From: Chloroflexales bacterium ZM16-3
Lineage (GTDB): Bacteria; Chloroflexota; Chloroflexia; Chloroflexales; Chloroflexaceae
NCBI GenBank assembly: GCA_004138175.2
Contig: RYFE02000029.1
Coordinates: forward strand, 1-64,000
Reading direction: 5' to 3'
Length of the DNA stretch: 64,000 nt
The position numbers and the translations under genes were made by a program. The notes beneath the pieces were generated by a model. That model was not told the origin of the DNA and made no database searches. It saw only the letters and a program-made list of their open reading frames with translations. This document shows positions 1-64,000 of this stretch, in pieces (the stretch's first letter is position 1; the number at the start of each line of letters is the position of its first letter).

Positions 1-143
1 CACACGGAAAACGGGCCAAATTGGTGTCTTGACAAAGGGGTCCACCATAAAGGCAGCTGTGAGGTATTCCCCATGCTCTTGATAAGCGTGTACTCATCCG
101 GTGTGAGCGGCTCGCGCTCAACAGCCTCGTTTGCATCGGCCAT
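1..143 (-). CDS. partial CDS, unknown protein (N-terminus only)
   Basis: On the minus strand an ATG at 143 opens a frame that stays free of stops for 47 codons to the window edge. It begins MADANEAVEREPLTPDEY. An AGGA lies about 8 nt upstream of the ATG, which supports this start. The upstream stretch carries two direct copies of tcctggcgggt at 151-161 and 165-175. The peptide is hydrophilic at first and then has an LPLWW segment; no family is recognised. It points the same way as the serine recombinase and lies just beyond that gene's terminal hairpin, so it could be the first gene of the next leftward unit. The short visible length limits confidence. Confidence 0.45.
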   Translation of the reverse strand, partial: MADANEAVEREPLTPDEYTLIKSMGNTSQLPLWWTPLSRHQFGPFSV

Positions 144-180
144 AGCGGGTTCCTGGCGGGTGCTTCCTGGCGGGTAACTG

Positions 181-241
181 TTAACCCATGTGCCAATACG
201 GGCAGCCCGGAGTTCTCCGAGCTGCCCGTATTGGGGGTTAA
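181..241. terminator. long inverted repeat after recombinase gene; terminator or recombination site
   Basis: A nearly continuous 61-bp inverted repeat. Outer arms ttaaccc (181-187) and gggttaa (235-241) are perfect; the main 14-bp arms ccaatacgggcagc (193-206) and gctgcccgtattgg (221-234) are perfect; and an inner cggag/ctccg pair closes the stem. It starts 18 bp past the recombinase stop. There is no clear U-run, so Rho-independent termination is only one reading. The alternative is an attachment or accessory site for the adjacent recombinase. Confidence 0.6.
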
Positions 242-258
242 GAATGGCTCCCCACCTC

Positions 259-1752
259 CTAATGGCTCAAACCGAGCTGATCCCAAATGGCTGTCCAGGT
301 GATTGTGGTGACAGTCCCCTGAAGATCGACCTCGACTTGCTGGATGAGCAATTCGCCCAAACGCTGCTGCTCCTCCGTGCTGAGATCATCCCACTGCTGC
401 ACCTCACGAATTGTCTGCTGCCACTCGATAATCATCTGCTCCTGGTTCTCGGATAGGCCAGCGATCCGCTGGCACTCCCGCTCGGCCTCTTCCATCTGCC
501 CATTCAGGCGGAACATTTCCCCCGCTACCTCGGCCTCTGAGAACTGCCCAACCACGGCGAGCCTAAGCAGCCGCTTGCGCTGTGCCGTTAGCCCATTCCG
601 CACCGCCCGCGCCTGTGCCTGCGCCCCCGCAAGCGATTGGTGCATCCGCCGTGCGATGGTCGCGCACGGATCTGCGCCAAGCTCTGCAATGCGTGCATGG
701 AGACGGGCAACCACGGTCGCATCAATCACATCCGCATCAACGTGGCGGCGTTTCCGCCCGTCGGTGCGGTAGTAATAGCGCCGATTCTTCTGTGTGACCG
801 TCACGCAGCGCAGCGCGATCAGCTCCCGATCTACGGTCATCACCACCCGATTCTGAAGCAGATAGTGGTGCCGCACGATAGGGCCACGGTTATGGCTGGC
901 AAGGACGGCCTGCACCCGATCAAACGTTGCCACCGAGACAATTGCACGATGCGCGCCCTGCGTCGTGATGTCCCATGCGGGGACGACCACGCTCCCGATG
1001 TAGAACGGATTAGTGACGATCTTCCAGATGTAGCCCATCCGCCACTCCCCCCCGGTCTTGGTGAGGCATCCTGACTTCCCGCCCGCGCTGCGCTGCCCAT
1101 GCAGGGTATTCAGCGAATTGGCAATCTGTGCAAGCGTCATCGTCTCTCGGGCGTACCAGCGAAAGATCAGCCGAATAATCGCGGCGCGGGGCCGGTCAAC
1201 CTCCACCCAACAGCGGCGTCGGTGGGAGTTGAGATGCTCGCGGCAGTTCCGGTAGCCATCGGGTGCGACAAACGGCCAACCGCCTGCCAGCACCATCTCG
1301 CGCATCCCCTTGATCGCCTCTGACCCCAGGTTCTCAACCTCGTACTGGCCCTGGGCCAACAGGAACGAGAAGACGAACATCCCCTCGGGCTTGCGCACAT
1401 CCAGCGTCGGGAGATCCGCGACCCGGATCTCGACGCCGAGCCGGCGCAGCTCATTGATCGCCGCGAGCCCCTCGGCAGAGTCCCGCCCGAAGCGGTTCAC
1501 CTTGTGGAAGCAGACGGCGGTGAGCTTCCCGGCCCGCGCATCGGCGAGCATCTGCTGGTAGTCGCCGCGATCCGCGCGCGTGCCGGACAGAATATCGCGG
1601 TAGACCCGATAGACGGGCTGGCCGGATGGCTCGACGAGGACGGCGCGAATGATGCGCTCCTGGGCCGGGAGCGAGAGGTCGCCCTGGTTGCTGCTCGACT
1701 TGCGGAGGTAGATCCCAATCCCTCGGTGCGGACGAACGGTTGATGGTGCCAT
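259..1752 (-). CDS. large serine recombinase (site-specific integrase)
   Basis: 497 residues, normal for large serine recombinases that catalyse integration or excision of mobile elements through a 5'-phosphoserine intermediate. The N-terminus GIGIYLRKSSSNQGD matches the resolvase catalytic strand, with the nucleophilic serine around residue 19-21. Further on it has the SGTRADRGDYQQML helix, FHKVNRFGRD, and a recombinase domain ending near FYIGSVVVP. A predicted coiled coil follows at about residues 365-450. Oddly, the zinc beta-ribbon expected after the recombinase domain lacks its CxxC pairs: the stretch around LLQNRVVMTV and RRYYYRTDG has a single cysteine. This is seen directly and suggests a ribbon that folds without metal. 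The gene is transcribed away from the replication operon. The ATG at 1752 has only a weak ribosome-binding site. Family assignment is confident; the target site is unknown. Confidence 0.92.
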   Translation of the reverse strand: MAPSTVRPHRGIGIYLRKSSSNQGDLSLPAQERIIRAVLVEPSGQPVYRVYRDILSGTRADRGDYQQMLADARAGKLTAVCFHKVNRFGRDSAEGLAAINELRRLGVEIRVADLPTLDVRKPEGMFVFSFLLAQGQYEVENLGSEAIKGMREMVLAGGWPFVAPDGYRNCREHLNSHRRRCWVEVDRPRAAIIRLIFRWYARETMTLAQIANSLNTLHGQRSAGGKSGCLTKTGGEWRMGYIWKIVTNPFYIGSVVVPAWDITTQGAHRAIVSVATFDRVQAVLASHNRGPIVRHHYLLQNRVVMTVDRELIALRCVTVTQKNRRYYYRTDGRKRRHVDADVIDATVVARLHARIAELGADPCATIARRMHQSLAGAQAQARAVRNGLTAQRKRLLRLAVVGQFSEAEVAGEMFRLNGQMEEAERECQRIAGLSENQEQMIIEWQQTIREVQQWDDLSTEEQQRLGELLIQQVEVDLQGTVTTITWTAIWDQLGLSH

Positions 1753-1892
1753 CGATCACTCGCTGGTACGAGGGCCAGGACAGCCCCAGCCCACTCGTCC
1801 CGGACGGATACGACTCGACGACGGCACGAGCGGGCAGGGGCAGGGGCAGCGGCAGGGGCAGCAATGGGGGAAGAGGAACGTAGCCGTGCCCG

Positions 1893-1920
1893 AGTATACC
1901 ACGGGTTTTTGCAGGCTTAA
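1893..1920 (-). promoter_or_regulatory. candidate sigma-70-type promoter for the recombinase
   Basis: On the minus strand a TATACT (plus 1893-1898) matches the -10 consensus at five of six bases. A poorer -35 candidate TTAAGC (plus 1915-1920) lies 16 bp upstream. It reads toward the recombinase, leaving a leader of about 130 nt rich in CTGCCC runs. It sits in the 214-bp gap between the divergent recombinase and replication genes. Inferred from motif only. Confidence 0.35.
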
Positions 1921-1966
1921 CCGCGTTTTAACGAAGATTCACACCACCCATACAGGAGACACGATT

Positions 1967-2338
1967 ATGGCATCACTCGGTCGCATTCCCGACTTCTCAA
2001 CGGCACGGCTGTACGCGACGGTTGTGCTGAACACCCGCGACGACCCGCGCCTGCTGGCGCTCTGGTGCCACTGCGCGATCTGGCACCCGATTGATCGCGC
2101 CCTGGGCGATGTCAGCGCCGAGGTGTGGGCCGAGCGCACCGGCTTCACCCCCGAGGAGATCGATGAATTGGCGAACACGCTGATCGACCGCAAGCTGCTC
2201 ATGCATGACACCAGCATCAACTGGTTCATCCTCGAACAGGCCAGCCGTGAGGCCGTCCTGCCGTACAGCAACGAGCTGCGACGGCGCGAAGGGATGCGCC
2301 CGCTCGTCCTGACCCAGCCATCGCTGCTGCCGGAGTAG
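1967..2338 (+). CDS. unknown 123-residue protein, start of replication operon
   Basis: The ATG at 1967 is preceded by AGGAG at about 6-nt spacing, so it is preferred over an in-frame start 81 nt upstream that lacks such a site. The product, beginning MASLGRIPDFSTARLY, is mostly alpha-helical and soluble. The stretch VSAEVWAERTGFTPEEIDELANTL resembles a helix-turn-helix or DnaD-like small helical domain, followed by LIDRKLLMHD as seen in winged-helix replication proteins. It lies 63 bp before the initiator-like gene and is probably co-transcribed with it. The inferred role is an accessory replication or regulatory factor; no known family is claimed. Confidence 0.7.
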   Translation: MASLGRIPDFSTARLYATVVLNTRDDPRLLALWCHCAIWHPIDRALGDVSAEVWAERTGFTPEEIDELANTLIDRKLLMHDTSINWFILEQASREAVLPYSNELRRREGMRPLVLTQPSLLPE

Positions 2339-2401
2339 GCGCTGCCGCCGTGCGCTCGCGCTTCGGTTTCGTTTTCACCATTTCTGTGTAAGGGACGCGC
2401 T

Positions 2402-4465
2402 ATGCTCGCAAAAACACCCCCCCGCCCCCCGGTGGATCTCTCTGACCCGATGGTGCAGTTGCTCTTGACTGAAACATCACCCGACCTCACCGCGCCGCCG
2501 CGACCGCGCATCGTGAATGATCGGTGTGGTGGCAACTTGGCCGAGAAAGAGGTCTTTGACTCCCTGCACTACCTCACCCTGCTCTATGAGGCCACGGGCC
2601 GCAAGGACTTCACCGCCGCCGAGATCCATCGCTATGCGATAGGCGTGAGCCTGTCGCGCATCCCGACCTATTTGCGCGGCCTGTGCGACAAGGGGCTGGT
2701 GGACGTGACGGGCCACCGCGAGATCAAGGGGCTTCACGAGAAGTTCTGGACGGCGCACTACAAGATCGACATGGATCGGCTGCGAAACGAGAGTGCGCTG
2801 ATTGTGGCCTCCGACCTGCGCCGGGAAAATCAGCCCCCGCCGCTGCGCAGGGTGCGCCCGTCGCCGGGGCAGACAGAACTCCCGTTTGATGCACAAGATC
2901 CGCCACCGTACCCCGACGATCATGGCGACCGTGATGGTCATCCATCCCCGACGAGCATGGCACCGGCCCCCCAGCGGCACCGGCACCGGCGGGGAGCGGC
3001 GTGCCATGCTCGTCGAAGCATGGCTGGCCCATCCCCCAGGAGCATAGCACCAGCCCCCGATGGGCAGCCATGCCCCCAGGGGAGCGGCAGCCATGCTCCG
3101 ACGAGCATGGCACCGGCCTCTGACGGGCAGCCATGCTCCCAGGAGAACGGTTGCCATGCTCCGACGAGCATGGCACCGGCCTCTGACGGGCAGCCATGCT
3201 CCCAGGAGAACGGCAGCCATGCTCCGACGAGCATGGCACCGGCCTCTGACGGGCAGCCATGCTCCCAGGAGAACGGCAGCCATGCTCCGACGAGCATGGC
3301 ACCGGCCTCCAAGGGGCAGCCATGCTCCCAGGAGAACGGCAGCCATGCTCTGACGAGCATGGCGACGGGCCTCCAAGGGGCAGCCATGCTCCCAGGAGAT
3401 CGGCAGCCATGCTCCCAGGAGATCGTTGTGGGGATGTGGGGAGGGAGGGATGGAGGTGGGGAGGTGGGTGGGGGAGAGACACACGCGCCCACGCCGGACG
3501 AGATTCGTCTGATGATCCGCATCGAACTCCACGAGGCGCTGTCCAGCGTGATCGGCGCGAGCTTCACGCCCGCAGCGCCGCCGCCCCACGACGAGCCGAT
3601 CCCCCCGGCACCGGCAGACGAGCCAGCCGTGAACGCTGGCCCGCTGGCGACGTGGGCGAACCTGACCGGACGCCCCACCGCACCGCTGGACGGCGAGAAG
3701 ATCGCCGAGGTCGTGCGCCGCTTTGCGAAGCCCAGCGGCGGCCACGCGGCCTACTGGCTGGTGCGGGCGCTCACCAGCGTGGCCCTCGAAGATCAGGCTC
3801 CGCTCACCATCACCTACGCGGGCGGCATCCTGCGCCGGATGGCCGACCGCAACGACTGGAGCACCGATGAGCTGATGCGCCGCCCGAAGGAGCAGCGGGC
3901 CGAGGCCGTCGTCCCGACCGCCGCCCCGCCGGAGCGGGTGGCACGCGGCAAGGCGAAGCCCGCCCCGGCGGCACCCGCGCCCGAGTCCGCCATCGCCGCG
4001 CTGCCAGCGGAGCTGGAGGCGCACTGGGCGCTGGCGTCCTGGCGGCGACTGGCTGGCCCCGCCGTGGCGATCACGGTGACGCGGGCGCAGCAGATCATCG
4101 TGCGGGTCACGGATCGCCCGGCCTGGGAGGCGGTGCTGGCGAACTGGCACGCGCAGTACCAGGCCAAGGCCAACTGGGCGCACTTCGACGGCCTGCTGGA
4201 GCGCTATGACCGCGAGATCGCGGCGGCTGGGCAGCCCGCCAGCGGCGCGCAGGCGGACATCCCGCATATCCCGGCCTCGGTGATCGACCAGCACCCGGCC
4301 CTGCGCGACGACCATGAGCTGAATCGCATCTGGCGGGGGCGCTACACCGATGCGACGAGCAAGCCCGCCAAGCAGGTCGTCCTGCGCCGCCTGCTCGCCG
4401 AGCACCCGCTGCCGCCCGCGCTGATAGCCGCGCTGAACGTCCCGGATCTGTCATCGCACACCTAG
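2402..4465 (+). CDS. replication-initiator-like protein with internal 21-residue repeats
   Basis: 687 residues with an AGGGA ribosome-binding site. Residues about 45-125 (EKEVFDSLHYLTLLYEATG through the YLRGLCDKGLV segment) look like a winged helix. Residues about 185-340 are a low-complexity linker built from a 21-residue unit with the core SMAPASDGQPCSQENG. A helical C-terminal half follows, with AEVVRRFAKPSGGHAAYWLVRA and GGILRRMADRNDW, reminiscent of DnaD/DnaT-type primosomal modules. The next genes are a short ORF and a DnaB helicase, the arrangement of phage-like replication modules in which the initiator gene contains the origin. The linker DNA is iteron-like (separate entry). Function is inferred from context and architecture; I do not recognise a named family. 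Confidence 0.7.
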   Translation: MLAKTPPRPPVDLSDPMVQLLLTETSPDLTAPPRPRIVNDRCGGNLAEKEVFDSLHYLTLLYEATGRKDFTAAEIHRYAIGVSLSRIPTYLRGLCDKGLVDVTGHREIKGLHEKFWTAHYKIDMDRLRNESALIVASDLRRENQPPPLRRVRPSPGQTELPFDAQDPPPYPDDHGDRDGHPSPTSMAPAPQRHRHRRGAACHARRSMAGPSPRSIAPAPDGQPCPQGSGSHAPTSMAPASDGQPCSQENGCHAPTSMAPASDGQPCSQENGSHAPTSMAPASDGQPCSQENGSHAPTSMAPASKGQPCSQENGSHALTSMATGLQGAAMLPGDRQPCSQEIVVGMWGGRDGGGEVGGGETHAPTPDEIRLMIRIELHEALSSVIGASFTPAAPPPHDEPIPPAPADEPAVNAGPLATWANLTGRPTAPLDGEKIAEVVRRFAKPSGGHAAYWLVRALTSVALEDQAPLTITYAGGILRRMADRNDWSTDELMRRPKEQRAEAVVPTAAPPERVARGKAKPAPAAPAPESAIAALPAELEAHWALASWRRLAGPAVAITVTRAQQIIVRVTDRPAWEAVLANWHAQYQAKANWAHFDGLLERYDREIAAAGQPASGAQADIPHIPASVIDQHPALRDDHELNRIWRGRYTDATSKPAKQVVLRRLLAEHPLPPALIAALNVPDLSSHT
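3062..3430. repeat. 63-bp iteron-like tandem repeat inside the initiator gene; candidate origin
   Basis: About five copies of a 63-bp unit. Each contains an 18-bp interrupted palindrome with arms CATGCTC and GAGCATG, starting at 3092, 3155, 3218, 3281 and 3344 (the last has one change in the spacer). Each unit also carries two direct copies of GCAGCCATGCTCC. Degenerate copies begin near 2950. The 63-bp period is a multiple of both 3 and about 10.5 bp, so the reading frame is kept and the sites fall on one helical face. This matches iteron arrays of replication origins embedded in initiator genes (as in lambda O). The origin role is inference. Confidence 0.65.
3417..3480 (+). other. G-rich purine tract next to the iteron array
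   Basis: Directly after the iterons the + strand becomes almost pure purine with several runs of three to four or more G. It is still in frame in the initiator gene, encoding a Gly-rich stretch (GMWGGRDGGGEVGGGE). Such strand asymmetry could form a quadruplex or triplex, or assist strand opening at an origin. This is inference from composition. Confidence 0.4.
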
Positions 4466-4481
4466 CCCATAAGGGGGCACG

Positions 4482-4718
4482 ATGGACGACCCACGCATCA
4501 CCGAGATCACCGCAGCCCTGCGGAAGCTGTATCAAGCCCAGGAGCTGCTCGCCGACCACATGCTCGACACGCCGAACGAGACAAACGCCTGCCATGACGC
4601 TATCGCATATGCGCAGGGCATGATCATCGAGGCGCTGGAGGGTGCGGGCATCAGCTCCCGGCAGATCCAGCGCATCCTGGCCGACGCCGAGACACACGCG
4701 ACCGGGGGCCGCGTGTGA
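4482..4718 (+). CDS. small helical protein between initiator and DnaB
   Basis: 78 residues, beginning MDDPRITEITAALRKLYQAQ, with an AGGGGG ribosome-binding site. It is predicted all-helical, with EALEGAGISSRQIQRILADAE near the C-terminus resembling a helix-turn-helix. The stop lies just ahead of the helicase ribosome-binding site, so the two are translationally coupled. By position it could be a helicase loader or initiator accessory protein, but it is far too small for an AAA+ loader and no family is recognised. Confidence 0.65.
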   Translation: MDDPRITEITAALRKLYQAQELLADHMLDTPNETNACHDAIAYAQGMIIEALEGAGISSRQIQRILADAETHATGGRV

Positions 4719-4741
4719 ACAAGCATCCGAGGAGCATCCTG

Positions 4742-6076
4742 ATGGACAAGAGCGTCCCCTTTGACCTGACCGCCGAGCGGGCGACCCTGGGGTCGATCCT
4801 GCTGGATCGCGAGGCGATCATCGCCGTCGCCGAGACCCTGGCACCGGAGGACTTCTACCTGGAGAAGCATGGCACGGTCTACGCGGCGATGCTGGCCTGC
4901 TATGCGCAGCGCGTGCCGCCCGACCTCGCCACGGTCGCGGGCGAGCTGCGCCGACGCGAGCAGATCGATCTGGTTGGCGGGCTGACCTTCCTGGGCGAGG
5001 TGCTGGGCGAGGTGCCCACCGCCGTCCACATTGAGTACTACGCTGCGAACGTGCGCCGGGCGGCCACGCTGCGCCGCCTGATCGAGGCGGGCGGGACGAT
5101 TGCGGCGCTGGGCTACCGCGAGGACGACGATCTCGACGCGGTACTCAGCCAGGCCGAGGCCCGCCTGGAGGGCGTGCGCGGGCGCACCGCCGACACCGGC
5201 TACGTGCCCATCGGCCAGGCGGTCAACGAGCTGTTCACCGCGATGGAGCGCCGCCAGGAGCAGCGCGGCGAGCCGACGGGGGTGATCACCGGGTTCACGG
5301 ATCTGGACACGCTCACCGGCGGGCTTCAGAAGGGCGACCTGATCGTGGTCGGCGCACGCCCGAGCCAGGGCAAGACGGCCCTGGAGCTGTCGATAGCCTA
5401 CAACGTGGCCCATCACACCGGCGAGGGCGTGGGCGTCTTCTCGATGGAGATGGGCCGCGACCAACTGACCCAGCGCATGCTCTCGATGCACACCGGCCTT
5501 GCCCTCCAGCGCATCCGGGTCGGCGACCTGGGCCAGGACGAGCTGACCCTGGCGTTCGCGGGGATGGGCCGCCTGTCGGAGCTGCCGATCTATATCGACG
5601 ACACCCCGGCCCTGAGCATCAGCGGGCTGCGCTCCCGCGCCCGCCGGATGTGCGCGCAGCGGCAGGTGTCCCTGCTATGCGTGGACTACCTCCAGCTGAT
5701 GACGGGGAGCGGGCGGGGCGAGAACCGGGTGCAGGAGGTGGCGGAGATCAGCCGGGGGCTGAAGCAGCTCGCCCGCGAGCTGAACGTGCCGGTGCTGGCG
5801 CTGTCGCAGCTCTCGCGGAACGTGGATCAGCGCCCGAGCCACGTCCCCGTGCTGTCGGACTTTCGTGAGTCGGGCGCGATTGAGCAAGACTCGGACATCG
5901 CCATCGGCCTCTACCGGGAGGAGACCTACGACAAGGACTCCGAGCGGAAGGGCATCGTGGATCTGCACGTCCTCAAACACCGGAACGGGCCGCTGGGGAT
6001 GATCGCGCTGCGGTTCGCGGGGCGGACGACGCAGTTCCAGAACCTGGAGCGCTACCGCGCGCCGGTGGGGTACTAG
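4742..6076 (+). CDS. dnaB: replicative DNA helicase, DnaB family
   Basis: 444 residues, the usual length for DnaB, the hexameric 5'-3' helicase that drives the replication fork. The N-terminal helical domain has the family signature AERATLGSILLDREAI. The RecA-like domain has Walker A ARPSQGKT near residues 204-211, SMEMGRDQLTQRM, Walker B LLCVDYLQLM near 310, and the distal QLSRNVDQR and FRESGAIEQDSD motifs. A GAGGAG at 4729-4734 is 7 nt before ATG 4742 and decides this start; the alternative GTG at 4715, which overlaps the previous stop, has no such site. It ends the replication operon. Carrying its own helicase suggests the element loads the fork with its own initiator. Confidence 0.95.
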   Translation: MDKSVPFDLTAERATLGSILLDREAIIAVAETLAPEDFYLEKHGTVYAAMLACYAQRVPPDLATVAGELRRREQIDLVGGLTFLGEVLGEVPTAVHIEYYAANVRRAATLRRLIEAGGTIAALGYREDDDLDAVLSQAEARLEGVRGRTADTGYVPIGQAVNELFTAMERRQEQRGEPTGVITGFTDLDTLTGGLQKGDLIVVGARPSQGKTALELSIAYNVAHHTGEGVGVFSMEMGRDQLTQRMLSMHTGLALQRIRVGDLGQDELTLAFAGMGRLSELPIYIDDTPALSISGLRSRARRMCAQRQVSLLCVDYLQLMTGSGRGENRVQEVAEISRGLKQLARELNVPVLALSQLSRNVDQRPSHVPVLSDFRESGAIEQDSDIAIGLYREETYDKDSERKGIVDLHVLKHRNGPLGMIALRFAGRTTQFQNLERYRAPVGY

Positions 6077-6104
6077 CGGCATCAGGAAGCGAAGGATACA
6101 TCTA

Positions 6105-6329
6105 ATGCGTACATCTGAGCTACAGACGCCCGACCGGCCCGAGCGCTGCTGCGCGACCTGCCGGTGGTGGATCGTGGGGAAGGTCGGGCAGGCGTGGTGT
6201 CGCGTCGCGGGCGTGGCGCTGCCCGAGGCGCTGACGGCGGTGGTGTGCGTCGCCTACGACCAGGAGATGCAGGAGACGGAGGCGGTGGAGCTGTTCGCAC
6301 GGCTGCGGGCGGGGGGAGGGGCGGCGTAA
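6105..6329 (+). CDS. small Cys-containing protein, unknown
   Basis: 74 residues. The N-terminal half has RCCATCRWWIVGKVGQAWC and then a further Cys at VVCVAYD, giving a CxxC plus two spaced cysteines that could bind zinc or an iron-sulphur cluster. A GAAGGA lies about 11 nt upstream of the ATG, slightly far. It follows the helicase by 28 bp and precedes a strong GC hairpin, so it probably closes the replication transcript. No named family is recognised. Confidence 0.6.
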   Translation: MRTSELQTPDRPERCCATCRWWIVGKVGQAWCRVAGVALPEALTAVVCVAYDQEMQETEAVELFARLRAGGGAA

Positions 6330-6332
6330 GGA

Positions 6333-6366
6333 CGCCCCGCGCCGGACGGGCATCCGGCGCGGGGCG
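6333..6366. terminator. GC-rich hairpin after the replication module
   Basis: Perfect 13-bp arms cgccccgcgccgg (6333-6345) and ccggcgcggggcg (6354-6366) around an 8-nt loop, starting just after the small Cys protein. There is no T-run, so it may be a weak terminator, a pause or a transcript-stabilising hairpin. Confidence 0.5.
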
Positions 6367-6460
6367 AAGCGGCGTGGCGTATTGGTCGCCATGCCAGCCA
6401 CGAGGAGAGCTTCCCAGCATCCTCGCGGCAGAGGAACTATAGCGGAAAAAGGAGCTTCCC

Positions 6461-6997
6461 GTGAAGAAAGAATTCCCCTCGGTTCACAACGAGGACGTGC
6501 GGCGATTCGCCGAGGGCGCACAGCCGACGATCACGACCCCCACCATCGCCTACGGGCGGGCGTTCGCCGGGGCGGGCGCGGCCATCGTGCTGCTGATCCT
6601 CATCATCCTCGCCATCCCCGCGCTACGGGGCGCGGGAGACGCCCCGCCCCCGCTGGCGGACGTGCGCGCCGCGCTGCCCACGGCGGCGGTCGTCGCCCCT
6701 GCGGCCCCTGTGGCCCCTGCGGAGGTGCCCATCGTGCCCCCCACAGCCCCTGCGGCCCCTGCGGCCCCCACGGCGGCGGCGGCGGCGTACCGCCAGCTCC
6801 CGCCCGAGGCGCTGGCCGCCGGGTGGACGCCCGAGGCCCGCGACCTCCAGATCGCGGGCGGGTCGTGGTACACGGTGCTCCCGGAGCGCGTGGGGGCAAG
6901 CTGCCGCATCCGGGTCGTGACCGGGAGCGAGCCGAGCGGCCTGACCTTGGTCGCCGACGTGTGGGCCGCCTGCGGCCAGGTGGAGGGGCAGCCATGA
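6461..6997 (+). CDS. single-pass membrane protein with Ala/Pro linker
   Basis: 178 residues from a GTG start with AAAGGAG upstream. A cytoplasmic N-terminus of about 28 residues is followed by one membrane helix (AGAAIVLLILIILAIPAL). Then comes an Ala/Pro-rich spacer (about residues 60-110) and a small C-terminal domain ending in WYTVLPERVGASCRIRVVTG and VAACGQVEG, with two cysteines probably outside the membrane. This bitopic topology is common in transfer-complex subunits, but no family is recognised. Its stop overlaps the next start (ATGA), indicating translational coupling. Confidence 0.65.
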   Translation: MKKEFPSVHNEDVRRFAEGAQPTITTPTIAYGRAFAGAGAAIVLLILIILAIPALRGAGDAPPPLADVRAALPTAAVVAPAAPVAPAEVPIVPPTAPAAPAAPTAAAAAYRQLPPEALAAGWTPEARDLQIAGGSWYTVLPERVGASCRIRVVTGSEPSGLTLVADVWAACGQVEGQP

Positions 6998-7902
6998 GCA
7001 GCCGCTACCTGGACATCGTGCGCGGCCAGCGGCGCGGCCAGCGCCAGCCCTGGCAGTTCACCGCCAAGTCGCTCCTGGCCATCCTCGCCTTTATCGCCAT
7101 GGTCGGCTCCGCGATCTACTGGTGGGGCATCCAGAGCCAGCTCACCGGCGATCTGACGGTAGCCATCGCCTTCACCGCGATCCTGGTGCTGGCCCCGCCC
7201 AGCCTGACCAGCTTCCTCATCCCATGGTCGCCGGGGGGCATGCTGCTCCAGAAGATCAACGCCCGCACCTGGGGGTACGGGGTGATCATCGGGGCGGCGG
7301 CCTACCTGATCTACTACTCGTTTGACATCCAGTATAGCTGGTGGGCCATCCAGCCGGTTGTCGCCAGCAGCAACCTCATCCTCCAGCAGGTGATCATCGG
7401 CATCATCGGCTTCATCATCATCCCCGCCCTGCTCTGGACGCCGGTGACGAGCGAGGAGCTGGTCGAGCAGGTGCGCCAGGCGCACCTGGTGCGGCGCTAC
7501 GAGCTTCAGACCCAGGCCGACATCGCCATCCTGCGGGCCACCCTGCTGCGCGCCCAGGAGAAGGCGCTGATCGGCTTCGCGAACCTGACCGTGCAGGAGA
7601 AGGAGGAGCTGGCGAGCGTGATGCGCGGCCTGGTCAAAGGGATCGACGGCACGCTGCGCGACATCGGCGCGAGCGTGAAGACGGTCAGCGGGGCGACGGT
7701 GCCATTCAGCAGCCTCGACGACAACGACGATATCCGGGGCTACCTGGACTACATCCACGAGAGCCTGACCGACAACGCGCTGCTCCCGCGCCGCGCCGGG
7801 CAGACGGAGCGGGCACCTGCGCAGCCGCAGGATGCGGAAGCATACGACGATGACTCACGCTATGACGACCACCGGCCACGCCTGCGCGCTGGCCGGCGCT
7901 AG
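6994..7902 (+). CDS. multi-pass membrane protein, unknown
   Basis: 302 residues, starting at the ATG overlapping the previous stop. It has about four membrane helices: around residues 28-46 (LLAILAFIAMVGSAIYWWG), 55-75, 90-110 (YGVIIGAAAYLIYYS) and 125-150 (QQVIIGIIGFIIIPALLW). A helical cytoplasmic-type domain follows, with VRQAHLVRRYELQTQADIAI and EKEELASVMRGLVKG. The tail DDHRPRLRAGRR is copied in the tandem duplication just downstream. Its position between replication and partition genes with no known homologue recognised leaves the function open; a transfer or anchoring role is possible. Confidence 0.7.
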   Translation: MSSRYLDIVRGQRRGQRQPWQFTAKSLLAILAFIAMVGSAIYWWGIQSQLTGDLTVAIAFTAILVLAPPSLTSFLIPWSPGGMLLQKINARTWGYGVIIGAAAYLIYYSFDIQYSWWAIQPVVASSNLILQQVIIGIIGFIIIPALLWTPVTSEELVEQVRQAHLVRRYELQTQADIAILRATLLRAQEKALIGFANLTVQEKEELASVMRGLVKGIDGTLRDIGASVKTVSGATVPFSSLDDNDDIRGYLDYIHESLTDNALLPRRAGQTERAPAQPQDAEAYDDDSRYDDHRPRLRAGRR

Positions 7903-7916
7903 GAAGGAACGCACCA

Positions 7917-8303
7917 ATGCTCATTATGTACATTATCGCCCTGCTCGGCGGCATCTGCGTCGGAGCGTTAGGCATCCTCGTGGCCGCTCGCCTGCGCAGC
8001 GGGCAGGAGGATGCGGGATCGGCACCGGCCATACGTCGGCGCTACCAGGAGTTCCAGAAGGTGTGGGTGGAAACCAACCTGCTGATCTGGGGGGACGATG
8101 GGCGTCCGGTGACGGGCGAGTCCTATCGCGTGCGGGCCACGGTCAGGGAGGTCGATGACGATGGGATTTTCGTGCAGTGGGCCTCGCCGGTGCCCGTTGC
8201 AGCAAGCGGGGTCATCGCACGGCGTCCCGTGGTTTCGCTGTACTACACCTGGGACGATCTGCGCACGCGCAGGTGGTGGCAGCCGCTCACCGCCTGGTAC
8301 TGA
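7917..8303 (+). CDS. small membrane-anchored protein (intact duplicate copy)
   Basis: 128 residues with an AAGGA ribosome-binding site. The N-terminus LIMYIIALLGGICVGALGIL is a membrane anchor or uncleaved signal. The soluble part contains YQEFQKVWVETNLLIWGDDG, then a beta-rich domain (YRVRATVREVDDDGIFVQW) and YYTWDDLRTRRWWQPLTAWY. No family is recognised. A second copy downstream is broken by a 32-nt deletion, so this is the functional copy. Confidence 0.65.
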   Translation: MLIMYIIALLGGICVGALGILVAARLRSGQEDAGSAPAIRRRYQEFQKVWVETNLLIWGDDGRPVTGESYRVRATVREVDDDGIFVQWASPVPVAASGVIARRPVVSLYYTWDDLRTRRWWQPLTAWY

Positions 8304-8320
8304 GGAGAGGGACAATCACG

Positions 8321-8488
8321 ATGCAGACAACGACCATGGCCACCACCGATTGCCCGCCCGAGGAGCGGATCGACCCGCGTGCGGCCTACCGCGCGCTGCT
8401 GGGGCTGCTGCGCCATGCCAACGCCAGCGGGCGGGGGCGGCTGGACAGCGACGACCGGCGCCCGCGCCTGCGCGATGGCCGGCGCTAG
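8321..8488 (+). pseudogene. truncated first copy of the 154-residue gene
   Basis: Starts MQTTTMATTDCPPEERIDPR like the intact gene at 8879 and matches it for about 46 codons to RGRLDSDDRR. At the duplication junction it switches to RPRLRDGRR and stops; that tail is a copy of the end of the 302-residue membrane protein. The result is a 55-codon remnant with a good ribosome-binding site that may still be translated. Confidence 0.65.
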
Positions 8489-8503
8489 AGAAGGAAAGCA
8501 AAC

Positions 8504-8897
8504 ATGCTCATGCTGATGTACATCAGCGCGCTGCTCGGCGGTATCTGCGTCGGTATCTGCGTCGAAGCGTTAGGCATCCTCGTGGCCACTCGCCTGCGCA
8601 GCGGGCAGGATGCGGGATCGGCCATGCGTCGGCGCTACCGGGAGTTTCAGCGGGCGTGGGTAGCAACCAATGACGGGCGCAACCTATCGCGTGTGGGCCA
8701 CAATCATGTTGGTCGAGGACGACGGTATCACGGTGCGTTGGGTTTCGCCCCTGCCCGTCGCGCCGAACGGGCAGATAGCGAGGCGGCCAACCCTCTCCGT
8801 GTACTACACCTGGGGCGATCTACACAATCACAGGTGGTGGCAGCCGCTCACCGCCTGGTACGGAGAGGAATCATCACGATGCACACGACGACCATGA
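8504..8897 (+). pseudogene. frameshifted second copy of the 128-residue membrane-anchored gene
   Basis: The N-terminal half, starting MLMLMYISALLGGICVG with a six-codon internal duplication of GICVG-type sequence, matches the gene at 7917. Relative to that copy a 32-nt block is missing after AWVATN (near 8671), which shifts the frame. The homologous C-terminal half then reads from 8670 (MTGATYRVWATIMLVEDDG through WWQPLTAWY). Its stop is also changed. The first frame happens to stay open and fuses with the following gene into a 279-codon ORF, which is probably fortuitous. Confidence 0.65.
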
Positions 8898-9343
8898 CCA
8901 CCGATTGCCCGCCGGAGGAGCGGATCGACCCGCGTGCGGCCTACCGCGCGCTGCTGGGGCTGCTGCGCCATGCCAACGCCAGCGGGCGGGGGCGGCTGGA
9001 CAGCGACGACCGGCGCGGGGGCGACTTCCGCAGGTCGCTCGTGGCGCTGCGCCAGATCGTGCGCCCGTGGCTGCGCCAGCTCGCCGAGGCAAAGCGCGGA
9101 CGGGCGGCGGCGCAGGCGCAGGCGGCGGATGCGCACGCCGCGTTTTTGCGCCTCAGCCACACCTACGCCAACTGGTGGCGTGCCGTCGAGCGGGCGGGCA
9201 TTGAGATACGCCCGACCCTCGACGGATGGAGCTACCGCATACCGGCCATCGCCGACACCTGGGACGGCCCCTACGCCGCATCCGAGGCGGCGCTGGCGGC
9301 GGCGATCACCGCGCTCATCGCCCGATGCGGTGCGCACGACTGA
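8879..9343 (+). CDS. unknown soluble helical protein (intact duplicate copy)
   Basis: 154 residues from the ATG at 8879, after GGAGAGG. It begins MHTTTMTTDCPPEERIDPRA, then has a long helical region (RRSLVALRQIVRPWLRQLAE followed by an Ala-rich helix), then IRPTLDGWSYRIPAIADTWD and EAALAAAITALIAR. The arrangement of helices followed by a small alpha/beta end looks like a small DNA- or protein-binding factor. No family is recognised. It is the only full-length copy, because the upstream copy is truncated. Confidence 0.65.
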   Translation: MHTTTMTTDCPPEERIDPRAAYRALLGLLRHANASGRGRLDSDDRRGGDFRRSLVALRQIVRPWLRQLAEAKRGRAAAQAQAADAHAAFLRLSHTYANWWRAVERAGIEIRPTLDGWSYRIPAIADTWDGPYAASEAALAAAITALIARCGAHD

Positions 9344-9398
9344 TCCGCTACGGAGCCGTCGGTGGGCGCGGCCCAGAGGATGCCCAAACGCGCGTCTC

Positions 9399-9414
9399 AC
9401 GTCACCTGTGACGT
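9399..9414. promoter_or_regulatory. palindrome ahead of parM containing the GTCACAGGTGAC motif
   Basis: acgtcacctgtgacgt has perfect 7-bp arms around ct, 27 bp before the parM start. Its core gtcacctgtgac is the reverse complement of a 12-mer that recurs inside genes at 13395, 48262 and 62605. It could be an operator or partition-related protein-binding site. Confidence 0.5.
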
Positions 9415-9441
9415 TCACTGCATACCAGAAGGAACACCCCT

Positions 9442-10395
9442 ATGCGACCCATCGGACTCATCGTTGGCCACGGCTACGCCAAGGCCGTGTCCCGCACCGC
9501 GACCACCCTGCTGCCCGCCGTCGCCGCGCCCGCCGTGGCCACCGACTTCGACACCGCCCTCGGGGCCGGCCGCAGCGCCATCTCGCTGAATGGCAAGGGC
9601 GACTGGATCGTCGGCGACGACGCGCTGATCTTCGCCCCCGGTCGCGTCGTCAGCATCCTTGACCGCTCGCGCTACCGCAGCCCGGCCTTCCTGGCCCTGG
9701 CCCGCGCCGCGCTCCAGCAGGTGGTCGGCGAGCCTGGCCCGCTGCGCATCATCACCGGCATGCCCTCGGCCTGGTTCGCCGACCAGGATGCCCGTGGCCA
9801 CCTCGCGGACGCGGTGCGTGCGGCGGCGCTGCCCATCGGCGAGGCCACCGTGACGGTCGCGCCGGAGGCCGCCGGGGTCTACTACGCCTGGCTCTTCGAG
9901 TCGGGCAGCCTCAACCAGGCCCGGCTCGCCCAGACCGTCGGCGTGATCGACGCGGGCTACCGCGACGTGAACGTGGCGCTCTTCCAGGGCGGGCGCTACG
10001 TCGGCGGCGAGAGCGTGGCGGGCGGCACGCACGAGGCGCTCAAAGAGATCAAGCGGCTCATCGCCGTGACCTACCGCCTGGAGCTGAGCCTGCACGAGGT
10101 GGACGCCGCGCAGCGCGCCAACAGCCTCGTGGTCAATGGCGCGCGCTCCCCCCTGCCCGACGGCACGCGGGCCGCGCTGACGCGCTCCCTGTCCACGGTG
10201 GTGGCCACCGGCAAGAGCCTCTGGCCCAACGGGGGCAGCGCCCTCCACGCGATTGTGCTGGGCGGCGGCGGGGCGACGCACCTGGCGGAGGCGCTGGGGC
10301 GCGAGTTCCCGCAGCTCGCCGCGCTGGAGCACCCGCAGATGGCCGGGGCGCGGGGCTTTATGGCGATGGCGATGGCCACGCAGGCGAGGCAGTAG
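9442..10395 (+). CDS. parM: ParM-like actin-family plasmid segregation ATPase
   Basis: 317 residues with an AAGGA ribosome-binding site. The fold signature is that of actin-like segregation proteins (ParM, Alp, archaeal Ta0583 type). The N-terminal phosphate-1 region MRPIGLIVGHGYAKAV is followed by GDWIVGDDAL and RIITGMPSAWF. The phosphate-2 region is GVIDAGYRDVNVALF, and the adenosine motif is AIVLGGGGATHLAEAL near residue 275. Such proteins form ATP-dependent filaments that push plasmid copies apart. The overlapping small downstream gene fits ParR, making a type II partition operon. The N-terminal Asp expected in phosphate-1 is not obvious (GHG in place of DxG), which is odd. Family confidence is good; filament behaviour is inferred. 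Confidence 0.82.
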   Translation: MRPIGLIVGHGYAKAVSRTATTLLPAVAAPAVATDFDTALGAGRSAISLNGKGDWIVGDDALIFAPGRVVSILDRSRYRSPAFLALARAALQQVVGEPGPLRIITGMPSAWFADQDARGHLADAVRAAALPIGEATVTVAPEAAGVYYAWLFESGSLNQARLAQTVGVIDAGYRDVNVALFQGGRYVGGESVAGGTHEALKEIKRLIAVTYRLELSLHEVDAAQRANSLVVNGARSPLPDGTRAALTRSLSTVVATGKSLWPNGGSALHAIVLGGGGATHLAEALGREFPQLAALEHPQMAGARGFMAMAMATQARQ

Positions 10396-10694
10396 TGGCC
10401 GCCCGCCGCATATCACTGGCGCTGCCTGCGGGCGACCCGCGCAGCGCACGGATCTGGGCCTTCTTGGAGGCACTTGATCCGGATGCCGACAGCAGCGCCG
10501 AGCTGCGCACGCTGATCTGCGCGGCGCTGGATCAGGCCGCACGCCTGACCAGCATCGAGGGCAAGCTGGATCGGCTGCTCCGCGAGATTCGCAGCGGCAG
10601 CCTCGCCATCACGGGCGGCGACCCGCCACCCGAAGACGCGATGAGTCCCGAGGAGTTGCAGCGTGCGGTTGACCTCTTGCTGACCTTTGAGTAG
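10395..10694 (+). CDS. small ParR-like partner of the actin-like protein
   Basis: 99 residues. The GTG start shares one base with the parM stop (TAGTG), so translation is coupled. The N-terminus RRISLALPAGDPRSARIWAF resembles a ribbon-helix-helix strand-helix layout. A helix-forming LICAALDQAARL and IEGKLDRLLREIRSG follow, and the acidic C-terminus ends PEELQRAVDLLLTFE, compatible with a filament-binding tail. ParR proteins bind parC DNA and cap ParM filaments. The call rests on position, size and predicted structure, not on a sequence match. Confidence 0.55.
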   Translation: MAARRISLALPAGDPRSARIWAFLEALDPDADSSAELRTLICAALDQAARLTSIEGKLDRLLREIRSGSLAITGGDPPPEDAMSPEELQRAVDLLLTFE

Positions 10695-10697
10695 GGC

Positions 10698-10727
10698 GTT
10701 GAACACCATCGCCCCGACGTGTTCAAC
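10698..10727. terminator. inverted repeat after the partition operon
   Basis: gttgaacac (10698-10706) and gtgttcaac (10719-10727) form perfect 9-bp arms around a 12-nt loop, 3 bp past the ParR-like stop. A further direct copy of gttgaacac lies at 10756-10764. It could be a terminator without a T-run or a binding-site cluster such as a parC-like centromere. Confidence 0.45.
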
Positions 10728-10782
10728 ATACGGCATTGGGATGCCTTCGGGTGGCGTTGAACACGTTGGGGGCGATGTGGAG

Positions 10783-10941
10783 GCGTCGGACGCCCGTTTG
10801 TGGCGTCAGGGTGCGCAAAAACGCACATCAAAATAGCAACGTGTCATACGGTGTTCGCACCGTACACGAACACCGTATGACACATGGCCTATGTGCGGGC
10901 CGCTCTTGACCACTGGGATGCCGCAAACGGGCGTCCGACGC
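10783..10941. repeat. 159-bp concentric nested inverted repeat
   Basis: Perfect 18-bp outer arms (10783-10800 and 10924-10941, beginning gcgtcggacg) and perfect 17-bp inner arms (10841-10857 and 10867-10883, gtgtcatacggtgttcg and its complement) share the same centre at 10862. The DNA between them is only partly self-complementary. It lies wholly in the gap before the next gene. The structure resembles a miniature inverted-repeat element, a cruciform or a single-strand replication or transfer origin. Confidence 0.65.
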
Positions 10942-10985
10942 GATGCAATAATCAGAACAATTATGCGCAAGGAGAGGGGCAGACG

Positions 10986-11963
10986 ATGACGACCACGACC
11001 AGCCTGGACGCGGCGACCCGTGCGCGGCTGATCCGCGAGCACGGCGCGACCGCAGGGCTCTTGGAGCATCTGGAAGCAAACTACGAGCCGGATCGGATCG
11101 CAGCGGCGTTCCGCCAGTGGACGGTGGAGCAGGTTGCCAATCGGGCCGGCTACGACTTGGCCGCCGACCCGAACTATCAGGGCGGCGGTGCTGCCGCCGA
11201 GCCGCCCCCCGCGCCTGCTCCAGTCCGCTCCGCTTCCCGGCCCGCAGCGGGAGCGGCTGCGGCCCCCGCTCGCCCGCGCCGCTCCCGCAGCGGGCGCAGC
11301 GCCTACCGCGCCTTCAGCTACGGTGTGGCGCTGGCCTTCGCGCTCTTCCTCGCCGCGATTGCGTGGCGCATCGACGGCTTCTTCGGCGTCAACTTCTTGC
11401 AGCGCATCCCTGGCCTGAGCAAGCTGCCCAACACGTTTTTGTGGCCCCCGGTCTGGACGTGGCTCATTGGCCTGGGTGTTTCGGCCCTCCAAGGCACCTT
11501 CTGGCCCCATCGCGCTGTGTACGACGATGCCGGCAATCTGCTCGAAGAGGGCAGCACGGTGCAGGAGATCATCACCTGGCTCATCGTGCTGGTTATGAAT
11601 ATCGCCTCCTCGGCGCTGGGCATGATGCCGCTCATTGCCGGTATGGATCTGATGGGCGTGGTGGTGCCGGCGGCGGGCAAAGGGCTATGGGGCACCGCCT
11701 GGTTCCTGGCCGTCGTGTTCGCAATGTACCCTGAGTGGGCCACCCGCGTGTTCGGCGGGAGGCTCTGGGATCTGCTGGTGCCCGACTCGATCAAACACCG
11801 CATCAAGGCGATGAAGAATGGCCTCATCGTGGCCTGGCGCACCATCAGCAGCTTGCTCCCTGCCGATCCGCGTGGCAAGATGATCGTGGGCGGTGTGTCC
11901 GGCTCCCTGGTGTTGATCGTCGTCGTCTGGAATCTTGTGGCCTGTCCGGCTCCCTGGTGTTGA
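10986..11963 (+). CDS. multi-pass membrane protein, unknown
   Basis: 325 residues from the ATG at 10986, which follows AAGGAGAG. The cytoplasmic N-terminal 70 residues (RLIREHGATAGLLEHLEANY) are helical, then comes a Pro/Ala/Arg-rich linker. About five membrane helices follow from residue ~115 (FSYGVALAFALFLAAIAW), including WTWLIGLGVSALQGTF, ITWLIVLVMNIASSALGMM and GTAWFLAVVFAMYPEW. The last helix, SGSLVLIVVVWNLVA, is affected by a 47-bp tandem duplication that shifts the frame and replaces the stop by the tail CPAPWC. It precedes an FtsK-like ATPase and may be its membrane partner; no family is recognised. Confidence 0.7.
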   Translation: MTTTTSLDAATRARLIREHGATAGLLEHLEANYEPDRIAAAFRQWTVEQVANRAGYDLAADPNYQGGGAAAEPPPAPAPVRSASRPAAGAAAAPARPRRSRSGRSAYRAFSYGVALAFALFLAAIAWRIDGFFGVNFLQRIPGLSKLPNTFLWPPVWTWLIGLGVSALQGTFWPHRAVYDDAGNLLEEGSTVQEIITWLIVLVMNIASSALGMMPLIAGMDLMGVVVPAAGKGLWGTAWFLAVVFAMYPEWATRVFGGRLWDLLVPDSIKHRIKAMKNGLIVAWRTISSLLPADPRGKMIVGGVSGSLVLIVVVWNLVACPAPWC

Positions 11964-11989
11964 TCGTCGTCGTCTGGAATCTTGTGGCC
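11896..11989 (+). repeat. perfect 47-bp tandem duplication at a gene end
   Basis: The 47 bp starting tgtccggctccctggtgttg at 11896 are repeated exactly at 11943-11989. Because 47 is not a multiple of three, the duplication shifts the frame. The ancestral gene would have ended at the TAG just after the second copy (VVVWNLVA-stop), whereas the present frame ends eight codons into the second copy. Perfect identity indicates a recent event. Confidence 0.85.
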
Positions 11990-12023
11990 TAGTCACCACA
12001 CTGTAGCAAGGAAGGGAACGCTT

Positions 12024-13652
12024 ATGGACGAAGCGCAAGGCATCCAGCTCCTCGTGCTGCTCATCCTGTTGAGCATGGCGTCAGGAGCCATTGCCCTCGC
12101 CGTTTCACCTGAGATGCGCGATGATCTGCGCGATCAGGTAGCGCAGCGGCTGGCTCGGTTTGCCCGCAGCGTCCGTTGGCTTCCGCAATGGGCACAGCGT
12201 CAGCCCTGGTGCCGGCAGCGCTGGCAGTATGCGCCGGGGCTAGGTGCTGTCCCGCCTTCCCAAAGGACAGATCCCATGTCGATCCCTGCCGACGACCCGC
12301 TGGGGCCGCCCAAAGCTGAGCCGCTGCCCTGGATGCGCCCCGGCGCGCATCCACCGCCGACCTATGGCGTGGCCGCAGACCAGCCACCGACCGGGCTGGA
12401 TACGCTGCTTCGCCAGCTCGAATGGTTTGATCTGCGGGATGGGTATGACCCGTTCCGCTTCTCAACGGGCTGGACGGTGCGCCGACAGGCTGCTGGCGCA
12501 CTCTGGCTGGAGACGGGCACCTTCCGCCGGGGGCAGCCCAACTCGGTCGTGAACGTCCTCAACAGCGGGCAGATCGGCAGTGGTAAGGATGTCCTCCTGC
12601 GCTCGATGCTGCTGCCGCTGCTGCTCAGGAATAGCCCGGAGATCATTAGCCTCGTCATCATTGACGGCAAGGGGCTGGACTATGTGCGGTACGTCACCAT
12701 CCCCCACATCGTGCAGCTCGCCAACGATATCCCCGACATCCCGCCCGTGCTGACCTGGCTGGACACCGAGCGCGAGCGGCGGAAGGGGCTGCTCCGCGCG
12801 GCCACGGCGAAGAGCTGGGCGGATGCCGAGCCGAAGCCCTTCCCGCTGCTCATCGTGTACATCTCGGAGCTGACGACCCTGGAGCGCTTCGTGGATCACT
12901 TCTGGGAGTGGGTGAACGATCACCTGAGCCTGGATCGCGCCCTGGGCATCTGCTACATCATCGGCACGCAGACGGCCAGCAACACGCCCACCCGCTGGCG
13001 GCGGCAGGTGCAGCTCTTCGTCGCGGGCTACCAGCCCTCCACCGACGACGACCGGCCCAACACCAACATCGGCCAGGGCGGCTGGCCCGAGGGGGTCGTC
13101 GCCCCGAGCGGCCTGCCCCTGGGCGGCGGCTACTTCGCCGCCGTCCTGGGCCGGAAGGCGGTCAATGTGCGGGCCGCGTTTATCAGCGACGCCGAGGAGA
13201 TGCAGGCGCTCGCCACGATCCGCCAGCGCTGGGGGGCACCCCCCGTGCGTGAGGCCGTACCACTTCGTCAGGGTGCGCCTCCCCCCCCAGATCGGCCCGA
13301 ATCCGCCCCGGAAGCGCCGGTTTCCGCGCCGACCGCGAACCAGTTCGGCGCTGGTTCGGCTGATACAGACGCGGTACACGCCGGTTCGGCCCCGGTCACA
13401 GGTGACGCGGTGGTTCGGGCGGACATGTCGCGTGACGAACTGCTCGCGCAGGTCACTGCCGAACCACTCAGCCGCGATGAGACGGTGCGCCTGCTGGCGA
13501 TCATGCGGAAGACCGACGACGCCGACTGGCTCTTCTCGGCCAACAAGATCGCGGAGCTGGTCGGCGGCACGCGAACGGTGATCCTCAAACAGGTGGCTGC
13601 GGCTCGTGGGGGCAGCGTGCCGAGCGCCGCCAGCGAGGAGGTGTCGGCGTGA
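12024..13652 (+). CDS. FtsK/TcpA-like DNA translocase or coupling ATPase
   Basis: 542 residues; ATG 12024 after AAGGAAGG is preferred to an upstream in-frame start. One membrane helix lies at residues ~6-27 (IQLLVLLILLSMASGAIAL). The motor domain carries GQIGSGKDVLLRSMLLPLL near residue 182, with Asp rather than Ser/Thr after the Walker Lys, then LVIIDGKGLDYVRY. A degenerate Walker B, PLLIVYISEL, and CYIIGTQTAS follow. FtsK relatives with a single anchor (TcpA type) couple DNA to conjugation pores in Gram-positive elements; others segregate plasmids. A linker holds the motif VTGD and several GGTTCGG words. The C-terminal ~70 residues (LSRDETVRLLAIMRK, KIAELVGGTRTVILKQVAAA) form a winged-helix or FtsK-gamma-like DNA-binding domain. 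Activity is uncertain given the altered Walker residues. Confidence 0.8.
   Translation: MDEAQGIQLLVLLILLSMASGAIALAVSPEMRDDLRDQVAQRLARFARSVRWLPQWAQRQPWCRQRWQYAPGLGAVPPSQRTDPMSIPADDPLGPPKAEPLPWMRPGAHPPPTYGVAADQPPTGLDTLLRQLEWFDLRDGYDPFRFSTGWTVRRQAAGALWLETGTFRRGQPNSVVNVLNSGQIGSGKDVLLRSMLLPLLLRNSPEIISLVIIDGKGLDYVRYVTIPHIVQLANDIPDIPPVLTWLDTERERRKGLLRAATAKSWADAEPKPFPLLIVYISELTTLERFVDHFWEWVNDHLSLDRALGICYIIGTQTASNTPTRWRRQVQLFVAGYQPSTDDDRPNTNIGQGGWPEGVVAPSGLPLGGGYFAAVLGRKAVNVRAAFISDAEEMQALATIRQRWGAPPVREAVPLRQGAPPPPDRPESAPEAPVSAPTANQFGAGSADTDAVHAGSAPVTGDAVVRADMSRDELLAQVTAEPLSRDETVRLLAIMRKTDDADWLFSANKIAELVGGTRTVILKQVAAARGGSVPSAASEEVSA
13395..13406 (+). promoter_or_regulatory. GTCACAGGTGAC motif, copy in FtsK-like gene
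   Basis: Exact 12-mer with complementary GTCAC/GTGAC arms, read in frame as VTGD with codons gtc-aca-ggt-gac. ACA and GGT are minority codons in this GC-rich sequence. Same motif at 9401 (reverse complement), 48262 and 62605. Confidence 0.45.
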
Positions 13653-13777
13653 TGACTCGCATCTTCGTCGTCGCGCTGTGTGCGGGCCTGGCCCTGAGCC
13701 TGGCGCGCAAGCGGCGCACTGGCCTCGCGCTCATCAGCGCGGGCGCGGGGGCGCTGCTGGCGCTGCTCCCGGTGTAA
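13652..13777 (+). CDS. 41-residue hydrophobic peptide
   Basis: Starts at an ATG sharing one base with the FtsK-like stop (TGATG), with GAGGAGG inside the preceding gene as ribosome-binding site. The product starts MTRIFVVALCAGLALSLARK and continues through a second hydrophobic stretch, LALISAGAGALLALLPV. It may span the membrane twice with a basic KRR turn. Size, coupling and hydrophobicity suggest a small subunit associated with the neighbouring membrane proteins. Confidence 0.6.
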   Translation: MTRIFVVALCAGLALSLARKRRTGLALISAGAGALLALLPV

Positions 13778-13782
13778 GGATG

Positions 13783-13806
13783 CCACCCGCCACATGCGGC
13801 GGGTGG
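13783..13806. terminator. hairpin between two small genes
   Basis: Perfect 9-bp arms ccacccgcc (13783-13791) and ggcgggtgg (13798-13806) with a 6-nt loop, 6 bp after the 41-residue ORF and 20 bp before the next start. Without a T-run it may adjust downstream expression rather than end transcription. Confidence 0.45.
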
Positions 13807-13825
13807 GTGCGCGAAAGGAATGGAC

Positions 13826-14275
13826 GTGACAACACGACAAGGAACGACGACGGGGGCGGGCGAACCCGCCGCGCTTGGGCCGATGGGGCGGGATCTGGTG
13901 CTGCGCCTGCTGGGCGGGGCGGACGCGGGGGGCGCGTCGGCCCAGGCGCTGGCGGGGCTGCTGGCGGACGCCTACGCGGCGCTGGCGGGCGGCGACGTGG
14001 CCGCCGCGACCAGCGCGCTGGCGGCGGTGGTCGCCCCGGCGGCGGCGCTGGAGCAGGAGCTTGTGAAGCTCCAGCGGTCGCACCTCGCGGCGCAGGATGA
14101 CGCGGCCGCCCTGGCAGCGGCCACCCCCGCCGGGATCGATGCAGATCTCGCCTTCAACCCGGACGCCCTGGCCGCCTGGCGCGACGCGCTCGAATCCTCC
14201 ATCGTCGCAGCGGAGGGGCTGCTGGAGCGCATCACGGCGCTCCAGCAGCGTGCGCCGGTGGCGGCGGCGGTGTAG
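13826..14275 (+). CDS. Ala-rich helical protein, unknown
   Basis: 149 residues. AAAGGA at 13814-13819 is only one base from an ATG at 13820 but well placed for the GTG at 13826, so GTG is taken as start. The product is almost entirely alpha-helical and rich in Ala and Leu: residues ~20-50 LVLRLLGGADAGG then LAGLLADAYAALAGGD, then a probable coiled coil AAALEQELVKLQRSHLAAQD, and a last helix SSIVAAEGLLERITALQQ. No signal or membrane segment is seen. Function unknown. Confidence 0.6.
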   Translation: MTTRQGTTTGAGEPAALGPMGRDLVLRLLGGADAGGASAQALAGLLADAYAALAGGDVAAATSALAAVVAPAAALEQELVKLQRSHLAAQDDAAALAAATPAGIDADLAFNPDALAAWRDALESSIVAAEGLLERITALQQRAPVAAAV

Positions 14276-14287
14276 CGGGAGGGCGTT

Positions 14288-16414
14288 ATGCGTCATCGTT
14301 TGGCTCTGCTCGCCCTGCTCGCCCTGCTCCCATGGCCTGCGCCGCCATCCCGTGCGGAGCCGGTGGTGCCGGCGGTGCCGGTGTCCTGGAACGCGCTGGC
14401 GGCAGACCCGCACGCGCTCACGATCACCGCCGATGGTGCGGCGGTGATCGCCCTGGCCGCCCCGGCGCTGGCCGCCGCCGGGTGGCCGGTGGCCCAGATC
14501 GCCCCCGCCGCCGTGCAGGTGTGGCGCGACGGCGGCGAGGTGCCCGCCTTCGTCACCGCTGACGGGAACGGCGTCCTGGCCGAGGTGCGCTTTGTGGCCG
14601 ACGGCAACGAGTCGGCCTTCAGCCGGGAGGCCGTCGTCTGGCTGACCTACGGGCGCGGCCAGGGCCAGCGGCTCGCCGCGCCGCCCACCGGCAGCGCGCC
14701 GCTGCGCTGGGAGGTCGATCAGACCTACGACGCGGCGGTGGCCTCGTGGCGCGGGGATAGCTGGTTCGCCTGCGAGCTGCGCGCCGACGGGGGCACGCAG
14801 CCGATCAGCCTGACCCTGCCGGTGGGCCTGCCCGCTGGCAGCTCGCTCCAGATCCAGGTGGCCCCGGCCCTCCGGCGCAGCGGGCACGCGCTGGAGCTGC
14901 GCTACGCGGGCCAGCGCATCGGCGTGGCCGCGTGGGACGACGGCGCGGTCGCCACGGCCCAGACGCTCGACGTGACGCTGCTCCAGGCGCTCCCCGCCGG
15001 GGCGATCACCCTCGACGCCGCGCTCGTCAGCGCGGGCACGGATCGGGTGCTGGTGGACGCGCTGGTCTTCCCGAGCCTCCCGGAGCCGCTCCCGACGATC
15101 TCCCCCACCCCGGTGCCGGTTTCCCCCCGCGACCTGCGCAGCGGCCCAGCACCCGGCCAGGCGGGGGCCAGCTACCTGATCATCACCCACCCGAGCCTGC
15201 GCGCGGCGCTCGGCCCGCTGATCGCGCTGAAGGAGGCCCAGGGCGACACGGTGGGCGTTGTCGAGGTGCAGGCGGCCTACGACGCCTTCAGCGACGGCGC
15301 GCGCGACCCGGCGGCGATCCGCGCCCTGATCGCCACCGCCGTCGCGCAGTGGACGCCGCCCCCGCGCGCGGTGCTGCTGGTGGGGGCCGGGACGGTGCGG
15401 ATGCGCGGCGGCGACAGCCGTGCCCCGACGCCGGGCCTGGCTCTCAGCGACGCGCCCATCGCCGACCCGCTCATCCCGCCCTACCTCGTGCGCGGGATCG
15501 ACCCGTCGGGCGCGATCGCCTGCGACACCTGCTACACGCGGCTGCGCACGCCCGACGTGCGCGATGACACCCTGCCCGCGCTGCCCATCGGGCGCATCCC
15601 GGCGCGCACGCTCGATGAGGCCCGCACCGTCGTGGCGAAGATCGTCACGCACGCGACCGCGCCGCCGCCGGGGCTGTGGCGCAGTCGGGCGCTGCTGCTG
15701 GCCGACAACGATGTGCAGCCGGACGGCGAGGCCGACCCCGGCGGCCCGTTCAGCCCGGTGGTGCGCGAGGTGGCGGGCCTGCTGCCGCACGGCATGGAGG
15801 CCCGCCCGTTCCTCTACGCGCCGCAGGCCGGTGCGCCGGGCGACACCTACGCCCGCAGCGAGGCGCTGCGCTGCGCGCTCTTCGCGGCCTGGGACGCCGC
15901 GCCCGGCTGCCCCGCGCCCGCGCCCGTTGCGGAGCCGGGCGCGTCGCTGCTGGTCTACGTCGGCCACGGCTCGCCCTGGCAGTGGGCGGCGACCACGCCC
16001 GACGCGGCCACCCCCGCCCTGTTTGGCCTCTACGATGTGGACGGGCGCACCAACGGGGCGCGGCTGCCCATCGTGTTCGCCATGACCTGCTACAGCGGCA
16101 ACTGGGCGAACCCGATCCTGCAATCGCTCGACGAGCGCCTGCTGCTCTGGCCGGGCGGGGGCAGCGTGGCGGACGTCGCGGCGGTCGGCTCAGGGGTGAA
16201 CACCGGGCACGCCCGCCTGCTGCGCGCGATGGTGGCCGATCTGACCGCGACGGACGGGGCGCGCCTCGGGGACGCGCACCTGGCCGCGCTCGCGCAGCTC
16301 GACGCGACGGCCCGCGACCTGGCCTACAGCTTCCACATCCTCGGCGACCCCGACACGACGCTGCCGCCGCTGGCGCGGTACGCGACCTTCCTCCCCGTGA
16401 TCTTCGCCCCATGA
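14288..16414 (+). CDS. secreted peptidase family C25 (gingipain-like) cysteine protease
   Basis: 708 residues with a signal peptide (MRHRLALLALLALLPWPAPP). The first ~290 residues are beta-rich. The C25 caspase-like catalytic region starts near YLIITHPSLRAALGPLI (residue ~296) with VLLVGAGTVR, then a sub-domain with CDTCYTRL and LPIGRIPARTLDEARTVV. The catalytic pair is LLVYVGHGSP (His near residue 558) and VFAMTCYSGNW (Cys near 600), as in gingipains and type IX-secreted proteases. The C-terminus YATFLPVIFAP resembles the YLPLIRR-type endings of other secreted proteins here. It overlaps the next gene by ATGA. It may process surface proteins, such as the giant DUF11 protein encoded nearby; that link is inference. 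Confidence 0.82.
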   Translation: MRHRLALLALLALLPWPAPPSRAEPVVPAVPVSWNALAADPHALTITADGAAVIALAAPALAAAGWPVAQIAPAAVQVWRDGGEVPAFVTADGNGVLAEVRFVADGNESAFSREAVVWLTYGRGQGQRLAAPPTGSAPLRWEVDQTYDAAVASWRGDSWFACELRADGGTQPISLTLPVGLPAGSSLQIQVAPALRRSGHALELRYAGQRIGVAAWDDGAVATAQTLDVTLLQALPAGAITLDAALVSAGTDRVLVDALVFPSLPEPLPTISPTPVPVSPRDLRSGPAPGQAGASYLIITHPSLRAALGPLIALKEAQGDTVGVVEVQAAYDAFSDGARDPAAIRALIATAVAQWTPPPRAVLLVGAGTVRMRGGDSRAPTPGLALSDAPIADPLIPPYLVRGIDPSGAIACDTCYTRLRTPDVRDDTLPALPIGRIPARTLDEARTVVAKIVTHATAPPPGLWRSRALLLADNDVQPDGEADPGGPFSPVVREVAGLLPHGMEARPFLYAPQAGAPGDTYARSEALRCALFAAWDAAPGCPAPAPVAEPGASLLVYVGHGSPWQWAATTPDAATPALFGLYDVDGRTNGARLPIVFAMTCYSGNWANPILQSLDERLLLWPGGGSVADVAAVGSGVNTGHARLLRAMVADLTATDGARLGDAHLAALAQLDATARDLAYSFHILGDPDTTLPPLARYATFLPVIFAP

Positions 16415-17124
16415 CACCGCCCCTGCCGCCGCCCCTGATGATCGCTGCGCTCCCGGCTGCGGAGATCGGCGCGCCTGACCGACGCCGCGACGCGGGCGTT
16501 GCGGTGATCAGCTTCCGGCGCGCCTGGCTGGCCCAGCGCCTGCTGGCGAGCGGCGTTTCCGTCCGGCATGTTGTCCCGCAACTGGGGCATCCGCTCCTGC
16601 CCGACATCCGCCCCCCGCTCCTGCTTGACTCGGTGTCCATGCCGCCCCGCATGCTGACGGCGATCCTCTGGGAGCTGCGCACGGTGCGCCACATCCCGAC
16701 CCTGGCGCTCATCTCTGGTGACGCGCCGGGGGTCGGGCGTCTGTTGGCGCTGGCCCCGGCGGTGCATGTCGTGATTGCGGATACCGTGCCGCCCGAGACG
16801 CTCGCCCTCTGGCTGCGGATGGCACCCGCGCTGGCTGCTCGCCGCCTAGTCACAGCATCGCCCGCGTGGGTCGGCGTGGTCGCGCCCGCCGTGCCGCTCC
16901 CCGCCGCCACGCTCGCTGCGCTCTACGCGCTCGCGCCCTACGGTTCGGAGCCGTCGGCCAGCCTCGCCGACGCCGCGCAGCGGATCGGGGTCAGTCGGCG
17001 ACAGCTCTGCTACCACCTGGCGGCGCTGCGGGCCGCGCTGGGCGTCCCGCCCCAGCGCCGCTATCGCCCGCACGCCTTGGCTGCGGCGATCTGCCAGGCG
17101 ATCGTGGCCCCGCCGCACGGCTGA
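16411..17124 (+). CDS. HTH regulator with receiver-like N-terminal domain
   Basis: 237 residues, start overlapping the protease stop (ATGA). The N-terminal ~150 residues have alternating strands and helices (GVAVISFRRAWLAQRLLASG, HIPTLALISGDAPGVGRLLA, HVVIADTVPPETLALWL), like a degenerate receiver or Rossmann-type domain without the acidic phosphorylation site. The C-terminus SLADAAQRIGVSRRQLCYHL is a clear helix-turn-helix, followed by RRYRPHALAAAICQAIV. It is probably a transcription regulator for this locus. The 23-bp repeat array begins at its stop codon and could hold its binding sites. Confidence 0.65.
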   Translation: MTPPLPPPLMIAALPAAEIGAPDRRRDAGVAVISFRRAWLAQRLLASGVSVRHVVPQLGHPLLPDIRPPLLLDSVSMPPRMLTAILWELRTVRHIPTLALISGDAPGVGRLLALAPAVHVVIADTVPPETLALWLRMAPALAARRLVTASPAWVGVVAPAVPLPAATLAALYALAPYGSEPSASLADAAQRIGVSRRQLCYHLAALRAALGVPPQRRYRPHALAAAICQAIVAPPHG

Positions 17125-17250
17125 GACGCGCCGCCCTGCGCGGCTGAGACGCGCCGCCCTGCACGGCTGAGACGCGCCGCCCCGCACGGCTGAGACGCGC
17201 CGCCCTGCACGGCTGAGACGCGCCGCCCCGCACGGCTGAGACGCGCCACC
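17121..17250. repeat. six tandem copies of a 23-bp repeat
   Basis: Copies start at 17121, 17144, 17167, 17190, 17213 and 17236, with core ctgagacgcgccgcc and variable tails ctgc or ccgc then acgg or gcgg. The last is cut short by the terminator. The first copy contains the TGA stop of the HTH regulator. The arrangement suggests an array of protein-binding sites (operator, iteron or centromere) or a simple variable-number repeat. Confidence 0.85.
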
Positions 17251-17286
17251 CGTGGTGGTACCAATTGGTACCACCACGGGTTTTTT
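17248..17286 (+). terminator. Rho-independent terminator on a perfect palindrome with shared 18-bp core
   Basis: 17249-17280 is a perfect 32-bp palindrome with arms starting cccgtggtggtaccaa, extended by an A-T pair and followed by TTTTTT at 17281-17286. This is a textbook intrinsic terminator after the protease-regulator operon. Its centre TGGTACCAATTGGTACCA (17256-17273) recurs exactly at 56410-56427 before the ParB genes, so it may double as a protein-binding site. Confidence 0.88.
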
Positions 17287-17413
17287 GTTAAAAAAATCAC
17301 ACCCCCCCCTTTGGTCATAGCCCCTCCTAGTACAAAGGTTTGCACTTCGCGCGCGTCGCAACGGCGAATCCCCTGCTATGGTGAGAACGGGTTCATCCAG
17401 CGAGGGGGGCGAC

Positions 17414-17812
17414 ATGACGAAGCAGACGATAGCGGTGGCGGCGGACAGCGCGGCGGGGCGTGCGGCCTGGGCGCGGCGGGTCACGGAACTCGGCGCGCAG
17501 CCCATCCCCGTCCCGCTCCGGTCGCCGCTGCCTACGGATCATGTCGATCTGTGGGTGGTCATCCTGGACGCGCACACGCTCCCGATCTCCATCGCCTTCT
17601 GGCTCCGACAGATCCGGGCGCGGATCGTGCTCATCACGCCGCACCTTCCGGCGGGGCAGTCCCTGGCCCAGATCGTCCCCGCGCTGTGCCTCGTCTGTGC
17701 GCCGCCCCAGGCCAGCGCCGGCATCGCCGATGTGCTGGCCCTGGCCGAAAGTATCCGCAGCGGCGTGATCGCGCTGACGCTGCCCGCGCAGGTGTCGCTA
17801 TGCGCGCGCTGA
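17414..17812 (+). CDS. degenerate response-regulator receiver-like protein
   Basis: 132 residues; ATG 17414 follows GAGGGGGG. It reads as a receiver-type alternation: TIAVAADSAAGRAAWARRV, then VDLWVVILDAHTLPISIAFW with an Asp in the usual phospho-acceptor strand, then RARIVLITPHL. The acidic pocket at the end of strand 1 is missing and the conserved C-terminal Lys is not evident, so phosphotransfer may be lost. It overlaps the next, kinase-like gene by 13 nt, giving a paired two-component-like unit right after a strong terminator. Confidence 0.6.
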   Translation: MTKQTIAVAADSAAGRAAWARRVTELGAQPIPVPLRSPLPTDHVDLWVVILDAHTLPISIAFWLRQIRARIVLITPHLPAGQSLAQIVPALCLVCAPPQASAGIADVLALAESIRSGVIALTLPAQVSLCAR

Positions 17813-18429
17813 CCCCGACCATCCCGCCTGCCGCAGTGGCGGCGCTGCTGCCCACCCTGGAGCTGGTGCGGCGGCACGCCCGTGATCGCCGCCAGATCAT
17901 GCACGGCGTGGGGTTCTACGACGAGACGCTGCGGCGCGACTACGCCGCCAGCGAGGCGAGCCTGACGCTCCTGCTCGACCATGTGCTGGGGCCGCTGCTG
18001 GATCGGCGCGACGACGCGATCAATGTGGCCGAGCAGATCCCGCTCGCGGTGCGGCTGCTCGCCGCGCTGACCCAGCACGCGACGCCCGTTGACCAGGCCG
18101 TCCCGCAGGTGGTCGCCACCCCTGGCCGCCGCTGCATGCTCCCCCAGCCCGCCGGCACCCTGCTCGTCCAGGTGGCCCTGGCCGTGCTGGTGGCCGCGCT
18201 GCTCGACGGCGCGCTCCTGCTCGTCGTGACCATGCCCCGCCACGCGGACGGCGGGGCGCTGGTCGTCGTGGAGGCGGACGCCGCAGGGGTGGCGGGCACG
18301 GACGCCGAGGCGAGGAGCCTCCATGCGCAGCTCGTCGCGTGCCTGGCGACGGTCGGCGGGACGCTGGATGCGCGCGCTCGCCCCGAGAGCTGCGTGGTGA
18401 CGATCCGACTCCCCCAGCAGGAAGGGTAG
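17800..18429 (+). CDS. degenerate histidine-kinase-like protein
   Basis: 209 residues from the ATG at 17800, inside the end of the receiver-like gene. The N-terminal helices (LELVRRHARDRRQIMHGVGF) could be a DHp-like hairpin. The C-terminal part, LLVQVALAVLVAALLDGALL with LVVVEADAAGVAG and GGTLDARARPESCVVTIRLP, follows the order of a HATPase_c domain including its typical final strand ending in LP. The N, G1 and G2 boxes are not recognisable. A non-catalytic or remodelled kinase is the likeliest reading, but assignment is tentative. Confidence 0.5.
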   Translation: MRALTPTIPPAAVAALLPTLELVRRHARDRRQIMHGVGFYDETLRRDYAASEASLTLLLDHVLGPLLDRRDDAINVAEQIPLAVRLLAALTQHATPVDQAVPQVVATPGRRCMLPQPAGTLLVQVALAVLVAALLDGALLLVVTMPRHADGGALVVVEADAAGVAGTDAEARSLHAQLVACLATVGGTLDARARPESCVVTIRLPQQEG

Positions 18430-18516
18430 CGCGATGTCTATTCCCGTCACCGCTGACACGAACGGGCGGAGGCACGTCGCCCCCGCCCGTCTGCCGGCCG
18501 CTGCTGCGGGGTGTGC

Positions 18517-19050
18517 CTACCGCACGACGAGCGGCAGGCTGACCGCATACGGGTACTTGCACAGCCCGATGTCCTGGCCCGTGACCACCGAGCCGTCCAG
18601 CGGCATCGTGAACACGGGCGTGGCCCAGAGCGTTGTGCCCGCCAGCGGCATCGTCATGTCGTTGTCGCGGGTCGGGTCGTCGCCCGCACGGAAGGGCGCG
18701 AGGTACATGCCCTGCGGCTTGTCCTCGCTGCGGAAGCTGATGAAGTACGGCTCGCCCGCGCCGGGGAGCCAGAATGGATATGTGCCGGTGAGTGACCCCA
18801 TCTCCTCAACATCGTTATCCGTGGCGTCAATCGTGCCGTTGGCCCCGGCCCAGCGGAGGGTCAGGGTCATGTTCGGTAGCTCTGGCTCGCCGTCCTGGCG
18901 GATGCCGTCACAGTTGGCGTCCTTCCAAGCGACAACATATAGGCGAGGATCACCCTGTCCGATAGCAGAGACTTGGTGGGTGACGGCGAAGGCGGCGATG
19001 AGGGCGAGGGTGGCGAGGGCGAGGGTGGCGAGGACGCTACGACTGGTCAT
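18517..19050 (-). CDS. secreted SdrD-B/Cna-B-like surface protein
   Basis: 177 residues on the minus strand. AAAGGAG lies 7 nt before the ATG at 19050, so this start is preferred over one 87 nt upstream. Signal peptide MTSRSVLATLALATLALIAA. The mature part has the SdrD B-domain signature WKDANCDGIRQDGEPELPNM, a calcium-binding beta-sandwich found in surface adhesins, followed by ENVEE-like acidic strands. The C-terminus AVSLPLVVR matches the VYLPLIRR ending of the giant protein encoded divergently next door. The two start sites are about 195 bp apart, so a shared divergent promoter region is likely. Confidence 0.75.
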   Translation of the reverse strand: MTSRSVLATLALATLALIAAFAVTHQVSAIGQGDPRLYVVAWKDANCDGIRQDGEPELPNMTLTLRWAGANGTIDATDNDVEEMGSLTGTYPFWLPGAGEPYFISFRSEDKPQGMYLAPFRAGDDPTRDNDMTMPLAGTTLWATPVFTMPLDGSVVTGQDIGLCKYPYAVSLPLVVR

Positions 19051-19245
19051 GAGACTCTCCTTTAGGCGTGGGTGTCGGCGTGTCGGGAAGGAGCAACGTC
19101 TGCGTGTCTGACGGGCCGGTTCCCATGCAGACAGCATCGAAGTATAGGGCTGTGTATCCCGCTGTCAAGACCGCTTTGCGGCAGGTGCCGCGTCTCGCTC
19201 GTGGTGGCGCTCCATGATCACCTACGTCTACGAGAGGAGCAATCT

Positions 19246-22200
19246 GTGAACTGGGTCACTCGCTATTCATCTCGCGCCAGCCGGGCGCGCTGGCTGGCTG
19301 GCGCTGCCGTGCTGCTGATCATTGGCGTGATCCTCGCCAGCATAGGGGGCGGAGTGCCCGCTGCGGCGCAGATCGACAACACTGAGCCGACCAGCCCGGT
19401 CGCCAGCATCGTGAGCTGTATCCGCTCCGGTGCTGATCTTGGCCTCCCTAGCCATGTGTCACCCCAGTTCGCCATCTCCTGCTTCGGCGCGGCGTGGGAT
19501 AACGAGACCTACAACACGGACACCGCAGGCGTGAACGGCGACGCGACGCGCTCCTACACCGCCGTCATCGGGTTCGGCGACGGCAAGCCTGATGACCACA
19601 GCAGCGAGCCGGGCCACACCCCCATCGCCAGCGCGGGCGATAACGGCACCCAGGCGGGCGATAGTGGCGTGGGGGCGGTCTACGGGCTGGCGTTCACCAG
19701 CGGCACCAACCCCGCCATCCCGGCCACCGCGCCCGCCGAGGCGCGGCACCCGCGCCTGTTCATGAGCGCCTTTGAGAAGCGGGTGACGCGCTTTGGCGGG
19801 GGCGGGCCTGGCGGCATCTACGTCCACGACCGCACGACCAACACCGAGCGGCTCTACGTGCAGATCCCTGCGGTCGTCCCCGGCCCGGCCTCGGCGCAGC
19901 CCGGCCCGGCAGGCTTCCCCAACACGCCGGGCGACGGGTCGCTCGCCAGCTTCCTCGAACCGGCTCCGGGCTTCCCCTACTCGCCGGAGCGGGGCGGCGT
20001 CCACGGGTGGAGGCACGACAATCAGGGAGTCAATCTGGCCGGGAAGGTCAGCCTGGGCGGCCTAGCGATGGACAGTAACGAGCGCTATCTGATCGTGCTC
20101 AACCTGAACAACCGCACGGTCTACGCCGTGGATACGTGGTCGGCCACCCCCACGCCCCAGTACCCGCTCGCGCTCCCGGCGTCGGTCGCGGCATGTCCCG
20201 GCGGCGACGCGAACTTCCGGCCCTTCGCTGTGTCCTATCACGCGGACAGCACCGGCGCAGACTTCGGCTACGCGGGCTATGTGTGCAGCGGGGAGACGAC
20301 GCTGAACCGGGCAGATCTTCGCGCAGGCGTGCTGCGCTGGCCGACGAGCGGCACGATTGCCGTGACGCGGGTGCTCGACTTCCCGCTGGCCGCCTATGAC
20401 GCGCAGCGCGGCAATAGCCCCGATACGCTCTGGCAGCCCTGGGCGTCGCAGGTGCGCTACGGCAGCGATAGCACCTATAACCAGCCGCTGCTGGCGGACA
20501 TCCAGTTCGCGGAGGATGGGTCGCTCGTTCTGGGGTTTCGGTCGCGGGTCGGCGACCAGTCCACGGCGCTCTGGACATCTTCGGGGGCGGACTACAAGAC
20601 CCCGCAGGGCGACATCCTCCGCGCCACGCCCAACGGGAGCGGCGGGTGGAACGCGCCATCCACCGCCGCGCCAGAGTATTTCTCCGACACCAGCGGTGCC
20701 CTCGCTGCGGCGCATATTGAGGCGTCCTGGGGCGGCCTGGCCGCTGTGCCCGGCACGCACGCGGGCACCTATGGCGGCGAGGTTGTCTCATCGGGCCTGA
20801 CCCCCTACATCCCGAACTCCAGCGGCACCTACTGGTTTGACCTGGGCGGGGGGGGCTGGACGGCCCGCGAGGAGCCAGCGACGTGGGGCGTGGTCGGGGG
20901 CTTTGGCAAGGCGGCGGGGCTCGGCGACGTGGAGCTGCTCTGCGTGTGGCGCGCGATTGGCGACCGGGTCTGGCGCGACACCAACGGCAACGGCGTGCAG
21001 GACGCGGGCGAGCCGGATATCGCGGGCGTGCGGCTCCAGCTGCTCAATACCAGCGGCACCGTCCTGGCGACGGTGACGACCGGGAGCGTCACGGGCGCGG
21101 GCGACAATTGGCGCTTCTATGTCGCGCCGTTCCAGAGCTACCAGGTGCGGATCGACCCGGCGATGTTCAGCGCGGGCCAGCCGCTCGCTGGCCTCTCGCC
21201 CACAGCGGCCAACCAGGGCGGGAACGATGCGACGGACAGCGACGCCGATGGCGGCGGGGTGATCGCCATCCCCGCCGGGCCGCGCAGCGACGTGAACCGC
21301 TCCTACGACATCGGCCTCGCCGACGGCGGCAATATCCGGGTGGTCAAAGCTGGCCCCGCGACGGCGCTCCCTGGCAGCACCATCGCCTACACCCTGGTCG
21401 TGACCAATGATGGCCCCGGCACGGCCCGTGGCGTGTCGGCGGCGGACACCCTGCCTACGGGGGTGAGCTACGCCAGCGCCAGCCCGGCGCCGGCCAGCGT
21501 GAGCGGGCAGGCCGTCACCTGGAGCCTGGGCGATCTCGCCGCTGGGGCCAGCACCACGATCACGCTCAACGCGACCATCGGCACGGCCACGCGGGGGGGC
21601 ATCACGAATAGCGTGGCCGTCACCACCACCAGCGGCGGCGACAGCCCCGGCGACAACACCAGCACCAGCACGACCACCATCATCGTGCCGAACGTCTGGG
21701 TGACGAAGAGCGGCACGGCCACGGTGCTGCCCTCGGGGACGCTGAACTACACCCTGAGCTACGGCAGCAACGGCAGCGCCGCCGCTGGCGGGGTGCAGGT
21801 GATCGACACCCTGCCAGCGGGGGTGAGCTACGTGAGCGCCTCGCCTGCGCCGGCCAGCGTCAGCGGCAACACCATCACCTGGAATCTGGGCACGCTGGCC
21901 TCGGGCGCAAGCGGCAGCATCAGCGTCACGGCGCAGGCCAGTGCGAGCGCCGCATCCGGCGCGACGCTCACCAATACCGCCAGCATCAGCACGGCCACGA
22001 GCGGCGACACGCCCGGCGACAACACGGGCAGCGCGACCACCACGGTGATCGCGCCCAACGTGCGCGTCACCAAGACCGGCCCGGCCACCGCGCTCCCCGG
22101 CGGCCTGGTGGACTACACCCTGAGCTACGACAACAATGGCAACGCCGCAGCGGCGGGCGTCCAGATCGTCGATACCCTGCCGACGGGCGCGACCTTCGTC

Positions 22201-25200
22201 TCGTCCACCCCGGCCCCGACGAGCCAGAGCGGCAGCACCCTCACCTGGGACGCGGGCACCCTCAACGCAGGCGCGAGCGGTAGTATTGCCCTGCGCGTCC
22301 AGTTCAGCGCGGGCCTGACACGCGGCGCGGTGCTGACCAACGGGGTGGCGATCGGCACCTCCACCCCCGGCGACAATACCGGCGACAACGCGGGCAGCGC
22401 CAGCACGACCGTGTTGTCACCCAACGTGCGCGTCACCAAGACCGGCCCCGCGCGGGTGACAGCCGGCGATCTGCTCACCTACACCGTCAGCTACGACAAC
22501 ACCGGCGACGCCGCAGCGGCGGGCGTCCAGATCGTCGATACCCTGCCGACGGGCGCGACCTTCGTCTCGTCCACCCCGGCCCCGACGAGCCAGAGCGGCA
22601 GCACCCTCACCTGGGACGCGGGCACCCTCAGCGCGGGCGCGAGCGGCAGCATCGCAGTGGTGGCGCGGGCGGGCGCGGCGCTGGCGGACGGCGCGACGCT
22701 GACCAACGGGGCCACGATCCGCACCACCACCCTGGGCGACATCCCGACGGATAACGCCGCAAGCTGGGACACGCTGGTGGAGCGGGCCGATGTGGCGATC
22801 ACCAAGGCGTCGCCGACGACCTTCCCCGCGCTCTCCGGCGCGACGGTCACGTACTATCTGGACTACGCCAACAACGGCCCGGCGGCGGCGGCCAATGTGG
22901 TCATCGCCGACACGGTGCCGAGCCAGCTTGCCAGCGTGAGCTGGAGCTGCACGAGCGGCTGCGCGGCCTCCGGCACGGGCAGCATCAGCGTGAGCCTGGG
23001 CACCCTGGCGGCGGGGGCCAGCGGGCGCATCGTCGTCACCGGCACGGCGATCACGAGCGTGGCCCGCGAGGACTTCACGAACATGGCCACCATCACCACG
23101 GACACGCCTGAGACGACCACCGCCAACAACACCTCCTCGGTGCCCGGCGCGGTCTGGACAAGCGACCTGCTGATCATCAAGGACGCCGCGCCCCTGGCCG
23201 TGGCGGGCAGCGCCTTCACCGCGACCCTGACGATCCGCAACCAGGGGCCAGCGCCCGCGCTGAACGTGCAGGTGCAGGACGCCATGCCCGCAGGCGCGAC
23301 CTTCGTCTCGTCCACCCCGGCCCCGACGAGCGTGAGCGGCAGCACCCTCACCTGGGACGCGGGCACGCTGGCCGACCTGGAGGAGCGGAGCATCACCCTC
23401 ACCCTGCGCGCCGACGCGGCCCTTGACGGCGGCACGTCCATCGTCAACACGGCCACCACGAGCGGCACCGCAGATCGGGATACCAGCAACAACACCGATA
23501 GCAGCACGACCATCGTCACGCGGCAGGCCGACCTGCGGATCGTCAAGGATGGCCCGGCGCGGGTGACGGCGGGCGACCCGATCGCCTACACCCTGGCCTA
23601 CGCCAACGACGGCCCCAGCGACGCCCGCGCCGTGGTGCTGACCGACGTGCTCCCGGCAGGCGTGACGTTGGTCAGCGCCAGCCCCGCGCCCACGAGCGTG
23701 AGCGGCAGCACGCTCACCTGGAGCCTGGGCGACCTTACGGCGAGCCAGAGCGGGGTCGTGAACGTCACCGTCTCCACGGATGCGGCCCAGGGCGCGGCCA
23801 GCATCACGGTCGTCAACGCCGCCACCATCACCGATGGCGGCACCGACACGACGGGCGGGTTCAATGACGACCCGAACCCTGCCAACGACACCGACGACGC
23901 CCGCACCGCCATCGAGACGAGCGATGTGCTGGTCAGCAAGGCCATGCCCGCCTTCGCCGTCGCCGGCGTCCCCTTCGACGCGACGCTTCGCGTGGAGAAT
24001 CGCGGGCCAGCGGATGCGGCCAATGTCGCGGTGCGCGACTTCCTCCCGCCAGATATGACCCTGATCAGCGCGACCCCTGCGCCAAGCGGGTCGGGGCGGT
24101 GGAGCCTGGGAACCCTGGCCTCCGGCCAGGTCGTCACCATCACGCTGCATCTCAGCGTCCCCTCGACGACGCCCCGCGACGCGCTCTTTGTGAACCGCGT
24201 CACCGTTGACACGACCACGCCGGATCGGGATGAGGGCAACAACGTCAGCGAGGCCAGCACGACCGTGCGGCCCAACGCCGACCTGCGCGTCGTCAAGGAC
24301 GGCACGCCCGGCCCGATCCGCAGCGGCGCGGTTGTGACCTACACCCTGGACTGGGCGAACGACGGCCCCTCCCAGGCCGAGGCGGTGGTGGTGACGGACA
24401 CGCCGCCCCCCGGCTTCACCTTCACGCACGCCAGCCCCGCGCCCACGGACACCACGGCGGGCGTGCTCACCTGGGATCTGGGCAGCCAGGATGTCGGCAC
24501 CGCAGGCCAGATCATCGTGGTGGGCACGCTCACCACGCGCCAGGCCAGCGAGGACAAGGTGAACACGGCCCGCATCGCCTCGCCCACCGACGACCCGACG
24601 CCCGGCAACAACACCGACGACGCCCGCACCATCGTGCAGACGGTTGACCTCTCCATTGTGAAGGATGGCAGCCCGGCCATCGCCCGCGCCGGGGAGGTGT
24701 ACACCTACACCCTCACGGTTGCGAACGCGGGCGATGCCGACGCCAGCGCGGTGGTGGTGCAAGACACCCTGCCGGCCAGCCTCGCCTTTGTGGACGCGAC
24801 GCCGCTCCCCGCGACGCGCAGCGGGCAGACCCTCACCTGGGCGCTGGGCACGCTGGCCCCCGGCGCGACGCACACCCTGACGGTCACAGCGCTGCTCGAC
24901 CCGGCGGCCCGTGGCACGCTGACGAACACGGCGACCGTCACGAGCGACGCGCCGGATCGGGACGACAGCAACAACACGAGCACGCACACGACCGGCATCA
25001 CGGCGGCGGCCGACCTGCGCGTCGTCAAAGACGGCACGCCCGGCCCGATCCGCAGCGGCGCGGTTGTGACCTACACCCTCAGCTACCACAACGGCGGCCC
25101 GGCCCTGGCCAACGCCGTGGTTGTGACCGATACGCTGCCCCCCGGCTTCACCCTCACGAGCGCCAGCCCGATGCCCACGGGCAACGCGGCGGGCGTGCTC

Positions 25201-26415
25201 ACCTGGGTGCTGGGCGATGTGGCGTCGGGCAGCGGCGGCACGATCACCGTGGTGGGCACGCTGCGGGGCGATGGCGTCCGCACCGACCGGGTGAACGTGG
25301 CGCAGATCGCGTCGTCCACCGACGACCCGACCCCCGGCGACCGCCAGGACGACCACCCCATCACCGTCCTGAAGCCGGATCTGGGCGTCACCAAGAGCGA
25401 CGGCGTGACGCGCGCACAGCCGGGCGACACCCTGACCTATCAGGTGGTGGTGACGAACGCGGGCCTTGTCACCGCGACGGGCGTGCTGATCACGGAGACG
25501 CCCCCGAGCGGTGACGTGCAGACCGGCGACGGCTGGCTGGCAGGGGCGGCGGGCACCTACACCCAGCGCATTCCGCAGATCGCCGCCGGCCAAACCCTTA
25601 CCCGCACCATGCGGGTGCGGCTCCCGAACCCGCTCCCGGCAGGCATGGCCCATGCGCTGAATGGCGTCACCGTCACCGATGACGGGAGCGCGGGGGACGA
25701 CCCGACGCCAGAAGACTCCCGCGCCAGCGACGACGATGTGCTGATCTGGGGCACCGTGGGCGATCTGATCTGGCTCGACCGCAACCAGAACGGGCAGGCC
25801 GACCCCGGCGAGCCGGGCCTGCCGAACGTGCCGCTGGAGCTGCTTGACCCGAGCGCACAGGACGCGGTGCTGGCCCAAACCACCACGGACTCCAGCGGCG
25901 GCTACCGCTTTGACGGCCTGCGCCTGGGCAGCTACGCCATCCGCATTGACCCGTCGGCGCGTACCGGGGCGCTGGACGGGTACACCATCACGACGGAGCC
26001 GATCCCGGTGACGGCGCTCACGGACGCGCAGCGCGAGGATCTGCGCCTCGACATCGGCCTCTACAGCCCAACCGCCGCGATTGACCTGGCCTATCTCACC
26101 GCCGAGCGGCAGGCCGATGGCAGCGTGCGCATCCGCTGGGGCACGGTGGGCGAGCGGAACACCGCCCGGTTTCTCGTGCAGCGCACGCTGACCAATCAGC
26201 GCACCGCCGATGCGGTCACGGTCGGCGAGCGCAGCAGCCTGGGCAGCGCGGGCGGCGACTATGGGGTGACGGATGCCAGCGCCCCGGCAGGCACGGTGTC
26301 CTACTGGCTGATAGAGGTGGAGTCAGGCGGGGCGCAGACCGCCCACGGCCCGGCCTCGCCAGAAGCGCACACGCGCAGCACCACCGTGGTGTACCTCCCC
26401 TTGATTCGTCGCTAG
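19246..26415 (+). CDS. giant secreted protein with twelve DUF11 repeats and two SdrD-B domains
   Basis: 2389 residues from GTG 19246, with GAGAGGAG 6 nt upstream. Signal or anchor at WLAGAAVLLIIGVILASIGG. Residues ~50-560 form a unique domain with a beta-propeller flavour (GLAMDSNERYLIVLNLNNRT, LADIQFAEDGSLVLGFRSRV). Next is an SdrD-B domain (GDRVWRDTNGNGVQDAGEPD), then twelve DUF11 repeats of ~110-130 residues, each opening like ADLRVVKDGPARVTAGD and containing LPAGVTFVSSTPAPTS. Then a second SdrD-B domain (GDLIWLDRNQNGQADPGEPG), a final beta domain (VRIRWGTVGERNTARFLVQR) and the ending TVVYLPLIRR. Some repeats are nearly identical in DNA (around 22150-22280 and 22510-22640), showing recent duplication. 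It is probably a stalk-like surface adhesin; its place within a conjugation locus suggests a role in mating contact. Confidence 0.88.
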   Translation: MNWVTRYSSRASRARWLAGAAVLLIIGVILASIGGGVPAAAQIDNTEPTSPVASIVSCIRSGADLGLPSHVSPQFAISCFGAAWDNETYNTDTAGVNGDATRSYTAVIGFGDGKPDDHSSEPGHTPIASAGDNGTQAGDSGVGAVYGLAFTSGTNPAIPATAPAEARHPRLFMSAFEKRVTRFGGGGPGGIYVHDRTTNTERLYVQIPAVVPGPASAQPGPAGFPNTPGDGSLASFLEPAPGFPYSPERGGVHGWRHDNQGVNLAGKVSLGGLAMDSNERYLIVLNLNNRTVYAVDTWSATPTPQYPLALPASVAACPGGDANFRPFAVSYHADSTGADFGYAGYVCSGETTLNRADLRAGVLRWPTSGTIAVTRVLDFPLAAYDAQRGNSPDTLWQPWASQVRYGSDSTYNQPLLADIQFAEDGSLVLGFRSRVGDQSTALWTSSGADYKTPQGDILRATPNGSGGWNAPSTAAPEYFSDTSGALAAAHIEASWGGLAAVPGTHAGTYGGEVVSSGLTPYIPNSSGTYWFDLGGGGWTAREEPATWGVVGGFGKAAGLGDVELLCVWRAIGDRVWRDTNGNGVQDAGEPDIAGVRLQLLNTSGTVLATVTTGSVTGAGDNWRFYVAPFQSYQVRIDPAMFSAGQPLAGLSPTAANQGGNDATDSDADGGGVIAIPAGPRSDVNRSYDIGLADGGNIRVVKAGPATALPGSTIAYTLVVTNDGPGTARGVSAADTLPTGVSYASASPAPASVSGQAVTWSLGDLAAGASTTITLNATIGTATRGGITNSVAVTTTSGGDSPGDNTSTSTTTIIVPNVWVTKSGTATVLPSGTLNYTLSYGSNGSAAAGGVQVIDTLPAGVSYVSASPAPASVSGNTITWNLGTLASGASGSISVTAQASASAASGATLTNTASISTATSGDTPGDNTGSATTTVIAPNVRVTKTGPATALPGGLVDYTLSYDNNGNAAAAGVQIVDTLPTGATFVSSTPAPTSQSGSTLTWDAGTLNAGASGSIALRVQFSAGLTRGAVLTNGVAIGTSTPGDNTGDNAGSASTTVLSPNVRVTKTGPARVTAGDLLTYTVSYDNTGDAAAAGVQIVDTLPTGATFVSSTPAPTSQSGSTLTWDAGTLSAGASGSIAVVARAGAALADGATLTNGATIRTTTLGDIPTDNAASWDTLVERADVAITKASPTTFPALSGATVTYYLDYANNGPAAAANVVIADTVPSQLASVSWSCTSGCAASGTGSISVSLGTLAAGASGRIVVTGTAITSVAREDFTNMATITTDTPETTTANNTSSVPGAVWTSDLLIIKDAAPLAVAGSAFTATLTIRNQGPAPALNVQVQDAMPAGATFVSSTPAPTSVSGSTLTWDAGTLADLEERSITLTLRADAALDGGTSIVNTATTSGTADRDTSNNTDSSTTIVTRQADLRIVKDGPARVTAGDPIAYTLAYANDGPSDARAVVLTDVLPAGVTLVSASPAPTSVSGSTLTWSLGDLTASQSGVVNVTVSTDAAQGAASITVVNAATITDGGTDTTGGFNDDPNPANDTDDARTAIETSDVLVSKAMPAFAVAGVPFDATLRVENRGPADAANVAVRDFLPPDMTLISATPAPSGSGRWSLGTLASGQVVTITLHLSVPSTTPRDALFVNRVTVDTTTPDRDEGNNVSEASTTVRPNADLRVVKDGTPGPIRSGAVVTYTLDWANDGPSQAEAVVVTDTPPPGFTFTHASPAPTDTTAGVLTWDLGSQDVGTAGQIIVVGTLTTRQASEDKVNTARIASPTDDPTPGNNTDDARTIVQTVDLSIVKDGSPAIARAGEVYTYTLTVANAGDADASAVVVQDTLPASLAFVDATPLPATRSGQTLTWALGTLAPGATHTLTVTALLDPAARGTLTNTATVTSDAPDRDDSNNTSTHTTGITAAADLRVVKDGTPGPIRSGAVVTYTLSYHNGGPALANAVVVTDTLPPGFTLTSASPMPTGNAAGVLTWVLGDVASGSGGTITVVGTLRGDGVRTDRVNVAQIASSTDDPTPGDRQDDHPITVLKPDLGVTKSDGVTRAQPGDTLTYQVVVTNAGLVTATGVLITETPPSGDVQTGDGWLAGAAGTYTQRIPQIAAGQTLTRTMRVRLPNPLPAGMAHALNGVTVTDDGSAGDDPTPEDSRASDDDVLIWGTVGDLIWLDRNQNGQADPGEPGLPNVPLELLDPSAQDAVLAQTTTDSSGGYRFDGLRLGSYAIRIDPSARTGALDGYTITTEPIPVTALTDAQREDLRLDIGLYSPTAAIDLAYLTAERQADGSVRIRWGTVGERNTARFLVQRTLTNQRTADAVTVGERSSLGSAGGDYGVTDASAPAGTVSYWLIEVESGGAQTAHGPASPEAHTRSTTVVYLPLIRR

Positions 26416-26424
26416 GAGCCATGC

Positions 26425-27507
26425 ATGCACACGCGTCCTTTCCACCTCCTCGGCGCTGGCGCAGTCGCCTTCTGCCTGGTGGCGCTGCTCATCGGGGGAG
26501 GTTCGCTGCTCACGGCACCGGCGTCGGTCGCGGCGGCTCCCCTGGCGAATCTGCCCACCGCGACGCCGGTGCCGCCGACCAGCACGCCGGTGCCGCCGAA
26601 GCCCGATGTGCCGCCGACCCGCACGCCGGTGCCGCCGACCAGCACGCCGGTGCCGCCGAAGCCCGATGTGCCGCCGACCCGCACGCCGGTGCCGCCGAAG
26701 CCACGGCCCCGGCGCTCGCCCACGCCGACCGTGACGCCCGCGCCGTCACCCTCACCCACGGCGACGGCGACGGCTGGCCCGGCCACGGATCTGCTGATTG
26801 AGAAGCTGGCCGACCCGCAGGAGGTTGCGCCGGGCGGGACGGTCGTGTTCACGCTGCGCGTCTCGACGACGCAGGGTGCAACCACGATGGCCGATGTGGT
26901 GGTCAGGGACTACGTGCCGGAGCCGCTGGAGGTGATTGACCTGGCCTCCGACCGGGGCGACATTGTGGTCACAGGCCGCGAGGTGACGGCCTATCCCGCG
27001 CGCCTCGCCCCCGGCGAGGTGGTGACGATCCGCGTCACGGCGCGCGTGCCCGAGAACGCCGTGCCCGGCACGGTGCGCAATACCGCGACCGTCACCACCT
27101 CGACGCCGGGCGACCCGCCGGGGAATAACACGAGCAGCGTGGCGGTGCGGATCACAGCGCTATCTGCGCCACAGTCCCTTCCTGACACCGCTGACCCGGA
27201 TGCCGTGTCGCCGCTGCTGGCGATGCTGCCCTGGGCGCTCGTCGGCCTGCTGCTGATCGCCCTGGGCGGGGGGGTGCTGTGGTATCGCCGGACGCTGCCG
27301 CTGGCCCGCGTCCCGGCGCGTGGCATCCCCCCCGATGCGCCAGCGGGGGCGACCGATTCCGCGCTGTCACCCGCGCCGCCGGTCGCGTCGGGGCCGCTGG
27401 TGGGCGGCCTGACGCCGCTGCTCGGCCCTGCGCTGCCGCCCGCCCGCCCGCCCGAGGCGCTGCCGCCGCGCCCCGGCACCTACGGGAGCGACGACCATGC
27501 GGGCTAA
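26425..27507 (+). CDS. surface DUF11 protein with LPDTA-TM-basic C-terminal region
   Basis: 360 residues with signal peptide (FHLLGAGAVAFCLVALLIGG). Residues ~45-115 are a Pro/Thr linker made of two exact DNA repeats (about 26570-26690; unit TPVPPTSTPVPPKPDVPPTR). A single DUF11 domain follows (LLIEKLADPQEVAPGGTVV to NNTSSVAVRITA). After it comes QSLPDTADP, a membrane helix LPWALVGLLLIALGGGVLWY and RR, the layout of a sortase substrate, although about 65 further residues follow the helix, which is atypical. No sortase was seen in the window. It overlaps the next lipoprotein gene by 11 nt. Confidence 0.78.
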   Translation: MHTRPFHLLGAGAVAFCLVALLIGGGSLLTAPASVAAAPLANLPTATPVPPTSTPVPPKPDVPPTRTPVPPTSTPVPPKPDVPPTRTPVPPKPRPRRSPTPTVTPAPSPSPTATATAGPATDLLIEKLADPQEVAPGGTVVFTLRVSTTQGATTMADVVVRDYVPEPLEVIDLASDRGDIVVTGREVTAYPARLAPGEVVTIRVTARVPENAVPGTVRNTATVTTSTPGDPPGNNTSSVAVRITALSAPQSLPDTADPDAVSPLLAMLPWALVGLLLIALGGGVLWYRRTLPLARVPARGIPPDAPAGATDSALSPAPPVASGPLVGGLTPLLGPALPPARPPEALPPRPGTYGSDDHAG

Positions 27508-29080
27508 GACGCTGCTGCTGCTGCTGGCGCTCCCTGGCGTGCTCCTCCTCGCCGGCTGCGGGGGCGTCCCCCTGACGGAGGGGGAGGCCCGCGCGACGGC
27601 GGAGGTGTGCGCCTGCTGGCCCTACGGGGCGCGGCAGCCGCTTCCGGCCACGCCGCGCCCGCCGTCGGCCACGCCGCGCCTCCAGGTGCCCGCTGGCACG
27701 CCGACGGCCACGCCCGCGCCGCCCGCCGCCAGCGCAACGCCCTGGGTGGTCTACGCGACCTGTACCCCGGCCCCGCTGACCCCAACGGTCACGCCCATGC
27801 CGACCGCCACGCCCCGGCCCTGGGTGGCCCCCACGCCGCAGCCGCCCGCCGCGATCTCAGCGGCGCAGGAGCTTCAGGACGCGAACGGCGTGGTGGGCGA
27901 GCGCGGCATCTCCTGGGCCTACAACCCACGGGCGGACGGCCCGGTCATCGCATGGGTCGCCTTCGGGTGGCGGGCCGATGCGGGCACCGATGGGCAGGTG
28001 TGGGTGACGAGCCGTGGCGCATACGGCGCGTGGCGTCAGCCGCAGAGTGTCAACGTCGCGCCGGTTGTCAAGAACTGGGGTGGCGTGGCGGTCGCCGCCG
28101 CCCCCACCGGCGCGCTGCGCCTGATCTACGCGACGGGCGACCCGAAAACCGTCTCGACGGTGTACGAGGTGCGCAGCGACGATGATGGACAGACCTGGAG
28201 CCTGCCCGAGGAGATCGCACGGGGCGGCGCGCAGGCGCTCCGCGCAGATAGCGCCGGGGGGTGGCACGCGCTCATCATCGGCCCCGCCCCCTTCGACAGC
28301 CAGCTCAGCTACGGCTACGCCCCCGCCAACGGGTCGTGGCAATGGACGCCTATCCCTGGCGAGGCGCGCGCGTACCGCGCCGACATGGCGCTGCTCGACA
28401 TGGGTGGCCAGATCACCCGCGAGATCGTGTCGGTTCGCACCGGAACAGAGGATCTTCCGCGTGCCTATGCCCATCTGTACCACAGCGATGATGGCCAGCA
28501 CTGGGCGCAGGCCACGCAGGCACCGCTGTCGCCACTGGCGCTCCACTACCCCACCATCCGCCCCCAGATCATCGCCATCCCACGCGGCGATGGCCTCGTC
28601 GCGGCGGCATGGTCTACCTACGGGAGGGGTATGGTGGTGGCGAGCATCTCGACCGATGGGGGGCGGAGCTTTGGGCCGGAGGAGGTGATCGCGCAGCACA
28701 GCCCGGACGGCACGATCTCCGAGGAGTTCAACTACGGGATCGAGCCAACGCTGGCCTACGACCCGGAGTCGGATGCGCTCGTGGCAAGCTGGAACGAGAT
28801 CGCCACCGGCGCAGGCATCACCTATCCCTGGCCGGCGCGGAGCTTCCTCGCGTGGCGACCGCTCGACCGACCGCTCGGCCAGCCCTGGCTCGATGCCGTC
28901 ACCCCGGACACCATCGCCCAGCCGCGCACGGCGCTTGACCTGCAGCGGCGCACCTTTCTCTTCGCGACGCCCGACGGCGCACACGCCGGGCTGATCATCA
29001 TCGACGAGCGCAACTATCAGTGGCGGGTCAGTACGCGCGACGTGCATCTGCCCGCCCTCACGACGCATGGAGAGTCATGA
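27497..29080 (+). CDS. lipoprotein with sialidase-like beta-propeller (Asp-box) domain
   Basis: 527 residues. Lipobox LLLAGCGG near residue 22 indicates a lipid-anchored extracytoplasmic protein. Residues ~50-115 form a Pro/Thr linker. The rest is a six-bladed-type propeller with Asp-box motifs SDDDGQTWS (near residue 230) and STDGGRSFG (near 390) and repeating blades such as VIAWVAFGWRADAGTDGQVW and ALVASWNEIATGAG. No sialidase catalytic arginine triad is evident, so a binding rather than hydrolytic role is likelier. It belongs to a chain of overlapping surface-protein genes. Confidence 0.75.
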   Translation: MRAKTLLLLLALPGVLLLAGCGGVPLTEGEARATAEVCACWPYGARQPLPATPRPPSATPRLQVPAGTPTATPAPPAASATPWVVYATCTPAPLTPTVTPMPTATPRPWVAPTPQPPAAISAAQELQDANGVVGERGISWAYNPRADGPVIAWVAFGWRADAGTDGQVWVTSRGAYGAWRQPQSVNVAPVVKNWGGVAVAAAPTGALRLIYATGDPKTVSTVYEVRSDDDGQTWSLPEEIARGGAQALRADSAGGWHALIIGPAPFDSQLSYGYAPANGSWQWTPIPGEARAYRADMALLDMGGQITREIVSVRTGTEDLPRAYAHLYHSDDGQHWAQATQAPLSPLALHYPTIRPQIIAIPRGDGLVAAAWSTYGRGMVVASISTDGGRSFGPEEVIAQHSPDGTISEEFNYGIEPTLAYDPESDALVASWNEIATGAGITYPWPARSFLAWRPLDRPLGQPWLDAVTPDTIAQPRTALDLQRRTFLFATPDGAHAGLIIIDERNYQWRVSTRDVHLPALTTHGES

Positions 29081-29081
29081 C

Positions 29082-29486
29082 ATGACACCATTCCGCCCCC
29101 TCATCGTGCTCGTCTTCGTGGCGCTCGTGAGCGGCTGTGCCGGCGCGGCCACCCCCGCCCCTGCGGCGGCCACCCCGGACGCCGTGGCGATCTCATTTGT
29201 GACGGCCCTGGGCGCATGGGATGAGCCGACGCTGCGCCGCATCGCGATCACGGACGCGAACCTGCCCATACGACTCGAAACCAGCCGCAGCGAGTGGCGC
29301 GGCTGGACGAACGGCGTCCTGGGGCCGCAGCAGCGCGTGGAGGTCACAGAGTCTACGGTGCGCGAGGATCTCGCCACCCTGGTGGTGCGCTCGATCCACG
29401 CCAGCGGCGAGTCTGGGGTGCGGCTCTCCCTGCGCCGCGTCGCTGGGGACTGGAGGGTGGAGGCATGGCACAGCTATCGCCCGTAG
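29082..29486 (+). CDS. small lipoprotein, NTF2/lumazine-binding-like
   Basis: 134 residues. ATG 29082 is chosen because GGAGAG is well placed and the upstream ATG lies inside the preceding gene. Signal with lipobox ALVSGCAG. The mature part begins with an Ala/Pro spacer and continues DAVAISFVTALGAWDEPTLR, then ends RRVAGDWRVEAWHSYRP, the common pattern of NTF2-like domains found in transfer and lipoprotein accessory factors. It overlaps the next gene by 22 nt. Function is probably structural in the envelope complex. Confidence 0.65.
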   Translation: MTPFRPLIVLVFVALVSGCAGAATPAPAAATPDAVAISFVTALGAWDEPTLRRIAITDANLPIRLETSRSEWRGWTNGVLGPQQRVEVTESTVREDLATLVVRSIHASGESGVRLSLRRVAGDWRVEAWHSYRP

Positions 29487-30757
29487 CCCGCATCGGCGTC
29501 GTCGTCGGCCTGCTCGGGGCGCTCCTGGTGCTCACGGGCTGCGGCTGGATGCTCACGGCCATGCAGCTTGCCAGCCAGCCGCCCCGCATGACGTGCCCCA
29601 CGCAGACGCCGCTCGCCACGATCCAGGTGCGCGACGGCAGCCACACGGACATCGTGAACGGCACGCCGGTATCCGTCCCCGACTATCGGGACACGGCCCC
29701 CTATGAGCGCGAGTATGGGCTGCCGCTGATGACCCCGACCACCTATGTCAACGAGCGGAGCACCTTCACGCTCGGCACCATTGTGAACCTGGGCGCAGGC
29801 GTTGATGCGCTGCTCACCGTCGCGCCGCAGAGCGCGACACGGCAGCAGGGGGAGGTGACAGAGCGCCTGTATCGCATCAGCGTGGCGTGGAGCAACCCTG
29901 GGCCACCGCTGGCGTTTGACCCCTATCGCCAACTGGTGATCACCCAGGTGCAGGACGGCAGCGGGCGGCTCCATGGGGGGGCGTGGCAGTGGTCGCCGGA
30001 TGTGGCGGCGGTGAGCGACCTGCCGCAGCCGACGGCGGTGCTGGAAACCGCGACGACGATAGCCACAGGCCGCTCGACGATGCAGGCAGATATCTTCGCG
30101 CCGGACGGCACGGTCTTTACGGCGGAGCTATGGCTGGATGCGGCGATGGGCTCCGGCAGTGACGGCGTAAAAAACGATATGCGCGTGCAGTTTGTGAACG
30201 GCCCCCGCGATCCCCTCTGCGCTACCGCCGGAATGTTCAGCCCTGCCGCTGACCCGGAGCGGCACGATGCCCAGGCCGTCGCGGCGGGCGGCAGCCCGGA
30301 TCGCATCGCCCAGGCCGCGCTCGCCGAGGTGGGACGGCAGTATTGCTGGGGCGGGAAGGGCTTCACGCCCTGCAACGGCTGTGGCGGGGGGGCGTGCGTC
30401 ACCCCGGCATGCGCGAGCTACCCCTGCTTCGATTGCAGCGGCCTGACGTGGTACGCGTACCAGACGAACGGGATTCGCATCGGGCATGGCACCAGCAACC
30501 AGCAGCTCTATCAGCGCGTGGACGCGGCGAGCATCCAGCCGGGCGACCTGATGCTCTTTACCGGCGGCCCGGTCGGATCGACGGGGTACACGGGCATCCG
30601 GCATGTGGGCATGTATGTCGGCGATGTGAATGGCGATGGCACCGGCGACATGGTGCATGCGGCGAACTACCCCGATGGCGTCGTACTGACCAACAATGTC
30701 TTTGGCAATCGGTACTACAAGCAGCGGCTGGCGGTCATCACCCGCCCGCCGCGCTAG
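29465..30757 (+). CDS. lipoprotein NlpC/P60 cell-wall hydrolase
   Basis: 430 residues from ATG 29465 inside the previous gene. Lipobox ALLVLTGCGW. A central beta-rich region (residues ~60-270) is of unknown type. The C-terminal NlpC/P60 domain has the catalytic Cys in YPCFDCSGLTWYAY, the catalytic His in RHVGMYVGD, and a third polar residue in MVHAANYPDG. An insert GFTPCNGCGGGACVTPACAS ahead of the Cys adds several cysteines. Such D,L-endopeptidases open peptidoglycan locally to let type IV secretion systems assemble, and its place just upstream of the channel genes fits that role. Confidence 0.85.
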   Translation: MAQLSPVARIGVVVGLLGALLVLTGCGWMLTAMQLASQPPRMTCPTQTPLATIQVRDGSHTDIVNGTPVSVPDYRDTAPYEREYGLPLMTPTTYVNERSTFTLGTIVNLGAGVDALLTVAPQSATRQQGEVTERLYRISVAWSNPGPPLAFDPYRQLVITQVQDGSGRLHGGAWQWSPDVAAVSDLPQPTAVLETATTIATGRSTMQADIFAPDGTVFTAELWLDAAMGSGSDGVKNDMRVQFVNGPRDPLCATAGMFSPAADPERHDAQAVAAGGSPDRIAQAALAEVGRQYCWGGKGFTPCNGCGGGACVTPACASYPCFDCSGLTWYAYQTNGIRIGHGTSNQQLYQRVDAASIQPGDLMLFTGGPVGSTGYTGIRHVGMYVGDVNGDGTGDMVHAANYPDGVVLTNNVFGNRYYKQRLAVITRPPR

Positions 30758-30768
30758 GGGTGCGTGCT

Positions 30769-31443
30769 ATGGCGTCGCTTCTGCACTACATCTTCATCCT
30801 CGCGCTCGTGCTTGGGGCATGGCTCCCTGCCCTCCCGGCGTCCACGCCGGTGACGGTCATCGTCCACACGCTCGATGGCCAGCCCGAGTCCGGCCTGACG
30901 GTGGACATCGTGGACGCGGCGGGGCAGGTCACGACGCTGACGACCGACGCGGCGGGGCAGGTCACGACGATCATACAGGGGCCAACCGTCTGGCTCCGGC
31001 AGGTGGTGGCGGACGGGGTCGCGCTTCAGCTCGATAGCAATACGCCCGATGGCGGGCTGCGGCTCCCGCTCGACGGCACCCCGCTGGTGCTGGGCTTCAC
31101 CCGCGACGCCACGCTGCTGTTCCGGGCACCGCAGGCGCTGGACAATCCCGCCTTTCCGCACGGGGTGCCCGGATCGCCCGCAGGGGCGGCGGCACCCGCC
31201 GCATCCGAGGCGTCCCCGGTGCCCACTGTGACCGCAGATACCGGGGACGCGACGGCGGGCGACCGCCCCGATCCGCTGCCCCTGCCGCGCCCAGCGGGGC
31301 AGCCCGAGTCGGATGTCGGCGCGTTCTGGCCCATCGTCGCGGGCATGATCCTGCTCGGCGTCGCGCTGGGCCGCTGGGCCTGGACACGGGTGCGCCGCAC
31401 CGGGCAGCCCCGCCGCGACCCTCGGCGGCGGGGAGGGCGCTGA
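30769..31443 (+). CDS. secreted/bitopic protein with carboxypeptidase-regulatory-like domain
   Basis: 224 residues; signal peptide SLLHYIFILALVLGAWLPAL. Residues ~27-110 form a small beta-sandwich (VTVIVHTLDGQPESGLTVDI, with DAAGQVTT repeated in tandem). A Pro/Ala linker follows, then a C-terminal helix FWPIVAGMILLGVALGRWAW and a very basic tail RRTGQPRRDPRRRGGR. The outside-in topology with a basic cytoplasmic end resembles envelope subunits of transfer systems. The stop is 1 nt from the next start. Confidence 0.65.
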   Translation: MASLLHYIFILALVLGAWLPALPASTPVTVIVHTLDGQPESGLTVDIVDAAGQVTTLTTDAAGQVTTIIQGPTVWLRQVVADGVALQLDSNTPDGGLRLPLDGTPLVLGFTRDATLLFRAPQALDNPAFPHGVPGSPAGAAAPAASEASPVPTVTADTGDATAGDRPDPLPLPRPAGQPESDVGAFWPIVAGMILLGVALGRWAWTRVRRTGQPRRDPRRRGGR

Positions 31444-31444
31444 G

Positions 31445-34400
31445 ATGAAGAAGCGACAGATCGTTCTTGGGCTGGGCCTGGCCCTGGCCCTGACGGTGGC
31501 GCTCTGGCCGCGCACCAGCTACGCGGCCTGTGATGTCAATATTGGCTGCTATGTCGATGAGGGGATCGTGACCGTGCTGCGCTTTCTGGCGCAGATCGGG
31601 TGGTTCCTGAACGCCAATCTGCTGCTCGTCTCGCGCTGGATCGAGGAGCAGCGGAACTGGCTGATTAACGACGTGATGCGCGCCGTGTTCACCGGGCTGC
31701 TCCAGGGCGTCAGCGTGGCCTGGGTCGAGGCGGTGGTGATCGCGATCATCATCTTCATCATCGGCTTCTCGCTCCAGGCCATCGTCAAGCTGGAGTGGGT
31801 AGACCTGAAACGTGGCATCCGCAATGGGGTGATTGCGCTGATCGTGTTCACCTATGGCGGCGATCTCATGGGAGCCTCCGAGCAGGGCCGCCTGCTCCTG
31901 AGCCAGGCGGCAGCCGCGATGGTGAAGGACGCGCTGACGACCGCAGGCGCGGCGGAGATGCTCACCAGCGGCACGTCGCGCCCCGGCGATCAGATGCCCC
32001 CCACGGCGACGATCTACCCCGGTGCGATGTGTGGCGGCGCGGTGCCTGCCCGCGCTGCGTCCGGAATCATGATCAACGACATCGCAGCGAACTACCTCTT
32101 TGCGACCGCCGAGGACATTCACTGCCCCTCATTGTCCGGGGCACCGGCAAACGCCCCAGCGCTGCCGCGCGTGTTCTGGGAGGGTGGAGCCTATAACGGC
32201 GTGGGGTTCGTCGGGTACTACAGCCACGCCGCTGGCGAGGCTGCCGACGATGCAGATCGCAAGCGGGTGGTGGGCCTGGCGATGGACGGGGCGGTGCGCC
32301 AGCTCTTTGGAGCCTTCCTCTGTCTCGCGGCGGTGGTGGAGCAGATCATTCAGATCCTCTTTGCCTTCGGGATGGTGAGCCTCTGGTTCTCGCTCTCCCT
32401 TAGCCTGCCGCTCGCGCTCTTCGTCCCCGGCGAGGGGATGCTGGCGAGCATCGTGCGCTCGGGCGTCGATCTCATCAAGCAGAGCATCATGACGACCATC
32501 GGCGTCGCCCTGGTGAGCTTTGTGATCAGCACCGCCGCCAGCTCGTCGGGGGTGAACGCGGGCCTAGTGGCCTTCATCGGCCTGATCGCGCTCGCCGTGC
32601 TCATGATGCTGCTGGTACACACCGGGAAGGTCATCTTTGCGACCGTCGCGGGCATGAGCACCACCGTCGCGGGCGCGGCCCCCGCCGCCGTGCTGGGCGC
32701 GGTTGGCGGCGCGGGGCTGCTCGCGGGCATGGCCCTGCGGGGCAACGCTGCGGGCAATGACGCCGCCGGCTCCGCCCGTGCGGATGCCGAGGCCGCAGCA
32801 CGCGAGAGCGGGGCCAGCAAGCAGGAGGTGCGGCAGGCGGGCGACCGGGCCGCAAAGGCGGCCTACGCCGCCGCGCTGAAATCATCGGCGACGCAAACGA
32901 TGGCCGACGTGGGCCGCGTCACCACGGATGCGGCTGGCTTCGTCGGCGACCCGCTGCGCCAGAGCATGCGCTGGCAGGATCGGGCCGAGGTCGAGCGGCG
33001 GCAGCAGGAGACGATTGCGGCGATGGACTCGCGGGACGCGCCGCGCGCCGATGCCCCTGCGGCCAGCGCGCCGCTCCCGCAGCCCCAGAGCCAGGGAGCA
33101 GACGACCAGGGCAGCAGCGCGGCCCAGCGCCTGCGTGGCCTTGCGCCCGCGTCGGCAGCGAACCCGTACACGTCGCCGACGACCGCATTGGGCGGCGCGG
33201 CAGCCACGGATGTCAAGGCGGCAGAAGCAGGCCCGACGCCAGACGAGCGCCAGGCCGACGCCGAGGTGGCGGAGCTTGGCAGCGCCCTCCAGCGCGCCCA
33301 GGGGGAGCTGGAGCGGGCGCAGCAGCAGCTTGCGGCCGCGCAGGGCCGCGCCTCCGCGCAGCAGCCCTCCGCGCTCAACGAGCGCGAGATCCGCCGCCTG
33401 GCGAAAGAGGCCGACGGGGTGGTCGCCGAGGTGGCCCGCCTGCGGCAGCAGCTCGGCGAGGCCGAGCGCGTGCAGCGCCAGGTGCGCGGCGCGGGCGAGG
33501 CCCAGCGCGCGCAGGCGGACTCGCAGCGGACGTGGGGCATGGTGCAGGCGACGGAGGGCCGACGCGACCCTGCGACCGGCGAGACGCCCCGGCTCGCCAT
33601 CCAGACCGGCGTGGGGCTGGCCCAGCAGCAGCTTGACCGGGAGCAGCGGCGGCTCAATGCGCGGCCCGCCGACGATCCGGGCGTGCCCGATGATCGGGCC
33701 TGGCTCCGGCAGCAGCAGGCGGCGGTCGGCAGCCTGCGCCAGTGGCATGAGACGCTGGCCCGCCCGGATGCGTCAGCGGAGGATCACGTTGCGGGGGAGG
33801 CCGCGATCCGCACCATCCGCGACGAGGCGGGGCGCGAGCAGCAGCAGGCGCGGCAGGCGGGCAATGCGCAGCGGGCGCAGATCGCCGGTGGCGTGGCCGC
33901 GCTCGCGGGGGCCATGCTGCCCCCTGCGCCCGCTGGCGCGGCCCCGGCGGCGGCCCCGGCTGCTGCTGCTGCCCCTGCCGCCTCAACCGGCGCTCCTGCG
34001 CCCGCTGGCGCGGCCCCGGCGGCGGCCCCGGTTGCCGCCGCACCAACCGCTCCTGCGCCCGCTGGCGCGGCCCCGGCGGCGGCCCCGGCCAGCGGGCAGG
34101 GAGGGGCGGGAACGTCAGCGAAGGGCATCACCGCGCCAGACCACCCCCCAGTGCTTTCCCCCGCGTCACCGGGGGGTGGCAGCGCACCTGTCGTCGCAGC
34201 GCCCGGAGCGGAGGGAGGAACGACAGGCACGCCTGCGTCCTCCCCGCCCGCAGCACCAGGCATGGGTGTCTCGGCATCGCCAGGCGCTTCGGTGTCACAG
34301 CGCCTTCATTCCCCGGCCCCGGCAGTGGCAAGCGACGCTCCGGCGGCTTCTTCCGCCCCGGTCGCTGCCCCGGTCGCCAGCCCGGCCCCGGTGGGTGCAG

Positions 34401-34837
34401 GCGTGGCTCCAGGGGTCGCCCCGGCGGCTTCGAGCGAAGCCCCAGCGACTTCTTCCGCCCCGGTTGCAGCCCCGGTCGCTGCCCCGGTCGCCAGCCCGGC
34501 CCCGGCGGGTGCAGGCGTGGCCCCGGTCGCTGCCCCAGTGGCTCCTGCCCCGGTCGCTGTCCCGGTGGCTCCTGCCCCGGTCGCTGTCCCGGTGGCTCCT
34601 GCCCCGGTGGCTCCTGCCCCGGTGGCTCCTGCCCCGGCAGCCAGCCCGACTCCGGTTGTAGCTCCAGGGGTCGCCCCGGTGGCTCCTGCCCCGGTCGCAG
34701 CCCCGGTGGCCAGCCCGGCTCCGGTGGTCAGCCCGGCCCCGGTCGCTGCCCCGGCCCTGACGGGTACCGATGGAGAAGCGGCCCGCCCGCGACGCCGACG
34801 TATTGGTGGTGCCGACCCTACGCGGGGGAAGCGATAA
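31445..34837 (+). CDS. VirB6/TrbL-like conjugation channel protein with long Ala/Pro tail
   Basis: 1130 residues. N-terminal signal-like segment (KKRQIVLGLGLALALTVALW), then a polytopic region: VEAVVIAIIIFIIGFSLQAIV (~100-120), GVIALIVFTYGGDLM, a large extracellular loop (~150-285), then helices around 290-325, 345-365 and 370-400 including VAFIGLIALAVLMMLLVHTG. This is the VirB6/TrbL layout of the inner-membrane pore. Residues ~450-800 are helical and coiled-coil (RAQGELERAQQQLAAAQGRA). From ~810 the tail is an Ala/Pro/Val repeat region (units such as APVAAPVASPAP) that expands by in-frame repeats. Cytoplasmic tails of this kind occur in Gram-positive TrbL/VirB6 proteins. The tail's function is unknown. 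Confidence 0.75.
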   Translation: MKKRQIVLGLGLALALTVALWPRTSYAACDVNIGCYVDEGIVTVLRFLAQIGWFLNANLLLVSRWIEEQRNWLINDVMRAVFTGLLQGVSVAWVEAVVIAIIIFIIGFSLQAIVKLEWVDLKRGIRNGVIALIVFTYGGDLMGASEQGRLLLSQAAAAMVKDALTTAGAAEMLTSGTSRPGDQMPPTATIYPGAMCGGAVPARAASGIMINDIAANYLFATAEDIHCPSLSGAPANAPALPRVFWEGGAYNGVGFVGYYSHAAGEAADDADRKRVVGLAMDGAVRQLFGAFLCLAAVVEQIIQILFAFGMVSLWFSLSLSLPLALFVPGEGMLASIVRSGVDLIKQSIMTTIGVALVSFVISTAASSSGVNAGLVAFIGLIALAVLMMLLVHTGKVIFATVAGMSTTVAGAAPAAVLGAVGGAGLLAGMALRGNAAGNDAAGSARADAEAAARESGASKQEVRQAGDRAAKAAYAAALKSSATQTMADVGRVTTDAAGFVGDPLRQSMRWQDRAEVERRQQETIAAMDSRDAPRADAPAASAPLPQPQSQGADDQGSSAAQRLRGLAPASAANPYTSPTTALGGAAATDVKAAEAGPTPDERQADAEVAELGSALQRAQGELERAQQQLAAAQGRASAQQPSALNEREIRRLAKEADGVVAEVARLRQQLGEAERVQRQVRGAGEAQRAQADSQRTWGMVQATEGRRDPATGETPRLAIQTGVGLAQQQLDREQRRLNARPADDPGVPDDRAWLRQQQAAVGSLRQWHETLARPDASAEDHVAGEAAIRTIRDEAGREQQQARQAGNAQRAQIAGGVAALAGAMLPPAPAGAAPAAAPAAAAAPAASTGAPAPAGAAPAAAPVAAAPTAPAPAGAAPAAAPASGQGGAGTSAKGITAPDHPPVLSPASPGGGSAPVVAAPGAEGGTTGTPASSPPAAPGMGVSASPGASVSQRLHSPAPAVASDAPAASSAPVAAPVASPAPVGAGVAPGVAPAASSEAPATSSAPVAAPVAAPVASPAPAGAGVAPVAAPVAPAPVAVPVAPAPVAVPVAPAPVAPAPVAPAPAASPTPVVAPGVAPVAPAPVAAPVASPAPVVSPAPVAAPALTGTDGEAARPRRRRIGGADPTRGKR

Positions 34838-34838
34838 C

Positions 34839-36767
34839 ATGTTCCGTACCACACGCATCATCATGGCCCTTGTCGCAGGTATCGCGCTTGCCCCGCTGGT
34901 GCTGCCGCTCATCGCGCCGTCGGGACGATCTGCGTCAGCACAGTCGCTCCCCTGGACGCCGACGCCGACCGCCCCGGCGACGGCGACGGCAACCTCCACC
35001 GCCACGCCGACCGCCCCGGCGACGGCAACGGCAACCCTTACCGCGACGCCGACCGCCGAGCCAGGGACGCAGCCCGATCGCTGCGAGCCGAACGACACGC
35101 TGACCCAGCCCTGCGCGCTGCCGACCGAGATCGACAACCCCGACCTGACGTTCGTGGATGACGACGTAGATGTCTTCAGCTTCCTGCTGAAAGGCGGGCG
35201 CACCTACACGCTCCGCGCCAGCAGCACCACCGGGATCGACCCGCGTATCACGCTCTACCGCGCGGGAGACACCAGCACGGCGCTTGCTGAGAATGACGAT
35301 CTGCAGGCCGGCAGCCCCGATGCGGAGGTGCAGGTGACGACCGCAAGCGATGGCTGGTACCTCCTGGTCGTCGCGAACAGCGCGCCGGGCGACATGCGCC
35401 GCCGCACCTACACGGTGAGCGCCCGCTCGTCGGCGACGACGCAGCCAACCGCGAACGCAACGAGCGCCGTCGCTGCCACCCAGGATGCCCAGATGCCCGT
35501 CACAGCCACCCAGGGCGATGTGTTTGAGAACAACTACAGCCCCGAGACGGCGGGCACGCTCGCCTGGGGTGTGCCCTATGACCTGAGCCTCGTCTGTCCC
35601 GTTGCCGGGCAGTGCCCCGGCGGCGACCATGATTTTTTCTGGCTGCCGGTCAAGGCGGGCCTTCCGATCATCGCTGTCACCTATGACCTGGGGCCAGGGG
35701 CCGACCCGGCGATGACCCTGTATCGGCCCGAGGCTGGATTCACCGACCCATCCACGGGCCTGGCCGGCTGGCGGGCCTGGGCAGGCAACGATGACGTGGT
35801 GCCCGGCTTCACGCTGCGGTCGCAGCTGCTCGTCACCCCGGACTGGAGCGGCTACGCGCTGCTGGTGATCGCCTCCTCTGAGCGCGCCGACCCGCCCCCG
35901 CTGCCGCCCGCCGTCGGCGCGCCGGGCCGCTACCGCCTGATGGCGGGGCCGACCGGCCTGGCCCCCGTGCAGGAGGTGCTGCGCGCCCAGAGCGACATCC
36001 CCGCCGCGCCCACTCCCGAGGTGCCGACCACGCCGCCGACCGGCCAGCCGGCGGACGCGCCGCTCGCGCCCACGCCGGCCAGCGACGCCCGCGAGGTGAT
36101 CAAGGAGGAGAGCGTCGGCGGCCGCGCGGTGGTCGTGCGGGACGCGACCGTGCTGTACGCGGCGGCCCCGCCCACCGAGGCCGACATGCTGGCCACCTAC
36201 CCGGAGGGCGCGCAGGTGCGCCTGCTGGGGCAGACCTACGCCGGCTGGGTGAAAGTCCAGCCCGCCGATAGTGTCACCCCCGGCTGGATGTTCGGCCCGA
36301 ACCTGCGCCCGCTCAGCGAGTCGCCCCCCGGCGGCGCGGCCACGCCCGCGCCGGAGGGCACCCCGCTGCCGGGCAGCAGCGCCACCGCACTCCCTGGGGT
36401 GGGCACGCCCACGCCGACCGGCGGCGCGGCGTCCCCGGTGGTCGTGCAGCCGCCGCTCCCCACGCCCCTTGCGGCCCAGGTGCCGCCCGAGGCGCGCGCC
36501 GTCACCATTGAGGTCTGCGCCGTCGCAAAGCCAAGCGAGAGCGCCTGCACGCGGCCCCTGGAGGGCGTGCGGGTCGAGCTGGTGCGCGTCTCTGACGGCA
36601 GCGTGCGGTTTGTCGGCCTGACCGACCGGACGGGCCGGGTGGCACCGAGCATTCAGACCGCGCCCGGCACCGCCGTCGATGTCCAGATCGGCGCGCTCGG
36701 CATTCGCACGCCGCTCCCGGCCAACGGGGCGCTGCTGCCCGTGCGTGTGGTGGAGGCCGCCCCATGA
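34839..36767 (+). CDS. secreted protein with two PPC domains and an SH3b-like domain
   Basis: 642 residues; ATG 34839 is one base past the channel-gene stop. Signal peptide MFRTTRIIMALVAGIALAPL, then a TPTAPATATAT linker. Two pre-peptidase C-terminal (PPC) beta-sandwiches: first CEPNDTLTQPCALPTEIDNP to RRRTYTVSAR (~85-195), second FENNYSPETAGTLAWG to YALLVIASSERA (~225-350). A bacterial SH3-like domain follows (GRAVVVRDATVLYAAAPP to SVTPGWMFGPNLRPL), then a Pro linker and a last small beta domain with VTIEVCAVAKPSESACTRPL. SH3b domains often bind peptidoglycan. Likely an extracytoplasmic part of the transfer apparatus; overlaps the next gene by ATGA. Confidence 0.75.
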   Translation: MFRTTRIIMALVAGIALAPLVLPLIAPSGRSASAQSLPWTPTPTAPATATATSTATPTAPATATATLTATPTAEPGTQPDRCEPNDTLTQPCALPTEIDNPDLTFVDDDVDVFSFLLKGGRTYTLRASSTTGIDPRITLYRAGDTSTALAENDDLQAGSPDAEVQVTTASDGWYLLVVANSAPGDMRRRTYTVSARSSATTQPTANATSAVAATQDAQMPVTATQGDVFENNYSPETAGTLAWGVPYDLSLVCPVAGQCPGGDHDFFWLPVKAGLPIIAVTYDLGPGADPAMTLYRPEAGFTDPSTGLAGWRAWAGNDDVVPGFTLRSQLLVTPDWSGYALLVIASSERADPPPLPPAVGAPGRYRLMAGPTGLAPVQEVLRAQSDIPAAPTPEVPTTPPTGQPADAPLAPTPASDAREVIKEESVGGRAVVVRDATVLYAAAPPTEADMLATYPEGAQVRLLGQTYAGWVKVQPADSVTPGWMFGPNLRPLSESPPGGAATPAPEGTPLPGSSATALPGVGTPTPTGGAASPVVVQPPLPTPLAAQVPPEARAVTIEVCAVAKPSESACTRPLEGVRVELVRVSDGSVRFVGLTDRTGRVAPSIQTAPGTAVDVQIGALGIRTPLPANGALLPVRVVEAAP

Positions 36768-38251
36768 GCCAGCAGCAGCAGCAGGATCGCAGCGTGATCG
36801 AGGCGCAGGCCACGCTGCGCAAGGCGCTTGAACGCCAGTGGCGGGCATGGAGCGCCCTGATCACCGAGCTGGAGGGGGAGGTACGGACGACTGACCGGGC
36901 GCGCGACCCGGAGGCGGCGCTGTTCGACGCCCCGGCGCCCGTCCGGGCCAACCTGCCGCTGGCCACGCGCAAGCAGCTCCTGGCGGTCTTTGATGCCCGG
37001 CTTCAGACCGCGCAGGCCGAGGCGGAGGCCGCGGCCCGCCAGCAGCGCCAGCCGCCGCCCGACGCCGAGGCCGTGCGGCACCAGCTCATCGCGCATATCG
37101 CACAGGAGCTGCGCGGGGAGGCGCAGGAGAAGGGGCTGGCGCTGATCTTCTGGAGCGGCAAGCTGGTGCCGTTCGACCACCGCTCGCTCCAGCGCGCCAC
37201 ATCGGCCACCGACTACCTGGCGGCGGGCCTGGGGCCGCGCACGGCCAGCCCCGTGCAGACGGCGCTGCTGGTCGGCGGCGGCGTCCTGGCCATCCTCGCC
37301 CTGCTGTTCGTCTTCGCGACGGTGCTGCTTGGCCCGTCCGCGCCCGCGCAGACCGCCACGGTGGCCGAGGCGCGGGTGGGCGATCAGCGCGTCACCCGCT
37401 GGGATGTGCGTGCCGCCGGCGGTGTCCCTGGGGTCGCGCTGCGCGTAGACCCCGCGCGGGTGAGCTACCCGCTCGTGATCTGCGCCCCGGAGGCGCAGGC
37501 CGGATCGCTCGTCGGCCAGACGGTGAGCATCACCGGCACCGCCAACGTGCGGCGCTACGCCCTCGCCGCCGGCGGCGCGGATCTGCGCGTGGTGGCCTGC
37601 GAGAACCCCCAGCGCGAGCTCTCCCGTGGGGCGCTCGCCGAGGCCGTGACCGCGCTCCCCGCGCCCGAGGATCGCATCCGTGACGTGTGGGTGCGCGGCC
37701 CCGCCGACGACCCGCAGCGCATCCCCGCCGACCGCATGGAGGTGACGCTGCTGCTCGACCCGGCCATTGGCGAGGCCAGCCTGGTGCTGGCCGATGGCAC
37801 CGCGCTCTCGCCCAGCGAGCGGAGGCCCGCGCAGGCTGGCCTGGAGCTTGTCTTCCTGGCCCCCCTGTCGCCGGTGACACAGACGGCGGGCCTGCACGAG
37901 CAGACACCAGTCAGCCTACCGCAGATCAGCGCGGTGCAGGTGCCGGCGCCCGAGGAGCGCCTGAGCTATCTCGCCCGCGTCCTCGCTGTCGCCGACCCGC
38001 GCCTGACGCGCCAGGGCACGAGCCTTCAGCTCACCCTCACGGTGCGGGCCACGGCAGATCGTGGGGCGGCGCTTGGCCTGTTCCCCGGCGACATCCGGGC
38101 CAGCGCGGGCGCCAGGGAGGTCACGGCGACCTGGGAGCCGCAGGCCATCCCCGGCGACGGCTCGCCCCAGCAGCTCGTGATCACGCTGCCGGCGTCGGGC
38201 GAGGCCATCACCGTGTCGGTCGGCACCTGGCAGGCGACGATAACGCCCTGA
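36764..38251 (+). CDS. bitopic membrane protein, possible transfer-complex subunit
   Basis: 495 residues. A cytoplasmic helical N-terminus (~160 residues, MSQQQQQDRSVIEAQATLRK, Gln- and Ala-rich coiled coil ERQWRAWSALITELEGE) is followed by one membrane helix, VQTALLVGGGVLAILALLFV (~170-192). An extracytoplasmic beta-rich domain ends with LQLTLTVRATADRGAALGLF and SVGTWQATITP. The topology is that of VirB8/VirB10-type linkers, but no family motif is recognised. It closes the first half of the conjugation chain; 129 bp separate it from the pilin-like gene. Confidence 0.65.
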   Translation: MSQQQQQDRSVIEAQATLRKALERQWRAWSALITELEGEVRTTDRARDPEAALFDAPAPVRANLPLATRKQLLAVFDARLQTAQAEAEAAARQQRQPPPDAEAVRHQLIAHIAQELRGEAQEKGLALIFWSGKLVPFDHRSLQRATSATDYLAAGLGPRTASPVQTALLVGGGVLAILALLFVFATVLLGPSAPAQTATVAEARVGDQRVTRWDVRAAGGVPGVALRVDPARVSYPLVICAPEAQAGSLVGQTVSITGTANVRRYALAAGGADLRVVACENPQRELSRGALAEAVTALPAPEDRIRDVWVRGPADDPQRIPADRMEVTLLLDPAIGEASLVLADGTALSPSERRPAQAGLELVFLAPLSPVTQTAGLHEQTPVSLPQISAVQVPAPEERLSYLARVLAVADPRLTRQGTSLQLTLTVRATADRGAALGLFPGDIRASAGAREVTATWEPQAIPGDGSPQQLVITLPASGEAITVSVGTWQATITP

Positions 38252-38380
38252 CGACAATCACACCGGAAGGGGGGTGGTGGTAGCGAGGAAAGTTCCCGCG
38301 AGGCTCCTGAACAGCTCAATCGCAACTGACCGTTACGTGCGTTTACCGCAGCGTCGCCATACTACATCGGAGGATTTTGC

Positions 38381-38752
38381 ATGAACACCCTGACACCCAC
38401 CCTGTTCCGCACGCGCGCCAGCCGCGCCGCCCGCCTGCTCCTGCCCGTCCTCCTCCTGGGCCTGCTCGTGGCCCTGAGCGGCTGCGCGAGCGCCACCACG
38501 CAGATGCAGCAGGTCGGCACCGACACGATGAACGCCGTGAAGACCTTCTCGATGTTCGCCGCCATCGCCATCGCGATCTACTGGATCACGTTCATCGTGC
38601 TCTTCGGCCTGCGCAACGTGTGGCCCGAGGGCTACAACGCCATCTCGCAGACCTGGAAGCCCGCCGTCTTCATCAGCATCGGCGCGGTCATCGGCCTCCC
38701 GGCCATCCTCACCTGGGCCAGCGGCATCGTGTCGGGCGGCGGATTCAACTGA
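38381..38752 (+). CDS. VirB2/TrbC-like pilin-type protein with lipobox
   Basis: 123 residues with CGGAGGA ribosome-binding site. N-terminal hydrophobic signal (LLLPVLLLGLLVALSGCAS) ending in a lipobox-like LSGC, then MQQVGTDTMNAVKTFSMF and two membrane helices, MFAAIAIAIYWITFIVLFGL and PAVFISIGAVIGLPAILTWA, ending in a Gly-rich SGGGFN. Signal plus two helices of this size just before VirB3- and VirB4-like genes is the standard place and form of conjugative pilin (VirB2/TrbC). The lipobox cysteine is unusual for a pilin. The 129-bp leader and the hairpin after the stop fit separate, high expression. Confidence 0.7.
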   Translation: MNTLTPTLFRTRASRAARLLLPVLLLGLLVALSGCASATTQMQQVGTDTMNAVKTFSMFAAIAIAIYWITFIVLFGLRNVWPEGYNAISQTWKPAVFISIGAVIGLPAILTWASGIVSGGGFN

Positions 38753-38756
38753 TACC

Positions 38757-38804
38757 TTCCCGGCAGGCGTGCGGCGGCATCCTGGTCGCACGCCCGCCGG
38801 GGAA
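38757..38804 (+). terminator. long hairpin after the pilin-like gene (attenuator/stabiliser)
   Basis: ttcccggcaggcgtgcg (38757-38773) pairs with cgcacgcccgccggggaa (38787-38804), one mismatch and one bulge, with a 13-nt loop. It starts 5 bp past the stop and ends 16 bp before the next start. No T-run follows, so it probably limits read-through or protects the pilin mRNA end. Confidence 0.55.
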
Positions 38805-38820
38805 CAAGCGAAGGTGTCCT

Positions 38821-39234
38821 ATGTACGTGCAACGTGAACCCCTTGGCGGCGTGGGCGAGAACCGGATCTGGTCGATCCTGACCATTGAGAACGCCGCAGG
38901 TGCCGCCGCTGGCGGCGGGGCCATGTACGGCCTCGCGCAGACCCTGCGGCTCTCCGCCGACGGCTTTGGGGCTGGTTTCTGGCTCCAGCTCATGCTCATC
39001 GCGCTTGGCGCGATTATCGGCGCGGCGGTGACGATCCGCGTGCGCGGACTCTCGCTGGTAGACCGGATCATCCTGTTCGTCAGCTTCCAGATCCGCAAGG
39101 CCAGCGGCCAGCACCGCGTGGTGCCCCCGCTGGAGTCGTCCATCTGGGCGCTCGGCGACGCGAGCGACGATCTGCTGCCGCTGATCGACGACGACATGCT
39201 GGCGGCGCTCAACGAGGGCTTATCACATGGCTGA
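38821..39234 (+). CDS. VirB3/PrgI-like inner-membrane transfer protein
   Basis: 137 residues from ATG 38821. The N-terminus MYVQREPLGGVGENRIWSIL precedes two membrane helices (NAAGAAAGGGAMYGLAQ region and FWLQLMLIALGAIIGAAVTI). A cytoplasmic tail with RIILFVSFQIRKASGQHRV follows. Small two-helix proteins immediately before VirB4 are VirB3 or PrgI-like and help anchor the ATPase to the pore. The stop overlaps the VirB4 start by 8 nt, supporting a stoichiometric partnership. Confidence 0.72.
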   Translation: MYVQREPLGGVGENRIWSILTIENAAGAAAGGGAMYGLAQTLRLSADGFGAGFWLQLMLIALGAIIGAAVTIRVRGLSLVDRIILFVSFQIRKASGQHRVVPPLESSIWALGDASDDLLPLIDDDMLAALNEGLSHG

Positions 39235-41671
39235 CCGTGAGCCGATAACGCTGCGGGTGCAGGGCTTCCCCCAGGAGATGGTCGGCAACCCGGCCACCAT
39301 CGAGGAGGGCTGGCTGCCGTTCTTCGTGAGCGCCGACTACCCGCTCCGCATGATCGCCGCGACCACGCGGTTCGACCTGCGCCGCCCGCTCGACCTGGCC
39401 CGCGATCAGCTCCGCATCGTGGACATCCAGCGGCGCACCGTGGAGCGGCTGCGCGGCATCGTCAGCCAGGGGAACGGCCATGTGCCCGCCGATGCGCTGG
39501 CCGCCTACCTCGACACGCTGGGCGACGCCGCGCAGGGCTGGATCGACGCCGCCCTGGCCGACGGCGACGTGCATGCGCGGGCGACCTGGGAGCAGGCGCT
39601 GACGGTGCTCGACCGGGCGGGCTGGCGACGGCGCTGGCTGCTGGCCTACGAGCGCTACTTCGAGCGCATGAACACCCACCTGGCGCTGCGCGGCCTGCGG
39701 CATACCCTGATCGCCTGGCACGACGAGGGCATGCGCCCCGGCGACTTCGCGCAGCAGGTGGGCCGGGCCTTCACCACCTCCGCCACGGTGGACATGCTGC
39801 CGAACCTGCTCCCGGTCAGCTACGTGGAGCGCTACGCCTGGCGCGAGGGCGGCTGCTACCTGGAGCCGGAGGAGCCGGATCACCCGCTCTGCGCCATGCT
39901 CACCCTCGCCAGCCCGCTGCGCGGCCAGTGGGATACGACCGTGCTCCACCGGCTGCTCAACGTCGGCTGCGACGTGGCGGTCTGCATCGACGTGCAGCCG
40001 GTGAGCCGTACCACGATGGAGTACCAGGCCGACCAGACCATCACGAACCGCACCTGGCAGTTCCGGCGCGGCACCGGCCCGCGCGACGCCCGCGCCGAGC
40101 GCGAGTATGCCGCCGCCCACCGGGCGCAGGAGGATCTCAGCACCGAGGCCGCCCACGACCTCCGCCTGGTGGTGGCCGTGTTTGGCGACGACCTCGACAC
40201 CTTGAACCAGAACGTGCGCCTGATCACCAGCGCCGCCGGCACCCGCGTGCCGCTGATGCGCATCCCTGGCCAGCAGGCCGAGCTCGCCCGCTACTTCACG
40301 ACCGATCCGACCAAGCGGATCGAGGCGCGCACGCGGGTGCATCGGATGCTCTCGCACGGCGTCGCGGTGACGACCATGTTCGGCCTCCGCAAGCCCGACC
40401 GCACCGACGGCATCCTGTGGCTGTTCCAGGGCGACACGCCGATCTTCTTCAACCCCATCAAGGACAAGCGGGCGGGCCACGCCGTGGTGCTCGGCAAGAC
40501 CGGCTCGGGCAAGACCTTCGCCCTGAACGCCTGGATGATGCGCTGGCTGGCCCAGGGGCACCAGGTGGTGCTCTATGAGCCGCAGGGCCACTCGGAGCGC
40601 TTCATCCGGGCCTGCGGCGCGGGCGGGGCGCGGTTCGTGCTCAACCTCGACCAGCAGCTCAACATTCTCGATGTCGTCGCCACCCGTGGCGAGCGCAACG
40701 AGCCGCCGAGCCTGGGCGTGCAGGTGGCGCACGTCGCCACCCAGCTCTCGGTGCTGCTGGGCGGCTCGACGATGACCGCCAGCGGCGCGGAGCAGTTCTA
40801 CCCCCGCGTGTGGGAGAGCATCGAGCGCGGCATCCTCGAAATTGCGCTCCAGCAGCTCTACGCGCCCTGGCCTGACCTCGACGCCCTGAGCGTCGAGCGC
40901 ACGCCCATCCTCGCCGACCTCTGCGCGGCGCTGCGCGAGGTTGGCCGACAGCTCCGCGAGCGCGAGCGGGAAGAGCTGGCTGGTGTCAACGGTGACATCG
41001 GCGGAGATCGCCGCCGCAAGCATCGCTCCGATAGCGCCTTTGATCTGGCCGGCGAGATCGAGCTGCGGCTGATCATGGGGCCATACGGCAAGAACTTCAA
41101 CGCGCGCACCAGCGTGGACTGGGACTTCTCGCACGACGCGACGGCCTACGACTTCAGCCAGATTCCCGAGGGCGCGGTGCGGATCTTCTACTACGCGCAG
41201 GCGTTCGGGGCGCTGAACCGGGCGGTGCGGGCGCCGAGCCGCGACCGCGCCCGGCCGCTCTGGGCGGTGATCGACGAGTTCAAGTACATGGCCAGCGTCC
41301 CGAGCCTCGCCACCTTCGCCGCGAGCGCGGTGAAGACCTGGCGCACCTTCGGGGCGGCGCTCTGGACGGCGGATCAGGACGCCCACACCTACCTGGGCAC
41401 CGAGGGGAGCGTCCCCGACCCGGCGATGCTGAGCGTGTGGCTGAACTCAACGATGAAGATGATCCTGCGCCAGGATCAGGCCGACGCGGCGCGCATCGCG
41501 GAGAAGATTCAGGGCATGCAGCCGGCCCACGCGGATCTGATCACCCGCCTGACCCGTGGGGACATCGTGCTGGTGTGGGAGAGCGACGACGACCTGATGA
41601 CCTACAACGAGGTCTTTGTGGGCCGGGTCGGCGTGGATGACCAGGAGCTACGGGCCTTCCGTGGGAGCTAG
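39227..41671 (+). CDS. virB4: VirB4/TrbE-family type IV secretion ATPase
   Basis: 814 residues, a typical VirB4 length. The N-terminal half (~1-400) is the VirB4-specific domain (LRVQGFPQEMVGNPATIEEG, TIARYFERMNTHLALR-type helices). The C-terminal RecA-like motor has Walker A LGKTGSGKTFALNAWM near residue 422, Walker B RPLWAVIDEFKYM near 680, ALWTADQDAHTYLG and LRQDQADAARIAEKIQGM. VirB4 powers pilus biogenesis and substrate transfer from the cytoplasmic face of the pore. It is the strongest single marker that this window encodes a mating-pair formation system. Confidence 0.95.
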   Translation: MADREPITLRVQGFPQEMVGNPATIEEGWLPFFVSADYPLRMIAATTRFDLRRPLDLARDQLRIVDIQRRTVERLRGIVSQGNGHVPADALAAYLDTLGDAAQGWIDAALADGDVHARATWEQALTVLDRAGWRRRWLLAYERYFERMNTHLALRGLRHTLIAWHDEGMRPGDFAQQVGRAFTTSATVDMLPNLLPVSYVERYAWREGGCYLEPEEPDHPLCAMLTLASPLRGQWDTTVLHRLLNVGCDVAVCIDVQPVSRTTMEYQADQTITNRTWQFRRGTGPRDARAEREYAAAHRAQEDLSTEAAHDLRLVVAVFGDDLDTLNQNVRLITSAAGTRVPLMRIPGQQAELARYFTTDPTKRIEARTRVHRMLSHGVAVTTMFGLRKPDRTDGILWLFQGDTPIFFNPIKDKRAGHAVVLGKTGSGKTFALNAWMMRWLAQGHQVVLYEPQGHSERFIRACGAGGARFVLNLDQQLNILDVVATRGERNEPPSLGVQVAHVATQLSVLLGGSTMTASGAEQFYPRVWESIERGILEIALQQLYAPWPDLDALSVERTPILADLCAALREVGRQLREREREELAGVNGDIGGDRRRKHRSDSAFDLAGEIELRLIMGPYGKNFNARTSVDWDFSHDATAYDFSQIPEGAVRIFYYAQAFGALNRAVRAPSRDRARPLWAVIDEFKYMASVPSLATFAASAVKTWRTFGAALWTADQDAHTYLGTEGSVPDPAMLSVWLNSTMKMILRQDQADAARIAEKIQGMQPAHADLITRLTRGDIVLVWESDDDLMTYNEVFVGRVGVDDQELRAFRGS

Positions 41672-41682
41672 GAGCGTCTGAG

Positions 41683-44600
41683 ATGCTATATCGCGTTCGG
41701 GGGTCACTTCATCCTGATACGACGCACATCGCCACCGAGCTGCGCGGCCTGATCGCGCACACCGGGCCGATCCGGCTGGGCTACCTCCAGATGCACGGCG
41801 TCGCCGCGCAGACGATCCAGGTGCGCGACGATGCCGCCGCCTTCTTCGAGGAGACGCTGCTGCCGAAGATCGGGGCCGCCGGCTCCTTTGTCGAGCAGCG
41901 CGCGGCCCTGCGGCAGCCCAAGGAGCTGCGGCTGGCGGCCACGCTCTGCCCGACGACGGCCACCGCGCTGCCCGACCTGCGCCGCTGGGCCGGCGTCTGG
42001 GGCGAGGTGGTCTACGCGCCGGGCCGCACGACGGTGCGGGTGCGCTGTCTGCCGGAGGACGCCGAGCGGCTGCGCGAGCTGGAGGGCCAGGGCTGGCGGG
42101 TGCGGCGCGGCCCCCTGGCGCGCCTCCCCTGGCTGGCGAGGGCCGCCCCCTTCGCCCCGCAGTTCTGGCCCGCACCGGCGGCCCCGGCCCCGGCCCCGGC
42201 CCGAGCGACACCGGCGCTGGCCGCAGCCGCCGCAGCGCCATCCCCGTCAACGCTGACCGCAGCGGAGGTGCTGGCTGCGGCTGACGCCGCGAACCTGCTG
42301 CTCGGCGTGACGCCCACGGGCGAGGGCGTGCGGCTGGCCTGGCGCGCGATGATCGTCGCGGTGCAGGATGGCGGGGAGCGGCAGGAGTCGGTCGTTGGTG
42401 CGTCGCTGCTCCGGGCGCTCGCGCAGGGCATGGGGGCGCTGGTGATCGCGGAGCGGGCAAAGGTGACGCCGCGGCTGCTCGCCCCGCTGGCGGATCGGCT
42501 GCGCATCATCGACATGGCCGACCCCTGGGAGAGCGCCCGCATCCCGTGGCGCAGCCTGCCGCCCGAGGCGCTCACGCTGCTGCTCGGCGGCGCGCCCCCG
42601 TCGCCGCTCCCTGAGACGCTGGCCGACGCCCTGCGCGCGGCGGGCCGACCTGGCGCGGCGACGCCGGTGCTGGAGGCGCTGACCCGCGAGCCGGCCTATG
42701 ATCTCGCCGGGACGCTGGAGGCCGGCGGCGGGGTGGTGCTGCTGCTGGAGCCGGGGGCGTCGGCCTCGCTCCTCGCCTCGCTGCTCATCCTTGGCCTGAG
42801 CCTCGCCCCGCTGACCCGCCCGCTGCTGATCTGCCGGCCTGCCGCGCTGCCCGTGCCGCCGAGTTTGGCGAGTCAGGCGGTGCAGTTCGTGTTTGGCGAC
42901 GCCCCAACGGCGGCCCTCCAGCTTCAGGCGACGCCGGGCGCGTGGACGGCGATCGTTCCTGACGGGACGCAGATCGTCCTTCAGGAAGACCTCACGGCCT
43001 TGGTGGTGGAGCGGGCGGGGGCCGATCACGCGGCCCTGGTGGGCGGGCTGCAAGGGCTTGGGTGGGCTGCTGGCACGTCGCCGCGTGCTGGCGCGGCGGA
43101 AGGCGCTGACATAGACCTGAGCTGGCCGGACGGGCTAGAAGCGGTCGCCGAAGCGGACTTGACGCTTCCTGAAGCGTCAGCGCAGCCCGAGGGGACGCAA
43201 GCGCCGCTGGCAGCGACTGATGAGGGTTTGACGCTTCAGGGAGCGTCAGCGCTGCCCGACGATGCTGGTATCGCGGGCCTGGGCTGGCCGGAAGGGATAG
43301 AAGAGACTGACGAAGCGGGTTTGACGCTTCAGGAAGCGTCAGCGCTGCCCAACGATGCTGGTATCGCGGGCCTGGGCTGGCCGGAAGCGCCAGAGGAAGC
43401 GGAGGCCGATGCGGGTTTGACGCTTCAGGGAGCTTCTGAGCAGCCCGAGGGGCCAGAAGCGCCGCTGGTGGCGGCTGATGCGGGTTTGACGCTTCAGGGA
43501 GCGTCAGCGCAGCCCGAGGGGGCGGAAGCGCCGCTGGCAGCGGCTGATGAGGGTTTAACGCTTCAGGGAGCGTCAGACCTGCCCGACGAAACGAATGATG
43601 TCGCCCCCTTCGATATTGACGAATGGCCTGCACTATTGTTTGACGATGCGTTGCTAAGCGACACCTTTGATCATGCTCCGCATGCACGGCGACCGAAGCC
43701 TCATCGTCGCAATAGGCTGGTTCTTCATGCTTCGCGTGCTCACCGCAGTAGTGCCGAAGCGGGTTTGACGCTTCAGGGAGCGTCAGACCAGCCCGAGGGG
43801 GCGGAAGCGCCGCTGGTGGCGGCTGATGAGGGTTTGACGCTTCAGGGAGCGTCAGACCTGCCCGAGGGGGCGGAGGCCGAAGCGGGTTTGACGCTTCAGG
43901 GAGCGTCAGACCAGCCCGAGGGGGCGGAAGCGCCGCTGGTGGCGGCTGATGAGGGTTTGACGCTTCAGGGAGCGTCAGACCAGCCCGAGGGGGCGGAGGC
44001 CGAAGCGGGCCTGGGCTGGCCGGAAGCGCCCGAGGGGGCGGAGGCCGAAGCGGGTTTGACGCTTCAGGGAGCGTCAGACCAGCCCGAGGGGGCGGAAGCG
44101 CCGCTGGTGGCGGCTGCTGATGAGGGTTTGACGCCTCAGGGAGCGTCAGACCAGCCCGAGGGGGCGAGTGTCGCGGGCCTGGGCTGGCCGGAAGCGCCAG
44201 AGGGAGAGGTCGCCGAAGCGGGTCTGACGCTTCAGGGAGCGTCAGACCAGCCCGAGGGGGCGGAAGCGCCGCTGGTGGCGGCTGATGAGGGTTTGACGCT
44301 TCAGGGAGCGTCAGACCAGCTCGACGAGGATGTGACGGATCTTGTTGCTGCGTGGCATCGTGGCGAGGGCATGCGCGACCTGGCCCGCGAACTGCGCCGC
44401 CGTCGCCCGGCCCTATCGCTCCTCGACGCGATGCGTACCCTGAAGGCTGCCATCAATGCGCCTTCCCCTCCGCCTGCATCACCACCGCCCCCGGCGGCGC
44501 ATGGCGGCTTGGAGGCAGTGCTACGTGGCCTGGCCGCAGAGACGCCGACGCTCCCAGAGGAGCGAGACACGCTGCAATCGTGGCGCAGCGGGGGGCAGCG

Positions 44601-44898
44601 GCGGGATGTCGTGCGCGAGGTGGCCGCTACCTACGGGATGCGCGAGGCGGAGGCGCGCGCGATCTACGACCGGCTCGTGTTGCCTCGGGTCATCAGCGAC
44701 ATGAACGGCAGCGCCGCCGAGGTGCTCCGTATCCTCCGCGAGCCACATGGGGGTGATCGGGCAACGATCCCGCCGCCAGTTATGGACTGCATCTCGCGCC
44801 TGCTCGGCACGCCGAAGACGAATGCCGGCATTGCGCGCTCGCTGCTTCCGTCCCTCCGCGAGACGCTGGCCGACCTCGACACCACGGGGAGGCCATAA
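41683..44898 (+). CDS. repeat-rich protein of the transfer operon, unknown
   Basis: 1071 residues. Residues ~1-160 are an alpha/beta domain (MLYRVRGSLHPDTTHIATEL, VRVRCLPEDAERLRELEGQG), and a Pro/Ala linker leads to a second alpha/beta domain (~190-460; MIVAVQDGGERQESVVGASL, VLLLEPGASASLLASLLILG) that looks like a P-loop fold lacking a Walker A. Residues ~492-885 consist of about fourteen units with the core GLTLQGASDQPEGAEAPLVA, each carrying the DNA palindrome described separately. The C-terminal ~180 residues are helical (DLARELRRRRPALSLLDAMR, GGQRRDVVREVAATYGMREA), resembling a DNA-binding or helicase-associated domain. It sits between the two transfer ATPases, with tail-to-head overlap to the next gene. 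No family recognised. Confidence 0.75.
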   Translation: MLYRVRGSLHPDTTHIATELRGLIAHTGPIRLGYLQMHGVAAQTIQVRDDAAAFFEETLLPKIGAAGSFVEQRAALRQPKELRLAATLCPTTATALPDLRRWAGVWGEVVYAPGRTTVRVRCLPEDAERLRELEGQGWRVRRGPLARLPWLARAAPFAPQFWPAPAAPAPAPARATPALAAAAAAPSPSTLTAAEVLAAADAANLLLGVTPTGEGVRLAWRAMIVAVQDGGERQESVVGASLLRALAQGMGALVIAERAKVTPRLLAPLADRLRIIDMADPWESARIPWRSLPPEALTLLLGGAPPSPLPETLADALRAAGRPGAATPVLEALTREPAYDLAGTLEAGGGVVLLLEPGASASLLASLLILGLSLAPLTRPLLICRPAALPVPPSLASQAVQFVFGDAPTAALQLQATPGAWTAIVPDGTQIVLQEDLTALVVERAGADHAALVGGLQGLGWAAGTSPRAGAAEGADIDLSWPDGLEAVAEADLTLPEASAQPEGTQAPLAATDEGLTLQGASALPDDAGIAGLGWPEGIEETDEAGLTLQEASALPNDAGIAGLGWPEAPEEAEADAGLTLQGASEQPEGPEAPLVAADAGLTLQGASAQPEGAEAPLAAADEGLTLQGASDLPDETNDVAPFDIDEWPALLFDDALLSDTFDHAPHARRPKPHRRNRLVLHASRAHRSSAEAGLTLQGASDQPEGAEAPLVAADEGLTLQGASDLPEGAEAEAGLTLQGASDQPEGAEAPLVAADEGLTLQGASDQPEGAEAEAGLGWPEAPEGAEAEAGLTLQGASDQPEGAEAPLVAAADEGLTPQGASDQPEGASVAGLGWPEAPEGEVAEAGLTLQGASDQPEGAEAPLVAADEGLTLQGASDQLDEDVTDLVAAWHRGEGMRDLARELRRRRPALSLLDAMRTLKAAINAPSPPPASPPPPAAHGGLEAVLRGLAAETPTLPEERDTLQSWRSGGQRRDVVREVAATYGMREAEARAIYDRLVLPRVISDMNGSAAEVLRILREPHGGDRATIPPPVMDCISRLLGTPKTNAGIARSLLPSLRETLADLDTTGRP
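43159..44313 (+). repeat. in-frame palindromic repeat array (TGACGCTTC / GAAGCGTCA family)
   Basis: Fourteen copies of a 20-23-bp palindrome inside one gene, near 43159, 43226, 43319, 43416, 43486, 43554, 43764, 43831, 43886, 43956, 44057, 44128, 44221 and 44291. The best copy (43160-43179) has perfect 9-bp arms TGACGCTTC and GAAGCGTCA around CT. Most others have TTTGACGCTTCAGGGAGCGT. All are read in the same frame as LTL-x-x-AS-x-x-P, often within a 69-bp tandem unit. Related copies lie outside this gene at 48438, 48514, 49129 and 49569. Confidence 0.85.
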
Positions 44899-46340
44899 TG
44901 CCAACCGCGAGCCGGGCCGCAGCTGCGCCCAAGCCCACATCGCAGGCGTCCCGCTATGGGCGGCAGCAGGCCGCCGCCGCGCAGGCCCGCGTGGCCGCCG
45001 TGGCCGGCATCGTGGCGGCGTATGTCGTGCCGCTGCTGCCCTCGCCCATCGGCCCCTTCCCGAACCCGCTGGCCGCCGTCCCCGGCTTCGCCCCCGAGCT
45101 CGGCCCCTGGGACTGGCGCGGCTATCTGTGGGGCACCCTCGCCCCGTCGCTGCTTCAGCCCATCATCCCCGCCGGGCTGCTCGGCTTCCCGCACCCCGCC
45201 CTCACGCCGTTCCTGGCCATCCAGCTCGGCGGGGCCATCTTCGGCCTGCTCGTCATCCTGGGCCTCATCCAGCACCTGATCAGCCTCTACGCGCAGCGCA
45301 CCACGCCCCTGGCGGCCACGCACACCTACGTGCGGCTGCGCATCCCTGGGAGCGCCCGCCTGACCCCGCTGGAGGGCGTCACGCTCTTTCGCACGCTCCA
45401 CGGGATGCTGCCGCCGGCCAACCTGGCGCAGGGCTCCCCCGTCCCGCTCACGCTGCGCTGGACGGCGCGGCCTGAGATGCCGGTCACGCAGGGCGTGACT
45501 ATCTGCGGCCAGCCCACCTTGCTGACCAGCATCAGCAAGACCCTCGAAGGGCTGACCCGAGGGGCGGCGGCGGAGGTCGCTGACGACCCCTTCGTCGCGG
45601 AGCTGAGGGAGGGCCGGTGGCTGTGCTGGGCCGATGTGCGCCAGGTGGCCCCGCGCTTTCTGCCGATCGCGGTGGCGGGGCGAAGCGACGACCCGCTGCT
45701 CGACGCGCTGCTCCCGGCGATGTCGCCCCAGGCCGGGGTGGACATGGCCGATGTCCAGATCATGCTCTCGCCGCTCAGCGACCGCACCTGGCGGCTGCCG
45801 GTGCTGGCGCAGCAGGAGGCGTTAAAGCTCGATATTGCGACGCCGGAGCGGCAGGCGCTCGACGCGAAGGCCGCCGGGCCGGCGTTTCGCGTGGGGGTGC
45901 GCCTGCGGGTGATCGCGGAGAGCCGCGACGCGGGGGTCGCAATGGTGCAGACCATCGCGGCCACGCTGAGCAGCAGCGCCCAGCCGGTCGCCGGCAGCGT
46001 GCAGCGGCTCTCCGCCGGCGGGGCGCAGGCGCTTCCGGCAACCCTTCCGCCGGCCCCCGCGCTCCCCCCGCTGGCCCTTCGGGTCGTGTTCGGGGCTGGC
46101 GCGGTGCTTGCCCTCGCCGTGGCCGTCGGCTGCTGGCTCTGGGCCGCCGCTGGCCCGCTGACGTGGGCGCTGCCCATTCTGGCGCTGCCCATCCCGGCGC
46201 TGGCCGTCGGCTGCTGGCACCGACGCCAGATCAAGGCCGACATGCGCCTCGTGCATGCGAGCGTGGTCGGCGCGATCTTGCCCCCGGCCAACCCGAAGCT
46301 CGTGCCGCTGATCGGCCCCTGGCTCGGCCGCAGCGAGTAG
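44898..46340 (+). CDS. polytopic membrane protein, probable partner of the coupling ATPase
   Basis: 480 residues, start sharing one base with the previous stop (TAATG). N-terminal basic/Gln-rich stretch, then membrane segments RVAAVAGIVAAYVVPLLPSP and LAIQLGGAIFGLLVILGLIQ. A large soluble region (~140-370) follows, with LTPLEGVTLFRTLHGMLPPA and FRVGVRLRVIAESRDAGVAM. Two further helices lie at ~395-440 (FGAGAVLALAVAVGCWLWAA). The layout, with a soluble domain resembling the all-alpha or substrate region next to a P-loop gene, suggests this is the membrane half of a split TraG/VirD4-type coupling system, the ATPase being the next gene. That is inference from order and topology. Confidence 0.65.
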   Translation: MPTASRAAAAPKPTSQASRYGRQQAAAAQARVAAVAGIVAAYVVPLLPSPIGPFPNPLAAVPGFAPELGPWDWRGYLWGTLAPSLLQPIIPAGLLGFPHPALTPFLAIQLGGAIFGLLVILGLIQHLISLYAQRTTPLAATHTYVRLRIPGSARLTPLEGVTLFRTLHGMLPPANLAQGSPVPLTLRWTARPEMPVTQGVTICGQPTLLTSISKTLEGLTRGAAAEVADDPFVAELREGRWLCWADVRQVAPRFLPIAVAGRSDDPLLDALLPAMSPQAGVDMADVQIMLSPLSDRTWRLPVLAQQEALKLDIATPERQALDAKAAGPAFRVGVRLRVIAESRDAGVAMVQTIAATLSSSAQPVAGSVQRLSAGGAQALPATLPPAPALPPLALRVVFGAGAVLALAVAVGCWLWAAAGPLTWALPILALPIPALAVGCWHRRQIKADMRLVHASVVGAILPPANPKLVPLIGPWLGRSE

Positions 46341-46368
46341 CCAATCGCTCATGTCACAGGAGACACCA

Positions 46369-48414
46369 ATGGTCATGCATTTAAGCGCCGCCGAACTCTC
46401 AACCCTCTGGCACCTGCCAACCGAGGGCCAGGGGGATCGCGTGGAGCGCGTCGCCGCCCGCTGGATGCCCGCGCCCGCAAACGCCTTTATCGACGCGGCC
46501 GACCCGCGCCAGATTGCGATGGGCATGGCCCGCCGGAGCGATGGGAGCTGGGCGCCGGTGGGCTTCTCCTACGACCGGCTGCGCTTCATCCAGTGGATCA
46601 CCGCGCCGATGGGCCGCGGCAAGTCCGAACTGCTCAGGAACATCCTCCAGGGGCTGCTGAACGCCGACGCGGGCTTTATGGCCCTCGACTGTAAGGCCAA
46701 AGACCTCGTGAACACGACGCTGCCGCTCATCCCGATGAGCCGCGAGAAGGATGTCGTGCTGGTCGATCTGGAGGGCTCCACGGACACCGGCGAGGATCTG
46801 CGGGTGTCCATGAACCTGCTCAGCCCCTCGCTGGGCCGCTCGCTGGGCGTGGAGCCGTCGATGATGGCCTCGATCATTCTGGGCATCTTCGCCACGCTCG
46901 ACCCCAACTTCTCCAGCGCGGTCGGCATCCAGCAGTTCGCCAACATGGGCATGCTGGCCCTGCTCGGCGGCGAGCCGATGCCGACCCTGATGCACCTGAT
47001 CCGCTTCTTCGGCGACGAGGACTACCGGGGCCAGGTGTGCGGCAGGCTCCCCGGCGCGTACCTGCAGGTCGCGGACTTCTGGGAGCGCCGGTTCGGCGAG
47101 ATGCCCGAGACGCAGAAAAGCTCGCTCGCCAGCTTCGAGCGGCGGCTGGATCGCATGCTCTCGTTCCCCGAGCTCCAGGCCATGCTCGTCGCCCCCGGCT
47201 GTAGCGTGGATCTCCGCAAGCTCATGGACAGCAAGGGCATCCTGCTGATGGGCATCTCGGCCAGCCAGGGCGACATCGCCACGGTGGCGATCACGCTGCT
47301 GCTGACCCAGCTCCGATTAGCCGCGCTCTCGCGCACGAACGTGCCGGAGGCGCGGCGCCCCGACTGGCCGATGATCATCGACGAGGTGCAGATTGTCGCC
47401 AACAGCAACGCCGACCTGTTCAAGGTGATGCTGTCGCAGTTTCGCTCGATGCGGATCGGCCAGATCCTCGTGCATCAGGGGCTGAGCCAGATCGACGGCG
47501 AGGTGATGGGGCCGCTCTCGGATAACGCCGCGCATCGCGTGATCTTCGGCTGCGAGGCCAACGACGCGGGCACCTACGCGGGCATCTACGGCGGCCAGGG
47601 GCTGACCCGCGAGGACTTCGTGGGCATGGAGGTTCACCCGAAGTACGGCTACGCGATGCACGCCTACCTGCGCTTCCAGGGCGGCCCGCTCTTCAGCACC
47701 AAGCCCCTGCCGATGGCGCAGGCGCTCACCGAGGCGGCCCCGCCCCCGGTCTACGTGGACTGGCGCACCGTGCGCGCCCCGGCCCGCAGCGCGCAGGACA
47801 GGCAGCTCGACGAGCAGATCGCGCGCTTTGGCGAGCTGTCGCGGGTGAGCTGGGATGCGGCGGTGGAGCGGCTTGGCGTCGCGGCGCTCAGGCGGCCAGA
47901 GCTATTTGACCTCTACTGCGCCCGCACCAAGGCCCACCGGCAGGCCCAGCGCCAGTTCATCCTCGACAACCCCGGCTGCATCAGGATGGACACGGACATC
48001 CGCGATGACGAGGCGCGGCGCGTCGATCAGAAGAGCCGGCGCATTCGGGTGCTCTCCGGGCTCGGGAGCGGCGTGCCGCGCCTGGAGACGACGGCCCTGT
48101 CCTGGTCGCTGCTGATGGCGGGCCGCGAGGCCAGCGCGGTGCGCAAGCAGCGGGCCGAGGAGGAGCAGGCGGCGAAGGCTGCCGCCAAGAGGGGCGGCGG
48201 TGGTAAGAAGCCCGATGCTGCCCCGTCTACGCCACGCCCGGCCCGCGCTCAGGCTGCTGCGGTCACAGGTGACACGAGCGGGGGCGCCGCGGATTCTCCG
48301 GCGAGCGGCAGCGCGGCCCCGGCAACGCGCTACCCGACCCTTGACGAGCTGGCCGCAGAGCGCGGGTGGAAGCGCGACGCCGGGGATACGGTCGGCGGGA
48401 TGGACGAGTGGTGA
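46369..48414 (+). CDS. virD4: VirD4/TraG-like type IV coupling ATPase
   Basis: 681 residues. AGGAG at 46358-46362 is 6 nt from ATG 46369 and decides the start; the ATG at 46351 has no such site. The P-loop domain begins near residue 65 (DRLRFIQWITAPMGRGKSEL, Walker A GRGKS), then ALDCKAKDLVNTTLPLIP, Walker B WPMIIDEVQIV near 335, and the sensor-type ILVHQGLSQIDGEVMGPLSD. There is no N-terminal membrane anchor, unlike classical VirD4; the preceding gene probably supplies it. The C-terminal ~60 residues are a Pro/Ala linker containing VTGD, ending LDELAAERGWKRDAGDTVGG. It would recruit the DNA-relaxase complex to the VirB4 pore. Confidence 0.85.
   Translation: MVMHLSAAELSTLWHLPTEGQGDRVERVAARWMPAPANAFIDAADPRQIAMGMARRSDGSWAPVGFSYDRLRFIQWITAPMGRGKSELLRNILQGLLNADAGFMALDCKAKDLVNTTLPLIPMSREKDVVLVDLEGSTDTGEDLRVSMNLLSPSLGRSLGVEPSMMASIILGIFATLDPNFSSAVGIQQFANMGMLALLGGEPMPTLMHLIRFFGDEDYRGQVCGRLPGAYLQVADFWERRFGEMPETQKSSLASFERRLDRMLSFPELQAMLVAPGCSVDLRKLMDSKGILLMGISASQGDIATVAITLLLTQLRLAALSRTNVPEARRPDWPMIIDEVQIVANSNADLFKVMLSQFRSMRIGQILVHQGLSQIDGEVMGPLSDNAAHRVIFGCEANDAGTYAGIYGGQGLTREDFVGMEVHPKYGYAMHAYLRFQGGPLFSTKPLPMAQALTEAAPPPVYVDWRTVRAPARSAQDRQLDEQIARFGELSRVSWDAAVERLGVAALRRPELFDLYCARTKAHRQAQRQFILDNPGCIRMDTDIRDDEARRVDQKSRRIRVLSGLGSGVPRLETTALSWSLLMAGREASAVRKQRAEEEQAAKAAAKRGGGGKKPDAAPSTPRPARAQAAAVTGDTSGGAADSPASGSAAPATRYPTLDELAAERGWKRDAGDTVGGMDEW
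48262..48273 (+). promoter_or_regulatory. GTCACAGGTGAC motif, copy in coupling-ATPase gene
   Basis: Exact 12-mer in the disordered tail-coding part, read as VTGD. Same frame and codons as the copies at 13395 and 62605. Confidence 0.45.
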
Positions 48415-48437
48415 GCAAAGAAGAGTGCTCAAACAAG

Positions 48438-48537
48438 GGTTTGACGCTCTCTGAAGCTTCAAACCTGCCATGTGACCTGTCCAGGTAGGTGTGTTCAGGT
48501 GTAGACGATGCGGTTTGACGCTCTCTGAAGCGTCAAA
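48438..48537 (+). repeat. two intergenic copies of the TGACGCT/AGCGTCA palindrome
   Basis: Copy one at 48438-48465 (ggtttgacgct, 7-nt centre, agcttcaaacc; one arm mutated) and copy two at 48514-48537 (perfect 9-bp arms TTTGACGCT and AGCGTCAAA). Both lie between the coupling-ATPase stop and the next start and so are noncoding here. This shows the palindrome is dispersed rather than only a protein repeat. They may act as hairpins in the leader of the downstream gene. Confidence 0.75.
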
Positions 48538-48559
48538 GCCCTGTTCTCTAGGACGAGCG

Positions 48560-49579
48560 ATGACCTCACCGTTAGCGAGACGACTCAGCGCACCGAGGCC
48601 CAACGACCACCAGGCGCGGCAGCGCGAGCTGCTGCGGCTCCTGGCCCGGCTGGAGTTCGTGCCAGCGCGGCACCTGCACGCCCTTGTCGCCCCCGCGCTG
48701 CACACCGTCACCTTCTGGCGCTGGCTCCAGACCACGCACGCCCAGCGGCTCATCTGGCGGCACCCGGTAGCCCCTGGCCGGCTGCCCGGCGGCATCGCCG
48801 CATCCAACGGTGCGCCGCCGCCGCGCACGCCGATGCTCTACGGCCTGACCGCCCACGGGCGGGCCTGGCTGGAGCGCGAGGGCGTCGAGGACGACCTGGC
48901 GGTGCTGGAGCGGGCCATCGTGCGCGACTGGCGGAGGCCTGAGCTGAAGACCGGCCAGCTCGCCCACGATCTCCTCGTGGTGGAGTGGTGTGCGCGGGCG
49001 CTGATCGGCCTCCGCCGCTCCCCCATGCTCCAAAGCGTCGAGGTGGTCATGGAGTATGTCAGCGCGACAAGCGAGAGCGGCCAGCCGCTCCAGCGCTTCG
49101 ACGCCCTGGTGCTCGTGCAGGTGGCCCCAACGCTTCCGAAAGCGTCAAACCCCGGCCCGATCCCCTGGACCTGGGCGCAGCCGGGCGCACCCGGCGTGCT
49201 GGCCTGGGCGGTCGAGATCGACCGGGGCACCGAGCCGCTGGTGACGCTGCTCGGCAAATCTGTGATGTACCGCGATCTCACGGTCAGCGGCCACTACGAG
49301 GCCACCCTGGGCACCAAGCCGCTGCCGGTGGTGGTGACGCCCACCGCACGGCGGGCCGCGCAGATCGCCCGCGAGTGGCTGGACGGCTGGCCGGGCGGGC
49401 GCGGCATCGCGGCCCCGATTGACCGGCTGGCCGACCGGCACGGCGGCATCCTCTGGGGCCGCTACAAGACGATGGGGTTCAACCCGGCCCGCGACGCGAC
49501 GCTCTGGGAGGATCTGGGCCTCACGCGGAAGCAGTGGGATTCGCAGCAGGAGTGCAAGCAGGGCTCTGACGCTTCCTGA
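48560..49579 (+). CDS. replication-relaxation family-like protein (winged helix plus catalytic-like domain)
   Basis: 339 residues from ATG 48560 (an upstream in-frame start would place the palindrome in the protein). The N-terminal winged helix (QRELLRLLARLEFVPARHLH to YGLTAHGRAWLEREG) is followed by an alpha/beta domain with AHDLLVVEWCARALIGL and VLAWAVEIDRGTEPLVTLLG plus a later K and Y, the pattern of the Replic_Relax family found on plasmids and conjugative elements. The family is linked to replication or relaxation by association only. The palindromic element occurs in frame at ~49129 (TLPKASNPG), and the stop codon TGA at 49577-49579 is formed by the centre of another copy. A paralogue follows directly. 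Confidence 0.72.
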   Translation: MTSPLARRLSAPRPNDHQARQRELLRLLARLEFVPARHLHALVAPALHTVTFWRWLQTTHAQRLIWRHPVAPGRLPGGIAASNGAPPPRTPMLYGLTAHGRAWLEREGVEDDLAVLERAIVRDWRRPELKTGQLAHDLLVVEWCARALIGLRRSPMLQSVEVVMEYVSATSESGQPLQRFDALVLVQVAPTLPKASNPGPIPWTWAQPGAPGVLAWAVEIDRGTEPLVTLLGKSVMYRDLTVSGHYEATLGTKPLPVVVTPTARRAAQIAREWLDGWPGGRGIAAPIDRLADRHGGILWGRYKTMGFNPARDATLWEDLGLTRKQWDSQQECKQGSDAS

Positions 49580-49584
49580 AGCGT
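49569..49584 (+). repeat. palindromic element overlapping a stop codon
   Basis: acgcttcctgaagcgt has perfect 7-bp arms around ct. The TGA in its right half is the stop codon of the upstream gene, so insertion of this element may have created the present C-terminus. Confidence 0.7.
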
Positions 49585-49625
49585 TGGAGCAGGGTTCTAG
49601 GAAACAGGAAGGAGCGAGGTGCGCA

Positions 49626-50639
49626 ATGAGCTTAACGGTACGCCTCAGCAATAAAGCCGCAGTGTTACCGATGTCGGAGCGAGAGCTGGCCGTGCTGCGG
49701 CTCCTGGGCCGGCTGGGGATGGTGTTGGGGCAAACAATCCGCGATGTCATTTGCTTCGATCAGCACGAAAGCACATGCCGCAATATGCTCCACGAATTGG
49801 CGGGGCGAAAGCTGATCTGGCAGGCTAGTGCGCCGCAAGCGGACGACGTGGGCCGTTCGGCGGGGCGGGCGCCGAACGTCTACGGCCTCACCGACGATGG
49901 GCGGCAGGTACTCGACACCTTCGGTGCGGAGCCACATGACGGCACCTTCGAGCGGCTGATCTATCGCTCCAAGCAGGCACCCTCGGCACCGGCCGTGGCC
50001 GCTTTGGTCAGCGAGACATACCTGAGCGACTGGTGCGCCTCCCTGCTCGATCAGATTCGCCGCACGCCGATGCTGGCCGGCGTGCATGTGCAGCGACGCT
50101 ACGCGGTGACGGGCACTGACGGGGCGCTGCTTCAGACCATTGGGGCGGTGATCATCCTGGCGTTTGACCCAGAACTGAGAACATTCGAGCGCCCGATGTG
50201 GGTAATTCCCTGGCTCACCGATGGGGTGATCTCATCCTCCTGGCGGATTGTGCGGCTGGCCCTAGAAGTAGATACCGGCATGATGGCGATGCGCTCGCTC
50301 TTGGAGTTGGCACAGACCTACCAGCGGCTATCGGGCGACAGGACGTACCAGCGGCTTCTCGGCGGCCCACCGCGCCCGGTGATCATCACGCCACCCGCCC
50401 GACGAGCACGATCGGTTGCGGAGGTGTGGATGAGTGCATGGGAAGGCTCACCAGCCCTACTCACGACCGTGGAGCGTACCGTTCACCCTGACTATGGAGT
50501 GCTCTGGGGGAACTATGTAGCACTGAAAGCTAACCCGGTGCAGCCTGCGCTGCTTCTCGGCAACCTGCTCGGAACGGTTGATCAGTGGCCGTCGAAAATC
50601 TCGACTTGGCCCGGCTTGGCCTCTGGCGCAAAACCGTAA
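49626..50639 (+). CDS. second replication-relaxation-like protein
   Basis: 337 residues from ATG 49626, with AAGGAGCGAGG upstream. Same plan as its neighbour: winged helix (SERELAVLRLLGRLGMVLGQ to VYGLTDDGRQVLDTFG), then ETYLSDWCASLLDQIRRTPM, RIVRLALEVDTGMMAMRSLL and HPDYGVLWGNYVALKANP, matching DRHGGILWGRYKTMGFNPA in the first protein. The sequences differ enough to indicate an old duplication. Acidic residues in LEVDTG correspond to EIDRG in the paralogue. Probably acts with it on the element's DNA; a relaxase-like activity is possible but not shown. Confidence 0.68.
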   Translation: MSLTVRLSNKAAVLPMSERELAVLRLLGRLGMVLGQTIRDVICFDQHESTCRNMLHELAGRKLIWQASAPQADDVGRSAGRAPNVYGLTDDGRQVLDTFGAEPHDGTFERLIYRSKQAPSAPAVAALVSETYLSDWCASLLDQIRRTPMLAGVHVQRRYAVTGTDGALLQTIGAVIILAFDPELRTFERPMWVIPWLTDGVISSSWRIVRLALEVDTGMMAMRSLLELAQTYQRLSGDRTYQRLLGGPPRPVIITPPARRARSVAEVWMSAWEGSPALLTTVERTVHPDYGVLWGNYVALKANPVQPALLLGNLLGTVDQWPSKISTWPGLASGAKP

Positions 50640-50750
50640 CCCGAGAAGGGCACGAACTATATGAGCGAGCCGAAGAGCAAACAGAATAGAAGGCGAATAA
50701 AGGCGCGCAAAATTGGGCGAGGAACGGGCGGATATGCCGACGGGTAAACG

Positions 50751-50797
50751 GGCGAGAAAGAGGCGAGAAAGAGGCGAGAAAGAGGCGAGAAAGAGGC
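50751..50797 (+). repeat. four 11-bp direct repeats
   Basis: ggcgagaaaga repeated at 50751, 50762, 50773 and 50784, with a partial fifth. The period is close to one helical turn and the + strand is purine-rich, as in protein-binding iterons. Confidence 0.85.
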
Positions 50798-50847
50798 AAT
50801 ACGGCGTTCAGGTTTGGCCCGTTGGGGGCTGGGTGTTCCGGGCGACA

Positions 50848-50876
50848 TTCTTTCACGCCTCTCCAGCGTGAAAGAA
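50848..50876. other. perfect 11-bp inverted repeat
   Basis: ttctttcacgc (50848-50858) and gcgtgaaagaa (50866-50876), loop ctctcca. Strong single hairpin lying in the noncoding region, of the kind recognised by relaxases or acting as a terminator for the paralogue pair upstream. Confidence 0.65.
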
Positions 50877-51023
50877 GCGGTACTCACCCCGAATGTGCGT
50901 GCCGGGAACTCCCCCCGCCAGCGCCCCCCTGGCCGCCCTCGCCCGCCTGCCCTGCCGGCTCCCCGCTGGCTGGCGTGGCCCCCCAGGCTGCTGGCACTGC
51001 TCTGGGGACGCGGGTGCCCGGAA

Positions 51024-51061
51024 TCAATGAATCCTCAGTGATCAGCATCGCGATTCATTGA
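51024..51061. other. 10-bp inverted repeat with 18-nt loop
   Basis: tcaatgaatc (51024-51033) and gattcattga (51052-51061) are exactly complementary. It is one of the few AT-rich spots in the region, immediately before the G-rich tract. Confidence 0.6.
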
Positions 51062-51334
51062 AGGGCAGGGACGGCGGGCGGGCGGCGACCGGAGCTGGTG
51101 GCGAGACGAGGCGGGGGCCGGCACAGGGCAGGGCATGCGGGGACGCAGGGGCAGAGCAGCGAGGGCAGGGCAGGCGGGGGAGGGCAGGGCGTTGCGCGAC
51201 AAGGAAGCAGGGAAAGACGAGGCGGGCATGGTGAACACGGCAAAGCAGGGCGTTTGGGCACGCAGCACCACCGTGGGGGTGAGGCGCGGCGGCCAGGCCA
51301 TCGCCCGTCAGGGCGGGGGCCACGTAGGCGGGCG

Positions 51335-51425
51335 TGTGCGCGAACCATTTCCTACACAGCGGGCTGGGCGTGGGGCCGGGGCATGTCAGCGGGTATGTGC
51401 GCGAACGCATTCCTACACACCGGGC
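51335..51425 (+). repeat. 30-bp imperfect direct repeats, 61-bp period
   Basis: Copies starting tgtgcgcgaac at 51335 and 51396 share 26 of 30 bases, including ttcctacaca-like and cgggc ends. Possible binding sites or residue of a local duplication. Confidence 0.65.
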
Positions 51426-51506
51426 GAGGCGCTGTGGGGCCAGGGCGAGGGGCATGGCGGCGGGTGTGGGGGACATGGTTCGCGCAGCGGGGCGGGGGAT
51501 CGCCGG

Positions 51507-51536
51507 GGAGGGGGGATCGCATGCGATCTCCCCTCC
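51507..51536. other. 30-bp palindrome with gatcgcatgcgatc core
   Basis: A perfect 14-bp core (51515-51528) is flanked by ggagggg and cccctcc arms with one wobble position. It lies 57 bp before the Cys-rich gene. Could be an operator for that gene or part of an origin. Confidence 0.65.
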
Positions 51537-51593
51537 TGCCCCACCCGCAGCCGCGCGATGGCGCGATACACGAGACGACAGGAGCGTAGGGCT

Positions 51594-52274
51594 ATGTGTC
51601 TGCAATGGTGCCACGTCTGGGGCTGGCTGATCGACAACGACATCTCGTGCTGGGATTGCCCGGCCTACGGGCTGCCGCCGGTGGCCTCGTGCGCGAGCTG
51701 CGCCCACCGACGTGCGGGCGCGGGCGGCCCAATGTGCAGCCTCACGAAGGCGGCGCTGCCCTATGTCGGCGGCTGCTGTCACCACAACGCGGATCTGGGG
51801 GGTGTGGGGAGCGCCCGCGCCCTCGATGCGCTGCCCGTCGCGCCCTGGCTGCTGGCCGCCCACCGGGCCGCGACCGCCGAGGCGCTGGTGGCGAGCCACC
51901 ACAGCGCGCCCGATCTGGAGCGGCGCGACGGGCGGACGTGGCTCCAGCTCGATGACCTGGCCGTGCCGCTGGTCTATGGCGTCACCGCTGACGCCTGGGG
52001 GAGCGCCGTCGCCCTGCCTCTGGCGGAGCCGATCCCCGACGCGCCGCCGCACGTTGCGGCGGCGATGGAGGTGCTGGAGGCGCTGGCCTCGGGCGGCAAT
52101 CCACGCCCGGCCTACGCGCAGCTTGTCGCCCTGCTCGACGTGACGCCGCTCGATGCGCTCCCGGCCTACTGGCGCAGCACCGTTGGCGAGACGCTGGCGC
52201 TCGCCAACGAGGCCGCCGGATGGGGTGCGCAAACAACAGACGAGGGAGACGATGACACGCCCTGCGACCACTAA
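51594..52274 (+). CDS. Cys-rich N-terminal (zinc-binding-like) protein, unknown
   Basis: 226 residues from ATG 51594 after AGGAG (spacing about 9). The frame is open farther upstream but only through low-complexity G-rich DNA. The N-terminus holds a dense Cys cluster: MCLQWC, ISCWDCPAYG, ASCASCAHR, MCSL and GGCCHHN, likely one or two zinc-binding sites. The rest is alpha/beta (LLAAHRAATAEALVASHHSA, TWLQLDDLAVPLVYGVTADA) and helical. It overlaps the winged-helix regulator gene by 23 nt, so it heads the signalling operon. No family recognised. Confidence 0.65.
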   Translation: MCLQWCHVWGWLIDNDISCWDCPAYGLPPVASCASCAHRRAGAGGPMCSLTKAALPYVGGCCHHNADLGGVGSARALDALPVAPWLLAAHRAATAEALVASHHSAPDLERRDGRTWLQLDDLAVPLVYGVTADAWGSAVALPLAEPIPDAPPHVAAAMEVLEALASGGNPRPAYAQLVALLDVTPLDALPAYWRSTVGETLALANEAAGWGAQTTDEGDDDTPCDH

Positions 52275-52815
52275 CCCCACCGATACCCCCACCTCCCGCC
52301 TGCGCGATCTGTTCTTCGGATCGACGCAGCGGGCACTGCTCCACGCCCTCGCGGTGGCCGATGCCCCGCGATCAACGCAGGAACTCGCGCAGGCGGTCGG
52401 GCGGCACCGCAACACGATTGACACGCTCCTGGTGCGGATGGTTGTCGATGGCCTGGTCGTGACGGAATCGCTGCCAAACGGGGGCCGCCGCTACGCGCTC
52501 GGGGACATCACGGACGCGCTGCTGCTGCGGCGGCTCCCCAGCGGCTTTGCGGCGCTGCTGGAGGCGCTCTGGCGCGACGGCGGCGGCACCCCGACCGACA
52601 TCTACGCGACGATGCGGCAGCTGCGTTCCGGCTCCCCGGTCAGCCGGAACAACATCGTGGTGACGCTTCAGCGGATGGCAATCTACGGCCTGGTGCGGCT
52701 CACGCGCCAGGGTGCTCGCTACGACGCCACACCGCTCCTGGATCGGGCGGCGGTGCTGCGCGTCGCCTATGACGCGATGCGCCCGGCGCAGGATGATGAT
52801 GCGGGGGAGTCATGA
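52252..52815 (+). CDS. winged-helix transcription regulator (two wHTH units)
   Basis: 187 residues; GAGGGAG precedes ATG 52252. First winged helix: LFFGSTQRALLHALAVADAP then TQELAQAVGRHRNTIDTLLV with wing LPNGGRRYALGD. Second: GFAALLEALWRDGGGTPTDI, VSRNNIVVTLQRMAIYGLVR. The tandem layout is as in MarR/TrmB-type or ArsR-type DNA-binding proteins, without a recognisable ligand domain. It overlaps the histidine kinase start by ATGA, so it probably regulates this operon or the element's transfer genes. Confidence 0.75.
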   Translation: MTRPATTNPTDTPTSRLRDLFFGSTQRALLHALAVADAPRSTQELAQAVGRHRNTIDTLLVRMVVDGLVVTESLPNGGRRYALGDITDALLLRRLPSGFAALLEALWRDGGGTPTDIYATMRQLRSGSPVSRNNIVVTLQRMAIYGLVRLTRQGARYDATPLLDRAAVLRVAYDAMRPAQDDDAGES

Positions 52816-54419
52816 GCAGGTCGTTATTCGTGCGTGAGATCCGGGCATTGCCCCCGCCCGCCCGCCGCTTCTTCTGGCGCACCCTGCTGCTGACCGGGGT
52901 GGTGGTGGTGGCGATGGGGATGATCGTGCCCCGCACCGATGCGGTGGGCCGCATCCTGCTCGTGCTCGGCTTCCAGGCCGTGCTGCGCCTGCTGCTGATG
53001 TACCTCGCGCTGCCCATGCGCCTGAACGGCGAAAACGCACGCCTGTACTCCTCGGATCTCGCCGACGTGGTGGCGGTGGCCCTCATCGGGCCATGGGCCA
53101 TCCTCGGGGCGCTGAAGATCGATGTCTTTGGCGCGCGGCAGCGGCGCACGCTGTCCCCCTCGCCCATGCGCTGGGTCTTCGGCAGCGGCAGCGACGCGCT
53201 TCAGATCGCCGGGTTTGTGCTGGTCGCCCATGGGGTCGCGGCGGCGTCCGGCTGGCCATCCTTCAGCGACAGCCGCACGCTGCTGCCGCTCGCGCTCGGG
53301 ATGCTGGTGATAGGGAGCCTCACCGAGTACCTCACGATCCAGATGATCACCCTGGCCTCGGGCAGCCGGACGCCGCCGCCCACGCTCGCCGGGTGGGTGA
53401 CGCGCCCGGCGAATCTCTTCCACGGCTTCACGCTGCCGCTGGCCCTGGTCGCGGCATGGGCCGTGCGCAACCAGGAGTGGCCGCTGGTGCTGCTCATCGC
53501 CGTCGCCGCTGGAGCATCCCAGTGGCTCCTGCGCTACGTCAGCCGAGCGGTGGAGGCGGAGAGCGAGAAGGTCGCCGCGCAGGAGCGCGAACACGCGCTG
53601 CTGCGCACGATGAACACCACCCTGGAGGCGCGGGTCGCCGAGCGCACGGCCCAGCTCTCCGCCGCCAACGCGGAGCTGACTGCGGCCACGCAGGCCCGGA
53701 TCACGGCCATCATGCAGATCGCGCACGACGGGCGGAACCGCGTGCAGGCGCAGATCGCCTCGGCCTACGATATCCAGTTCTCCCTCGATGATGGGCAGGA
53801 GGCCGCAGCCCAGGCGGCGGTGGCGCGCCTGATCACCACGATGATGGGCCAGGCGGATCTCTTCGACGGGATGCAGCGCATCGCCCAGGCCGAGAACGGG
53901 ACGCTGCCGCTCACGCTGGCACCGCACGATATCGTGGCCATGAGCCGCCAGATCGCCGCCGCGTATCGTGACGTTGCCGCCGCGCAGCACATCCGCATCG
54001 CCCCCCCCGCTGCGGCGCTCGCCGTCGCGGCCTGGGTCGATGCCGGGGTGCTGCGCCGCGTGTTCGACAACCTGATCGGCAACGCGATCCGCTACACCGC
54101 CGGGGTGGGGACGTGCGTCACGATCTGCGTGGAGGAAGATCGGGAGAACCGGATGGTGTGGTGGACGTGCCGCGACGATGGCATTGGCCTGTCTGCGGAG
54201 GCACTGCACCGCATCGGGACACAGTTCGCCCGCTTCGGCGGGGCCGACAGCCCGAGCGGCACGGGCCTCGGCGTGTGGGGGGCCGTGCAGTTCGTCCGCG
54301 CCATGCACGGGACGGTGATCTACGAGTCGCCCGGCCTGCACCAGGGGACGACCGTGCGGGTGCAGCTGCCAACCCCGGACGTGGTGCTGATGGAAAGGGA
54401 ATGCGAGGTGGCCGCATGA
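52812..54419 (+). CDS. membrane sensor histidine kinase
   Basis: 535 residues. About six to seven N-terminal membrane helices (TLLLTGVVVVAMGMIV, LLVLGFQAVLRLLLMYLALP, LPLALGMLVIGSLTEYL, PLVLLIAVAAGASQWLL). A coiled-coil linker follows (NTTLEARVAERTAQLSAANA). The H-box is QIAHDGRNRVQA near residue 303, with HD in place of the usual HE. The kinase domain has N-box NLIGNAIRYTA near 420, G1 RDDGIGLS near 455 and G2 SGTGLGVWGA near 483. It would phosphorylate the receiver protein encoded next. The HD variant may alter phosphatase or kinase balance. The signal sensed is unknown; the multi-helix sensor suggests a membrane-borne cue. Confidence 0.88.
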   Translation: MSRSLFVREIRALPPPARRFFWRTLLLTGVVVVAMGMIVPRTDAVGRILLVLGFQAVLRLLLMYLALPMRLNGENARLYSSDLADVVAVALIGPWAILGALKIDVFGARQRRTLSPSPMRWVFGSGSDALQIAGFVLVAHGVAAASGWPSFSDSRTLLPLALGMLVIGSLTEYLTIQMITLASGSRTPPPTLAGWVTRPANLFHGFTLPLALVAAWAVRNQEWPLVLLIAVAAGASQWLLRYVSRAVEAESEKVAAQEREHALLRTMNTTLEARVAERTAQLSAANAELTAATQARITAIMQIAHDGRNRVQAQIASAYDIQFSLDDGQEAAAQAAVARLITTMMGQADLFDGMQRIAQAENGTLPLTLAPHDIVAMSRQIAAAYRDVAAAQHIRIAPPAAALAVAAWVDAGVLRRVFDNLIGNAIRYTAGVGTCVTICVEEDRENRMVWWTCRDDGIGLSAEALHRIGTQFARFGGADSPSGTGLGVWGAVQFVRAMHGTVIYESPGLHQGTTVRVQLPTPDVVLMERECEVAA

Positions 54420-54862
54420 TCGGGACGATACCCGTGGTCTTACTGCTCGAAGACGAGCGACCGGGGCAGGCGCTGGTGCGGGCGCTGCGGCAGCGCGGCA
54501 TCAACCGGCTGCCGGGCGGGGAAAGCCTCGCGGGCCAGGTCGTGCGCGGGGCCGATCTGCTCCGTGCCGTTGAGCGCCTCCAGGGCACGGTAGATGGCGT
54601 CATCCTTGACTACCACGTCGCAGGGGTGCTGACGGGCGTGGATGTCGCCGCCCACCTACGCACGACCTGGCCCGACATGATCATCGTGCTGCTGACCGGC
54701 GCGCTGGCGAGCGCCCGGCAGCACGCCCGCTACCGCCCGGATCTGTTCGACGCCGAGCTTGCCAAGCCGCAGCTCCCGGATCATGTCGCGGATGCGGTGG
54801 TCGCCCTGCTGCGCGAGCGGCGGGGCTGGGACGCCCCCGTGCCGGAAGGAGGACGAGGATGA
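54416..54862 (+). CDS. single-domain response regulator (receiver)
   Basis: 148 residues, starting within the kinase stop (ATGA). A complete receiver: acidic pair in VVLLLEDERPGQALVRALR, phospho-acceptor Asp in DGVILDYHVAG near residue 63, switch Thr in MIIVLLTGALA, and Lys in AELAKPQLPDHV. There is no output domain, so it must act through another protein, perhaps the winged-helix regulator or the ParA/CooC-like ATPase whose start overlaps its stop (ATGA). Confidence 0.85.
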   Translation: MIGTIPVVLLLEDERPGQALVRALRQRGINRLPGGESLAGQVVRGADLLRAVERLQGTVDGVILDYHVAGVLTGVDVAAHLRTTWPDMIIVLLTGALASARQHARYRPDLFDAELAKPQLPDHVADAVVALLRERRGWDAPVPEGGRG

Positions 54863-55713
54863 CGATCACGATTGCGTTTGCGGGGAAGGGGAGCGCGGGC
54901 AAGACCACCCTGCTCCCCTCCCTCCTCCACACCGCCGCCGCGCTGCGACCGCACGAGCGGCGCCTGGTGGTGGATGTCGATCCCCACCAGAGCCTCACGA
55001 CCCTGCTGGGGCACCAGGGCGGGACGACCGTCGCCGCGTTGCGGTCGGCCTACGAGCGCGCGCTGATCAGCGGTGCGGCGCTGCGCGAGGATGAGACGCG
55101 CGAGGCGTTTTTCGAGGCCCGCATGGGAGCGGAGGCGCTGCTGGCGGCGGACGGCTACGACTTCCTGAGCCTGGGCCAGTGGGAGCTGGCGGGCTCGCAG
55201 TGTACGCCGAACCGGGTCATGGAGCGGGCGCTGGGCGGCCTGCTGGCGCGCTACGACCTGGCGCTGCTCGATAACGAGGCGGGGGTGGAGCACATCGGGC
55301 GCTACGCGGGGGTGCCGCTCGACGCGATGGTCATGGTCGCCACCCCGGCCCGGATGTCCCTCGCTGTGGCCGGGCGTATCGTCGCGAGCGCCAGCCGGCT
55401 GCGCGCGCGGCCCCGGCTGATGTATCTGCTGCTCAATCGGGTGCGGGCGGGCGACCTGGGGCGGCCCCATGTGGTTGCGGCGCTCGACCAGCTCAACGAG
55501 GCCGACGTGCGCTTCCTGGGCGCGGTGAGCGAGGCCGACGACGAGCCGCACACCCTCGGGGCGGATCACGCCTGGCACGGCCAGCTTGCGCCGCTCTGGC
55601 GCACCCTGCTTGGCCAGGTGCGTGCGGCGGCGGCGCTGGCCTCCCCTGGACTGGTGGATGCTATCCGGGCGAACGGGCATGTCCTCACCCTAGCGAAAGG
55701 CGAGCGACGATGA
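54859..55713 (+). CDS. ParA/MinD/CooC-superfamily P-loop ATPase
   Basis: 284 residues. The N-terminus MTITIAFAGKGSAGKTTLLP is the deviant Walker A of the MinD/ParA/CooC class with the signature Lys (GKGSAGK). RLVVDVDPHQSLTTLLG and the switch-like DLALLDNEAGVEHIGRYAGV (Walker A'/B region) follow, then LMYLLLNRVRAG. The EAGVEH segment is more like CooC than plasmid ParA, so it could be a maturation-type ATPase. However, two ParB-like genes lie shortly downstream and a partition role is equally possible. Overlaps the next gene by ATGA. Confidence 0.78.
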   Translation: MTITIAFAGKGSAGKTTLLPSLLHTAAALRPHERRLVVDVDPHQSLTTLLGHQGGTTVAALRSAYERALISGAALREDETREAFFEARMGAEALLAADGYDFLSLGQWELAGSQCTPNRVMERALGGLLARYDLALLDNEAGVEHIGRYAGVPLDAMVMVATPARMSLAVAGRIVASASRLRARPRLMYLLLNRVRAGDLGRPHVVAALDQLNEADVRFLGAVSEADDEPHTLGADHAWHGQLAPLWRTLLGQVRAAAALASPGLVDAIRANGHVLTLAKGERR

Positions 55714-56381
55714 GCGGATTTCAAACACACGCCCTGGTCGGCGGCGTTGGCGGGCTGGGCCTCGTGACCTATCTGGAACGGACGCACGCGGCGCTGCTGC
55801 CGCAGCTTGGCGGCAGCGCCGCGCTGCTCGGCATCCCTGGCGGGGTCGGCGGCGCGGCGGTGATCGCCGCCAGCGCGTTCCTGGCCCTGGTGCCCGATAT
55901 CGACGAGCCGCAGAGCTTCGTGGCCCAGCGGGTGCGCGCGGTGCTGCTGCTGGTGGGTCTGGCCCTGGGCATCGCGCTGGGCATCCTGGCGCACGGGCCG
56001 GTGTGGCTGCCGCTTGCGGCGGGCGCGGTCGGGGGCGCGGCGGGCCTCCTGGCGGGCCGCTGGCTGCTGAAGGGCATCCGGGCGGCGGCGGGCGGCCACC
56101 GGCGCTTCACGCACTCGCTGGTGCTGGCGGGGATGCTCGCGCTGCTGGCGGGCGGCCTCTGGCGGACAGGGATGGGCATCGGGTGGCTCATCCCCGCCGC
56201 GTTCGCCTGGGGGATCGTGCTGCACGACCTGGCCGATCTGGTCACGCCCGCTGGTCTGCCCCTCCTCTTCCCGCTCTCTGACGCATCCATCCGCGTGCTG
56301 CCGGAGCCGATCTGCCGCTACGGCGAGCCGCTGATCGCCGTGGCCGCGCTGGCGGCGGGCTGGCTGCTGCTGCGCGGGTAG
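55710..56381 (+). CDS. YdjM-like membrane-bound putative metal-dependent hydrolase
   Basis: 223 residues with four or five membrane helices. Conserved polar motifs of the YdjM/LexA-regulated family are present: THALVGG at the N-terminus, LVPDIDEPQS near residue 52, GGHRRFTHSLV near 130, and VLHDLADLVTPAGLPLLFPL near 170. These His/Asp residues probably form a metal site at the membrane surface. Members are often SOS-linked or carried by mobile elements. It is the last gene before the palindrome region that precedes the ParB genes. Confidence 0.82.
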   Translation: MSGFQTHALVGGVGGLGLVTYLERTHAALLPQLGGSAALLGIPGGVGGAAVIAASAFLALVPDIDEPQSFVAQRVRAVLLLVGLALGIALGILAHGPVWLPLAAGAVGGAAGLLAGRWLLKGIRAAAGGHRRFTHSLVLAGMLALLAGGLWRTGMGIGWLIPAAFAWGIVLHDLADLVTPAGLPLLFPLSDASIRVLPEPICRYGEPLIAVAALAAGWLLLRG

Positions 56382-56409
56382 GTCACATGCGGGGCATGGG
56401 TGGCGCACA

Positions 56410-56427
56410 TGGTACCAATTGGTACCA
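56410..56427. promoter_or_regulatory. 18-bp palindrome TGGTACCAATTGGTACCA ahead of the ParB genes
   Basis: Perfect palindrome, identical to the centre of the terminator palindrome at 17256-17273. It lies 158 bp before the first ParB start with no gene over it. It could be a parS-like centromere or a ParB/regulator operator specific to this element. Confidence 0.6.
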
Positions 56428-56447
56428 CGCGGCCCGCCGTCCATCCG

Positions 56448-56480
56448 CGCCACTCGCGCCAGATCATGGCGCGAGTGGCG
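56448..56480. promoter_or_regulatory. 14-bp inverted repeat in the parB leader
   Basis: cgccactcgcgcca (56448-56461) and tggcgcgagtggcg (56467-56480) are exactly complementary with loop gatca. Follows the 18-bp palindrome by 20 bp. May be a terminator of the upstream operon (no T-run), or a second protein-binding site controlling the ParB operon. Confidence 0.55.
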
Positions 56481-56567
56481 TGAGCGAGCCGGAAACACCC
56501 ACAGGGATCGTTCGCACGCAGGATGGGATACGACGCTGACCTCATAGCAGAGAAAGAGCAGGACATC

Positions 56568-57767
56568 ATGGCCCCACGTTCCAAGACCGTTGCACAGGTG
56601 ATCGAGATCGGGCGGGAGCTGATTGAAGTCGATGCCGGGCAGGTTCGCCAGGAGAAGACCGAGGGGCTTTCGGAGCTGGCGGCGAGCGTGAAAGGGGGGA
56701 ACGCGTTCCCCCCTCTCGTCGTCACCGACCTGGGCAAGGGGCGCTATCGGCTGCTGGACGGGGAGCGCCGCTGGCTGGCGGCGGGCATCGCCGGGATAGA
56801 GCGGGTGCCGTGCATCGTGCAGGCTCCGAAGGGCTACCTGGACACCCGCGTGGAGCAGATGCAGCGCAACAACGCCCTACCGATGACCCCGCTGGAGTGG
56901 GCGCAGGGCAGCTACCACGCCTACCTCGCCGCGAACATCGCGGCGCTGGCGAGCGAGCAAGGGGTGGCCGACCCGACCGAGGGGCTGGTCGAGGCCGGGC
57001 TGAAGCCCACCGAGCAGCGCGAGCGGCTGGAGGGCTGGCTGGCGGAGCTGGCCGGGATGCCGGTGACGGACTACCTCACCACCCCCAAGGTGCGCGTGCC
57101 TCGCAGAGCGGTGTTTGAGCGCCTGGGCAAGCCGACGAACGAGAGTGCGATCAAGAAGCTCTGGGTGCCGCTGAAGCTGCCTGCGGCGCTTCAGGACAAG
57201 CTGGAGGGCACCGGCGTCTCGACGCGCACGATGGGCGACCTTGCGGGCCTGCCAGAGGATGCGCAGGGCGATGCGGTGGATGCGGCCCTGGCCGCCGCTG
57301 GTGCCGAGGGCGATGTGGGCGCGGCGCTCCGCAAGGAGATCACATCACGGAAGGGCGAGGCCGAGACCGAGGGCAATGGGACAGTGGTGGACTGGCCGGA
57401 GCCGGACGCGCCGACGGGCGATGGCGACATGGGCATGGCCGCCCTGGCCGCCGGGGAGCGCGGCGACGGCTTTGTGCCCGACCCGGCGCTGGCGCTGCCG
57501 TTTGGGGGCGGCCCTGGCGGGAAGGGGGCCATGCACGTCGATGGCCCCGCGCCGGGCACGGGCAGCACGCCCCCGGCGGGCCTCGGCACGAGCTGGCCGC
57601 ACGAGACGGTGTTGCAGTTCGAGGCGGGCCTGGAGGCGCTGCTGGGCTGCCTCGACACCGTTGGCCCGGCGACGTTGAGCGCGGCGCAGCAGCGGCTGCT
57701 CGGCAGCCAGTGGCGCGAGCTGCGGGAGCGGGGCGCAAAGGCCGGGCTGCCGGGTGAGGGGGCATAG
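56568..57767 (+). CDS. parB: ParB-like partition/nuclease-domain protein (first copy)
   Basis: 399 residues from ATG 56568 (AGGA upstream; an in-frame ATG 45 nt earlier has its AGGA too close). The ParB N-terminal domain spans residues ~30-110: VDAGQVRQEKTEGLSELAAS, YRLLDGERRWLAAGIAGIER with the CTP-binding-type GERRWLAA, and QMQRNNALPMTPLEWAQG. The middle HTH-like part includes AVFERLGKPTNESAIKKLWV. The C-terminal ~130 residues are a Gly/Pro linker and a helical end. ParB proteins bind parS and spread; here a second, different ParB follows 2 nt downstream, which is unusual. Confidence 0.85.
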   Translation: MAPRSKTVAQVIEIGRELIEVDAGQVRQEKTEGLSELAASVKGGNAFPPLVVTDLGKGRYRLLDGERRWLAAGIAGIERVPCIVQAPKGYLDTRVEQMQRNNALPMTPLEWAQGSYHAYLAANIAALASEQGVADPTEGLVEAGLKPTEQRERLEGWLAELAGMPVTDYLTTPKVRVPRRAVFERLGKPTNESAIKKLWVPLKLPAALQDKLEGTGVSTRTMGDLAGLPEDAQGDAVDAALAAAGAEGDVGAALRKEITSRKGEAETEGNGTVVDWPEPDAPTGDGDMGMAALAAGERGDGFVPDPALALPFGGGPGGKGAMHVDGPAPGTGSTPPAGLGTSWPHETVLQFEAGLEALLGCLDTVGPATLSAAQQRLLGSQWRELRERGAKAGLPGEGA

Positions 57768-57769
57768 CG

Positions 57770-58903
57770 ATGAGCGACCTGCCTGCGATCCCCCTCCTGC
57801 GCACGGGCGGGCACCTGCGCGCGATCCCCGTCGCGGCCATCCGCCCCGCCCGGCGCAACCCGCGCACCGATGCGGCGGCGGCGCTCGCTGGCCTGACGGC
57901 GAGCCTGGGCGCGGGGATGGTGCAGCACCCCATCGTCATCCCGGTCGGCGATGACGCCTATGAGCTGATCGACGGCGAGCGGCGCTGGCGCGGGGCGCAG
58001 GCGGCGGGGATGGCCGAGATCACCTGCCTGGTGGCCGATGGCGGCACGCCGTCGGCCACCCTGTTCACCCAGATCATCGCCAACCTGCACCGCCAGGATC
58101 TCGGCCCGCTCGATGAGTCGGCGGCGCTCAAAGCCGCGTGGCTCGTGCTGAACGCGCAGGAGCTGGGCGTCGGCGCGCAGGCCGACGCGATCCTGGGGGA
58201 TGCGCAGCGGCTCGGGGATGTCCTGGTGCCGCTGCGGGCGCTGCTCGACGGGGCGGGCTGGAACTGGCGCGAGCCGCCGGTGTCGCAGGCGGTCTTTGTG
58301 GAGCGCCTGGGCCTGGCGATGTCGGCGGCGGTGATGCGCAAGAAGCTCCAGGTGCTCGGTGCCACCGAGGAGATTCAGGAGATGGCCCGGACGCACCGGC
58401 TGACCGCCGCGTCCATCCGCGCCCTGATGACCCTGGAGCCGGAGCAGCAGGCGACCGTGCTGACGGCCATTGACGCCGACCCGCCGCTGGCCAAGCAGGT
58501 GCGCGCGCTGGTGCAGGGGGTGAAGCAGAAGGGGCGCACGATTGCGGAGGCCATCAGCGTCGTCAGCGGGCGCGCGCCGGGGGGCGGCCCGCCTGACGCC
58601 GAGGCAAACGACACGGGCGGCCCCGTTCCCGCCCCGGCCCCGGCCCGCACGGCTGACGGCAGCGGTGACACGAATGGCGCAGCGGAGGCGGCCCCGGCCC
58701 GCCCGCCCATGAGCGAGGACGCGGCGATGGACGCCGTGCTGCCGATCATCGAGCTGGCGCAGGATCTCGAAACCAAGCTCGCCCAGCTCCGGGGGCTGAT
58801 GGGGGGCGACACGGCCCTCGACGCGCTGCCCGGCCCCTGGGGCGACTATGCCTCCGAGGCCATGCGCCTCATCACAGCAACCATCCAGCCCTACACATCC
58901 TAG
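57770..58903 (+). CDS. parB: ParB-like protein (second copy)
   Basis: 377 residues, starting 2 nt after the first ParB stop. Domain: IPVAAIRPARRNPRTDAAAA, YELIDGERRWRGAQAAGMAE, TQIIANLHRQDLGPLDESAA. The central HTH region includes FVERLGLAMSAAVMRKKLQV and TAASIRALMTLEPEQQATVL. The C-terminus is an Ala/Pro linker then VLPIIELAQDLETKLAQLRG. It is closer to canonical ParB/Noc in its IANLHRQDL motif than the first copy. The pair may form heterodimers or recognise separate sites. Confidence 0.85.
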   Translation: MSDLPAIPLLRTGGHLRAIPVAAIRPARRNPRTDAAAALAGLTASLGAGMVQHPIVIPVGDDAYELIDGERRWRGAQAAGMAEITCLVADGGTPSATLFTQIIANLHRQDLGPLDESAALKAAWLVLNAQELGVGAQADAILGDAQRLGDVLVPLRALLDGAGWNWREPPVSQAVFVERLGLAMSAAVMRKKLQVLGATEEIQEMARTHRLTAASIRALMTLEPEQQATVLTAIDADPPLAKQVRALVQGVKQKGRTIAEAISVVSGRAPGGGPPDAEANDTGGPVPAPAPARTADGSGDTNGAAEAAPARPPMSEDAAMDAVLPIIELAQDLETKLAQLRGLMGGDTALDALPGPWGDYASEAMRLITATIQPYTS

Positions 58904-58930
58904 ATACATTCTAGCTTCGGGAGGCTCCCC

Positions 58931-61900
58931 ATGTCCTGTGACGGAAATCGTGAAGTGTTTCATGGTCAGGTCTGTGGCGGCGGCGGTGCGGGCGGGGGTG
59001 GCGGGGGCGGGGGTGCCGGGGGCGGCGGCGACGCCCCGGTCGCCCCGTCGTTCGGCGCGATCACGGAGCAGGAGCTGGCCAAGCGCCTGGGCGACTCCTT
59101 CGGTGCCGCACCCGCGTCCGAGGCGGCCCTCGAAGAGATCTTTGACCGGGCGCGCAGGCAGGCTCCCGTCAACAACCCGGCGCAGCAGGCGCTGGCCGAG
59201 GCGCAGACGCGCGCCCTCTTCAAGATCATGCAGGAGCGCGGGGTCAAGCCGCCGACCCATAGCGCGACGGGGCTGCCGAAGAAGGACGCGCAGCACGGCT
59301 ACGCGGCGGTGTACCAGACCCTGACGGCGCTCCGCGACGGCAGGCCGATGCCAGCGGTGGCCGCCGGGGTGCAGCGCCGTGCGGGGACGCAGGCCAGTAC
59401 GTCTCCGGCGCGCACGCTCTCCGCGATCCGCCAAGAGGTGCTGGGGCGGCACCGCTGCATGGGCTGTGGGCGCTTCGCCCCGGCGCAGGGCAGCCACCTC
59501 TGCCCCCAGACCGCAACGAGTCGCACCATCCAGCAGGCGCTCATGCGTCGGCTGAAGGTACCGGCGTCGGCCTACCCGGACGGCGCGCTGGCCCGTCTCA
59601 TGGCCGAGGCGCGCACGGCGGGGACGGTGACGATGCGCCACAATATCACCGGCGAGCCGGTGCATGTGACCCTAGACGGCATGGCCTTGGCGCTCACCCA
59701 GGGCTTTGTCCCGACCGCTTGGGAGGGAAGCGAGGGGCTGGCCCAGGTCGAGGTTGGTGGAGGTCGGATCGTGCCGGTGCTGAACGACACGGGCCTCACC
59801 CGCGTGCCGCTCGCCGCGCGCGCCGTGGGCGCGGCGGCGGCGGGGTCGGGCATGGCCCTGCCGGAGGGCACGCCGGTCGCATCTCCCGGCGCGGCGCTCC
59901 CCGTGGCCGCCCCCGTGCCGGTGGTCGAGGCCGAAGCCGTGACGGTCACGGGCGGGAGCGCCTACGACGCGGGCCGGTTCATCGGCACCGAGTTCACCAA
60001 GGCGCGGGGCGCGGCGAAGGGGGAGTGGCTCGGTGCCGGGGGCGAGAAACTCAAGGTTGGCGAGACGTTCACCAGCGCGGACTATTGGGGCGAGGCGCGG
60101 CGATCCGGCCTCTACCCCGAACCGCCCAGGGGGATCACGGTGGGGCGCACCCTCGTGGGGGCCGCTGAGGTGCTGCGCACGGGGACGGTGGCCGAGCGGG
60201 GCGGGAAGATCGAGGTCTCCGACGCCGACGGGCACCTCGCGGCGGTCTATGACCCGGCGACCGCGACGGCGGCGGACGTGGATGGCACGCCCAACGCCTC
60301 CTCGGCGCAGATGGCGGCGGTGCTGGCGTACCGGGCGATGCACCCCGCCAACGATTTTGACCGCGCGCTGGCGGTGGATATTGCGGGCATGCGGGATGGC
60401 AGCGGGCGAGTGGTGGATGGCAGCGAGCGGGTGGTGGCCGCCGCCGACGGCGGCTATCTCGCGCTGCATGCGGCGCTGAAGCGCGGCGAGGCGCTGAACC
60501 TGGGCGGGAGCCTCGGCGCAACGAAGTGCCCAGACTGCGGCAAGTTCATGGGCGCGGCGGGCTGTCTCGTCTGTGATCGCAAGACCCCGGCCCCGGCCCC
60601 TGACCCCGCCCCTGACCCCGCCCCTGACCCCAGCGCCGGGCCGGTACACGTCAGCGTGACCGTCGAGTCGCCCCAGGTTGCCGTCGAAGCCCCGCATGTC
60701 ACCGTGGACGGGGTGGACGTGGCGGCCCCGCAGATCACCATCGAGCGGGTGGAGGCGACGGCCCAGGTGACGGTCGAGGCACCCCAGATCACCGTCGCGG
60801 CCCCCCAGGTCACGGCGAACGTCAGCGTGAACACGGACGACCTGGCGGCGTCCCTGCTGCGCAACGGGTTCGTTGCGCCCCCCTCGGCCCCGGCCCCGGC
60901 TGGCGACGGCGCGGTGCCTGCGCCTGCGCCCGTGATGACCGGCACCGACCCGGCGCTCGCGGCGGCGCTCGCGCAGCTCGCCACATCCCAGGCCGCCGCC
61001 GAGGCGCGCACGCTGGCCGTGCTGGAGAAGTTCGCCGTCCTAATGGGCGGCGCTGCCCCCGCGCCCGCGCCGCCCCCGACGCCCGCGCCCGCCCCGGCGG
61101 CACCGCCCCGGCCCGTCGGACGCCCCGTGACGCCGGTGGCCTACCGCACCGAGCACGAGGCGCTGGTGACACAGTTGCGCCGCCCGGCCCCCGACCCGAC
61201 CATGCGTGCGGTGCCGGCATGGGCGCGACCCGCCGACACGGGCGTGGTCGATCTCAACGCCCTTATCCCCCGGCTCAAATCAGGGGAGGAGTACACGATG
61301 AACGACCAGGCCCGGAAGGTGACGCGCACCATTGGCGCGCTGCTGCACCTGGGCGGCAAGATGGGCGCGGATACGGCGGGCAACCTGGGCGCGTTCGGCC
61401 TCTATGGGCCTCCCGGCTCGGGCAAGAATGAGCTGGCCCGCCAGTTTGCCGCCTCGGTGATCACCGTCGATACGGACGGCCAGGAGCGCCAGGGCATGCC
61501 CTACTTCGAGCGCGAGATCGACCCGAGCAGCGACCCCACGGATCTGATCGGCGGCACCGCGATTGAGCACGGGCGCACCGTGGTGCGGCTCGGCCCGGTC
61601 GGGCAGATGCTGGCGATGGGCGGCGTGGTCGCGCTCAACGAGGTGGTGCGCAGCCCCAAGCTGCTGACGGCGCTGCAATCGGCCATGGAGCCGCCCCGCG
61701 AGATCCGCATCCCCTCACCCGAGGGCGGGGTGATCGCCATCCCCGTCCACCCCGCGTCGGTGCTGTTCACCACCTGGAACCCCGGCATGGAGGGCGACGC
61801 GGATCGCCCCGCCGGTGCCCCGCTCGCCCGCATGACCGCCTTCCGGCTGGATCGCCCCACGCCCGAGGAGCAGGTGGCGCGGGCCAGCGCCTTCTTTGAC

Positions 61901-62242
61901 GGCCACGCTGACCCGGAGGTCGTCGCGATCACACCGCACCCCGTCGAGGTGCGCGCCGCCGTGGACTACTTCACGATGGTCTGCGCCAAGCTAGAGCAGG
62001 ACGGCCTCGGGAGCGGCACGGTCACGCCCGGTGCCCGCGAGCTAAACCGCTTCCTGCTGACGGGGAAGGCGGTGGGCTGGGACATCGCGCAGGAGACGCT
62101 CAAGATCTACTGCGCGCAGAACAGCCAGGATCTGCCGCAGCAGTGGGCCGACTTCCAGGCCATGTTTGAGACGTGCTTTGGCCCGGACGGGAGCGATGTG
62201 GCGGATCGGGTGGCCGGTGCCGCGCCTGCGCGCAGCAACTAG
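58931..62242 (+). CDS. MoxR-like AAA+ ATPase with two zinc ribbons and a repeat linker
   Basis: 1103 residues; GGGAGG precedes ATG 58931. Unusual order: N-terminal module shared with the next gene (MSCDGNREVFHGQVC, Gly-rich run, MQERGVKPPTHSATGLPKKD near 105), zinc ribbon 1 CMGCGRFAPAQGSHLC (~176-191), and a middle domain with GGSAYDAGRFIGTEFTKARG and DYWGEARRSGLYPEPP. Then zinc ribbon 2 CPDCGKFMGAAGCLVC (~533-548), about six short beta-repeats such as VEAPQITVAAPQVT (~570-635), a Pro/Ala linker, and a C-terminal AAA_5/MoxR ATPase: Walker A GPPGSGKNELARQ (~826), with Asn after the Lys; GVVALNEVVRSP (~898); FTTWNPGMEG. MoxR enzymes remodel partners, often VWA proteins. Its partner may be the next gene or lie outside the window. 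Confidence 0.8.
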   Translation: MSCDGNREVFHGQVCGGGGAGGGGGGGGAGGGGDAPVAPSFGAITEQELAKRLGDSFGAAPASEAALEEIFDRARRQAPVNNPAQQALAEAQTRALFKIMQERGVKPPTHSATGLPKKDAQHGYAAVYQTLTALRDGRPMPAVAAGVQRRAGTQASTSPARTLSAIRQEVLGRHRCMGCGRFAPAQGSHLCPQTATSRTIQQALMRRLKVPASAYPDGALARLMAEARTAGTVTMRHNITGEPVHVTLDGMALALTQGFVPTAWEGSEGLAQVEVGGGRIVPVLNDTGLTRVPLAARAVGAAAAGSGMALPEGTPVASPGAALPVAAPVPVVEAEAVTVTGGSAYDAGRFIGTEFTKARGAAKGEWLGAGGEKLKVGETFTSADYWGEARRSGLYPEPPRGITVGRTLVGAAEVLRTGTVAERGGKIEVSDADGHLAAVYDPATATAADVDGTPNASSAQMAAVLAYRAMHPANDFDRALAVDIAGMRDGSGRVVDGSERVVAAADGGYLALHAALKRGEALNLGGSLGATKCPDCGKFMGAAGCLVCDRKTPAPAPDPAPDPAPDPSAGPVHVSVTVESPQVAVEAPHVTVDGVDVAAPQITIERVEATAQVTVEAPQITVAAPQVTANVSVNTDDLAASLLRNGFVAPPSAPAPAGDGAVPAPAPVMTGTDPALAAALAQLATSQAAAEARTLAVLEKFAVLMGGAAPAPAPPPTPAPAPAAPPRPVGRPVTPVAYRTEHEALVTQLRRPAPDPTMRAVPAWARPADTGVVDLNALIPRLKSGEEYTMNDQARKVTRTIGALLHLGGKMGADTAGNLGAFGLYGPPGSGKNELARQFAASVITVDTDGQERQGMPYFEREIDPSSDPTDLIGGTAIEHGRTVVRLGPVGQMLAMGGVVALNEVVRSPKLLTALQSAMEPPREIRIPSPEGGVIAIPVHPASVLFTTWNPGMEGDADRPAGAPLARMTAFRLDRPTPEEQVARASAFFDGHADPEVVAITPHPVEVRAAVDYFTMVCAKLEQDGLGSGTVTPGARELNRFLLTGKAVGWDIAQETLKIYCAQNSQDLPQQWADFQAMFETCFGPDGSDVADRVAGAAPARSN

Positions 62243-62253
62243 GGAGGCGTCGT

Positions 62254-64000
62254 ATGTCATGCGATGGCAACCGCGCCGTCTTCTTTACGCACATCTGCGC
62301 GACGGCGGGGGCCGGAAGCGGGGTCACGCCTGCGGATCTCGAAACGTGCTATGAGCGGAACATGGGCAACCCGCAGGGCGTTGCCGAGGCGTTGGCCAAC
62401 GACGCCAAGACACGGAAGCTCTTTGCGGAGATGCGGCGGGCCGGAATCGCTCCGCCGACGCATAGCCCCACGGGCCTGCCCAAGACGCCCTCGCGCCGTG
62501 GCTATGCGGCAATCCATGACGAACTCAAGCGGCGCGGCTGGCTGCGCGATGGGGATGGGGGGCGGGCAGCGGCCCCGGCCCCACCTGCCCCGCCGTCCAT
62601 CCCCGTCACAGGTGACGCGGTGCTGGCCGATGCCGGAGTCGCCGCCCCGGCAACGGCCCCGCCGGCGCCGCGCATCGTCGCGGTGCAGGGCAAGCCGGGC
62701 AGGATCGACGCGGTTGCCTTCCGGGTGAACGGCGGGCCGCCGCGCTACGTCTGGGGCGGATCGTGGCTGGAGATGAAGGATTTCGTGAAGGCCATCCCCG
62801 GCGGCGCGAGACGGCCCTGGTTCCGGGGCGGCCATGTCAACGTCTGGGAGCTGTCCTGCACGGACGAGGAGGCCGATGCGGCGCTGACGGCGAGGGGCTG
62901 GCAGATCGCCACATCCAAGCCAGATCAGTCCAGCGTGATCCGTGCGGGCGCTGCCATTATCGACGCCAGCGGGACGGAGATCCTCGCCGCCGCACCGCCT
63001 GCGCCGCCGCTCGTGCCGGTGCATGGTGCCGACGGCTCACTCACCTGGGTGCCGGAAGGCGCGCCAGCGGCAGTGGCTGCTGCTGATCCAACGGGAAGCA
63101 CGCGGATTGTGGTTCTCGATCTTGCGCGATCACTGGTGGCCGATAACGAACATCTGCTGATTCGCGCAGCGAACGATGTGGGCATGCACCTTCCCAGGCA
63201 GGTCGCCGCCGATGTTGACGATTGGGCCGGGTATGCGCGCAGCGGCGGAACGCCAGCGGTTCGCGCGTTCATCCGCCAGGCGGATGACGACCGCGTGGAT
63301 GGCCGTACCACCGATGATCACCATCAACACGCGAGGGTTGTGGCCCTCTGCATGGCCGCTGGCATCGCGCGCTGCCCGACGTGCCAGCAGTTTCAATCCT
63401 CGGATGGCAGTCACGTTTGCCCCACAGGCACGGGCATGGCGGCACCTCCTGCTGTCCCAAAGGCGGCAGCGGCGGCCTCAGGAGCCGCAGGAGGGGCGAC
63501 ACCAGCCGCATCAGCCCCGCAGGCGGCAGGAGCCGCCGCTGCCGCCGCTCCACCAGCCCCAGCGGCCCCGCAGGCGGCAGCGCCCGACCCTGCGCCAGCG
63601 GCGGGGAAGCCGCCAACGAAGGCAGCGCACGAAGCGCAGGTTGCCGCCCAGGCAGCCGAGCTGCTGAAGGCCGCCCCTCGGCTGATTGATGGGGCGAACG
63701 GTGAGACGACGCTGGAGGCAGGGTCGCAGGTTGCGGCCCAGCTTCAGCGCTGGGCGGAATCTGCACGGCATGTGGTCACAGGCGACGTGCGTGACCACCT
63801 GACGACTGGCAACAGGTACTTCGGAAGCGCTGCCATCGTCGGCCTCCGCTATTATGCGCAGGCGGCGTGTCTGGCCGCTGGCATCCCGCCGTGTCCGACA
63901 TGTGGGCAGTTCCAGGCGCGCGACGGGAGCCACGTGTGTCCCAGCGACCGCTACGACACAGACGGGTATAACCCCGCAGGCTACAACCGGCGGGGGTACG
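62254..64000 (+). CDS. partial CDS: zinc-ribbon protein paralogous to the AAA+ protein N-terminus
   Basis: Open from ATG 62254 (GGGAGG upstream) for 582 codons to the window end without a stop. The N-terminus MSCDGNRAVFFTHIC and MRRAGIAPPTHSPTGLPKTP copy the first ~110 residues of the AAA+ protein. Next is a small domain FRVNGGPPRYVWGGSWLEMK with FRGGHVNVWELSC, then zinc ribbon CPTCQQFQSSDGSHVC (~374-389) and an Ala/Pro linker. A second zinc ribbon CPTCGQFQARDGSHVC (~547-562) follows, each preceded by a helical repeat (ARVVALCMAAGIARCPTC and YYAQAACLAAGIPPCPTC). The visible end DTDGYNPAGYNRRGY starts a GYN-type repeat. It probably works with the MoxR-like ATPase; function unknown. Confidence 0.78.
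   Translation, partial: MSCDGNRAVFFTHICATAGAGSGVTPADLETCYERNMGNPQGVAEALANDAKTRKLFAEMRRAGIAPPTHSPTGLPKTPSRRGYAAIHDELKRRGWLRDGDGGRAAAPAPPAPPSIPVTGDAVLADAGVAAPATAPPAPRIVAVQGKPGRIDAVAFRVNGGPPRYVWGGSWLEMKDFVKAIPGGARRPWFRGGHVNVWELSCTDEEADAALTARGWQIATSKPDQSSVIRAGAAIIDASGTEILAAAPPAPPLVPVHGADGSLTWVPEGAPAAVAAADPTGSTRIVVLDLARSLVADNEHLLIRAANDVGMHLPRQVAADVDDWAGYARSGGTPAVRAFIRQADDDRVDGRTTDDHHQHARVVALCMAAGIARCPTCQQFQSSDGSHVCPTGTGMAAPPAVPKAAAAASGAAGGATPAASAPQAAGAAAAAAPPAPAAPQAAAPDPAPAAGKPPTKAAHEAQVAAQAAELLKAAPRLIDGANGETTLEAGSQVAAQLQRWAESARHVVTGDVRDHLTTGNRYFGSAAIVGLRYYAQAACLAAGIPPCPTCGQFQARDGSHVCPSDRYDTDGYNPAGYNRRGY
62605..62616 (+). promoter_or_regulatory. GTCACAGGTGAC motif, copy in zinc-ribbon gene
   Basis: Exact 12-mer read as VTGD, with eight further identical bases downstream shared with the 13395 copy (gcggtg then divergence). 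A one-mismatch copy (gtcacaggcgac) lies at 63775-63786 in the same gene, also in frame as VTGD. Confidence 0.45.

Follow-up and report, generated by a model that had tools for sequence, protein, structure and literature searches.

A coding-tolerant palindrome family within one Oscillochloris mobile element, and palindromes that change in place between host species

How does one short palindrome come to lie within two unrelated genes, between genes and across a stop codon, all in one small part of a genome? The question is raised by a window of 64,000 nucleotides from Chloroflexales bacterium ZM16-3, a green filamentous bacterium (contig RYFE02000029.1), the whole stretch of DNA analysed here. 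At up to two mismatches, the pattern TGACGCT-N6-AGCGTCA has 18 matches in the window, against a mean of 0.31 and a largest count of three when the window was shuffled 100 times. Fourteen copies fall inside the gene 41683-44898, here called the LTL gene, and all of them are in one frame (Table 1). Copies 48442 and 48516 are intergenic, copy 49128 is in frame in the gene 48560-49579, and copy 49567 gives that gene its stop codon TGA (TCT GAC GCT TCC TGA). An earlier note on this DNA had placed about 14 copies in one frame of one gene, two in intergenic DNA, one at a stop codon and another in frame in a second gene; these counts agree, and all of its positions were within four bases.

Table 1. 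Palindrome copies and neighbouring genes in the window
Feature	Position	Strand	Details
LTL gene	41683..44898	+	transfer region; 1071 aa; variable linker
In-frame array in the LTL gene	43160..44313	+	14 copies of TGACGCT-N6-AGCGTCA (GLTLQGASDQPE-type repeats), starting at 43160, 43229, 43322, 43418, 43487, 43556, 43766, 43835, 43889, 43958, 44057, 44129, 44225, 44294
Putative transfer ATPase	46351..48414	+	687 aa; from its place and distant matches annotated as ATP/GTP-binding
Intergenic copy	48437..48466	+	directly 3' of the stop of gene 46351-48414
Intergenic copy	48514..48537	+	22 bases 5' of the gene 1 ATG
Replic_Relax (PF13814) gene 1	48560..49579	+	339 aa
Copy in frame in gene 1	49128..49147	+	residues ~190-196
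Copy supplying the gene 1 stop	49557..49598	+	flanks AGCAGGGCTCT / AGCAGGGTTCT
Replic_Relax gene 2	49626..50639	+	337 aa

A single contig holds all 18 copies, within 6.4 kb. When up to two mismatches are allowed, the 6.27-Mb genome yields 39 matches to the pattern per strand, 18 in the window and 21 elsewhere, and 10 to the backward-read pattern used as a control. One clear relative was found among the 21 matches outside the window, at C51:331333-331362, and the confinement of the family to 43.1-49.6 kb is real. This C51 hairpin adjoins an rRNA operon and equals the copy at 48437-48466 in 27 of 30 bases; elsewhere in G000, with 529 kb compared, the best match to that copy is 20 bases. A longer pattern at up to three mismatches was searched in 61 genomes and gave, outside the window's own genome, nine matches in eight relatives, every one with three mismatches (backward control, 0). 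One of the nine, found in G004 with 24 of 30 bases equal, is orthologous to the C51 hairpin. The C51 match and its orthologue indicate that an unrelated locus on the chromosome carries a similar palindrome. Searches of this kind were among the checks that the earlier note proposed. The reading that we prefer, with a probability of about 0.52, is that the family is a coding-tolerant palindrome like REPs and RPEs, that it has spread locally within one Oscillochloris mobile element, and that it is a case of a genus-wide process.

Most of the family resides in the LTL gene. The whole 1071-aa protein matched no Pfam family at E 0.01, and its two non-repeat ends matched no PHROGs family. Its N-terminal ~460 residues have relatives in G049 (by tblastn) and G045; against 400 genomes of the phylum at E 1e-10, with three first-look candidates scored per genome, only G045 appeared besides the window among the matches listed. 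The motif LTL-x-x-AS-x-x-P, which the earlier note gave for this frame, is encoded by 12 of the 14 copies, the exceptions being 44129 (LTP) and 44294 (no P). Growth of the array is by tandem duplication. The 69-bp expansion proposed earlier accounts for only part of it, with that spacing in six of 13 intervals between successive copies and 54-210 bp in the others.

Most coding copies contain codons seldom used in the element (GGT, TTG, CTT, GGA and TCA, at 3-5% each for their amino acids), as expected if the copies were shaped at the DNA level. The codon index is 0.25 in the palindrome codons, 0.41 in the remaining repeat region and 0.59 in the remaining gene. Additionally, the linker holds 12 hairpins, compared with a mean of 2.2 and a largest count of six in 100 synonymous shuffles, a comparison in which the tandem copies are not independent. 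An alternative would be that these are ordinary protein repeats, with palindromic DNA arising incidentally, and the grouping of 14 of the 18 copies into one tandem array of one gene is consistent with it. The rare codons and the hairpin excess argue against it, as does the occurrence of the same DNA between genes, in a second gene and across a stop codon. The position of the four non-array copies makes this reading untenable for them, and for the family as a whole it is highly improbable.

A serious rival is that the palindromes (TGACGCTTCNNGAAGCGTCA) are candidate sites at which one of the element's own proteins, either Replic_Relax or LTL, would bind DNA as a dimer. They would act as operators at the Replic_Relax genes and as a cluster in the LTL gene, and their sequence would co-evolve with the protein. 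We hold this to be possible, with the odds against it. In its favour, the copies surround two Replic_Relax-family genes, a clustering not expected of a neutral process. A winged helix, for which the fold matches are weak (best E 0.013), is also predicted at the N-terminus in the model of gene 1. Within the LTL array, moreover, the palindrome is 94% alike, compared with 83-85% for the neighbouring 10-bp flanks. Against binding sites stand the copies midway in gene 1 and across its stop codon, which are odd places for operators, and three of the 14 array copies (43418, 43556 and 44129) that are damaged without repair. The LTL homologues of G049 are without such an array, having one linker hairpin each (shuffle means 2.3 and 2.8), and the five linker hairpins of the G045 homologue were reached by 5 of 100 shuffles (whole gene 8 vs 7.2).

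The congener G005 (Oscillochloris) was found, together with the related elements of G049 and G045, by using the 687-aa putative transfer ATPase as the query, and its contig was the only genome contig matched by gene 1. At two places matching those of window copies it carries unrelated palindromes. One is a 36-bp perfect palindrome that precedes the likely start of the gene 1 orthologue by 21 bases, at the place of the 48514 copy; such a counterpart of different sequence at nearly the same distance would also suit binding sites. The other lies inside gene 1, with its centre identical to that of the 49128 copy. The earlier note's central idea of a dispersed palindrome that tolerates coding positions and expands in tandem is supported. 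Precise in-frame insertion, which it also proposed, has partial support. The 49128 palindrome sits in a low-confidence loop of the gene 1 model, in a linker of 17 residues in both the window and G005 (16-18 in six more distant homologues), so this copy adds no length. The junction at 49567 is ~53 bp longer in the window than in G005, which may be a gain in the one or a loss in the other, and its copy has direct-repeat flanks, AGCAGGGCTCT and AGCAGGGTTCT, that are 10/11 alike by eye. Copies 48442 and 48516, looked at together with 49567, showed no noticeable target-site duplication of the sort that MITEs leave.

Arrays of sites within genes may exist in such elements, which again would favour binding sites. 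The window gene 2402-4465, which is initiator-like and adjoins a DnaB-like helicase gene, has an in-gene palindromic array. In the window and in four relatives its repeats occupy the same linker, and their sequence is lineage-specific. At spacers of 0-12, the window linker has six hairpins, reached by 0 of 100 shuffles, while the homologous linkers of G027 and G004 have four (1/100) and three (8/100). The G005:C83 linker, cut by a contig end, has one (55/100), and that of G000:C71 has two (53/100), neither of which is its CATCC..GGATG repeat (5-bp arms by eye). With spacers of 3-12, G004 and the second G000 copy are at or below the largest shuffle and G027 is below the mean.

Alternatively, the palindromes may act as RNA hairpins, that is, as signals for processing, stability or attenuation of the transcript of a transfer operon, with the coding array as a by-product. 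This is doubtful. Folding of the transcripts, which the earlier note had suggested, divides the copies: 48437 (z -3.6), 48511 (z -2.4), 49567 (z -2.2) and 43766 (z -2.9) fold better than most shuffles, but 49128 (z -0.9) and 43160 (z -1.2) are not clearly above them. On C51 the related hairpin has TTTT after it, a terminator-like feature; nevertheless, a terminator reading was rejected for the window copies, as 48200-51200 is without any terminator-like site. Departures from symmetry among the copies, judged by eye, mix G-U pairs with non-pairing changes, which also argues against an RNA role.

The preferred reading, a locally spread REP/RPE-like palindrome, gains its wider context from the host genus. 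Perfect palindromes with arms of at least 20 bp occur at 9.7, 6.2 and 10.0 per 100 kb in sampled stretches of G000, G004 and G002, partly picked around earlier pattern matches, and at none in 80 kb each of G032, G042 and G053, three other genera sampled at fixed coordinates. The window contig has none of this size. From G000 to G004, 29 palindromes were mappable (37 colinear minus eight unmappable; 106 considered in all). At 12 of these sites the palindrome is of the same family, by a 60% threshold that lets in a few pairs, L231_2218 among them, that are clearly unrelated; at seven it is different, and at ten there are no arms of at least 10 bp, although three of the latter (L241_2564, L241_9282 and L242_2046) hold arms of 7-8 bp of other sequence. 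Overall, 19 of the 29 sites keep a palindrome between two species, often with altered sequence, and flank identity at congeneric site pairs is mostly 80-95%. Together with 7 of 21 sites without a palindrome of 10-bp arms in the reverse comparison, the ten empty sites indicate that places are not always kept.

Where a site is kept, its sequence has often changed by paired arm changes, by inversion of the spacer, which is a mark of template switching, or by replacement. Exact spacer inversion with the arms kept was seen in three of seven host pairs, hand-picked for alignable arms and near-perfect in both species, a choice that favours paired over single changes; the seven include the C51 hairpin and L115_956, which is unmapped (its right flank is 1.3 kb off in G004). 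Within the element itself the mark is thin: array copies 43160 and 43322 share their 9-bp arms exactly and differ by inversion of the central CT/AG, the sole such pair in the element, but uncompensated changes are present in array copies 43418, 43556 and 44129 and in copies 48442 and 49128. In-frame palindromes are also found on the chromosome, one in a hemW-like gene and one in a DUF4147 gene; the linker motif matched only 2 of 25 loci (G000 and G004), and the comparison covers those two. Coding status follows ORFs called by a simple GC3 rule; of the 13 palindromes that such ORFs contain in G000, 8 fall in the first 14%, where they may precede the true start. Loss of SbcCD as the cause of palindrome richness was not supported, SbcD (TIGR00619) being present in all six genomes of the genus searched.

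Known systems share parts of this picture. According to the passages used from PMC3733652, intragenic REPs tagged with GTAG or CGTC are palindromes of 20-40 bp, some in frame and some in clusters coding for tens of residues; their termini can supply stop codons, and different REPs occupy about the same recB site in two Xanthomonas species. The window family resembles them in its 20-40 bp stem-loop, its in-frame copies, its supply of a stop codon and the different palindrome at the same site. In contrast to the REPs of those passages, it has by eye no unpaired GTAG or CGTC tag, with CGTC only in the paired arm. It is also low in copy number (18 within 6.4 kb of one element and one clear relative elsewhere), and the window contig has no RAYT-type gene. 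We place it outside the known REP families. The same passages describe the RPEs of Rickettsia as palindromes in frame in unrelated genes, which is also the case for 41683-44898 and 48560-49579. However, RPE-1-type elements are longer, and precise insertion is at most a possibility for the window copies, 49128 bringing no gain in length against seven homologues compared. PARCELs, in the sections drawn on from PMC2996958, are a family of 25-residue amphipathic domains, mostly recognised by DUF285, that form tandem coding repeats with dyad symmetry and in some taxa are tied to mobile elements; the window repeats are instead short and low-complexity, without a Pfam match at E 0.01. For coding DNA of yeast strains, template switching between the arms of inverted repeats has been described (PMC8604942, in part). 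The host species likewise differ by arm homogenisation and exact spacer inversion; the present case differs in being a bacterium with very many palindromes, some replaced by unrelated ones, beyond switching within a palindrome. The perfect inverted repeats in protein-coding genes of Nematomorpha mitochondria reach 284 bp and lie in conserved regions (PMC6649704, in part), unlike the short host palindromes and the variable linker of the chromosomal hemW case. Finally, the lambda ori iterons in gene O are a short-site array in a gene of a mobile element (PMC3349717, in part). They fit gene 2402-4465 better than the LTL gene, which is not beside a replication-type helicase gene and has no known initiator-like domain.

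Under the preferred reading, local spread would have placed palindromes in the leaders and junctions of the Replic_Relax gene pair and, within two proteins, at permissive stretches that are probably disordered or form loops. Tandem duplication would then have multiplied the one in the LTL gene to 14 copies. Across the genus, the places would persist and the sequence there would be rewritten by template switching, through arm homogenisation and spacer inversion, or the resident palindrome would be replaced by others. We infer that the host process also made this family; copies presumably moved between places, and most of them probably have no sequence-specific function. The comparisons suggest that, in this lineage, palindrome positions outlast palindrome sequences. 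A broader and more tentative proposal is that Oscillochloris palindromes are exchangeable parts in lasting sockets, intergenic or in permissive linkers. A hairpin-copying process would there rewrite a hairpin by template switching or swap it for an unrelated one, in frame, across both chromosome and element. For REP-like sequences, the spread of small palindromes that lack an enzyme of their own, and their entry into genes, are still to be explained. In the present case, spacer inversions, paired arm changes and same-place replacements can be counted, coding genes included, so that maintenance by template switching is separable from true copying between places. If the binding-site rival is true, the element shows a site array housed inside a transfer gene.

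Searches for a mover or a known family gave little. Five matches to the Y1 transposase family PF01797 occur in the genome (four over the cut-off), none of them on the window contig C50; no transposase or copying enzyme linked to the palindrome family was found, and Rfam at gathering scores had no match over the window. The 687-aa protein matched no Pfam family and had no relative among viral contigs, where the palindrome pattern was likewise unmatched. A plasmid search of 20 records (best identity 28%) led nowhere, and PDB profile searches gave no meaningful match. The intergenic copies were also considered as oriT, which is less likely; a better candidate lies just after gene 2 and consists of an 11-bp direct-repeat block and a GACATTCT-and-hairpin stretch.

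The palindromes TGACGCT-N6-AGCGTCA lie in a stretch that resembles a conjugative element's transfer region, within bases 1-64,000 of contig C50 (70,659 bases; genome 6.27 Mb, 127 contigs). Their recurrence, first noticed from the sequence alone, was borne out by 18 copies against 0.31 expected in the window. So was their placement, with 14 in the LTL gene, all sharing a frame, two intergenic, one in frame in the first Replic_Relax gene (gene 1) and one across its stop codon. Based on these copies, the comparison with G005 (a genome of the host genus, Oscillochloris, in the Chloroflexales), palindrome turnover in the host and in-frame cases in chromosomal genes, we read the family as local spread within one element, the host lineage being one whose palindromes often keep their places and turn over in sequence. 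The way the family works is like that of intragenic REP sequences, but it does not share their unpaired tag, copy number or linked RAYT.

Features of the element and of the loci compared (window coordinates unless a piece is named)
Feature	Position	Remarks
Initiator-like gene	2402-4465	Repeats about 2950-3420; in-frame palindromic array CATGCTCC-GAC-GAGCATG in linker
DnaB-like helicase gene	4742-6076	Adjoins initiator-like gene
Putative coupling ATPase	39227-41671	
LTL gene	41683-44898	After putative coupling ATPase
Apparent membrane protein		Candidate, by look; between LTL gene and 687-aa protein gene
687-aa protein gene		After apparent membrane protein, before Replic_Relax pair
Replic_Relax genes 1 and 2	48560-49579; 49626-50639	After 687-aa protein gene
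ParA-like and ParB-like genes		Downstream of Replic_Relax genes
C51 hairpin	L039 5331-5362	Between putative ABC-ATPase gene and rRNA operon, as read from sequence; G004 orthologue in L047
hemW-like gene	L169, L171, L175, L190	Radical_SAM and HemN_C matches
DUF4147/MOFRL gene	L199, L200	

Copies in the LTL gene are spaced 54-210 bp apart. The proposed 69-bp tandem expansion accounts for six of the 13 intervals, while the rest vary. Likeness among the palindromes is 94%, and 83-85% in the adjoining 10-bp flanks. The palindromes are written in codons that the element seldom uses, with a codon index of 0.25 against 0.41 for other repeat-region codons and 0.59 for the remaining gene. Hairpins in the linker number 12 (mean 2.2, maximum 6 in 100 synonymous shuffles) and in the whole gene 13 (mean 5.4, maximum 9 in 30 shuffles), counts in which the tandem copies are not independent.

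At up to two mismatches, the host's own genome (G000) has 21 more matches outside the window, against 10 for a backward control pattern, and one of them, a hairpin on contig C51, is a clear relative. It was picked out by a longer pattern at up to three mismatches in 61 genomes, which returned this hairpin, its orthologue in G004 (same genus) and eight weaker matches in other relatives. The C51 hairpin and the window's intergenic copy agree at 27 of 30 positions, whereas the best match across 529 kb of G000 sequence elsewhere reaches 20; the orthologue differs from the C51 hairpin by one paired and one single-side change. In four pieces from related elements (L035-L038), the best match reached at most 11 of 14 arm bases.

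Comparison with G005, which is 81% identical in gene 1 and 73% in gene 2, bears on the earlier note's suggestion of precise insertion. At copy 49128 the gene 1 linker has 17 residues in both genomes (16-18 in six more distant homologues, whose linkers showed no comparably strong palindrome by eye), and G005 carries a palindrome with 13-bp arms at exactly the same centre. G005 also has, upstream of gene 1 and about as far from the ATG as copy 48516, a 36-bp palindrome that is perfect and unrelated in sequence. The gene 1-gene 2 junction is longer in the window, by about 53 bp including the palindrome, and either state could be older. Taken together, the relatives do not show a simple insertion.

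Much of this behaviour follows from a host lineage that is rich in palindromes and turns them over. Palindromes with arms of at least 20 bp occur per 100 kb at 9.7 in G000 (349 kb), 6.2 in G004 (80 kb) and 10.0 in G002 (same genus, 80 kb); three genomes from other genera, sampled over 80 kb apiece, had none, and neither had the window contig. In an inverted-repeat survey, Chloroflexi had the lowest mean frequency among the subgroups compared (PMC10434271), and another study reports over-representation of palindromes across almost all bacterial phyla (PMC4060949); the richness may therefore be a trait of the genus and not of the phylum. In the open-access literature searched, the sole work naming both palindromes and Oscillochloris concerns hot-spring viruses.

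In G000, 75 palindromes have arms of at least 12 bp; they form 52 families, of which 41 are singletons. Of 106 palindromes in an enlarged set, colinear flanks were present in the G004 stretches for 37, and 29 were comparable: 12 of these sites held a same-family palindrome, seven a different one and 10 lacked 10-bp arms. The reverse direction (n = 21) gave six, eight and seven with none. Base-by-base comparison of seven hand-picked pairs found exact spacer inversion in three, and seven base pairs altered on both sides against two on one side, a count biased by the choice of near-perfect palindromes.

Two chromosomal genes show the same behaviour in reading frame. The hemW-like linker varies from 7 to 41 residues across 30 loci; its palindromes have 13-bp arms in G000 and 9-bp arms in G001, with only remnants in G003 and G005. 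In G004 and G007 the place is taken by long hairpins of unrelated sequence (-64 and -48 kcal/mol), with imperfect stems and perfect arms of just 5 bp. In the DUF4147/MOFRL gene, G000 and G004 both have 25-bp arms; between the two genomes, the palindrome shows two paired changes and its spacer is inverted. Oscillochloris and a relative carry long in-frame palindromes in chromosomal genes, and those at the common hemW linker are unrelated from one species to another.

The main rival to local spread is that the palindromes are candidate sites of a binding-site array. This rival is strengthened by the initiator-like gene of the same element, whose array resembles a replication origin housed within an initiator gene and may be compared to lambda O, the known case; the adjoining helicase gene is as this reading predicts. 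Its N-terminal part is conserved, with a predicted winged helix (weak fold matches). Linker repeats, lineage-specific and partly different in sequence, occupy the same place in the window and four relatives (G004, G005 contig C83, G000 contig C71 and G027), and are palindromes with arms of at least 7 bp in all but the C71 copy. The window and G027 stand out from synonymous shuffles; the C71 and cut C83 copies do not, and G004 is a borderline case. All four copies readable through have a G-rich tract after the repeats, loosest in G027; the C83 contig ends inside the repeats. The LTL gene is without these supporting features. Separately, L038 of G005 has two palindrome arrays at 9640-10650 (CACCATCATCGGGTGGTG; CAGCATCCGACGATGCTGG), both near a G-rich tract resembling that of the initiator-like gene; no intact initiator gene was seen around them.

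Directly 3' of gene 2, a candidate oriT (50751-50876) comprises four-and-a-bit 11-bp direct repeats (GGCGAGAAAGA), then GGCGACATTCT and a hairpin with 11-bp arms. At this place L035, L036 and L037 also have 11-bp repeats, which differ in sequence, and G005 retains GACATTCT and a hairpin. A candidate parS, the palindrome TGGTACCAATTGGTACCA, is common to 17248-17281 and 56410-56427, one copy lying shortly upstream of a ParB-like gene; a search of the related-element pieces L035-L038, L125 and L126 did not find the palindrome's core TACCAATTGGTA. Within the ParB-like gene region or close to its start, AGGGGGGAACGCGTTCCCCCCT occurs at 56693-56714, at L037 18199-18222 (G045; nearly identical, 24 bp) and at L038 2257-2284 (G005; interior changed, flanks kept). 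Six 23-bp tandem repeats at 17115-17251 continue into the perfect 34-bp palindrome at 17248.
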